A stretch of DNA of 34,988 nucleotides, from positions 1 to 34,988 of the forward strand of contig NWBJ01000127.1 in NCBI GenBank assembly GCA_002633115.1, written 5' to 3'. The notes beneath the pieces are model-generated. The model was given only the letters and a program-made list of their open reading frames with translations, was not told where the DNA came from and did no database searches. Of this stretch, positions 1 to 34,988 are shown piece after piece (position 1 is the first letter of the stretch; each line of letters opens with the position of its first letter). The position numbers and the translations under genes are program-made. The DNA is from Muribaculaceae bacterium Zag1. GTDB taxonomy: Bacteria > Bacteroidota > Bacteroidia > Bacteroidales > Muribaculaceae.

Positions 1-51
1 ATCTATTTCGCTTTAACTATAAATCGCCCCTTTACTTAGGTATAAAAATGT

Positions 52-86
52 AATTGCGAAAATTCCGCTGCGGAATTTTCGCAATT
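52..86 (-). terminator. Perfect 16-bp hairpin 3' of the first gene
   Basis: Positions 52-67 and 71-86 are perfect reverse complements around a 3-base loop (CTG). The hairpin begins 25 bases beyond the stop of the minus-strand gene at 112-660. On that strand it is followed by ACATTTTTAT, a moderate U-run, so it may act as its intrinsic terminator. The stem is AT-rich in the middle with GC ends. It could also be a dispersed palindromic repeat; only genome-wide copies would tell. Confidence 0.5.
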
Positions 87-111
87 TGCATTTTGGGAAG
101 GGGTGGGGAAA

Positions 112-660
112 TTAGCTGATTTGGGTCATGTGGTAGCCGAGGCGCTTGAGCTCGACGGCGGCGCCGAAGTAGTAGAGCTGGTGGAGGCAGCGCACATAAG
201 CGTTGAAAGCCTCGGGGGTGCCAGCCTCAAAGCCCTCGCGCATCAGAGCCTTGTGGACCAGAGTGGCAGTGTCGGCGACAAGGGTCGACGTCTTTTCTTC
301 CTCTTCAGGCGTCAGTTTCAAGATATCCTGGCAGATGTACTCATCCATCAAGTCATAGCCCTTGCCTTTGAGCAAGATTGTGGCGTAGATGTCTTCAAAT
401 TTAGAGTACATCTCCCAGTCCTCATCCCACATCTTGGCGACAGCCATGCCGATAAACATCATCCAGCCCAACGAAACGGTCGGATAGTTCTGGAACTCGC
501 GCGCCCCATCGGGCAGATAGGCGTTGCAAATCCCCTCCCAACGGTCCTCGATATCGGGGGCCTCGGGCAGCATATTGTCGATGGCATCCTTGCCAACCAG
601 ATAGTTGGCAATCAGTTGATGCACCTTTTGCTCAAATTTCTCTTGATATTCTTGGTTCAT
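112..660 (-). CDS. Conserved hypothetical protein, 182 aa
   Basis: This is an intact 182-residue ORF starting at ATG 660. No signal peptide or clear membrane anchor is visible. It looks like a soluble, acidic, mostly helical protein, with a KLTPEEEEKTS stretch at about residue 115 and several Trp and Tyr residues (WMMFIGMAVAKMWDEDWEMY, about 66-85). I do not recognise a named domain; the style is that of conserved Bacteroidales proteins of unknown function. The next gene upstream on the same strand, a rhodanese lipoprotein, stops 27 bases before this start, so the two are probably co-transcribed. No function is proposed. Confidence 0.75.
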   Translation of the reverse strand: MNQEYQEKFEQKVHQLIANYLVGKDAIDNMLPEAPDIEDRWEGICNAYLPDGAREFQNYPTVSLGWMMFIGMAVAKMWDEDWEMYSKFEDIYATILLKGKGYDLMDEYICQDILKLTPEEEEKTSTLVADTATLVHKALMREGFEAGTPEAFNAYVRCLHQLYYFGAAVELKRLGYHMTQIS

Positions 661-687
661 GATAGTGCAAATGATTTATGTTAGTGT

Positions 688-1092
688 TTAGTCAGCCGTA
701 ACGATTGGGAAGTCGTCCTTCTCCCAAGCCTGAATGCCACCCTCGAGGTCGATTACCTTGTAGCCCTGCGAGGTGAGATACGTGGCAGCCTCGAGGCTGC
801 GGCGACCACTGCGGCAATAGGTCAAGATAGTCTTCGACTTGTCGAGATGTGCGGCATCGGCTTTGAACTCCTCTGGGTCGAGCCAGTTGAGCAGATGGGC
901 TCCCTGTATATGGCCCTCGGCGTATTCCTCGGGGGTGCGCACATCGAGCAGGTACACATCATGGTCAGAGTCGAGTATTTGTCGGAATTGGGGCGCAGAT
1001 ACCACATCAACGGCATCTGAGGCTTTGCTGGCGCATGCTGTCATGGTCAAAACAATTATTAGGGTCAATAGATTAGCGAATATCTTTGCCAT
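688..1092 (-). CDS. Rhodanese-like domain lipoprotein
   Basis: The protein has 134 residues from the chosen ATG at 1092. A longer frame from 1128 exists, but only the 1092 start puts the N-terminus in signal-peptide form (MAKIFANLLTLIIVL) followed by the lipobox-like MTAC, so it is probably a lipoprotein. The rest is one rhodanese domain: YLLDVRTPEEYAEGHIQGA (rhodanese signature) and the active-site loop CRSGRRS with its catalytic cysteine. Single-domain rhodaneses of this kind carry sulfane sulfur as a cysteine persulfide; the real substrate is not known. It lies 27 bases upstream of the 182-aa hypothetical gene and is probably in one transcript with it. Confidence 0.85.
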   Translation of the reverse strand: MAKIFANLLTLIIVLTMTACASKASDAVDVVSAPQFRQILDSDHDVYLLDVRTPEEYAEGHIQGAHLLNWLDPEEFKADAAHLDKSKTILTYCRSGRRSLEAATYLTSQGYKVIDLEGGIQAWEKDDFPIVTAD

Positions 1093-1214
1093 AGCTTTAA
1101 AGGCTTTTATACATAAACAAATCAACATCGCTAATGGATTAATTCCTAGAAATTGCCGACATGATAGAGCAAGCCAAGACTATTGCGCTCAATATGAGCG
1201 CACTGCTGTCAAAG

Positions 1215-1241
1215 CGTGAGAGACCCTCACGTTATTTTTTT
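1215..1241 (+). terminator. Hairpin plus T-run upstream of asd
   Basis: CGTGAG at 1215-1220 pairs with CTCACG at 1226-1231, with a 5-base loop, and TTATTTTTTT follows on the plus strand. This looks like a rho-independent terminator reading rightward. No annotated plus-strand gene ends here, so it may close a small RNA or a leader that starts between 1093 and 1200. It lies upstream of the asd promoter box and so would not terminate asd itself. The stem is short. Confidence 0.4.
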
Positions 1242-1316
1242 GTCCTTTTGATGATAAATAGAGGAGGAAGGATAGTAAATGTTAAGAATAATAGAATGAA
1301 ATTGGGAAAAATTTTG

Positions 1317-1324
1317 TAATTTTG
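1317..1324 (+). promoter_or_regulatory. Probable asd promoter -7 box
   Basis: TAATTTTG matches the Bacteroidetes -7 consensus TAnnTTTG exactly. It lies 47 bases before the asd ATG, in the only AT-rich gap upstream of that gene. No convincing -33 TTTG could be placed. Confidence 0.55.
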
Positions 1325-1371
1325 CAGTGAGAACCCGCAATAAAGCAACATAGCAAAACGCAAATACGATT

Positions 1372-2376
1372 ATGAACGTAGCAATTGTAGGAGCTAGCGG
1401 AGCCGTAGGACAAGAATTCCTCCGCGTGCTCGATGAGCAGAACTTCCCAGTTGATGAGCTGAAGCTTTTTGGCTCAGTACGCAGCGCCGGCCAGCAGGTG
1501 AAATGGCGCGACCGCACCATAACCATCCAAGAACTCCAGGACAACGACGATTTCAAGGGCATCGACATAGCCTTTGTGTCGGCCGGAGCCGGTGTGTCAA
1601 AGCAGTTTGCCGACACCATCACGCGCCACGGAACCCTGATGATTGACAATTCAAGCGCATTTCGCATGGACCAAGACATACCCCTGGTAGTGCCCGAGGT
1701 CAACGGCGACGATGCCTTCAATGCTCCACGCCGCATCATCGCCAATCCCAACTGCACCACCATCCAGATGGTTGTCGCTCTCAACGCTATCCACAAAGTC
1801 AGCCCCATCAAGCGCGTGCACGTGGCTACCTACCAGGCTGCCAGCGGCGCTGGCGCTTCGGCTATGGCCGAACTCAAAGAGCAGAACGCCGCTCTGGTCG
1901 AGGGCAGCGAACCCAAGGTGCAGAAATTTGTGGCTCAGCTCGCCTACAATGTGATACCCCATGTTGATGTCTTCACCGACAACGGTTATACCAAGGAGGA
2001 GATGAAGATGTACAACGAGACCAAGAAGATAATGCATGCTCCCGACCTCGACGTGAGTGCAACATGCGTGCGCGTGCCGGTGCTGCGCGCCCACAGCGAG
2101 GCTGTATGGTGCGAGACCGAAGAGCCGGTGAGCGTGGAGCAAGCACGCGAGGCATTCGCTGCCGAACCCGGCATCGTGCTGATGGACAAGCAGGAGGCTT
2201 GCGGCTATCCCATGCCCCTTGAGGTTGCCGACCACGACCCTGTGTATGTGGGCCGCATCCGCAAAGACCTGACCAATCCCAACGGCTTGGCATTCTGGGT
2301 CGTAGCCGACCAGATCAAGAAGGGCGCCGCCCTCAATGCCGTGCAGATCGCGCAGTATATGCTGGCGCATAAATAA
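1372..2376 (+). CDS. asd: Aspartate-semialdehyde dehydrogenase
   Basis: The 334-residue length is normal for the family. It catalyses NADPH-dependent reduction of aspartyl phosphate to aspartate semialdehyde, the branch point to lysine/diaminopimelate, threonine and methionine. The N-terminal Rossmann motif GASGAVGQE (residues 7-15) binds NADP. NPNCTT (about 127-132) holds the catalytic cysteine, and the dimerisation/catalytic domain follows with the conserved [10 protein letters not shown] region. It has its own TAnnTTTG promoter box 47 bases upstream. It is followed directly by an inverted heptamer repeat that may end the transcript. Neighbouring genes are unrelated in pathway. Confidence 0.97.
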
Positions 2377-2383
2377 GGCAAAA

Positions 2384-2499
2384 GTTAAAAGTCAAAAGTC
2401 AAGAGTAGAAATTACTTTTGCCTCTTGACTTTTGACTTAGTCCTTTTGACTTTTGACTTTTGACTTAGTCCTTTTGACTTTTGACTTTTGACTTTTGAC
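2384..2499 (+). repeat. Heptanucleotide tandem repeat (TTTTGAC family) with inverted arm
   Basis: From 2423 to 2499 the sequence runs in 7-base steps for 11 units: TCTTGAC, TTTTGAC, TTAGTCC, then TTTTGAC x3, TTAGTCC and TTTTGAC x4. At 2384-2404 three units lie in the opposite direction (GTTAAAA, GTCAAAA, GTCAAGA), so 2389-2405 can pair with 2422-2438 as a hairpin of about 17 bp. The array ends five bases before the antiporter ATG at 2505. It could serve as asd terminator, promoter/leader of the antiporter, or both. Short tandem heptamers of this kind are known in cyanobacteria and other phyla. Confidence 0.85.
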
Positions 2500-2504
2500 T
2501 TGAA

Positions 2505-4706
2505 ATGATTATAGCAGCCTTGGTGACACAGCCCGTAGCGATATTCTGTATCGTGCTGGTAATCATTTTGGCTGCTCCTCTGCTCCTCAATCGGCTTAAG
2601 ATACCTCATATCATTGGCATGATAGTCGCGGGCGTGGTGGTCGGTCCTTACGGATTCGACATCCTCGACCGCGACTCTTCGTTTGCCATCTTCGGCCAGG
2701 TTGGTCTGCTCTACTTGATGTTCCTCGCTGGCCTTGAGATTGACATGTTTCATCTCAAGCTCAACCTCAAGCGAGGACTCCTCTTCGGCCTATTCACCCT
2801 GCTTGTGCCATTGATACTCGGCGTAGTGACCAGCGTATGGCTGCTGCGCCTCGATTGGCTCACCTCGCTGCTCTTGGGCTCGATGTACGCCTCGCATACG
2901 CTGATAGCCTACCCGGTGGCCACGCGCTATGGCATCACGCGCGCCCCGGCGGTGCTGATTGCCATCGTGGGCACTATCATCGCCGTAATCGGCGCCTTGC
3001 TTGTGCTCGGTGCCACCATCAGTGTCGAGCGCGAGGGGAGCTTCAACCCCTCGGCCCTATTCAAGATGTTGGGGCTGCTGGCCATCTACTGTCTGTTTAT
3101 CCTCTACACCTATCCGAGGCTCACGCGCCTATTTTTCAAGCACGTAGCCGACAAGGTAACCCAGTATGTCTACGTGCTGGCCATGGTGTTTTTCGCTGCC
3201 GTGGGTGCCCAGCTCATAGGGCTTGAGGCAGTGCTTGGCGCATTCTTCGCCGGCTTGGTGCTTAATCGCTATGTGCCATCGGGGAGTTCGCTGATGGCAA
3301 GCATCGAGTTTGTGGGCAATGCCCTGTTTATCCCGTACTTCCTGATCAGCGTAGGTATGATGATTAATGTGAGGGTCATCACGGATGCCTCGACTCTGGC
3401 GGTATCGGGCATTATGCTCGCCGTGGCGTTGGTCAGCAAATGGCTGCCGGCCTATTTGGCGCAGCGAATCAACCGTCTATCCAAAGCAAGCCGTGGGGTG
3501 ATGTTCGGCCTGACAACGGCCCACACTGCTGTGGCCCTGGCTGTGGTCACCTTGGGTTTCTCGTTGGGGATGTTAAGCGAACAAATCCTCAACAGCACCG
3601 TGCTTGTAATCCTGGTCACCTGCGCCCTGGCCCCGATGTTTACCGCCTCGGCTGCTGCCAAGCTCAAGGTCGAGATGCTCGAGAGCGATGCGCGCAACGG
3701 AGCCGATGATATGCGCCAGCAGAGGGTTAACAACACCCTGATATCTGTAGGTTCGCCCATCGTGGCGCAGTCCTTGGTCGACCTAGCCATGCTGATGCGC
3801 AATCAGCGCGGCCGACACAACTATTACGCCATACATGTGCGCACCGACAACAGCGCCACCAGCAAGGCCGTGTCGCTCAACGCCCTGGAAACGGCTCAGA
3901 AAGCTGGCGCGGCTGCCAACACCAAGGTAGAAATCCTGGACCGCTATGACCTGAATGTGGTGACTGGCATCATCAACGCCATGAATGAGCGCGACATCAC
4001 CGAGGTGATCGTGGGTATGCACCGGCGCTCGACAGTGATTGACACGTTCCTTGGCAACAACATCGGCCAGTTGCTGCGCGCCACCAACAAGATGGTGATT
4101 ATCACTCGCTGCTTCATACCCCCAAACACATTGACGCGCATCGTGGTGTATGTGCCGCAAAAGGCGCAGTATGAGAGCGGTTTCAACCGCTGGGTGCGCC
4201 TGATAGCTCGCTTGGCCTCGCAGATAGGGTGCCGAGTGATATTCTGCTGTTCGGCTGAGGTGCAACCGCTGATACGCGGCATCATTCACCATGAGAATTA
4301 CGGGGTCAGAAGCGAATACCGCACCGTTGAGCAGTGGGATGATTTCATCGTGATTAGCAATGAGGTGCTCGATGATGACCTGTTTGTGCTGATTGGCGCT
4401 CGCGCCAATTCGGTGTCATATTCCTCAGAATTGGCCGACATACCATCATTCCTGCAGAAATATTTCTCGCAGAATAACCTGCTCTTTATCTACCCCGAGC
4501 AGTTTGGCGAACAAGAGCCGATGGCTCTGTCATTTGCCGACCCGATGTCGACGACGCTCGATACTACGCCTTCGCCCCTGTGGCGTCGCACCAAGGCGGC
4601 TTGGCGCCGCTTAGGGGTGATCAAGAAGAGCTGGACTCACCGCAACCGCAAACCCAAAATCGATATCCGTGATGCTGACGATAGTAATTCCAGCCCACAA
4701 TCGTGA
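2505..4706 (+). CDS. CPA2-type cation:proton antiporter with cytoplasmic C-terminal domains
   Basis: The protein has 733 residues. About 1-385 form a Na+/H+-exchanger domain of 11-13 hydrophobic helices with typical family segments (PHIIGMIVAGVVVGPYG at 33-49, FLAGLEID at about 74-81, GLEAVLGAFFAGLVLNR near 240). About 390-690 are soluble and resemble tandem universal-stress-protein-like folds (VNNTLISVGSPIVAQSLVDLA and later LTRIVVYVPQKAQYESGFNR). It should exchange Na+ or K+ for H+ at the inner membrane; the ion cannot be told from sequence. The start ATG lies five bases after a heptamer array and has no Shine-Dalgarno sequence. The 3' end overlaps the next gene by 35-38 bases. Confidence 0.9.
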   Translation: MIIAALVTQPVAIFCIVLVIILAAPLLLNRLKIPHIIGMIVAGVVVGPYGFDILDRDSSFAIFGQVGLLYLMFLAGLEIDMFHLKLNLKRGLLFGLFTLLVPLILGVVTSVWLLRLDWLTSLLLGSMYASHTLIAYPVATRYGITRAPAVLIAIVGTIIAVIGALLVLGATISVEREGSFNPSALFKMLGLLAIYCLFILYTYPRLTRLFFKHVADKVTQYVYVLAMVFFAAVGAQLIGLEAVLGAFFAGLVLNRYVPSGSSLMASIEFVGNALFIPYFLISVGMMINVRVITDASTLAVSGIMLAVALVSKWLPAYLAQRINRLSKASRGVMFGLTTAHTAVALAVVTLGFSLGMLSEQILNSTVLVILVTCALAPMFTASAAAKLKVEMLESDARNGADDMRQQRVNNTLISVGSPIVAQSLVDLAMLMRNQRGRHNYYAIHVRTDNSATSKAVSLNALETAQKAGAAANTKVEILDRYDLNVVTGIINAMNERDITEVIVGMHRRSTVIDTFLGNNIGQLLRATNKMVIITRCFIPPNTLTRIVVYVPQKAQYESGFNRWVRLIARLASQIGCRVIFCCSAEVQPLIRGIIHHENYGVRSEYRTVEQWDDFIVISNEVLDDDLFVLIGARANSVSYSSELADIPSFLQKYFSQNNLLFIYPEQFGEQEPMALSFADPMSTTLDTTPSPLWRRTKAAWRRLGVIKKSWTHRNRKPKIDIRDADDSNSSPQS

Positions 4707-5574
4707 GCATCTGATCGAGCGTACCCTACAGTCGGTGGCGGCGCAGACCTATCGGCCGATGCGGGTAGTGCTGGTCGACAACGGCAGCACCGACAGCACA
4801 CTGGCAGTGATGCGCCAATGGGCTGAAGAGCAGCAAGCCGAGGGATTCTCGGTCGAGGTAATCGAGGAGCCGCGACCCGGCGCTTGCACCGCCCGGAATG
4901 CCGGACTGGCACGGGTTATGACACGGTGGACAATGTTTTTTGACAGTGATGACACTATGGCTCCCAATCATGTAGAGAGGGCTATGTCGACAGCAGCAGC
5001 TCATCCCAGAGCCAATGTAATAGGGTGGAATATACGGCTCCATCGAGCTGGCAAGAAGCCATGCATCAAGCCATTTGCCATCAAGGAGGTCTATGCCAAC
5101 TGCATCCTCCATGGCACAATGGCTACGCAGCGATATATGGCTCATACCGAGCTGTTTCGCCGTGCTGGAGGTTGGCGCGAGGATGTAGCGGTATGGAATG
5201 ATATCGAGCTGGGCATTCGCCTCTTGCCTCATGCCCGCATGGCAAAGGCGCAAGGCGAACCTACGGTGGATATGTACGACAGTGGAGCAGCGTCCATCAC
5301 CGGCATCAACTACTCATCCAAAGGCGCAGAGCGCGAGCATTCGCTCGACTGCATCGAGGCAAATCTGCCTACCGCCTTGCGACCCATAGTATCCCTGAGA
5401 CGCGCCATCCTCGCCGGCCTATACCGCCACGAGGGAGCCACCGATGCCTCTCAGCGCCTGCTCAAACGTGCCTTAAAAGGCTCTTCCCTCAAAAACCGCC
5501 TTATCCTCCGCCTCGCCTACCGCCTCACCGCCATCGGCCTCCCTGGCGTCTCCCACCTCCTCGCTTTAATATAA
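4672..5574 (+). CDS. Family 2 glycosyltransferase
   Basis: The gene encodes 300 residues from ATG 4672; a GTG one codon earlier (4669) is the alternative. The N-terminus is a classic GT-A fold: LTIVIPAHNREHLIERTLQS (nucleotide-sugar binding), then VLVDNGSTDST, the PGACTARNAGL region, and the metal-binding DxD motif as FFDSDD near residue 91-96. It should transfer a sugar from a nucleotide donor at the inner face of the membrane. It overlaps the antiporter gene by 35-38 bases in another frame and is followed 17 bases later by a second glycosyltransferase, so the three are probably co-transcribed. Acceptor and sugar are unknown; a role in surface glycan synthesis is inference. Confidence 0.9.
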   Translation: MLTIVIPAHNREHLIERTLQSVAAQTYRPMRVVLVDNGSTDSTLAVMRQWAEEQQAEGFSVEVIEEPRPGACTARNAGLARVMTRWTMFFDSDDTMAPNHVERAMSTAAAHPRANVIGWNIRLHRAGKKPCIKPFAIKEVYANCILHGTMATQRYMAHTELFRRAGGWREDVAVWNDIELGIRLLPHARMAKAQGEPTVDMYDSGAASITGINYSSKGAEREHSLDCIEANLPTALRPIVSLRRAILAGLYRHEGATDASQRLLKRALKGSSLKNRLILRLAYRLTAIGLPGVSHLLALI

Positions 5575-5591
5575 CTCAGAATAAAGATAAT

Positions 5592-6707
5592 ATGAAGGTA
5601 TTGTTGATGGGAGATGCGAGTGCGTATCATGCTACGCTGGCCAGGGGGTTGGTGGAGCTGGGGCATGATGTGACTGTTGCATCTAATGGAGGCAACTGGA
5701 TGGGGACTGCTCGCAACATCGACACGAGCCGCCGACGCAACAAACTGGGCGGGGCCCTGCTGTGGGCGCGCCTCAATACCCTATTGGCATCTAAGCTCAA
5801 AGGATACGACGTAGTGCAACTGTGCACCCCAACATTTGTCGAGCTCAAGCCTCAGCGCATTAAGCCTTTGTTTGACCGGCTGAAACGCAACAATGGCTCG
5901 ATATGCCTATCTGTGCTCGCTACCGATACCCAATATATACGCCTTGCCGCCGACCGCTCTGATATCCTGCGGTACAGCGAATGGCAGGTAGGTGGTGAGC
6001 CTACGCCTTATGCCCAACGGTATTCCGAGCGCCTCAGGGAATGGCACAGCCACGCACTCACCGACCTATGCCAGCATGTGTATGACCATGTTGATGGCGT
6101 GGCGACGGCTCTGTATGAGTATCATAAGGTGTGTGAGCAGTTTGTACCGCAGTCAAAGTTGATGTATGCTGGCATCCCCATTGACTGTAGCAAGGATGTA
6201 CATCAATCAATAAGTGCTGATGGGCCTCTACGCATCATGCTGGCCTGTCATAAGGGGCGGGAAATAGAAAAGGGGGTGGATAGGATGTTGCCCATAGTGA
6301 GGCAGTTTGCCGAAGACCATCGAGGCGAAGTCGAGTTTGACTTCGTGCAAAATGTGCCCTACGAACAATTCAAGCAGTTGATGGACAGGGCTCATGTGGT
6401 GGTTGACCAATTGTACTCTTATACCCCAGCCACCACCGCGCTGATGGCTATGCGCAAGGGCCGGATTGTGGTGAGCGGGGCCGAAAAGGAATACTATGAT
6501 TTTGTAGGTGAGCCCCACCCAGAAAAAGTGCCCATCATCAACGCGGATCCAGCGGATCCAAATCGACTTTATGCCGATTTGGAGCAACTGCTGGCGCGGC
6601 GTAGCGAGTGGGCAGAGATGGGGAGATATGGCGCCGAATTTGTAAAGCGCAACAATGATGCCTTGATTGTGGCAAGGAGATTTGAAGAGTTGTGGCAACG
6701 CTCTTAA
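5592..6707 (+). CDS. GT4-like glycosyltransferase
   Basis: The 371-residue protein starts MKVLLMGDASAYHATLARGL, a typical GT-B N-terminal Rossmann start that includes a GLVELGHDVTVAS segment. The C-terminal half holds LRIMLACHKGREIEKGVDRM and a donor-site-like stretch VVVDQLYSYTPATTALMAMRKGRIVVSGAE (about 270-299), where GT4 enzymes usually have E-x7-E; the first Glu is not obvious here, so it is a divergent member. It follows the family 2 enzyme by 17 bases. Its stop codon overlaps the stop of the convergent gene at 6704-7090 by three bases. Substrate unknown. Confidence 0.75.
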   Translation: MKVLLMGDASAYHATLARGLVELGHDVTVASNGGNWMGTARNIDTSRRRNKLGGALLWARLNTLLASKLKGYDVVQLCTPTFVELKPQRIKPLFDRLKRNNGSICLSVLATDTQYIRLAADRSDILRYSEWQVGGEPTPYAQRYSERLREWHSHALTDLCQHVYDHVDGVATALYEYHKVCEQFVPQSKLMYAGIPIDCSKDVHQSISADGPLRIMLACHKGREIEKGVDRMLPIVRQFAEDHRGEVEFDFVQNVPYEQFKQLMDRAHVVVDQLYSYTPATTALMAMRKGRIVVSGAEKEYYDFVGEPHPEKVPIINADPADPNRLYADLEQLLARRSEWAEMGRYGAEFVKRNNDALIVARRFEELWQRS

Positions 6708-7090
6708 AACTCCATATCCTCAGGCTTGATTACCAAGTCGAAATGCTCCTGACCGTCAGTGAAATGATAAATCACTGAGATTTTGAGTTTGATGCAGTAG
6801 GGGGCTAAGGCATCGGGACTGGCATCGGTTGCCAACTCCATAGCCTTGGCATCGTGCATCAATTGGCGATGGCCCTCCATTTCGTGGAAATGCGTCTCAG
6901 CAGCGTCGATTATGATGGTGTAGATTACAGCCGTGTCGTTTAGCTCAACGCTCTGCTGCGTCACGCCATGGTTTAGTGCAATGGGGCAACGAGAATTGAG
7001 CTTATCGACGATAGCCCGCAGCCCCTCAGCTGTCTGAGCCGAGCCGCTCAGCGCCAACAGGGCGCAAATTATGACAAGAAAGTGCTTCAT
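6704..7090 (-). CDS. Small exported protein of unknown function
   Basis: The ORF encodes 128 residues from ATG 7090. The N-terminus MKHFLVIICALLALSGSAQT is a good Sec signal peptide, cleaved probably after SAQ or SAQT, so the mature protein of about 108 residues is periplasmic or secreted. The mature part alternates beta-like segments (ELNDTAVIYTIIIDA, IKLKISVIYHFTDGQEHFDLVI). It contains two cysteines that could form a disulfide. No named family is recognised. It ends tail-to-tail with the glycosyltransferase gene, sharing three bases. It lies 136 bases downstream of the S41 protease on the same strand. Confidence 0.7.
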   Translation of the reverse strand: MKHFLVIICALLALSGSAQTAEGLRAIVDKLNSRCPIALNHGVTQQSVELNDTAVIYTIIIDAAETHFHEMEGHRQLMHDAKAMELATDASPDALAPYCIKLKISVIYHFTDGQEHFDLVIKPEDMEF

Positions 7091-7179
7091 ACAGATAGAG
7101 GGTAAGGTTATTTTTCTTTATGCCATCGCCTGATGGGCGCGGTCATAGACACGCGCCTCCGCCAACAACGATGCTTCCC

Positions 7180-7224
7180 CAGCCGGCGGTAGCCTTCCCC
7201 CCCCTTTAGGGGGTTAGGGGGCTG
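7180..7224. repeat. C-rich/G-rich palindromic remnant
   Basis: A run of Cs followed by TTTAGGGGGTTAGGGGGCTGA lies just past the stop of the S41 protease gene. CCCCC-TTTA-GGGGG can fold as a short hairpin, and the GGGGGTTA motif is nearly repeated. There is no U-run on the minus strand, so it is a poor intrinsic terminator. The rest of the gap 7091-7226 shows nothing I can name. Confidence 0.3.
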
Positions 7225-7226
7225 AG

Positions 7227-8792
7227 TTATTTCAATGGATCAGGTGAGAGGACTTCGATGGCTCGGCGGAACACTGGATTCAGCGGATTGGTAGCCCTCA
7301 CGTAACTGCCATCCTCAAACAGGTCGCGTGTCAGATACCCCATGATGATGGCCTCGATTACCGGCTGCGAGATTGCCAATTGCTCGGGATTGGGTTCTAC
7401 GCCCTCGGCCTGAGCCTTGGCCACAACCTCTTGGATCATCTCGGGGGTCACTGTGAATTGCTCAAAAAACGCATCCTCGGTAGGATATTTCTGCTTGAGT
7501 TCGGCGCGATGCTGATCAACATAGTTGAGAGTGTAAGTTGGCAGCACGCCCTTGGCCATCAGGTCGCGATAGTATTGCGAGTAGTAGGTTGTGTCGATAG
7601 GCACAAACTCATCCGGCATAATGCCACCGCCGCCATAGATGGTGCGACCCTCGCGCAGAGTGGTGTACTTCTGGCTCTCGTCAAAGTGTATGCTGTCGGC
7701 ACTCCACAATTCGCCGCTCTTATATCGGGTGAGCATATCCAGTTGATACTCTTCGCCTTTGCCCTTGTCATAATGCTTTTGGATTGAGCGGCCCGACGGG
7801 GTATAGTAGCGAGCCACAGTCAGGCGTATCATTGAGCCGTCGGGGAATGGGAACGGCCTCTGCACCAATCCCTTGCCGAATGTGCGGCGTCCAACGATTG
7901 TGGCGCGGTCATTGTCTTGGAGTGCTCCCGATACAATCTCAGAGGCCGAGGCCGAGTATTGGTTTACCATCACCACCACTGGCCCATCAAATAGCGGAGT
8001 GGGATTTTCAACCTTATAATAGACCGGGTCGACATTCTTACCCTTGGTGTAGACTACCAGGTCGCCCTTGTTGAGAAACATCGAAGCGATGTCGTGGGCA
8101 GCTCGCAGATAGCCTCCGCCATTGTCCTCGAGGTCGAGGATGAGTTTCTCCATTCCTTGCTTCTTGAGTTTGGCAATTGCATCGGCGATTTCCTCGGCGC
8201 TGCTTTCAGCAAAGCGAGTGAGGCGTATGTAGCCGATAGTTGGGTTGACCATATACACGCCGTCGACGCTGTTGATTGGAATATCATCGCGAGTTACGAT
8301 GAAATCAATCTGTTCGCCATTGCGCAGCACTCCCAATTTTACCTTTGAATCCTTTGGCCCACGCAATATTTTGAGAATTGCGCTATTGGGCAACTTCTTG
8401 CCAGCGATGACTGAATCGTCGGCCGAAATGATGCGGTCGCCGGGACGAATACCTACTTTCTCTGACGGGCCTCCCGACACGGTTTGGATGACATAAACAG
8501 TGTCGGTCGACATATTGAATTGCACGCCGATGCCTGAGAATTTGCCCTCGAGCGGCTCATTGAGTTCTTTGGTTTCGGCTGGGGTTGAATATGACGAGTG
8601 GGGGTCCAGGGTCTTGAGCATGGCTATAATGCCCTCGGTCACCACTGAATCGGCATTGACATCTTCTACATAATAATTTTCGATTATAGCTTCGGCTACT
8701 CCGAGTTTGCGAGCAGGCGAAATCTCATCGATTTGAGCGAATGTCGCCGTGTAGGAGGCAAGAAGCAATAAGGCTGTTAAAAATCTATACAT
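7227..8792 (-). CDS. S41 family C-terminal processing peptidase with PDZ domain
   Basis: From ATG 8792 the product has 521 residues. The frame extends to 8879, but the 8792 start gives a clean signal peptide (MYRFLTALLLLASYTATFAQ), which the extension would bury. After the N-terminal helix comes a PDZ domain (FSGIGVQFNMSTDTVYVIQT to about IRPGDRIISAD), then the tail-specific protease core: GYIRLTRFAESSAEEI, LDLEDNGGGYL, the catalytic serine in NQYSASASEIVSGA, and the lysine in RRTFGKGLVQ. This is the Ser-Lys dyad of CtpA/Prc enzymes, which cut periplasmic proteins near their C-termini. It lies 96 bases behind a glycosyltransferase gene, separated by an AGTAANA heptamer array. Confidence 0.92.
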   Translation of the reverse strand: MYRFLTALLLLASYTATFAQIDEISPARKLGVAEAIIENYYVEDVNADSVVTEGIIAMLKTLDPHSSYSTPAETKELNEPLEGKFSGIGVQFNMSTDTVYVIQTVSGGPSEKVGIRPGDRIISADDSVIAGKKLPNSAILKILRGPKDSKVKLGVLRNGEQIDFIVTRDDIPINSVDGVYMVNPTIGYIRLTRFAESSAEEIADAIAKLKKQGMEKLILDLEDNGGGYLRAAHDIASMFLNKGDLVVYTKGKNVDPVYYKVENPTPLFDGPVVVMVNQYSASASEIVSGALQDNDRATIVGRRTFGKGLVQRPFPFPDGSMIRLTVARYYTPSGRSIQKHYDKGKGEEYQLDMLTRYKSGELWSADSIHFDESQKYTTLREGRTIYGGGGIMPDEFVPIDTTYYSQYYRDLMAKGVLPTYTLNYVDQHRAELKQKYPTEDAFFEQFTVTPEMIQEVVAKAQAEGVEPNPEQLAISQPVIEAIIMGYLTRDLFEDGSYVRATNPLNPVFRRAIEVLSPDPLK

Positions 8793-8802
8793 CTCTATAA
8801 TG

Positions 8803-8830
8803 AGTAAGAAGTAAAAAGTAATAAGTAAAA
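8803..8830 (-). repeat. Four-unit heptamer tandem repeat AGTAANA
   Basis: On the plus strand the units are AGTAAGA, AGTAAAA, AGTAATA and AGTAAAA, exactly 28 bases. The array starts 11 bases upstream of the S41 protease start codon on the minus strand, so it lies in that gene's leader or promoter region. The unit is related in length and form to the (A)AGTCAAA heptamers at 2384-2499. Confidence 0.75.
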
Positions 8831-8888
8831 AAACAATAACTAAATTTACAACGTTTTGGAGAATCAGTAAGTTTAGCACCCACCTGGC

Positions 8889-10034
8889 CTAAGGATTGCC
8901 ATAAGCGGCCATTAGGGCTGGGAAGAAATCCTTGACTATGTGCCAAAATTCCTTTCTCCAATGGCTGTTGTTGTATAGAGCGTCGTAAACGGGCCGAGTA
9001 TTTTCGGGGCTTTGCAGCGCCTGGGTTATTGCCGAGGCTAAAGATGCAGCATCACCAGCCTTGGATAGCTTTATTTCGGGGGATTTCTCGGCTATCTCTT
9101 GAAAAAACGGAATGTCTGAGGCCACTATCGGTGTGCCAAAATACGAGGCTATTGACACCACCCCGCTCTGAGTGCCCTTGAGGTAAGGGTAGACTGCCAC
9201 GGCCGCGTGGCGAAACAGTGAAGCGACTTGGCTGTCAGGCACAAACTCATCTACCCGTATCACTCGCTCCTTTATCGTCTCAGGCACTGGATTGCTCAAT
9301 TGGCCCTTGCCAGCGATTACCAATGGGTAGGCTTGCAGGGCTGGGTTCGAGGCATAAGCCTCGATAAGAGTCTCTACGCCCTTGTATGGCTCTACCTTGC
9401 CAAAGAATAAGATGTATTTTTCCACGCCCTGCAGGACCTTGACGCTCTCTCGTCCGTTGGCTATCTCGCTATCCACAAGCGAGGGGAAGGGCAGATAGGC
9501 AACCTTGTGGGTTGGATATTTCTCTTTCAGCTTTGACTTTTGCCATCGGGCATTGGTGATTTGCCAACGCATATTGCGCACCAGTCGCTTGATGGGTTTG
9601 GCATAAAAATAGCGATTGAAAATGCGCTTGCGCAGACAGGCAAGTGAGAACTTGTGAGGCTCGATATTGTGCACCACATAAATGGTGGGGAGCGATCGCT
9701 CGAGCTTGGGCAGAAAGCCGCTAAGCGGAGTGTCAATCGTCAAAGCCAGAGCCATCCCTATCTCTGGGAGCCGAGCCAGACGCTTAATCTCAGCAATCAT
9801 GCCAAAGGGGTGCATGGCAAAAATCTTGCCTTTGAGCCACCCCTTCGGGTAGTAGAAAAAGTGCACTCTCTCGGCCGGAAAATCCTTGAAATGCCATTTG
9901 TCTTCCTCGCGGTATATGCCCACGACGATATGCGAGTGATCGTTCCACAAATCACTCAGTACCGCGCTGGCGTACTGGGGCATCCAATTGTAAGCCGAGG
10001 CTATGAATAGTATTCCAGGATAGCGTTCCATCAT
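8889..10034 (-). CDS. GT4 family glycosyltransferase
   Basis: The protein has 381 residues, starting at ATG 10034 (or the adjacent ATG at 10031). The C-terminal half carries the GT4 signature: YILFFGKVEPYKGVETLIEAY (start of the Glycos_transf_1 domain, about 208-228), PLVIAGKG, then VAVYPYLKGTQSGVVSIASYFGTPIVASDI, where the donor-binding glutamates expected in family 4 are not clear. It should use a nucleotide-activated sugar; acceptor unknown. The start overlaps the coaD stop by four bases (ATGA), so it is translationally coupled to coaD and parE, a grouping without obvious metabolic logic. Confidence 0.85.
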   Translation of the reverse strand: MMERYPGILFIASAYNWMPQYASAVLSDLWNDHSHIVVGIYREEDKWHFKDFPAERVHFFYYPKGWLKGKIFAMHPFGMIAEIKRLARLPEIGMALALTIDTPLSGFLPKLERSLPTIYVVHNIEPHKFSLACLRKRIFNRYFYAKPIKRLVRNMRWQITNARWQKSKLKEKYPTHKVAYLPFPSLVDSEIANGRESVKVLQGVEKYILFFGKVEPYKGVETLIEAYASNPALQAYPLVIAGKGQLSNPVPETIKERVIRVDEFVPDSQVASLFRHAAVAVYPYLKGTQSGVVSIASYFGTPIVASDIPFFQEIAEKSPEIKLSKAGDAASLASAITQALQSPENTRPVYDALYNNSHWRKEFWHIVKDFFPALMAAYGNP

Positions 10035-10504
10035 TGTGGGATAGGGGGCAAAAATTGGCTGACATCTTGGCCGTAGGCTTGCAGTTCGCGCACGAGCGAT
10101 GAGCTGATCCAGCTCAGTTCGGGCTGCGCCAAGAGTATGACGGTCTCCAAGCCGAACACTGCGCGGTTGGCATCGGCCATCTCGCGCTCGTATTCAAAAT
10201 CTTTGACTGAGCGAGCGCCCCGAAGTAAAAAGTGGGCCCCGATTTTTTTCGCATAGTCGGCTGTCAGTCCGCCCCAGATGTTAACAGTCACTCGCGGCTC
10301 ATCGGCGTAAAGGCGCAGTATCTCGGCTAATCTATCCCGCGCCTGGGCATGCGCCTCGGGCTTATTGAAATTTACGCCGATGCAGATGTCGATGCGGTCA
10401 AATATCTCAAGGCCGCGCCGCAAGATATCGGCGTGGCCTATAGTGTAGGGGTTGAACGACCCGGCAAAGACTGCTATCCTTGGGTCAGGAGATTTGGCTG
10501 TCAT
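10031..10504 (-). CDS. coaD: Phosphopantetheine adenylyltransferase
   Basis: The product has 157 residues, the usual length for CoaD, which adenylates 4'-phosphopantetheine in coenzyme A synthesis. The nucleotidyltransferase signature is complete: [16 protein letters not shown] (residues 13-28) with the TxGH motif at 21-24, [14 protein letters not shown] in the middle, and the C-terminal ISSSLVREL motif (ISSTxVR in most homologues). The start at 10504 overlaps the end of parE by 20 bases, and the stop overlaps the following glycosyltransferase by four. A parE-coaD pairing occurs in other Bacteroidales (recalled, not checked). Confidence 0.96.
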
Positions 10505-12407
10505 CTTCGATTACCAGGTTGTCGATAATGAAATTTTGGCGTTCCATGGTGTTTTTGCCCATGTAGAACTCAAGTAGCGACGACACATGGTCCTCCTTCT
10601 TGAGCGTCACGCGGTCGAGGCGCATCTCCGGTCCGATAAATCCTCGGAACTCATCGGGCGAAATCTCGCCCAGACCCTTGAATCGGGTAATCTCGGCATC
10701 ATCGCCAAAATGCTCGATGGCGGCTATGCGCTCGGCATCGTTGTAGCAGTAGAATACCTCGTCGGTGTCTTTCTTGCGTCGGCTCTGGGCTTTGCGCGAG
10801 CGCACACGGAATAGGGGTGTCTGCAGCACGTACACGTGGCCCATCTTGATCAGGTCGGGGAAGAATTGCAAGAAGAATGTGATCATCAGCAGCCTGATGT
10901 GCATGCCGTCGACATCAGCATCGGTGGCGATGATCACCTTGTTGTAGCGCAGTCCCTCGATGCCGTCTTGCAGATTCAGAGCGGCTTGCAGCAGGTTAAA
11001 CTCCTCGTTGACCACCAATTCTTTTTGGGTCAAGCCGTAGGCGTTGAGCGGCTTGCCGCGCAGTGAGAACACAGCCTGAGTCCTCACGTCCCTAATCTTG
11101 GTGATTGAGCCGGCTGCCGAGTCGCCCTCGGTGATAAAGATTGACGAGGCTTCGCGCAGGTCTTCCTTGCCCTTGGGATCGTTGAGATGCACGGTGCAGT
11201 CGAGCAGCTTGCGGTTGTGGAGGCTCACTTTCTTTGCCTTTTCGCGGGCCAGCTTGGTGATTCCAGCCATGGCCTTGCGGGCGCGCTCGCTCTCTTGCAC
11301 CTTGTGCAATATCACATCAGCCACATCGAGGTTGCGATGCAGATAATTGTCGAGTTCTCTCTTCACAAAATCGCCCACGAATTTGGCCACTGTCAGGCCT
11401 TGGTCGTTCATGTCGCGCGACCCGAGCTTGGTCTTGGTCTGCGATTCAAACACCGGGTCTTGTACCTTGATGGCTATGGCTGCCACCATGCCCGAGCGGA
11501 TGTCAGAGAACTCAAAATTCTTGTCAAAATATTCCTTGATGGTCTGAGCCACAGCCTTTTTGAACTCGGCCAAGTGGGTGCCCCCCTGGGTGGTGTGCTG
11601 ACCGTTGACGTAGGAGTAGAATTCTTCGCCGTATTGCCTCACATGGGTCAGCGCTATCTCAATGTCTTCGCCCTTGAGATGGATTATGGGATAGAGAGGA
11701 TCCTTATCAATGTTCTCAGTGAGCAAATCCAGCAAGCCTCCCTTTGAGATGTATTTTTTGCCATTATACACCATGGCGAGGCCGGAATTGAGATAGCTAT
11801 AATGGCGCATCATCTCGGACACATAATCCTCATGATAACTGTAGTTGCGGAAGATTTCTGCATCGGGGGTAAAGCGCACAATAGTGCCGTTGGGTTGGTC
11901 GGTGGGTTCGATTGGGCTCTCGCTCACCAATTCGCCGCGCGAGAATCGCGCCGACTTGGTCTCGCCGTCGCGGTAGCTGGTGATTTCAAAGTCGGTGCTG
12001 AGGGCATTGACGGCCTTAAGGCCCACGCCGTTGAGGCCTACCGACTTTTTGAACGCCTTTGAGTCGAATTTGCCAGAGGTGTTCATGGTCGACACGGCCT
12101 TGACCACGCTGCCGAGGGGAATGCCTCGGCCGAAGTCGCGCACAGTGGCTGAGCCTTCGGGAGTGATGTCGACCAGTATCTGCTTGCCATAGCCCATGGC
12201 GTACTCGTCGATAGAGTTGTCGATTACCTCTTTGAGCAAGACATAAATGCCGTCGTCGGGGCTGTTGCCGTCGCCGACGCTGCCAATATACATGCCGGGG
12301 CGCCGACGTATGTGGGTGCGCCAGTCCAGGGTGCGTATGTCTTCTTCGATATATTCAGTGGCCTCGGGGCCCTCAAAGTCAAGTGCGTTGTCGTCAATAT
12401 CTGCCAT
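10485..12407 (-). CDS. parE: DNA topoisomerase IV subunit B
   Basis: The product has 640 residues from ATG 12407. A start seven codons upstream (12428) is possible, but GAGGAGGC, a strong ribosome-binding site, lies just ahead of 12407, and the promoter box at 12446-12453 would leave almost no leader for the longer form. Domain order is GHKL ATPase ([39 protein letters not shown]), the transducer region with [12 protein letters not shown], then Toprim ([20 protein letters not shown]), and the C-terminal GLGE-type motif [12 protein letters not shown]. With ParC it unlinks daughter chromosomes. Short length and the Toprim sequence favour ParE over GyrB. It heads a unit with coaD and a glycosyltransferase. 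Confidence 0.93.
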
Positions 12408-12411
12408 AATT

Positions 12412-12419
12412 GCCTCCTC
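12412..12419 (-). promoter_or_regulatory. Shine-Dalgarno sequence deciding the parE start
   Basis: On the minus strand GAGGAGGC precedes ATG 12407 by four bases. Most genes in this window lack such a site, so it is unusual here and argues for the internal ATG over the one at 12428. Confidence 0.6.
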
Positions 12420-12445
12420 AATGGGCATACTGTCCCATCTTGTTG

Positions 12446-12453
12446 CAAAATTA
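12446..12453 (-). promoter_or_regulatory. Probable parE promoter -7 box
   Basis: The minus strand reads TAATTTTG, an exact match to TAnnTTTG, followed by C. It lies 38 bases upstream of the chosen parE start, which gives a leader of about 30 bases. Confidence 0.6.
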
Positions 12454-12511
12454 CGAATTTTTCTTTGAATAAAGAAGAAAACTCCTCCCTAAAAATAAAA
12501 TGGAGGTAAGT

Positions 12512-12880
12512 AAGTAAGTGGTCAATTTGAAATTAAACTATGATGAGAATAAATAAAACACGGAGTTCTCGGAGGGCCACGGAGGCCTCGGAGATTTTCT
12601 CATTCTTTGCCTCTTGCGCTCTGGAATCGGTCACTGAGGCGGCGAAGCCGCAGCAGAGGTCACGGAGCGCAAGGAAAAGCGGCGGAGGAGGGCCTGGCGC
12701 CCTTGCCGCCCCCGGAATCAAAAGGACACCTCCCACACTCCGCGACCTCTGGCACCGCTTCAGCGGTCTCCGTGACCGATTCCAGATCGCAAATAAAGCA
12801 GAGAAAGAAAAGTCTCCGTGGCCTCCGTGAATCTCCGTGCCCTCCGTGTTTTTGTTTAACTTCAAAGTGACCACTTACTT
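12512..12880. mobile_element. 369-bp non-autonomous element with 27-bp terminal inverted repeats
   Basis: Positions 12512-12538 (starting AAGTAAGTGGTCA) and 12854-12880 are inverted repeats that match at 25 of 27 bases. Inside them two arms of about 115 bases (12555-12670 and 12740-12850), rich in CGGAG/CTCCG, form a long imperfect palindrome; for example TCTGGAATCGGTCAC recurs inverted in the right arm. ORFs of about 90-110 codons on both strands are by-products of the palindrome. There is no transposase. It looks like a MITE-type or dispersed repeat element. No target-site duplication is evident. The ends resemble those of the element at 23445-23746. Confidence 0.7.
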
Positions 12881-12920
12881 AAAACGCAATTTAAAATTAA
12901 AATAATGATTGGGGTATTTC

Positions 12921-13104
12921 TATACCGGATGGCTACCCCGTAGGGGTTATTTCATCTAGCTATTGGAGTATCTCCCCCATTTCTACCCCGTAGGGGTTGT
13001 TTCATTCTCATCTGAATACTAGAATGAAACAACCCCTACGGGGTAGCCATCCGGTATAGACCTGGATGCTAGATGAAACAACCCCTACGGGGTAGCCATC
13101 CGGG
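12921..13104. repeat. Cluster of four ~35-bp palindrome-bearing repeats
   Basis: Copies at 12921-12957 (+), 12982-13007 (+, partial), 13023-13058 (-) and 13071-13104 (-) share the core ACCCCGTAGGGGTT followed by TTTCATC/T, and three carry CCGGATGGCT on the other side. Copies 1 and 3 are near-perfect inverted repeats over 36 bases. The core is close to a palindrome. The arrangement is like REP/BIME clusters. With the element at 12512-12880 it fills the gene-free gap 12408-13145, apart from the parE promoter; the last 40 bases show nothing. Confidence 0.8.
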
Positions 13105-13145
13105 TGTTTCCGAGGCAGAAGCTTAAATTAAATTTGACGCCGCGC

Positions 13146-14042
13146 TTACTGGTTGTAGACGACGATGGGGATGAGCTTGAGGCCCATCTTTTTGTCCTTT
13201 TTGCGCACCTTGCCGAGCCAGGACGAGAAGTCCTCGTAGGATAACTGTCGGGGCATGGTTTCGCCCACATATTTGTCGAGGGCTTTGTTGAACGGCGTAG
13301 GCGAGTACAACACATAGATGTCGTTGCGCTCGACCGTGCCAGCGGCCGTCATCTCCAGCTCATCGACCTCGGCCTTGTAATCCGAGGCATCGTTGGGCGA
13401 GAAGAAATAATATTCCTTGTCCTTTTTGACCTTGACCGACTGAGCCTGGTCGCTAAGGTAGGGAAGCAGATTCCAGGCTTGGTTGCTGTCATCCACCAGA
13501 TATGCAGTGACATACCCATCAGCCGGAGCGCGGAAATACAGGTACATGCGGTCGCCCTGCTTAAATTGCGTATCGGCTGCCTGGCGGGTTGAAGAGTTTT
13601 TGAGGATTTCTGCCTCAAAGTCCATCGCCTCGTTGGTGATCAGTCGGGCAGTGCCCTTAATGCGGCAGTCGATTATGTAGCAGCTGTTCTCGTTGAGCGA
13701 CACATTGTATGTCGGTTCGCTGGTATCGCTCAGCCACTCGCCCTTGCTCTCGGTGGTAGCACGCATGTCAAAGTATTTGCTCTCAGAATCTTGCGTTATC
13801 GCCGAGTGCTGATAGGTGGTCTGGCTCACGATGGTGCCAAACTCCTTGTCGAGGGCGTCGATGCGGGCGCGCTGCAAGGCAATGCGCTTACATTCCTCCA
13901 AGCTATGCGAGCCATTGTCGACATAGGTGTATCGGCCCTCGACCGAACGAGTGTCGGCCGCGGAGGCATAAGCCCACGCCATAGTTCCCACAAGGGCGAG
14001 AACAATGGCGCGAGTGATTTTATATACAGTCTGTTTGGTCAT
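13146..14042 (-). CDS. Exported DUF4384 domain protein
   Basis: From ATG 14042 the product has 298 residues. The frame runs on to 14069, but the ATG at 14042 overlaps the stop of the upstream gene by one base (TGATG) and gives a proper signal peptide (residues 1 to about 27, ending AWAYASA). The N-terminal mature half starts with VEGRYTYVDNGSHSLEECKRIALQRARIDA, a pattern seen in exported proteins with an LPP20-like fold. The C-terminal half is DUF4384 (KQGDRMYLYFRAPADGYVTAYLVDD and following). DUF4384 domains often accompany caspase-fold proteases and kinases. It is the last gene of a three-gene leftward operon. Confidence 0.85.
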   Translation of the reverse strand: MTKQTVYKITRAIVLALVGTMAWAYASAADTRSVEGRYTYVDNGSHSLEECKRIALQRARIDALDKEFGTIVSQTTYQHSAITQDSESKYFDMRATTESKGEWLSDTSEPTYNVSLNENSCYIIDCRIKGTARLITNEAMDFEAEILKNSSTRQAADTQFKQGDRMYLYFRAPADGYVTAYLVDDSNQAWNLLPYLSDQAQSVKVKKDKEYYFFSPNDASDYKAEVDELEMTAAGTVERNDIYVLYSPTPFNKALDKYVGETMPRQLSYEDFSSWLGKVRKKDKKMGLKLIPIVVYNQ

Positions 14043-16672
14043 CAGTGCAACATTTTCAGTGAGGTCCATTGGCTCTGCATATTTCCAGAGGTGCGCACGG
14101 TCGGGGTCTGCGGCTTCTGGTTCTTAAGGATTGACTGCTGTTTCTCTTGGGTGATCACATAGTCGCTGAGGTCCTTGAGGGTAACGTTGCCCTTGCTGTC
14201 TTGCAACTTTTTGAGCAGGTAGTAGGTGAACAAGCCATGGTTCATCTCCTTGTAGGGCAATGCGGTCTCGCCACCCGAGGCGGCTGAGAGCACAAACATA
14301 TTGCCCTTGGGGACAGTCTCCTTGGCTACTATTTGCACTCCGCGAGCCGCGACAAGCGGACTGTCATCTCGAGTGGCGCCGCTGAAGCAGGCATCGAGGA
14401 ACACCATCACCGATTTCGAATTGAGGTCATTCAATTCTGTGTAGAAGCGGTCGAGCGAGTAGCAGCCGTCGAGCAGGGTGGGGGTGGCATCGACTGGCAT
14501 CAGGAATGCATCCTTGCTCGAATCATCGGGAATGCCGTGGCCAGCATAGTACACGATTACCTCGGCATTACCGTCAAAGGCGTTGACTGTCTTCTTCAGA
14601 TTGCTCAGCGCTCCCACCATGTGGCCGTAGGTGGCATTGGTGAGCAGCTTTACATTGTCGCTGGGCAGACCCAAGGTCAGGCGGCAGTAGTCGGCAAAGC
14701 GCTCGCCATCGTGGAGAGCCGACTCCACGCTAGCGGTATTCTCATAATTCTCGTTGGCGATAATCAGGGCGAATGTGCGCGAGGCCACCTTGTTGGTCTG
14801 CGGGATATTCTTGTCTACGTCAGATTCCTTGGTGACTGTTACTTTTTCTACGGTCGTGGTAGTGGTGGTGCCGACCGTAGAGGACTTGCCGAAGATTTTA
14901 TTCCAGTCAATATCCACCTCGTGGCTGGCATAAGCCAATTCTTTTGAATTGTCAAATTGGTAGGTCTTGCCGCTCGGGGCAGTCACCAACACCTTGCCGA
15001 TTTGCGGCTGGTCGTTGACGATGAAGTATTCGGCTCCGCTGAAACGCATGCCCTCCCAGGTTGATTTGAAGCGTTCGGCCTCATTATCGGCCAATGGCAC
15101 CTTCAGGGTGATGGGGCCGTAGGACGACTCTATCAGGAAGGTCTGATTGTTGGCATCGTAAGGCTTAAGCTTCAGGTCGGTCAGAATCAGCTTGGCTGAG
15201 TATTTGCTCAGATACAACTGCTGAGCCTCGAGCTCCAGGCGAGCCTTCTCAGCCTTAATAGTAGTATCGTTGACGCGAGCCAGATATTCCTCGGTGGTGT
15301 TGAACTCGTTATGCTCAGCCCACTTGAGCATTCCTTGGGTGATGTAATCACGAGCGAACTCAGAGTAGAGAGGTACCTCGCCGGTCACTTTGGCATCCTG
15401 GCCGTAGCCGAGCTGGGTACCACCCCCTTCGTTGAATGTCAGCATCGGAGGCATGAACATATCGGCCAGCGCGTCCTCGCCCAGAGCGGTGAGCTGCTGG
15501 TTGACCGAGTCAAATTTGCCTTTCTCGCCGAGGCAGAGGTAGGATACGCCCAGAGCCTTGAGGTAGCGCACGGCCATCGGGTCGGTGCCCAACACATTCT
15601 CGAGCGCCATGGTGGCGGCTGAGAAATAAGTGTTGGCCTTGTCGCGCAGGCGGCGTGCTTTCTTCTCATCGCTGGTCTCGTTGAGAGCGTCGTTGAAGCA
15701 GAACACTGCATAGTTGTAGTAGCTCAGAGCCAAGTGCTTAGCATAGTTGAGCTTCATGGGATACAGCTCATCGAGCCGAGTGTACACCTGGATAGCCTCC
15801 ATGTATTCGTTGGCATCCTCGAGCAGTTTGCCCTTGAGTTGCAGCAGCAGTTCGTCATCAGGTGTGAGGGCAAGCGCCGGGTCGAGAAATTCGTTGAGGT
15901 ACTCGCACAGGTCGCCCTTCTGACAGGCTTGCATGCCAATCATCAAGAACTGCTTTTCGTGGGGATAGTTGCGCATTGCATCGCGCATGGTAGTCACAGC
16001 CAGGTCATATTTCCCGGCGTTGAGGCAAGCTTGGCCCATAAACAGGTACACCTGCTGGCGGCGTTCTTGTTCGCCAGTCGAGAAATACAACTTGAAGTAT
16101 TCGATGGCGCGCTCAAATTGCTGGGTATTGTAGGCGCGCGAGGCGGCGATGTAGGTGATAAGGGGGAATGAACCCTCGTCGCGAGTGAAGGGGTGATTCT
16201 TGAACTCCTCCATCAGTTGCACGTCGATAAACGCCATGGCAAATTTGCCCATCTCATCGCTATTGTTGATTGATGAGTAGAAATATGCGCCGCGCTCCAG
16301 CTCGGGGTCGAGGCCGAGTAGCTGGTTGCGAGCCTTCTGCCAGTTGGTGCTTTGTGGCTCGCTGTAGCCGAGAGCATCGCACGATGCCTCAAAGCCTTGG
16401 TAGACGGTCTGGTAGAGCGAATCTTTGTTCATGCTCTCCATCTTGATGGTCATCACCTGGCGGTATAGCTCGGCAGCGCGATTGGTGAGCGTGTCAGACA
16501 GTGCGGCTTGCATCTCCTCCTGCGGCAGGCTGTCGGGTGGCAGACTGTCGGGCAAGACGATTGAGAAGTGCTCAAAGTCCTCGGGGGTAGCTGTGAGCCG
16601 TGGAGCCCCAGCATATAGCGAGGCGCCGGCGGCACACAGTGAAGCGATTATGACAAAACGGTTTAAATGCAT
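14042..16672 (-). CDS. Exported TPR plus caspase-family (C14) protease
   Basis: The product has 876 residues with a signal peptide (1 to about 22, ending SLYAG). Residues about 150-420 look like TPR helices (FERAIEYFKLYFSTGEQ, KYDLAVTTMRDAMRNYP, EYMEAIQVYTRLDELYP). About 632-860 form a caspase p20-like domain: RTFALIIANENYEN, the catalytic histidine in VYYAGHG (His712) and the catalytic cysteine in FLDACFSG (Cys762), followed by SAASGGETALPY and GLFTYYLL. Both dyad residues are present, so it should be active. Cleavage specificity is unknown. It lies between a beta-propeller protein (21 bases upstream) and the DUF4384 gene (1-base overlap), so the three probably work together outside the cytoplasm. 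Confidence 0.9.
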   Translation of the reverse strand: MHLNRFVIIASLCAAGASLYAGAPRLTATPEDFEHFSIVLPDSLPPDSLPQEEMQAALSDTLTNRAAELYRQVMTIKMESMNKDSLYQTVYQGFEASCDALGYSEPQSTNWQKARNQLLGLDPELERGAYFYSSINNSDEMGKFAMAFIDVQLMEEFKNHPFTRDEGSFPLITYIAASRAYNTQQFERAIEYFKLYFSTGEQERRQQVYLFMGQACLNAGKYDLAVTTMRDAMRNYPHEKQFLMIGMQACQKGDLCEYLNEFLDPALALTPDDELLLQLKGKLLEDANEYMEAIQVYTRLDELYPMKLNYAKHLALSYYNYAVFCFNDALNETSDEKKARRLRDKANTYFSAATMALENVLGTDPMAVRYLKALGVSYLCLGEKGKFDSVNQQLTALGEDALADMFMPPMLTFNEGGGTQLGYGQDAKVTGEVPLYSEFARDYITQGMLKWAEHNEFNTTEEYLARVNDTTIKAEKARLELEAQQLYLSKYSAKLILTDLKLKPYDANNQTFLIESSYGPITLKVPLADNEAERFKSTWEGMRFSGAEYFIVNDQPQIGKVLVTAPSGKTYQFDNSKELAYASHEVDIDWNKIFGKSSTVGTTTTTTVEKVTVTKESDVDKNIPQTNKVASRTFALIIANENYENTASVESALHDGERFADYCRLTLGLPSDNVKLLTNATYGHMVGALSNLKKTVNAFDGNAEVIVYYAGHGIPDDSSKDAFLMPVDATPTLLDGCYSLDRFYTELNDLNSKSVMVFLDACFSGATRDDSPLVAARGVQIVAKETVPKGNMFVLSAASGGETALPYKEMNHGLFTYYLLKKLQDSKGNVTLKDLSDYVITQEKQQSILKNQKPQTPTVRTSGNMQSQWTSLKMLH

Positions 16673-16693
16673 AGTTGTGCGTTTTGTGATAGT

Positions 16694-18793
16694 TTATAGG
16701 GCATCGACAAAAGTAAACTCAGCGGTGATGCGGCGGAATTGGCTCCCCTTGTCGGTAGATACGCCGATGTGGTGCTGGAAGTCTACGTTCATGTCGTTGA
16801 TACGCTGTACATTGTTCTGCAGATGGTGTTGCACGCCCAGAGCGCGGAGGAATGCGAGTTGCTCGTTCTCGGTGACGGGAGCCTTGGTGGTGACGGTGAT
16901 AGCCGACATCTGGCCATTCTTGTACACGGGCTCGTTCTCCATCTCGCCATAGGTGCCGTCATACTTGATGGTGCTCACGATCGGGGTGGCGTCAGCAGTG
17001 CCAGAAATCTTGACAATCAGCTTCTTGCCTTGCTCAAGGTAGGGAGCGAAGTCGCCCTCAAATGCCTCCTTGACGATGCGTAGCATCGAGCTGGCAGCGC
17101 CGGATTCCTCGACATGGTACTTGCCGGGAGCGAAGTCCTCAGAAGCGGTGAACTGCGGGTCAACCTCGTAGGTGAATTTGACAGTGTAGTTGAGAATCTT
17201 GTTGCCCTCGCTGTCGTAAGCCGGGTCAACGCGGCTGTCAACTGTGATGTTGGTGTGGTCTGAGATGATGTTGTTGCTCTTGGCCTCCTCGATCACAGAG
17301 CGCTTGATTTCCTGCAGGCGCAGTTCCTCCATTTGCTGCTGCTGGATGATTTCGATCGACACTACATTGTCGTCACCATCCATAAAGCTCAGAGGTATGC
17401 GGTCGACATTGTCGTAGATGTAGCTCTCGCCGTTGGCGCGGTTGTAGACCTCGGCATAGATCAGCTCGAAATTGTCGTCGCCCATCACACCGTAGCGAGC
17501 GTTGCGGAACTCAAGGTCGGAAGCGTTGGTGAAACCGCCGAGGCTAGTCTCAGGCACAGGCAGGAAGATTGAGGGCATGTTGTCGAAGTCCACCTCGAGC
17601 AGTTGGCTGCCACGGTCGTATTTGCCGAGCGAAACAGATGCCATCGACACCAGGTCGCCAGCATATTGGGTAGCCAATTCGTCCTCGTAGGTTTGCAGCA
17701 TCTTGCGGCGGCTCTCATCGTTGACACGATTTTGATATTGCTCCATGGTCTCGCCGGGCATCATCTTCAACCATTCGTTCAATCGCTCGTTGGCTTCCTC
17801 CGAGATGAGTTTGCCGTAGTAGGGCGAGAGGCGGGTGAGGCGCTTGATCTTAAGGGCTGAGGCTGAGGGGTAAAGCACCAGGGCGTCTTGCTCCATGTCG
17901 CAGATCATGTACAGTGAGTTGACCTCGCCAGTGGGCACGTCGATAAAGTCGTGGTCGGCCATGTTGAGCAGGTTGAATATCTCAATCTTCTCGGGGCTGG
18001 TGGCCACCAGCAGGTATTTGCCATCGGCGTTGTAGTCCAGGCCGTAACCTCCGCCCAGGTCGTCGAGTGTCTTCTTGGGCATGAATGTGCGGGTGTCGTA
18101 TAGCGTAAGGTCGCCCTCTTGGGTGAGGATGGCGAGCTCTGAATCGTCGGCGTTGAAGCGCACGGCGGTAACATCATCCTCAAATTTATAGCGGGTGCGG
18201 GGTTTCTTCTGGTCCAGGTTGTAGATCACCACATTGTGGCCATCGTCCATAGCGATGAAATAGCCATTGTGGCTCATAAGCATGCGTGTGGGCTTGATGT
18301 CGATGGGCAGGGTGTCGACCTGTGTGAATTTGCGTGTCTCAAACACGTTGAGATTGCCGCCGGCAGCGATGATCAGTTTGCGGGCATCGGGGGTGTAGAC
18401 GGCCGCTGTGGGGTTGCCGCCAAGTTTCTTGTTCTTGAATTGCAGGATTTGCTGGTCGGCATCGATGGTCGAGAATACAGCCGACTTGTTTTCCTTCTTG
18501 TCAGCTGAAACCAGCACATAGTTGGCTGCCGTAGGGCTGACCTGGAAATCGAGGATTTTTTGGCCATAAGTGGCGAGCACGGCTCCACGGCAGGTCTTGG
18601 CTTGGTTGCCGCTGTAGCTGAACGGCGCATTGTTGACCAGGCGCACGCCCTCGGGGGTGGTAGGTTGAGCAAAATGATACTCCATCTTTTTAGATGGCAC
18701 CACCTCGGCATCTTGCGCGGCGGCGGGCAGGGCGCTGGCCAAGAGCAGGGCGGCGCAAGTGAGGGTGGTTGGCAGAGAGTAAAGTAGTGTCAT
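16694..18793 (-). CDS. Exported beta-propeller (WD40-like) protein
   Basis: The product has 699 residues with a signal peptide (1-26, ending LPAAAQ). Residues about 75-330 are WD40-like blades: DFQVSPTAANYVLVSAD, AVYTPDARKLIIAAGGNLNVFETRKF, AVRFNADDSELAILTQEGDLTLYDTRTF, LDYNADGKYLLVATSPEKIEIFNL. The middle (about 340-520) is helical and unassigned. The C-terminal part contains KKLIVKISGTADATPI and LAFLRALGVQHHL, faintly like an OmpA-type peptidoglycan-binding domain; I would not rely on that. It is the first gene of the operon with the caspase-fold protease and the DUF4384 protein, and has a promoter box at 18815-18822. Confidence 0.8.
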   Translation of the reverse strand: MTLLYSLPTTLTCAALLLASALPAAAQDAEVVPSKKMEYHFAQPTTPEGVRLVNNAPFSYSGNQAKTCRGAVLATYGQKILDFQVSPTAANYVLVSADKKENKSAVFSTIDADQQILQFKNKKLGGNPTAAVYTPDARKLIIAAGGNLNVFETRKFTQVDTLPIDIKPTRMLMSHNGYFIAMDDGHNVVIYNLDQKKPRTRYKFEDDVTAVRFNADDSELAILTQEGDLTLYDTRTFMPKKTLDDLGGGYGLDYNADGKYLLVATSPEKIEIFNLLNMADHDFIDVPTGEVNSLYMICDMEQDALVLYPSASALKIKRLTRLSPYYGKLISEEANERLNEWLKMMPGETMEQYQNRVNDESRRKMLQTYEDELATQYAGDLVSMASVSLGKYDRGSQLLEVDFDNMPSIFLPVPETSLGGFTNASDLEFRNARYGVMGDDNFELIYAEVYNRANGESYIYDNVDRIPLSFMDGDDNVVSIEIIQQQQMEELRLQEIKRSVIEEAKSNNIISDHTNITVDSRVDPAYDSEGNKILNYTVKFTYEVDPQFTASEDFAPGKYHVEESGAASSMLRIVKEAFEGDFAPYLEQGKKLIVKISGTADATPIVSTIKYDGTYGEMENEPVYKNGQMSAITVTTKAPVTENEQLAFLRALGVQHHLQNNVQRINDMNVDFQHHIGVSTDKGSQFRRITAEFTFVDAL

Positions 18794-18814
18794 AAATGAT
18801 TAGTTTTTAAACTA

Positions 18815-18822
18815 CAAAATTA
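18815..18822 (-). promoter_or_regulatory. Probable promoter -7 box of the propeller-caspase operon
   Basis: The minus strand reads TAATTTTG, an exact TAnnTTTG match, 21 bases upstream of the start codon at 18793 within an AT-rich gap. Confidence 0.55.
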
Positions 18823-18919
18823 CAACTTTAATCCCTTTGATTCACAAATTAATAGATAAAAATAAGTGAAATAAGATTATTTTAAATCTTTTTAACTACG
18901 TTAACACTGATGTGTCGAG

Positions 18920-18960
18920 AAAAAAGATACAGCGGCCGCCTCTCGCGAGGCAGCCGCTGT
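18920..18960 (-). terminator. Intrinsic terminator of fabF
   Basis: ACAGCGGC at 18929-18936 pairs with GCCGCTGT at 18953-18960, and inside it GCCTC pairs with GAGGC. On the minus strand the stem is followed by ATCTTTTTTCTC. It starts 38 bases past the fabF stop. This is the clearest rho-independent terminator in the window. Confidence 0.9.
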
Positions 18961-18997
18961 GAAGGGGGTAAAAATGAAAAAATTATTGAGGGTAATA

Positions 18998-20263
18998 TTA
19001 TTCTACATATTTCTTCACAATCAGGGTGGCGTTGTGGCCTCCGAAGCCGAAGCTGTTGGAGAGCGCGGCGCGCACCTCGCGGTTTTGGGCGCGGTTGAAT
19101 GTGAAGTTGAGATTGTAGTCAATCTCCTCATCTTCGTCGCCCTCCTCGTGGTTGATGGTGGGCGGGATGACGCTGTCAACGATGGTCATGATGCTGAAGA
19201 TAGCTTCCATGGCTCCGGTGGCTCCGAGCAGGTGGCCCGTCATCGACTTGGTCGATGAGATGTTGAGCTTGTAGGCCGCATCGCCGAATAGCTTGATGAT
19301 GGCCTTGACCTCTGACTGGTCGCCTACGGGGGTCGAGGTGCCGTGGGTGTTGATGTAGTCGATATCTTCGGGCTTCATGTTGGCGTCCTCAAGGGCAGCC
19401 TGCATCGCCAGAATGGCTCCGAGGCCATCGGGATGGGTAGCGGTGATGTGGTAGGCATCGGCCGAGAGACCGCCGCCGGCCACTTCGCAATAGATTTTCG
19501 CTCCACGGGCTTTGGCGTGCTCGAGCTCCTCAAGGATGAGGATGGCCGAACCCTCGCCCATCACAAATCCGTCGCGGCTCTTGCTGAATGGGCGTGAGGC
19601 CTTTTCAGGCTCGTCGTTGCGGGTGGAGATGGCGTGCATAGCGTTGAAGCCTCCCACGCCAGCGGGATAGATGGCTGCTTCTGAGCCGCCGGTGACGATA
19701 GCGTCGGCCTTGCCGAGGCGGATCAGGTTGAAGGCGTCGATGATAGCGTTGTTTGACGAGGCGCAAGCCGATACCACTCCATAGTTGGGTCCATGGAGGC
19801 CCCATTCCATCGAGATGTGTCCCGAAGCTATGTCGGCGATCATCTTGGGGATGAAGAATGGGCTGTAACGGGGGCCTTTGTCGGCATTGATGGCGTAGTA
19901 TCCAGCCTCTTCCTCAAATGTATGGAGGCCGCCGATGCCGGCAGCGACGATTACTCCCACGCGGTTGCGGTCAGTGGTGTCGCCTTCCAGCAGACGAGAA
20001 TCGTCCATGGCTTGGCGGGCAGCTACCAGCGCGTATTGCGAGTAGAGGTCGAGCTGACGCACTTTCCTACGGTCGAAATGCTCATCGGAATTGAAGCCCT
20101 TGACTTCGCAAGCGAACTGAGTTTTGAAGAGCGAGGCATCGAAGTGCGTGATAGGGCCGGCTCCGCTCTTGCCTTGCTTGGCGGCCTCCCAGGTTTCCTC
20201 AACTGAGTTGCCCAAAGGAGAAAGGGCGCCGAGGCCGGTCACTACAACTCTTTTTAATTCCAT
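18998..20263 (-). CDS. fabF: 3-oxoacyl-ACP synthase II
   Basis: The 421-residue product condenses malonyl-ACP with acyl-ACP in fatty acid elongation. The thiolase-fold catalytic triad is complete: Cys167 in VVSACASSN, His307 in NTHGTSTPVGD, His344 in SMTGHLLGATG. The start RVVVTGLGALSPLGNSVEETW and the C-terminal SNSFGFGGHNATL motif are typical. The length fits FabF rather than FabH. The acpP gene lies 52 bases upstream on the same strand, a common arrangement that couples carrier and synthase, and a strong terminator follows. Confidence 0.97.
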   Translation of the reverse strand: MELKRVVVTGLGALSPLGNSVEETWEAAKQGKSGAGPITHFDASLFKTQFACEVKGFNSDEHFDRRKVRQLDLYSQYALVAARQAMDDSRLLEGDTTDRNRVGVIVAAGIGGLHTFEEEAGYYAINADKGPRYSPFFIPKMIADIASGHISMEWGLHGPNYGVVSACASSNNAIIDAFNLIRLGKADAIVTGGSEAAIYPAGVGGFNAMHAISTRNDEPEKASRPFSKSRDGFVMGEGSAILILEELEHAKARGAKIYCEVAGGGLSADAYHITATHPDGLGAILAMQAALEDANMKPEDIDYINTHGTSTPVGDQSEVKAIIKLFGDAAYKLNISSTKSMTGHLLGATGAMEAIFSIMTIVDSVIPPTINHEEGDEDEEIDYNLNFTFNRAQNREVRAALSNSFGFGGHNATLIVKKYVE

Positions 20264-20315
20264 AATCGTATTTTGGTGAAAGTGAAAGAGGGGATTCAGA
20301 GGGGGATAGGGGGTC

Positions 20316-20555
20316 TTATTTCTTGGCTACCTCAGCCTCAACGAACTTGATGGCATCGCCCACGGTAGCGATCTTGTCGCTCTGATCCTCGGGGATCTTG
20401 ATGTCGAATTCTTTTTCGAAGGCCATGATGATGTCGACGGTGTCGAGTGAATCTGCGCCGAGGTCGGCGAAGGTGGCGTTGTCGGATACGGCATCTTTGT
20501 CAACGCTCAGATAGTTGACGATGATCTGCTTTACGCGATCTGCAATTTCTGACAT
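20316..20555 (-). CDS. acpP: Acyl carrier protein
   Basis: The product has 79 acidic residues, the usual ACP size. The phosphopantetheine attachment serine is Ser36 in the motif GADSLDTVD. The four-helix pattern ([47 protein letters not shown]) is intact. It carries growing acyl chains in fatty acid and lipid synthesis and is co-transcribed with fabF. Upstream on the minus strand TTACTTTG at 20594-20601 is one base off the TAnnTTTG box and may be its promoter. Confidence 0.98.
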
Positions 20556-20690
20556 AGTGGTTTAATTTTAAATTTATAATCAAATTTGCGGTGCAAAGTA
20601 AGCAATTTTTTGTGAAACAATGAAATTTTTCACTCAATATCTTAGCTTTGTTATGTTTTTTTAAACTTTCCGACCTTGGCTCGGATTGAG

Positions 20691-21815
20691 TTAACCCTTT
20701 GATTCATCGGCCTCTGCAAACTCCATCAGGTAAGCTTTGATGAAACCGTCGAGGTCGCCGTCCATCACTCCGCCCACGTCTGAGGTCTGGTAATTGGTGC
20801 GGTGGTCCTTGACGCGGCGGTCGTCAAACACGTAGCTGCGTATCTGCGAGCCCCACTCAATCTTCATCTTTCCGGCCTCGACTTTGGCCTGCTCTTGCAG
20901 GCGGTGCTGCAGCTCTTTGTCGTAGAGGATCGAGCGCAAGTGGCGCATAGCGTTCTCTTTGTTCTTGGGCTGGTCGCGGGTCTCGGTGTTCTCAATCAGG
21001 ATTTCCTCCTTCTCGCCGGTGTAAGGGTCGGTGAATTGGTAGCGCAGGCGCACTCCCGATTCCACCTTGTTTACGTTCTGACCGCCGGCCCCGCCCGAGC
21101 GGAAGGTGTCCCACGACAGCAGGGCAGGGTCGACCTTGACCTCGATGGTGTCGTCGATGAGCGGGGTCACGAATACTGAGGCGAACGATGTCATGCGCTT
21201 GCCCTGGGCGTTGTAGGGCGACACGCGCACCAGGCGGTGCACGCCGTTCTCGCACTTGAGGTAGCCGTAGGCGAAGTCGCCCTCGACATTGATGGTGCAC
21301 GACTTGATGCCGGCCTCGTCGCCCTCGAGCAGGTTGGCGATTGTAGCCTTGTAGCCGTGCTTCTCGCAATAGCGCAGGTACATGCGCATCAGCATCGAGG
21401 CCCAGTCCTGGCTCTCGGTGCCTCCGGCTCCGGAGTTGATCTTTAGCACCACGTCCATCTTATCCTCTTCGCGGCGCAGCATGTTCTTCAGCTCCAGGTC
21501 CTCGATCAGGGCCGAGGCGTGGGCGTACAGCTGGTCGAGCTCTGCCTCTTCGATCACTCCCTCTTTGATGAAGTCCCAGCCTACGGTCAACTCCTCGACG
21601 GCGCTGTCCACTGCGTGGTAGTCGTCGATCCAGGCCTGCAGGTCTTTGACTTTCTTCATCTGTTTGCGCGCAGCCTCAGGGTCGTCCCAAAAGCCGGGCA
21701 CATGGGTGCGCAGCTCTTCCTCCTCAACTTGGATTTTCTTTCCATCGATGTCGAGATATTTCTTCAGCGCGTCGCGGCGCTCTTGGGTTTCTTTCAGCTG
21801 TTCTTGAGTGATCAT
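20691..21815 (-). CDS. prfB: Peptide chain release factor 2
   Basis: The product has 374 residues read in one frame. The catalytic GGQ is at 244-246 (SGGAGGQNVNK). The stop-codon recognition tripeptide region reads VSPYNAQGKRMTSF, with SPY at 199-201 where E. coli RF2 has SPF. The N-terminal region that normally carries the autoregulatory +1 frameshift (LRGYL-stop-D in E. coli) is LKKYLDIDGKK here, encoded TAT CTC GAC with no UGA, so the frameshift control is absent. It releases peptides at UAA and UGA. The gene has its own promoter box at 21876-21883. Confidence 0.96.
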   Translation of the reverse strand: MITQEQLKETQERRDALKKYLDIDGKKIQVEEEELRTHVPGFWDDPEAARKQMKKVKDLQAWIDDYHAVDSAVEELTVGWDFIKEGVIEEAELDQLYAHASALIEDLELKNMLRREEDKMDVVLKINSGAGGTESQDWASMLMRMYLRYCEKHGYKATIANLLEGDEAGIKSCTINVEGDFAYGYLKCENGVHRLVRVSPYNAQGKRMTSFASVFVTPLIDDTIEVKVDPALLSWDTFRSGGAGGQNVNKVESGVRLRYQFTDPYTGEKEEILIENTETRDQPKNKENAMRHLRSILYDKELQHRLQEQAKVEAGKMKIEWGSQIRSYVFDDRRVKDHRTNYQTSDVGGVMDGDLDGFIKAYLMEFAEADESKG

Positions 21816-21875
21816 ATAAGGTATAAGGTGGGCTCGCGGGCGAGCCTTTTCAGGGTCAGGGTGTTAATTTGGGTG

Positions 21876-21883
21876 CAAAGTTA
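21876..21883 (-). promoter_or_regulatory. Probable prfB promoter -7 box
   Basis: The minus strand reads TAACTTTG followed by C, an exact TAnnTTTG match, about 60 bases upstream of the prfB start. Confidence 0.6.
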
Positions 21884-22009
21884 CGGATTTTTATTCACAA
21901 AATCAGCATATATGGGCAAAAAATTGACTGCCCTCTGTCGCATTCCGTCTATTTACAACCAATTTGGGGCTAAAAACGTTGATAAAATATTAAGAAAATC
22001 AAGTGTGAC

Positions 22010-23353
22010 ATGGCAGAAACTGCATCGACAGCGGTGATTCTCATCCAGTTTGTGATTGTGCTGGCGCTGATCTTGATAGGCGCTCGCCAGGGCGGACTCG
22101 GCCTTGGCATCTACGGCATGGTGGGGGTGTTTATCCTGGTGTTCGGCTTCGGCATGGCTCCGGGCAAAGTGCCCCTCGATGTGATGCTTATCATCGTGTC
22201 GGTGATTACTGCGGCGTCGGTGCTTCAGGCCACCGGGGGTCTTGACTATTTGGTAGATGTCGCGGCGCGTTTCTTGCGCAAGCACCCGTCGCGCATCACG
22301 TATTTCGGACCGCTGGTGTGCTGGCTGTTTTGCATCGTGGCCGGCACGGCGCACACTTGCTATTCGCTGCTCCCTATTATATCAGACGTGGCTACGCGCA
22401 GCCGCATACGTCCCGAGAAGCCTCTGTCGGTGTCGGTGATTGCCGCCTCGCTCGGCATCACCAGCAGCCCGGTGTCGGCAGCCACGGCTGCCATCATCAG
22501 CACGGACCTGCTTGGCGGGTCAGGATTGGAACTTATCGATGTGCTGATTGTGGCGTGGCCGTCATCGTTCATCGCCATCCTGATAGCCTCGTGGGTGCAA
22601 AATCGCATCGGCAAGGACCTGACCGAGGAACAGGCTCTGGCGGCTATGAAGCATGGTCCAAAGATTCAGGAGTCGGCATCGGCGCAAGACCCGGTGGCTC
22701 ACCGACGGGCGCGCAACTCGGTGTGGGCTTTCTTGTTCGGCGTGGCTCTGGTGATACTGCTGGGCAGCTGCCCCTCGCTGCGGCCGGTTTATGATACGGC
22801 TAATGGGCCGGTGCAACTCACCATGGCCGAGTCGATCGAGATTGTGATGATGGCTGCCACGGCACTGATCATCATCGTGGGCAAGCCCAAGATACAAGAT
22901 GCCGTACGTGGCAACGTCTTCGCTGCCGGCATGACGGCGGTTGTGGCCATCTTCGGCATCGCCTGGATGGGCGACACCTACTTTGGGGGCCATCTGGCGT
23001 ATTTCAAGGAGCATATCGAGCAAATAGTGACGCACTATCCATATCTCTTCTCGGTGGCACTGTTCATCATGTCGATTATGCTGTTCTCGCAAGCGGCCAC
23101 GGTGCGAACGCTCTACCCCTTGGGGCTCGGCTTGGGCATCAGCCCGTGGGCGCTATTGGCGATGTATCCGGCTGTCAATGGCTATTTCTTCCTTCCCAAC
23201 TATCCCACCACCGTCGCCGCCATCAGCTTTGACCCCACCGGCACCACTCGCGTGGGCCGCTACCTCATCAACCACTCCTTCCAGCTCGCCGGTTTCATCA
23301 CCACCATCGTCTCCATCTCCCTCGGCGCCCTCATCGTCACCTTCCTCCACTGA
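22010..23353 (+). CDS. Anaerobic C4-dicarboxylate transporter, DcuA/DcuB family
   Basis: The 447-residue integral membrane protein has about 11-12 hydrophobic segments. It matches the DcuA/B family along its length: GARQGGLGLGIYGMVGVFILVF, then PGKVPLDVMLIIVSVITAAS with LQATGGLDYLV, RPEKPLSVSVIAASLGITSSPVSAA, FGIAWMGDTYFGGH, and the C-terminal GTTRVGRYLINHSFQLAGF, which parallels E. coli DcuB closely (from memory). Such carriers exchange fumarate, malate or aspartate for succinate in anaerobic respiration, which fits a gut fermenter excreting succinate. DcuA versus DcuB cannot be decided. It is transcribed away from prfB; no perfect promoter box was found. Confidence 0.92.
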   Translation: MAETASTAVILIQFVIVLALILIGARQGGLGLGIYGMVGVFILVFGFGMAPGKVPLDVMLIIVSVITAASVLQATGGLDYLVDVAARFLRKHPSRITYFGPLVCWLFCIVAGTAHTCYSLLPIISDVATRSRIRPEKPLSVSVIAASLGITSSPVSAATAAIISTDLLGGSGLELIDVLIVAWPSSFIAILIASWVQNRIGKDLTEEQALAAMKHGPKIQESASAQDPVAHRRARNSVWAFLFGVALVILLGSCPSLRPVYDTANGPVQLTMAESIEIVMMAATALIIIVGKPKIQDAVRGNVFAAGMTAVVAIFGIAWMGDTYFGGHLAYFKEHIEQIVTHYPYLFSVALFIMSIMLFSQAATVRTLYPLGLGLGISPWALLAMYPAVNGYFFLPNYPTTVAAISFDPTGTTRVGRYLINHSFQLAGFITTIVSISLGALIVTFLH

Positions 23354-23444
23354 TTATGAGGAGGCGGGGCCAGATGAATAAAGTCTAAAAAATGGGATTA
23401 TAGTTTGACGCATTCAGGGGAATCTTTGTTAAAGAGATGATAAT

Positions 23445-23746
23445 AAGTAACCAGCCAATTCAAAATTAAATTAAAGGAAAGGTACAAAACCACAGATTTA
23501 CACAGATTTACACAGATTCAGCTATGGGAATCGCCGATTTGATGGAGGCGCAGTCGCGCCGACAGATATCCACAGATGCCATCCAGATAATCTGTGACAT
23601 CTGTCGGCACCTCTGGTGCTCTATGGATATAATAGTCGTCATCTGAGGAATCTGTGTGAATCTGTGTAAATCTGTGGTTCCCTGTTCATAATTAAAATTC
23701 AAAATGGAAAGTTACTTAAAGTTTAATTTAAATTGACAGGTTGCTT
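23445..23746. mobile_element. ~302-bp non-autonomous element with imperfect terminal inverted repeats
   Basis: The ends 23445-23472 (AAGTAACC...) and 23721-23746 are imperfect inverted repeats (about five differences and one gap). A second end-like copy lies at 23694-23719. Inside, 23488-23519 and 23648-23679 are inverted repeats matching at 31 of 32 bases, made of tandem CACAGATTTA units, and GCCGACAGAT/ATCTGTCGGC forms a further inner pair. No coding capacity is seen. With plain AT-rich sequence it fills most of the gap 23354-23804. The ends share the AAGTAA...CAATT...AAATTAAA pattern with the element at 12512-12880. Confidence 0.7.
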
Positions 23747-23804
23747 AAACATGTATGTTGGCAAATCAATTGACAACGTAAACAATCATCAAATTATCAT
23801 CGTA

Positions 23805-24992
23805 ATGGCATCATTAAAATTCAAATTCCGACCCCCAAAAATTGCCGACTCCCCTGGCTCTCTCTTCATGCAGATTGCCGAGGGGGGTCAATCTATGCGC
23901 CTGCCTCTGCCATTTAAGTTATATGCCGAGGAGTGGGATGTAAAATCCCAACAACCCATTATGCCAAATCAAAAATCTGACCGCTTACCTGCGTTAGCTT
24001 ATTTAAAGGATGAAATCGATTGGCTTAAGTATCGCTTCAATGAGCTTGACACTGAGGGGGTGTCAATAAGGCAAGTGGTGGATAACTTCACTGGCCAAAC
24101 TCAGTCGGGGACAGGCGTTTTTGATTATCTCCGCAGTTATTCTCGCCGCATGGAGAGACTGGGCCGTAAGCGATGCGGCGAAATGATAATGGCTGCTTTG
24201 CGTAGCCTGTTGAGATTTCGGCGCTCCGTCGACTTGGGCTGGGAGGCGCTGACACCCGATTTGATGGAGGAATATGAAGCTTACCTGAAAGGAAAGAACC
24301 TGACTCGAAATTCCACCTCATTCTATATGCGCAATCTGCGAGCAGCCTATAATAAAGCGGTGAATGATGGCCGATGCCCCGACTTGCATCCATTCAAAAA
24401 GGTCTACACAGGCGTAGACAAGACTATAAAACGAGCTTTAAATGAGGCTGAATTGAAAGCTGTCAGAAGCCTCAATCTTTCCTCAATGTCCTCCTTGGCT
24501 TTTGCTCGAGATATGGCTATGGCGAGTTTCTTCTTGAGAGGAATGGCCTTTGTGGATATGGCTTTTTTGCGCAAGAAAGATCTGTCGAAAGGTTTTGTGA
24601 CTTATCATCGACGCAAGACCGGCCAATATCTCACAGTCGAAGTGCTCCCGCAGTTGCAGAGCATATTGGAAGCCTATCCAAGCAAGACCCAGTATTTGCT
24701 GCCCATTATTAATAAGGAAGATGGCACGGAGCGACATCAATATCAGTCAAAATTGAGTTGCATCAATCGCTCTCTGAAGAAAGTGGGGGAAATGGCCCAT
24801 CTCAGCCTCCCTCTCACTACCTATGTGATGCGCCATACTTGGGCTACAATCGCCAGAACCAAGAACATTCCAATATCGGTAATCAGCGCAGCTCTGGGCC
24901 ACGACAACGAAAAGACGACCCACATCTATTTAGACAGCATCCAAAGCCATGCCGTAGACGAGGCTAATCGCCTCATCTCCCAAGGCTTATAA
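23805..24992 (+). CDS. Tyrosine recombinase, probable DNA invertase
   Basis: The product has 395 residues from ATG 23805 (MASLKFKFRPPK); upstream starts (TTG 23733, ATG 23751) would add an unlikely extension. The N-terminal arm is followed by a SAM-like core-binding domain (about 95-195, VFDYLRSYSRRMERLGRK and following). The catalytic domain (about 205-390) has the box I arginine in FFLRGMAFVDMAFL, the lysine in HRRKTGQ, YVMRHTWAT in box II (Tyr where many have His), the histidine in LGHDNEKT, and the nucleophile tyrosine in HIYLDS. This is the Bacteroidetes chromosomal recombinase type; several members invert adjacent promoters. The inverted 19-bp sites that start 21 bases after its stop are its likely substrate. 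Confidence 0.92.
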   Translation: MASLKFKFRPPKIADSPGSLFMQIAEGGQSMRLPLPFKLYAEEWDVKSQQPIMPNQKSDRLPALAYLKDEIDWLKYRFNELDTEGVSIRQVVDNFTGQTQSGTGVFDYLRSYSRRMERLGRKRCGEMIMAALRSLLRFRRSVDLGWEALTPDLMEEYEAYLKGKNLTRNSTSFYMRNLRAAYNKAVNDGRCPDLHPFKKVYTGVDKTIKRALNEAELKAVRSLNLSSMSSLAFARDMAMASFFLRGMAFVDMAFLRKKDLSKGFVTYHRRKTGQYLTVEVLPQLQSILEAYPSKTQYLLPIINKEDGTERHQYQSKLSCINRSLKKVGEMAHLSLPLTTYVMRHTWATIARTKNIPISVISAALGHDNEKTTHIYLDSIQSHAVDEANRLISQGL

Positions 24993-25012
24993 CCCGCCTC
25001 CATAAAAAAGTC

Positions 25013-25031
25013 CGTCTCTATGTAAGAGACG
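25013..25031 (+). repeat. Left 19-bp inverted recombination site
   Basis: CGTCTCTATGTAAGAGACG consists of two 7-bp inverted arms (CGTCTCT/AGAGACG) around a 5-bp asymmetric centre ATGTA, the layout of a tyrosine-recombinase core site. Its exact reverse complement is at 25247-25265. It starts 21 bases after the recombinase stop codon. Confidence 0.85.
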
Positions 25032-25041
25032 AACACAACGG

Positions 25042-25049
25042 CAAAGTTA
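25042..25049 (-). promoter_or_regulatory. Promoter -7 box inside the invertible segment, pointing left
   Basis: The minus strand reads TAACTTTG followed by C, an exact TAnnTTTG match, identical to the prfB box. Transcription would leave through the left 19-bp site and run antisense into the 3' end of the recombinase gene. A convincing -33 TTTG is not visible at the usual distance. I found no other TAnnTTTG on either strand of 25032-25246. Confidence 0.6.
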
Positions 25050-25246
25050 ATACAAATTTTTGAAACTGTAATTATTTTCCACCAACTTATTTTCAAGAAT
25101 TTGAAATTTTAGCGTTTTTCCCTTCCTATTTGATTGATTACACCAAGAATCTATATATTGACTCTCAATCTTTTAGCAAAATCAGTAATTCAATTGCAAA
25201 ATAAATTGTGCAATCACCTATAAATCACTTATCTAAGGGCTTTGCA

Positions 25247-25265
25247 CGTCTCTTACATAGAGACG
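25247..25265 (-). repeat. Right 19-bp inverted recombination site
   Basis: CGTCTCTTACATAGAGACG is the exact reverse complement of the left site, so its centre TACAT is in the opposite orientation. Recombination between the two would invert the segment rather than delete it. It ends 40 bases before the first operon gene. Confidence 0.85.
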
Positions 25266-25305
25266 CACATTTAAATGCTGATTGAAACCAATTAAAGATA
25301 CTCCT

Positions 25306-26085
25306 ATGTCAGACAAGACTAAAGTGCCTGGAATGGAAGCGCCTTATGTGCAAGGTGCCACTTCAAATCCTTATGCCCAACGACAATATGGGGCACCATC
25401 GCCGGCTGCGGCCAACCAATATGCCCCACAAGGTACACGTGTGCCCGGTATGGAGCCAAAGGGTGAGCAACAAGTCGCTCAAAACACCCCGTCAGAACCC
25501 CTGCTGGGATTTCTCTATAGCATCTCACGCACTCCTTATGGCGAATTTTGGCCTCTCTACCAAGGCGAAAATACCATAGGCCGCAATCCTGACTGTGACA
25601 TTGTGCTCGCAGAAGAATCGGTGAGCGGATTCCATGGGTCAATCCTAATCCAAAAGCAATGGGGCTCGCAAAAGACAATTGCCAGCATCGAAGACAAAGG
25701 TTCGAAAAACGGCATTGGCCTCAACAACGTTGGCGTTGTCGGCAAACAGTTCTGTGAGAACGGCGACCGCATCTTCATTGGCCCTAACTATGAGCTTCTG
25801 CTGATCCTCATTGATCCGGCAGCTATTGGACTGAAAGTATGCGAGGACTTTAAGGCTTGCCAGCCGGCTCAAAGCACTCAGCCACAAGCTTCTGCTGGAA
25901 ATTATACCCAAGGCACAAATCCTGGAGTGTCTATGCCCAAATTCCCGCCTTCATTCTCACAGCCTATGGGAAATCCCACCCCGGGATCCTGGGCCACTCC
26001 AGCGCAACGTCCGCAATACAACGATGGCACCGTGGGCACATCTGGCGAAGCGATGCCCCAAAGAGGTGGCACTATCACGCAATGA
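25306..26085 (+). CDS. Cytosolic FHA-domain adaptor protein
   Basis: The product has 259 residues from ATG 25306; a TTG eight codons upstream (25282) is unlikely. Residues about 1-70 and 195-259 are Pro/Gln/Ala-rich and look disordered. About 85-170 form an FHA domain: ENTIGRNPDCDIVL, SVSGFHGSI (SxxH) and DKGSKNGIGLNNVG, all key phosphothreonine-binding positions. The motif T-K/R-VPGME occurs twice near the N-terminus (residues 4 and 44) and could be a kinase target recognised by FHA domains, as in GarA/OdhI-type proteins; that is inference. No membrane segment. The stop overlaps the kinase start by four bases (ATGA), so adaptor and kinase are coupled. Confidence 0.88.
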   Translation: MSDKTKVPGMEAPYVQGATSNPYAQRQYGAPSPAAANQYAPQGTRVPGMEPKGEQQVAQNTPSEPLLGFLYSISRTPYGEFWPLYQGENTIGRNPDCDIVLAEESVSGFHGSILIQKQWGSQKTIASIEDKGSKNGIGLNNVGVVGKQFCENGDRIFIGPNYELLLILIDPAAIGLKVCEDFKACQPAQSTQPQASAGNYTQGTNPGVSMPKFPPSFSQPMGNPTPGSWATPAQRPQYNDGTVGTSGEAMPQRGGTITQ

Positions 26086-27572
26086 ATGCCTCATACACTG
26101 CGAGTCCTGCTGTAAAAGTATTGCAATCGGCCGATCCTGACGTGCAATACCAATTTAATCCCTCTTCTCGCCTTCTGGGCGAGGGTGGGATGGGCTATGT
26201 GTATGTCGGAAAGCGCATCAGCAAGACTGAGGGCACACGCGATGTGGCGATTAAGAGAGTCAAGCCAGAGATTATTTTTGACAAAACCATACTGGAGCGA
26301 GCTCGTCGAGAAGGCAGCCTCATCATAGTGCATCAAAATCTGGTGAGGATGTATGATTTCATTGATGAGCAATATAACGATGTGCTTGGGCGCCCGCAGC
26401 ATGACTACTATGTGATAAGCGAGTTGCTTATGGGTGTTTCTTTGGCCGACTTGCTGGAGGGACGCACTACCGATCAAATAGGTCGCGGAGTGCCAGTAGC
26501 TGTGGAGAAATATGAGCTGTATCGTTCTGACCCGTTTGCCTTTGCCAAGGAAATGGTGACTGCCGTCCTCAATGGCCTCATCTCTTTACATCAGTATGGC
26601 TATATCCATCGCGATATCGATCCCAGCAATATCATTATCACAACAACCGGTGAGATTAAGCTTATTGATTTCGGAATTGCCAAGCGTTGGAAAGATCTCA
26701 CACAGTCAGACAACCTAACCCATAATGGGGTATTCTTGGGCAAGCCTCTGTATGCTTCACCTGAGCAAATACGTGGTAGGATTGATGAGCAGGGACCGGC
26801 TGCGGATATCTATTCTGTGGGCATAATGCTTTTCCATCTGATAGTAGGACACCCCCCTTATCAAGGCACCTCTACCCAGATTACTGAGGCGCATTGCAAG
26901 GGCAATTTTCCAGTGCGTGAAATCCCACGCTCAGATATAGCTAAAATTATCAAGAGAGCATGCGCTCATGAGAAAGGAGACCGGTATCAAAGCGCAGCTG
27001 AATTTTTTGTAGAGCTAAACCGTCTGCCAGCGGTGCCTCCAAAGCCTGCAATGCCAAATTGGCTAAAGACCTCAATTGGGGCGGCTTGCATTCTTATCCT
27101 GGCCCTTATCTTTTATAAATGGTTAGACCAAGAGCCTACTTTTGAAGAGGCAAAAGCTATGTTGGCTGAGAAGTCGTCTTTTGACAAAGGATTGGAGGCT
27201 TTGGAAGGCTTAGCTCTTAAAAATGATTTGCAAGCTATCGACTTGTTGAGTACACTCTATGTAAATCCTCAAGCCAGCAGGAATGATCCTCTTGGAGATA
27301 TTCGCAAGAATGCTCAAGCAGTGATGGATCCAGACAGTACTGAGGCACACAAATTGCGTAAGAATGCCATAAAGATTGATAATGAGAATTTCTCTGCCAA
27401 TATAAATTTGGCTGAAGACTATATCAACGGCATTGGATGCCAGGTGAGCCAAAGCAAGGCTAAGGAATATCTTGAAGCGGCTCGAGAGCTGGCTAATACC
27501 AAACAAGAAGAGAGAGCAATCAAAAGAATGGAACATAAGTTCCAAACCACATTCTCTACACCTATTAATTGA
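26082..27572 (+). CDS. Transmembrane Ser/Thr protein kinase with C-terminal repeat domain
   Basis: The product has 496 residues from ATG 26082, chosen for its ATGA overlap with the FHA gene; the open frame upstream to 25857 runs inside that gene. The kinase domain is about 30-310: glycine loop LLGEGGMGYVYVG, Lys58 in VAIK, Glu77 in helix C, DFG at 196-198, YASPEQI in place of APE. The catalytic loop is HRDIDPSN (176-183), with Asp180 where Hanks kinases have Lys. One membrane helix follows (about 325-345), then about 145 residues of helical repeats with a Sel1-like stretch (FSANINLAEDYINGIG). Likely topology: cytosolic kinase, periplasmic helical tail. Two bases separate it from the next kinase gene. 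Confidence 0.92.
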   Translation: MNASYTASPAVKVLQSADPDVQYQFNPSSRLLGEGGMGYVYVGKRISKTEGTRDVAIKRVKPEIIFDKTILERARREGSLIIVHQNLVRMYDFIDEQYNDVLGRPQHDYYVISELLMGVSLADLLEGRTTDQIGRGVPVAVEKYELYRSDPFAFAKEMVTAVLNGLISLHQYGYIHRDIDPSNIIITTTGEIKLIDFGIAKRWKDLTQSDNLTHNGVFLGKPLYASPEQIRGRIDEQGPAADIYSVGIMLFHLIVGHPPYQGTSTQITEAHCKGNFPVREIPRSDIAKIIKRACAHEKGDRYQSAAEFFVELNRLPAVPPKPAMPNWLKTSIGAACILILALIFYKWLDQEPTFEEAKAMLAEKSSFDKGLEALEGLALKNDLQAIDLLSTLYVNPQASRNDPLGDIRKNAQAVMDPDSTEAHKLRKNAIKIDNENFSANINLAEDYINGIGCQVSQSKAKEYLEAARELANTKQEERAIKRMEHKFQTTFSTPIN

Positions 27573-27573
27573 T

Positions 27574-28635
27574 ATGAATCCAACTACTATTGAATATAAA
27601 CAAGGCTTAATGGTGAGTCCTTCTGGCACTATAGTGCGAAAAGAGGATAATCCGTTGGTATACCTATGGGTAGAGAACGAATGGTATTGTTTTGACCCAC
27701 GCCCGGAGGAACAAGGTGGAAGCAAGCTGCTCGGCAGCGGAGCCATGGGGGATGTATTCTTGGGTTATCGTGACAGCAACAAGAGTCCCGTGGCTATAAA
27801 GCAAGTGAAAGAGGCTTATGCTAACCAACCTCAAATCCGTGCTCGAGCCAAGCAAGAGGCATCACTCGCCTTTAGGCATAAAAACCTGATTGAGATACTT
27901 GGATCTTGCCAGTGGGATGAAGCGGCCGGACCCTTTTTCATCCTGAGCAATTATGTCAATGGGATAGGAATCCGTGAGTTTGTAATGGATCTTCCAAAAG
28001 AGGTTGACAAGACAAAGAAAGTGATAGAGCTAATGGTGTCAGTGCTTGATGCTCTCGATTATTTGCATAATCGAGGTATCATCCATCGAGATGTCAAACC
28101 CTCTAACATCATGATTGAGAACAATGCTAACGTGCGCCTTATGGATCTTGGTATTGCTCGCCTTAATGGCGGAAATCAATACTCCAAATTCGGATTCATT
28201 GGCACTCCCGAGTATGCGGCTCCAGAGCAAATCCTTAGAGACGACTTCTTGCAAAAAGGCATAAGGAAGGAGATAAATCCCAGCACTGATGTCTACGCGA
28301 CTGGCATAACCATTTACGAACTCATCACTGGCACCAATCCCTACAATGTGCCAGTGCAAGATGAAATCCTGGCTCGTCAAATCAATATGCCGCTACCCGA
28401 CCACATGTCGGTACCGCCTCGAGTTATGAAGGTGCTCAAAAAAGCAACAGAGAAGGATCAATCTGCTCGTTACCAATCGGCCGCAGAGTTTAAAACCGAA
28501 CTGTTGGCCGCAATCGAACGTCCACCAAGCGTTGCCGAACAAGCAATGTATTGGGTAAAGTCAAACATAGGGATTGTTGTGGGTGGCCTGTTGGGTCTGC
28601 TCGCAATTATTCTCGCCCTAATAGCACTCAATTGA
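27574..28635 (+). CDS. Tail-anchored Ser/Thr protein kinase
   Basis: The product has 353 residues from ATG 27574, directly after the previous stop; the open frame to 27472 lies inside the first kinase. After a 50-residue N-terminal region the kinase domain has the glycine loop LLGSGAMGDVFLG, Lys76 in VAIK, a complete HRDVKPSN catalytic loop (171-178) and YAAPEQI. The metal-binding motif is DLG (191-193) instead of DFG, a tolerated change. The domain ends near residue 315 with SARYQSAAEF. A single C-terminal helix (about 329-352) anchors it with almost nothing beyond the membrane. By motifs this is the more canonical of the two kinases. One base separates it from the phosphatase gene. Confidence 0.93.
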   Translation: MNPTTIEYKQGLMVSPSGTIVRKEDNPLVYLWVENEWYCFDPRPEEQGGSKLLGSGAMGDVFLGYRDSNKSPVAIKQVKEAYANQPQIRARAKQEASLAFRHKNLIEILGSCQWDEAAGPFFILSNYVNGIGIREFVMDLPKEVDKTKKVIELMVSVLDALDYLHNRGIIHRDVKPSNIMIENNANVRLMDLGIARLNGGNQYSKFGFIGTPEYAAPEQILRDDFLQKGIRKEINPSTDVYATGITIYELITGTNPYNVPVQDEILARQINMPLPDHMSVPPRVMKVLKKATEKDQSARYQSAAEFKTELLAAIERPPSVAEQAMYWVKSNIGIVVGGLLGLLAIILALIALN

Positions 28636-28636
28636 T

Positions 28637-29632
28637 ATGGCCATAGATCCTAATAATATAGCAACACTCGATTTTCCCTGCACTTGGATCAAGGGAGCCA
28701 CTGATACGCAAATCGGAGGCCGCGCTGAAAACCAAGACTTTCTGGGTTCAGCCGAGACTCCATTTGGCCATCTCGTTGTGGTATGCGACGGAATGGGCGG
28801 AGGCCCGGCTGGAGCTACTGCTTCACACATAGCTGTCGAGGAAATAATAAAAGGTGTGCAAGAGACCGATGTGCAAGAATCCCGAGTCAATGCCGTCAAG
28901 AAAGCGGTGCGCCGAGCCAATGAGGCGATAGTGCGCCAAGGAATGGAAGACCCAACCGTGGCCGGAATGGGTTCAACATGCGTTGTGCTTCTGCTTAACG
29001 AAGATTCAGCTGTAGCAGCCCATGTAGGCGATAGTCGCATCTATCAATTGCGTGGCAACAAAAAAGTCTGGCGCACCTGGGACCACTCGATGGTCTTCGG
29101 GCTTGTAAAGCAGGGCATTCTTACCGAGGAGCAAGCGCGTCTGTCCAGCGATTCTAACATTATCACTCGTGCCCTGGGCGTAAAGCGGGATATAGAAGTT
29201 GACTGCGAAGAAATACCTTTCCGCAAGGGCGACCGATTCGTGCTTACAACCGACGGTGTGCACGGCTCTATGCCAGAGAATGAATTTATCGTGACTGTGG
29301 CCAACCAAGGGGTCAAGCTCGAAAAGCAGCTTAGTCAACTCTCGGCGCAAGTCGAGGAAATCGGCCAAAGCCATGGAGGCCATCATGACAACAATACTAT
29401 AGCCATATTAGACGTATCAAAAAAATCAAAACTCAAAGCCACTATGAGTAGAACGGCTAAGCAATTGCTCATTGCTATGGGCATAGTGCTATGCGCAAGC
29501 ATAGTGCTCAATATTATCCTCTGGGTGAAGGTTGACAATCAACCCAAGACAGATGTGGCCGACAACGCCGAGAGTGCCATATTGGTCTCGACATCTGACA
29601 AATCGACACACGGTGAAGACAGTGGGGAATAG
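28637..29632 (+). CDS. Membrane-anchored PP2C-type protein phosphatase
   Basis: The product has 331 residues. The PPM/PP2C motifs are all present: RAENQD (29-34), the metal-binding aspartate in VVVCDGMGG (51-55), MGSTCVVLL (111-119), HVGDSRIY (129-136), LTTDGVHGSM (203-212) and the final metal ligand in DNNTIAIL (251-258). A membrane helix (about 277-298) and a short tail of about 33 residues follow, so the phosphatase is cytosolic and anchored at the membrane. It should remove the phosphates added by the two upstream kinases, as PstP does for PknA/PknB in mycobacteria. The one-base gap to the second kinase suggests matched production. Confidence 0.95.
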   Translation: MAIDPNNIATLDFPCTWIKGATDTQIGGRAENQDFLGSAETPFGHLVVVCDGMGGGPAGATASHIAVEEIIKGVQETDVQESRVNAVKKAVRRANEAIVRQGMEDPTVAGMGSTCVVLLLNEDSAVAAHVGDSRIYQLRGNKKVWRTWDHSMVFGLVKQGILTEEQARLSSDSNIITRALGVKRDIEVDCEEIPFRKGDRFVLTTDGVHGSMPENEFIVTVANQGVKLEKQLSQLSAQVEEIGQSHGGHHDNNTIAILDVSKKSKLKATMSRTAKQLLIAMGIVLCASIVLNIILWVKVDNQPKTDVADNAESAILVSTSDKSTHGEDSGE

Positions 29633-29679
29633 CCCCAATAGTGAGAAGAAACGACCAATCATTTCTCAATCAATAAAAG

Positions 29680-30291
29680 ATGAAAACTTATAGCATTGGG
29701 CGCGACCCATCTAACAACATCATTCTCTCTGATCCACAACAAGTGACGAGTCGACGCCATGCCACTCTCACAGTAGCCGACAATGGCAAAATGACTATTG
29801 TTGACCAGAGCACTAATGGTACGTATATCAATGGAATACGTATGAGCCCTAACGCACCAGTTCCTGTAACTCGCGACGATAAGGTATCATTTGCCCATGT
29901 GGCCAATCTCGATTGGAATATGGTGCCTAAGCAGCGCAACCCTGTGATGATGGGAATATACGCTGCGGTTGGAGTAATCTTGCTGGGCCTCGTGGTATGG
30001 TTGATTGTGGCTATGGTGCATCGCGAAGATGATGATGACACTGTTGTAACACCCACTGAGCAGACAACTGAAACACCGGCTCCGGAAAAAACTGAAACTC
30101 CAAAGGAAGAAGAGAAACAGGAGGAAAAGAAAGAAGACGGCTCCAAATCTGACGATCAGAGCAAGAAAGGTGACAATCAGACTAAGAAAGGCAACAGCAA
30201 TCGCAACACTGCAGACGATAAACAAAAGTCTGAAAATACTGAGAAGCAGCCACAGGAACCTAATGTCGATGACCCCGACCTCCCGCTTTGA
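29680..30291 (+). CDS. FHA domain, single membrane helix, charged tail
   Basis: The product has 203 residues. It starts directly with an FHA domain (about 1-70): YSIGRDPSNNIIL with Gly7-Arg8, SRRH (24-27) and STNGTYING (44-52). A membrane helix lies at 89-113, followed by about 90 residues rich in Glu, Lys, Thr and Pro (VTPTEQTTETPAPEKTETPK and onward), without cysteines and probably disordered. With the FHA domain inside, the charged tail lies in the periplasm and could contact the cell wall or a partner. It is a plausible membrane receptor for phosphorylated partners of the operon. It follows the phosphatase by 47 bases. Confidence 0.9.
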   Translation: MKTYSIGRDPSNNIILSDPQQVTSRRHATLTVADNGKMTIVDQSTNGTYINGIRMSPNAPVPVTRDDKVSFAHVANLDWNMVPKQRNPVMMGIYAAVGVILLGLVVWLIVAMVHREDDDDTVVTPTEQTTETPAPEKTETPKEEEKQEEKKEDGSKSDDQSKKGDNQTKKGNSNRNTADDKQKSENTEKQPQEPNVDDPDLPL

Positions 30292-30340
30292 TTCCTGAAT
30301 GTATTCTTTCAAACAATGTAAAAACTAAAAACCTACCTAT

Positions 30341-31918
30341 ATGCAACTGATAAAAATAGGGCGCGACAACTCAAATAAGATTGTCATAAACAATCCCGCT
30401 GTCAGCTCTCTCCATGCCGAGCTTACGGTGCTAAATAATGGCGACCTGCTGCTCGAAGACAAGGGCAGTCTCAATGGCACGACAGTTAACGGCCAACCCA
30501 TCCAGCCCGGTCAGCAAGTGCCGGTGCGTCGTGGCGACCGTATAGCCTTTGCCGGCCAAGAATTGAATTGGATGAGCGTACCTCAGCCTGAGGACTTGAG
30601 CAAATATTCAGCTATCTTCGGCGTGGGCTCTGCTTACCAAAATGACGTGCGTCTTACCGGATCCCATGTGAGCCGCTACCATGCCACCATCAAAAAGACA
30701 AAGGATGGCAAGTGGATGATTGAAGACCACAGCAAAAATGGCACCACAATAAATGGCCAGCGCATTCCCGCTGGGCAGAATGTGCCCATCAAGCGCAAGG
30801 ACGTGATTACTTGCGGCGGAAATACCTTGGATTTGTCTACAATTATGCCTAAACCGCGTTTCAACTGGAACGTTGCCGGATGGGTGGCAGGTGTTGTTGC
30901 TCTTTTAGCCGTAGGTATTTGGACATGGCCGTGGTCCCATGATCAACAAGAGGTTGACCGCACAACAGCTTGCGTATTCCATCGCTTCCACTATGTGGTG
31001 ACTTTAGACAACGACCCTTTTGTCCAACTCTTTCATGATCTTGGTTTGGACGATTGGCCTGATAAATATGAATTTGGAATTGACTCGAAAGGCGAAGTTG
31101 TGGCGGTTGGTCAGACTGCCGAAATATTTAGCGAAAAAGCGAAGGGTACTCCCGCCACTATAACAGGTACTGCATTCTATGTCGATAATGAAGGCAAGAT
31201 GATGACCAACCGCCATGTCGTCGCTCCATGGGAAGTCGACGAGGAGATGCAACGCAAGGTACAAGAAAAGATGGGTGAATACCAACAAGAGTTTGTAAAT
31301 TATGGAATCCTGGACTTTTTGGTAACCAGAAAGAAAAAAGCTTATGATACCAATGCAATCCAAGCTGCTAAAAACCGTTATCTGAGCTCTAAAATAGAAG
31401 TGTCTGGTACCACCGATTTTCTTGGTGTAGCTCCGGCTTATCAGTTGCTCGACGGTTTTGACGAGTTGCTTAAAGCAAATGTGGTCAACCTTAGTAAGTC
31501 AAAAGACATTGATCTGGCCATACTTCAACTCAATGTGCGTAAGACCCCCGATGATGTAAAGCCCCATGTGGTGGATATCCATAAGGCTATAAAAGCTCAG
31601 GACCTTAAGCCTGGCAAATCAAAATTTACCTATTATGGCTATCCCGCTGGCCCCGCTCTCAACCTTGATAATAAAAACAATGTGGGCCTTACTCCTACAG
31701 CCTACGAAATCGGTTTGAGCCGGCGCCCCGACAAGTATGAAATGGAGCTCCAAGGCCAAGTGCTCGGTGGAGCTAGCGGATCCCCGATTATTACACAGGA
31801 CGGTCTCTTTGCTGGCGTGATCAACAAGGCGATCCCAGGCACCACAATAAGCAAGGGAGTGCTTGCAAAGCATGCTGTCGAACTCTATGACGAAACCATC
31901 CGCCAAGAAGCAAACTAA
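30341..31918 (+). CDS. Tandem FHA - transmembrane - trypsin-like serine protease fusion
   Basis: The product has 525 residues. FHA domain 1 is about 1-72 (IKIGRDNSNKIVI, SSLHAEL, SLNGTTVNG) and FHA domain 2 about 88-165 (VGSAYQNDVRL, SRYHATI, SKNGTTING). A membrane helix lies at about 179-197. Residues about 205-520 form an S1-type protease with a visible triad: His292 in MMTNRHVV, Asp391 in KDIDLAILQL, Ser479 in GGASGSPIITQDG, the form used by DegP/HtrA-like enzymes. No PDZ domain follows. Phosphopeptide reading in the cytosol thus appears fused to proteolysis in the periplasm. Its gene lies between another FHA-TM gene (49 bases upstream) and an exported protein (22 bases downstream). Confidence 0.92.
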   Translation: MQLIKIGRDNSNKIVINNPAVSSLHAELTVLNNGDLLLEDKGSLNGTTVNGQPIQPGQQVPVRRGDRIAFAGQELNWMSVPQPEDLSKYSAIFGVGSAYQNDVRLTGSHVSRYHATIKKTKDGKWMIEDHSKNGTTINGQRIPAGQNVPIKRKDVITCGGNTLDLSTIMPKPRFNWNVAGWVAGVVALLAVGIWTWPWSHDQQEVDRTTACVFHRFHYVVTLDNDPFVQLFHDLGLDDWPDKYEFGIDSKGEVVAVGQTAEIFSEKAKGTPATITGTAFYVDNEGKMMTNRHVVAPWEVDEEMQRKVQEKMGEYQQEFVNYGILDFLVTRKKKAYDTNAIQAAKNRYLSSKIEVSGTTDFLGVAPAYQLLDGFDELLKANVVNLSKSKDIDLAILQLNVRKTPDDVKPHVVDIHKAIKAQDLKPGKSKFTYYGYPAGPALNLDNKNNVGLTPTAYEIGLSRRPDKYEMELQGQVLGGASGSPIITQDGLFAGVINKAIPGTTISKGVLAKHAVELYDETIRQEAN

Positions 31919-31940
31919 TCTAACAAGATCTCTCTGAAAA

Positions 31941-33284
31941 ATGAATCTCATATCCCGCAATATCGTGGGTGCTGTCATTGGGGCAGCAACCGCCTTTATG
32001 GCCTCGGCAACCGATTTCCATCTGTCAGATGGCTCGATTCTCTCAGGTTATATCTCCTCACAACCTTATGCCTCTGGCGCTAAGTATGAAATTGTCGCCA
32101 ATCAGGCTTACATCGTGATTCCGCGCGATTCCCTAATATCAGAGCCCACACTATCTTTCACCCCCAAGGCTTCGCTTGAGGCCAAGTGGGTAGAGTGGGC
32201 CGATGCCAACGATGCTTGGGACCTCAAGGATAATGTCGAGGGTCTCTATTTGACCAATGTCTCGGCTAAAGGTCCGTATCAGAATCTGCGGAATGTGCAT
32301 GTCATGGCGCAAGGCATAGAATATCGATTCGTGCAGATTGAGGAAGGAAAATATCAAATCCCTGCCTCAAAGATTTTGAAGCAAAGCATTGCTCCGCGTT
32401 CTCCCGAATTGCTGTCAGGCGTAGATTGCACTATTACGCTGCGCAATGGCAATTTTACCAAGCAGATATCAGGACAACTGATTGAAAATGCTTCGGGCAA
32501 TTGCTATTCTCTGCTTGATGAAAACGGTATGACGCAGACCTTTAAGAAATCCGACCTTGTCAAGATGGAGATGCATGGCATCAATACAGATCAAGATTTC
32601 CCATCGCAATGCGAATACAAAGATGTGATTATCCGTAAGCAGGGGAGTCCTGTCACCGGATATATCACAGCTCAGGATTATGGTCAGAAGACTGTGACTG
32701 TGTTTGAAAACCAGTCAAAACAGACTCTCATTCGTTTCAATGAGATTGCCAGTTTTAACAAGGAGCCAAATACGGGTGTGTACAATCCTCTTACCGATGT
32801 CATACTTGCTGAGGGGAGTGTACGCATCAATGATAAGACTGTTATCAATCACTTGGATGTCGAGCAGCATGGAAATCATCTTGTGGTCATGCCATCTGAC
32901 AGCGTATATGATGCTCATTGGATTACCATCAAGCCTGAAGTAGAAGCTAAGCTCGTGTATTATGCTAATTTGCCTAAGGAGCAGAAGATTTCTGATATCT
33001 ATTTGATACCTCTTACAGAATCTACGGCTCAAGAGATTGGCATAGTCAAAGAGTCAGACTCAAAAGGCAAATTTCTTTTCAAGAAAAAGAAAAATAAAGA
33101 AGAGGAGGATAGCAAGGTCTATGCTCTTACTTACGAAGACATGGTGCAGAAGCGCATCGCACCTGAGCGAACCTATCGCTCGCGCAATGATGTGACCCGA
33201 TGCATATATTCAATGCCTGAGCCTGGCAAGTATGCTTTCTACAACAATACCACTAAAAAGGCCCTGATTGTACAAATTGATTGA
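31941..33284 (+). CDS. Exported repeat protein of unknown function
   Basis: The product has 447 residues with a signal peptide (about 1-23, ending FMASA). The body contains loosely repeated units of the form G-S/N-x-x-x-G-x-I, as in SDGSILSGYISSQP, RNGNFTKQISGQLIE and KQGSPVTGYITAQD, each followed by a beta-rich stretch and a polar IPRDSLIS/FKKSDLV-like end. This recalls short Bacteroidetes repeats of the LKNGSxIxGxI type, but much diverged. A lysine-rich patch (KGKFLFKKKKNKEEEDSK) lies near residue 375. No enzyme motif is seen. It lies between the FHA-protease and another FHA protein and overlaps the latter by one base, so it likely belongs to the same system, perhaps as the extracytoplasmic target or sensor. 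Confidence 0.7.
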   Translation: MNLISRNIVGAVIGAATAFMASATDFHLSDGSILSGYISSQPYASGAKYEIVANQAYIVIPRDSLISEPTLSFTPKASLEAKWVEWADANDAWDLKDNVEGLYLTNVSAKGPYQNLRNVHVMAQGIEYRFVQIEEGKYQIPASKILKQSIAPRSPELLSGVDCTITLRNGNFTKQISGQLIENASGNCYSLLDENGMTQTFKKSDLVKMEMHGINTDQDFPSQCEYKDVIIRKQGSPVTGYITAQDYGQKTVTVFENQSKQTLIRFNEIASFNKEPNTGVYNPLTDVILAEGSVRINDKTVINHLDVEQHGNHLVVMPSDSVYDAHWITIKPEVEAKLVYYANLPKEQKISDIYLIPLTESTAQEIGIVKESDSKGKFLFKKKKNKEEEDSKVYALTYEDMVQKRIAPERTYRSRNDVTRCIYSMPEPGKYAFYNNTTKKALIVQID

Positions 33285-34027
33285 TGCTCCAGCCTATGAT
33301 GCTTAGAGAAATCAGCGTGGGACGAGACCCGGCATGCGATATTCCCATAGATCCCAACATGGGCACTGTCAGTTCGCGCCATGCGGTGATATACAATAGT
33401 GTTGATGGTCAGCTTTTCTTCCGAGATCAAAGCAAGAATGGTTCGACTGTCAATGGAGCACCTGTGCATAATATAAGCGTGCCTCTCAACCCGGGTTCTT
33501 CTATTGTATTGGCTAATACGTGCTTTTTGCCATGGGAAAAAATCTCAGTATTTTTCCCCATGGCCCAAGCACCATATTCCACTCAATATGCGTCAAGTTC
33601 ACAAGGCAATGCTGCCATGGGTGCGCCCACTTCATACGTAGGCTCAAATCCTTATGGCGATGTTTATGCTGGAATGCCAAATCAGGCAGCTAGTTATGCT
33701 CCTTATGTAAGTGCTAACAATACAGCCGACACTGAGACCCTGCAGAAATTCCATTGGGGAGCTTTCTTCTTGTATCCCTATTGGGGCTTTACTAATGGGA
33801 CCTGGTGGGCGTTTTTCCTATTGTTGATACCTCCGTTTTATCTGGTAGGCGCTTTGATATGCGGATTTAAAGGCTATCAGTGGGCTTGGAAACGAGGCAA
33901 ATGGACCTCGTTTAAGGAATTTAAAATAGTCCAGCATACGTGGACCACTGTAGCCTTTACATCTCTTATTTTCAGTGTGTCAGTAGGACTGTTGTGCTTG
34001 ATAATAGAGTGGTTAATGCATGTTTAA
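33284..34027 (+). CDS. FHA domain fused to a small multi-pass membrane domain
   Basis: The product has 247 residues from ATG 33284, which overlaps the previous stop by one base (TGATG). FHA domain at about 8-75: ISVGRDPACDIPI, SSRHAVI and SKNGSTVNG are all intact. A Ser/Tyr/Ala-rich linker follows (about 90-150), then a hydrophobic C-terminal region with about three membrane segments (GAFFLYPYWGFTNGTWWAFF, LLIPPFYLVGALICGFKGY, TSLIFSVSVGLLCLIIEWL). It resembles DUF2628-type small membrane domains, not firmly. The linker NPYGDVYAGMPNQ resembles the linkers of the first FHA protein. It should bind phosphothreonine partners at the membrane. Confidence 0.85.
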   Translation: MLQPMMLREISVGRDPACDIPIDPNMGTVSSRHAVIYNSVDGQLFFRDQSKNGSTVNGAPVHNISVPLNPGSSIVLANTCFLPWEKISVFFPMAQAPYSTQYASSSQGNAAMGAPTSYVGSNPYGDVYAGMPNQAASYAPYVSANNTADTETLQKFHWGAFFLYPYWGFTNGTWWAFFLLLIPPFYLVGALICGFKGYQWAWKRGKWTSFKEFKIVQHTWTTVAFTSLIFSVSVGLLCLIIEWLMHV

Positions 34028-34970
34028 ACCTAATTCTTTTTGTTCTTTTATGTCAAAACTTCTATCTTATAGACTGATGTTTTTGGCCATGGCTTTTGGG
34101 ATAACTCTCAATGTTATGGCTGATGACATATATACATTGACTCCAACCTTTACCTTTGTCAACGATCAGGTTGGGGAGCTTCCTGAGGTGAAGGATGAGG
34201 AGGGCAACTATCATATATTTGGGAATGGCACTCTGACGGTTAAGTTGGATGTCGAGCCCAAGACTTATGATGGCATACTCATAAGCCTGGATGGTGGTGA
34301 GAATTATTCATCTTTTGATGAGACCCAAGAGTTCAGCGCTCCGATTAGTGCCATAGAATCGAGCTATACTTACAACGTTTATTGCAAAATCCAGTATGCG
34401 GTAATCGATGGCGTAGAGGGGCAGGAATTGCATGCCTGCCAACTCACGGTGTGGCCAGATATGGTTTTGCCACAACTTGTTGTATTGGACCACCTTAGCG
34501 CAAGTGAAAGCCACACTATGGAGTTTGACTCCAGTCAATTTGGAGCTAATGGCCAGTGGGAAATTGCCTCATGGATATGTTCCTACACAGGATGGCCTGA
34601 TGGTGGGGTTGAGATTGCCAATAATGATAATACTCTGGTGATTGAGCCAGAATTCAGCACTCCCTTGCCTGAAAAGAAGGAAGCGACTTACTATGCCCAT
34701 CTTATCGGAACAGCCCCTAATGGAGAAAAATGGGTAGATGTTTACCTTAAGGTAGCCGAATGCACCCAGTACAATGTGCCCCCGAGAATTGAGACTGTGA
34801 ATCAATATATCCTCCAGTATAAAAAATATGATAATGTATATGAAAAGGAAAAACGTAGCTATGCTCTTGCCAATATTGGAGTAAGTGATGAGGAATGGGA
34901 AAACTCAGAGGCGGAAATTGAGTTGACCGTAAGTTATTCTGATAGAATTGAAAGAACATATACTAATTAG
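34020..34970 (+). CDS. Exported protein of unknown function
   Basis: The product has 316 residues from ATG 34020, overlapping the previous gene by eight bases; ATG 34050 is an alternative. The N-terminus is a signal peptide (LMFLAMAFGITLNVMA, cleaved before DDIYTL). The mature part is acidic and beta-rich with many aromatic residues, like Ig-like or adhesin modules (GNGTLTVKLDVEPKTYDGILISLDGGENY). No named domain is recognised. It ends at TAG 34968 without an anchor or sorting signal, which is a little abrupt for a protein of this style; a premature stop or a continuing partner beyond the window cannot be excluded. Its composition is the most A+T-rich in the window. Confidence 0.65.
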   Translation: MFKPNSFCSFMSKLLSYRLMFLAMAFGITLNVMADDIYTLTPTFTFVNDQVGELPEVKDEEGNYHIFGNGTLTVKLDVEPKTYDGILISLDGGENYSSFDETQEFSAPISAIESSYTYNVYCKIQYAVIDGVEGQELHACQLTVWPDMVLPQLVVLDHLSASESHTMEFDSSQFGANGQWEIASWICSYTGWPDGGVEIANNDNTLVIEPEFSTPLPEKKEATYYAHLIGTAPNGEKWVDVYLKVAECTQYNVPPRIETVNQYILQYKKYDNVYEKEKRSYALANIGVSDEEWENSEAEIELTVSYSDRIERTYTN

Positions 34971-34988
34971 GGTGTCCAAAATTTTGTG

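Follow-up and report, generated by a model that had tools for sequence, protein, structure and literature searches.

An invertible promoter appears to control a signalling operon in Muribaculaceae bacterium Zag1. In the 34,988-nt stretch of DNA analyzed here (contig NWBJ01000127.1 of assembly GCA_002633115.1, hereafter the window), we give a probability of about 0.85 to the reading that a tyrosine recombinase inverts a promoter segment by way of two 19-bp sites, and in so doing switches an operon of the order FHA, kinase, kinase, PP2C, FHA, protease. The recombinase (23805-24992) would recombine the two sites and thereby invert positions 25032-25246, a segment predicted to hold one outward promoter of the Bacteroides type. 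As assembled, this promoter would face the 3′ end of the recombinase gene (OFF), and its transcript would stop at a terminator composed of the left site and a T6 tract; after inversion, it would face right, read through the right site and transcribe the operon from 25306. Action of the recombinase on these sites, inversion at the window locus and the setting of operon expression by orientation are all parts that we infer from sequence; the element as a whole is a real and very probably functional promoter inverton, probably OFF as assembled. The features concerned are listed below by position in the window.

23805-24992, plus strand: tyrosine recombinase of 395 amino acids, proposed local invertase (PF13102 and PF00589)
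25004-25034, minus strand: predicted intrinsic terminator made of the left site, its flanks and the T6 tract (terminator scan; RNA fold)
25013-25031, plus strand: left recombination site, CGTCTCTATGTAAGAGACG, exact reverse complement of the right site
25032-25246, no strand assigned: segment of 215 nt proposed to invert, as judged from the arms and from equivalents inverted between related loci
25042-25049, minus strand: Bacteroides-type -7 element, TAACTTTG, pointing left, its end lying 29 nt in from the left arm's outer edge
25247-25265, plus strand: right recombination site, CGTCTCTTACATAGAGACG, exact reverse complement of the left site
25306-26085, plus strand: FHA-domain protein (PF00498), first gene of the proposed phase-variable operon
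26085-27572 (search coordinates; scanned as 25857-27569), plus strand: Ser/Thr protein kinase 1 (PF00069)
27472-28635 (longest ORF; the true start is probably further in), plus strand: Ser/Thr protein kinase 2 (PF00069)
28637-29632, plus strand: PP2C-type protein phosphatase (PF13672)
29680-30291, plus strand: FHA-domain protein (PF00498)
30341-31918, plus strand: double-FHA and trypsin-like protease (PF00498 in two stretches, PF13365)
31941-33284, plus strand: 447-aa protein with an apparent signal sequence (by eye) and homologues in related operons
33281-34027, plus strand: FHA-domain protein (PF00498)
34020-34970, plus strand: 316-aa protein with an apparent signal sequence (by eye), the contig ending directly after it

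The initial annotation had described an exact pair of inverted 19-bp sites with 7-5-7 arms, a complete tyrosine recombinase just before the left site and an operon from 25306 onward; sequence, shuffles and genome scan bear out the first, the intact ORF with both of its domains agrees with the second, and the first ATG of the operon indeed lies at 25306. The sites enclose 215 nt, for a total cassette of 253 nt (25013-25265), and each is a palindrome in which CGTCTCT and AGAGACG flank an asymmetric 5-nt centre (ATGTA or TACAT). Exact inverted pairs in the same distance range reached at most 13 nt when 23600-25400 was shuffled 300 times with dinucleotides preserved, vs. the 19 nt observed. No other exact copy of the 19-bp site is present in the 4,459,920-base genome, and the single further place that resembles it in a whole-genome pattern scan, at 3 mismatches, is at chance level because the same pattern read backwards yields two places at ≤3 mismatches; with two exact copies and a third place at chance level, an origin of the sites as dispersed repeats was ruled out. 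One DNA search of plasmids returned no match similar to 23805-25330, and one exact-pattern scan of viral contigs, with the 22-mer that spans the left site and adjoining flank, was likewise negative. A separate repeat is found just upstream of the recombinase gene, where a 192-nt stretch (23488-23679) has 32-nt near-exact inverted ends containing the 19-mer AATCTGTGTAAATCTGTGG. This 19-mer has 135 matches in the genome at ≤3 mismatches (0 for the backwards control), several among the matches listed forming inverted pairs about 170 nt apart, and the stretch is, judging from these copies, a dispersed MITE- or REP-like element.

An intact ORF encodes the recombinase, running from an ATG at 23805 to a stop codon at 24990-24992, 20 bases ahead of the left site. 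XerC- and XerA-type recombinases of known structure align to its product (E 4.6e-7 and 7.9e-4, respectively). In an alignment of 132 homologues, 131-132 sequences retain each of six residues, R245, K271, R343, H344, H366, and Y375, which are proposed to be the catalytic residues. By comparison with XerC-type enzymes, the usual first Arg position holds Ala in the window recombinase and Ser in 126/132 homologues, with the invariant R245 sitting three residues ahead of it, while box II has Tyr in all 132 where its first His would normally stand, such that the standard HxxR motif is absent. Changes of the first Arg and of the box II His of this sort are common in Bacteroidetes recombinases, and two Palleniella recombinases share their residues with the window enzyme at all of these positions. 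Homologues are widespread: within the genus, 40 of 49 genomes have one at E≤1e-20, and within the family, at least 124 of 397 have one at E≤1e-85, the window genome being included in both counts.

Inside the segment, the element at 25042-25049 has the TAnnTTTG form of the Bacteroides -7 element (PMC4747536); no clear -33 element was recognized in the window cassette. The assembled state is probably OFF for the operon, since the promoter is directed leftward and the operon lies to its right, from 25306. The left site, together with its flanks and the T6 tract, doubles as a predicted terminator that would stop OFF-state transcripts before they enter the recombinase gene. Its hairpin folds as RNA at -15 kcal/mol (z -3.96); the terminator scan gave 2 sites overall vs. 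1.8 expected, so that position and stability, rather than the number of sites, give this terminator its weight. At the right site, a T tract is lacking. Among 46 cassettes of the wider set described below, a T tract lies outside the left arm in nine and outside the right arm in three; a left-site terminator was accordingly dropped as a family rule and kept as a feature of the window.

The same architecture recurs beside related recombinases. For this comparison, 130 deduplicated recombinase ORFs (≥200 bits) were taken from the longer fetched stretches among the matches listed, 117 of which lie at loci with at least 700 nt of downstream sequence. Just downstream of the recombinase, 52 of these 117 loci have an exact inverted pair, defined by arms of ≥12 bp at a distance of 120-300 nt and a start no more than 450 nt past the stop codon, at least two of the pairs (L057 and L167) looking like chance pairs devoid of a promoter; the controls, counted over the full 730 nt, gave 3/113 for upstream sequence and 1/117 for block-shuffled downstream sequence. 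By the same criterion, no cassette was found at the other 65 loci. Such a pair is also seen at 11 of 30 recombinase loci, the window included, in a set that took in loci with short flanks, and of 26 named relatives of the recombinase (25 records bearing Bacteroidales names and one titled as a Bacillota MAG), seven are followed within 450 nt by a pair that bears a promoter. When loci with less than 700 nt downstream are included, which is why the number exceeds 52, 54 cassettes are available. The distance from an arm edge to an outward -7 element (TAnnTT[TC]G) is 20-55 nt in 46 of the 54, vs. a mean of 3.8 and a maximum of 9 in 100 rounds of shuffling of the inner segments, and 26-32 nt in 40 of the 54 (shuffled mean 0.9, maximum 4); most of these elements are 29-31 nt from one outer arm edge. 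The promoter points toward the recombinase (OFF) in 35 cassettes, away from it (ON) in nine and both ways in two, with eight unassigned. The site sequences vary from locus to locus, a TCTCTT...AAGAGA-like form being common to many. At five loci (L151, L153, L157, L158, and L237), two inverted-pair cassettes follow the recombinase, an arrangement that resembles the double invertible regions described in PMC8748976. Contig breaks showed no enrichment downstream of the recombinase (10/130 within 250 nt, vs. 7/130 upstream), and contig ends were ruled out as a sign of mixed orientation (13 downstream vs. 17 upstream within 700 nt).

Comparison of related loci indicates that such segments do turn over. 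Palleniella intestinalis (L262) and P. muris (L263), whose recombinases are 37-38% identical to that of the window, carry identical 19-bp arms around 145 nt; their inner segments match at 139/145 positions when one is inverted and at 73/129 in direct orientation, within collinear flanks (1151/1198 on the left, 218/248 on the right). Two further pairs are less sharp than Palleniella, with 112/151 inverted vs. 78/153 direct for genomes G126 and G141, and 117/163 vs. 94/162 for G016 and G013. The G126 and G141 recombinases fall with that of the window in one tree group of eight (SH-aLRT 93, below the mark of 95). Elsewhere, no sign of inversion was seen for L048 and L174, which are near the shuffled level, and L130 and L216 share the same orientation, as do the near-identical pairs L151/L153 and L154/L159. 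Segments of this kind invert in nature, as these alignments of related loci, rather than of the window locus itself, indicate. The claim that the recombinase flips the segment and so phase-varies the operon is supported by the recurring cassettes, the promoter spacing and these inverted segments, and for the window locus it is extrapolated from them. The expectation of a flipped form in relatives holds in part: the inner segment is inverted in three related pairs, and no flipped allele of the exact window locus was found. The reading first proposed also stands in refined form, with the promoter probably OFF, the left site acting as a predicted terminator, and a target of the FHA/Ser-Thr kinase/PP2C type instead of capsule.

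The window genome itself shows one orientation, and this, along with the failure to find a flipped allele of the same locus, would suit a former invertible promoter that is now locked, its recombinase inactive or its sites dead, leaving the operon OFF or dependent on read-through from the recombinase gene. Such decay is improbable in our view given an intact recombinase ORF that keeps the conserved residues and sites that still match perfectly, as expected if recombination or selection maintains them. It is slightly less probable still that the segment inverts under the action in trans of a different recombinase encoded in the window genome. Besides the window enzyme, that genome has five homologues at E≤1e-20, and in genome G367 a cassette upstream of a homologous operon (L181 7708-7898) has no adjacent recombinase; one copy of its 17-mer site is found elsewhere in G367, at L212 6959, about 1.3 kb downstream of a recombinase, and on account of this copy trans action may occur in that species. 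Against this, the cassette directly downstream of a recombinase recurs in the family, and the adjacent enzyme is favoured in the window because the window site is found at this locus alone in its genome. Last, that two unrelated terminators or hairpins merely surround an ordinary intergenic region, with the recombinase acting elsewhere, is very improbable, for the left site and T6 tract do make a good minus-strand terminator, but the right site has no T tract, identical 19-mers inclusive of their asymmetric centre are unexpected of two terminators, the paired architecture and promoter spacing recur beside diverged recombinases with differing sites, and inner segments are inverted between related loci.

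Under the preferred reading, inversion by the adjacent recombinase, the promoter would drive an operon that runs to the end of the contig in the order FHA, kinase, kinase, PP2C, FHA, double-FHA/trypsin-like, 447-aa, FHA, 316-aa. The phosphatase scores 187.5 bits against the Stp1 family model, below its 230-bit cut-off, and the 447-aa protein has no Pfam or NCBIfam match; its predicted structure, of mean pLDDT 52, was set aside. Among PADLOC models, PDC-M21C is matched by the phosphatase (E 4.7e-18) and RT-Protease_XI by the protease (5.2e-8), and many kinase models, PD-T4-6 and mad6 among them, recognize both kinases; PD-T4-6 also picks up one FHA protein weakly (4.7e-5). No model was matched by the two remaining FHA proteins, the 447-aa and 316-aa proteins or the recombinase. 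These matches are taken to reflect shared domains, not a defence system, and a role in defence may nevertheless exist. Elsewhere in the window, the minus strand at 13146-18793 carries adjacent genes for a DUF4384 protein, a TPR and caspase-domain (Peptidase_C14) protein and a WD40-like beta-propeller protein.

Homologues of the first kinase (E≤1e-50) occur in 27 of the 397 family genomes, the window genome included, at 31 or more places in 30 loci, the 31 being a lower bound because just three candidates per genome were scored. The order FHA, kinase, kinase, PP2C, FHA, protease recurs in relatives. In two relatives examined further, the operon continues with apparently exported proteins (WG-repeat and outer-membrane beta-barrel), one of these two also encoding S41 peptidase and SH3 families; in relatives, the operon appears to be associated with exported and outer-membrane proteins. 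Of the 31 kinase places, six are preceded by a cassette, namely those in the window and in genomes G025, G057, G107, G367, and G141, five of them counted by script and the G141 case by reading the locus, where a 214-aa gene separates the cassette from the FHA gene. The G057 cassette has a variant -7 element, TAACATTG (by eye). In G025, the cassette (L042 8050-8363) is directly upstream of the kinase gene and its arm-proximal promoter faces away from it; no recombinase match was found in the stretch fetched around that cassette. G297 has a cassette (L240 5149-5338) that shares its 17-mer site with the one in G367 and leads into a gene resembling that for the 203-aa FHA protein of the window; the L240 locus was left out of the kinase-operon count. 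No cassette was detected immediately upstream of the other 25 kinase places, two of which (L118 and L180) have little or no upstream sequence and one of which belongs to G014, of the same genus; a perfect 60-nt palindrome lies about 60 nt ahead of the first gene of the G014 operon (L041 3784-3843). One further promoter-bearing inverted pair (L177) was found in the 468,637 bases of the 30 kinase loci.

Viewed from the recombinases, a kinase/FHA-type operon stands behind 6 of the 54 cassettes (window, L043, L165, L178, L183, and L187), the L043 kinase at least being of a more distant type (45 bits against the window kinase) and fused to FHA. The six recombinases are scattered in the 130-row tree, which requires six label changes, vs. 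a shuffled mean of 5.8, at least three of them forced by well-supported branches. This scatter suggests repeated recruitment of kinase/FHA operons by such recombinases, a suggestion and not a proof because the tree was built quickly and 56 of its 127 inner branches are so weakly supported that they are drawn open. It is a tentative view, at somewhat under even odds, that a conserved operon has several times independently been placed under invertible promoters and that cells phase-vary a phosphorylation signalling programme, as opposed to one surface structure, by this means. The motive for such placing would perhaps be a cost of unbalanced kinase output, of the sort reported for KKP modules. 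If the switch operates as proposed, part of the population would stochastically turn on a whole signalling programme, and the recurrence of the operon beside diverged recombinases suggests selection for switchable signalling. The two states would differ in promoter orientation alone, so that the function of the operon could be tested directly with locked strains.

In gut Bacteroidales, promoter inversion is an established mode of phase variation at loci for capsules and surface proteins and at some resistance loci. In B. fragilis, the tyrosine recombinase BF2766/Tsr19 flips promoters of this type and, as in the window, is situated close to an invertible promoter whose -7 element reads TAnnTTTG (PMC4747536). 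BF2766 also works a distant second promoter, whereas the window site is found at one locus alone, and its targets are exopolysaccharide and outer-membrane protein genes, including the tyrosine protein kinase BF2769 (PMC4747536). The proposed window targets, unlike those of BF2766, are genes for FHA proteins, Ser/Thr kinases and a PP2C phosphatase. Work cited in the same paper reports less transcription with more repeat copies between promoter and genes, in line with an effect of arm hairpins on read-out (PMC4747536). The capsule promoters of B. intestinalis resemble the window in their inverted segments of 183-186 bp and in an approximate transcription start inside the proximal repeat, but have ten-bp repeats that partly overlap those of the B. 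fragilis serine recombinase Mpi, two homologues of which are reported in that work (PMC8375218). Invertase-adjacent invertible promoters serve capsule and resistance loci in Bacteroidales, with upxY frequently the next gene (PMC8748976); the window differs in its class of target. Among the 54 loci of the family of the window recombinase, the first gene behind the cassette resembles two NusG-family proteins in nine, these two references being Pfam NusG matches, one of them barely. Tyrosine-type invertases near invertons have likewise been described in a defined gut community, in a paper whose main text has no word beginning with kinase (PMC11892184). The kinases of the phase-variation literature consulted are tyrosine kinases of polysaccharide loci, and no paper linking phase variation to an FHA/Ser-Thr kinase/PP2C operon was found among the open-access papers searched.

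In gene content, the operon resembles KKP modules, which likewise bring a PP2C phosphatase together with a neighbouring pair of Ser/Thr kinases in a single cluster (PMC11341870). The KKP clusters retained in that work have an FHA-fused and a cold-shock-domain-fused kinase (PMC11341870), whereas Pfam scans of both window kinases found neither domain at E≤0.001, and membership in this toxin-antitoxin/defence class was rejected for want of these fusions; the window operon, unlike KKP, has separate FHA proteins, a protease and apparently exported proteins. By the features tested, the switch is to be placed with the known tyrosine-recombinase promoter invertons of the Bacteroidales: it has exact inverted sites around a short intergenic segment, an outward promoter inside that segment (a -7 element with no clear -33), a complete adjacent tyrosine recombinase with the proposed catalytic residues, and homologous loci with natural inversion in three pairs, and what is unusual about it is its target.
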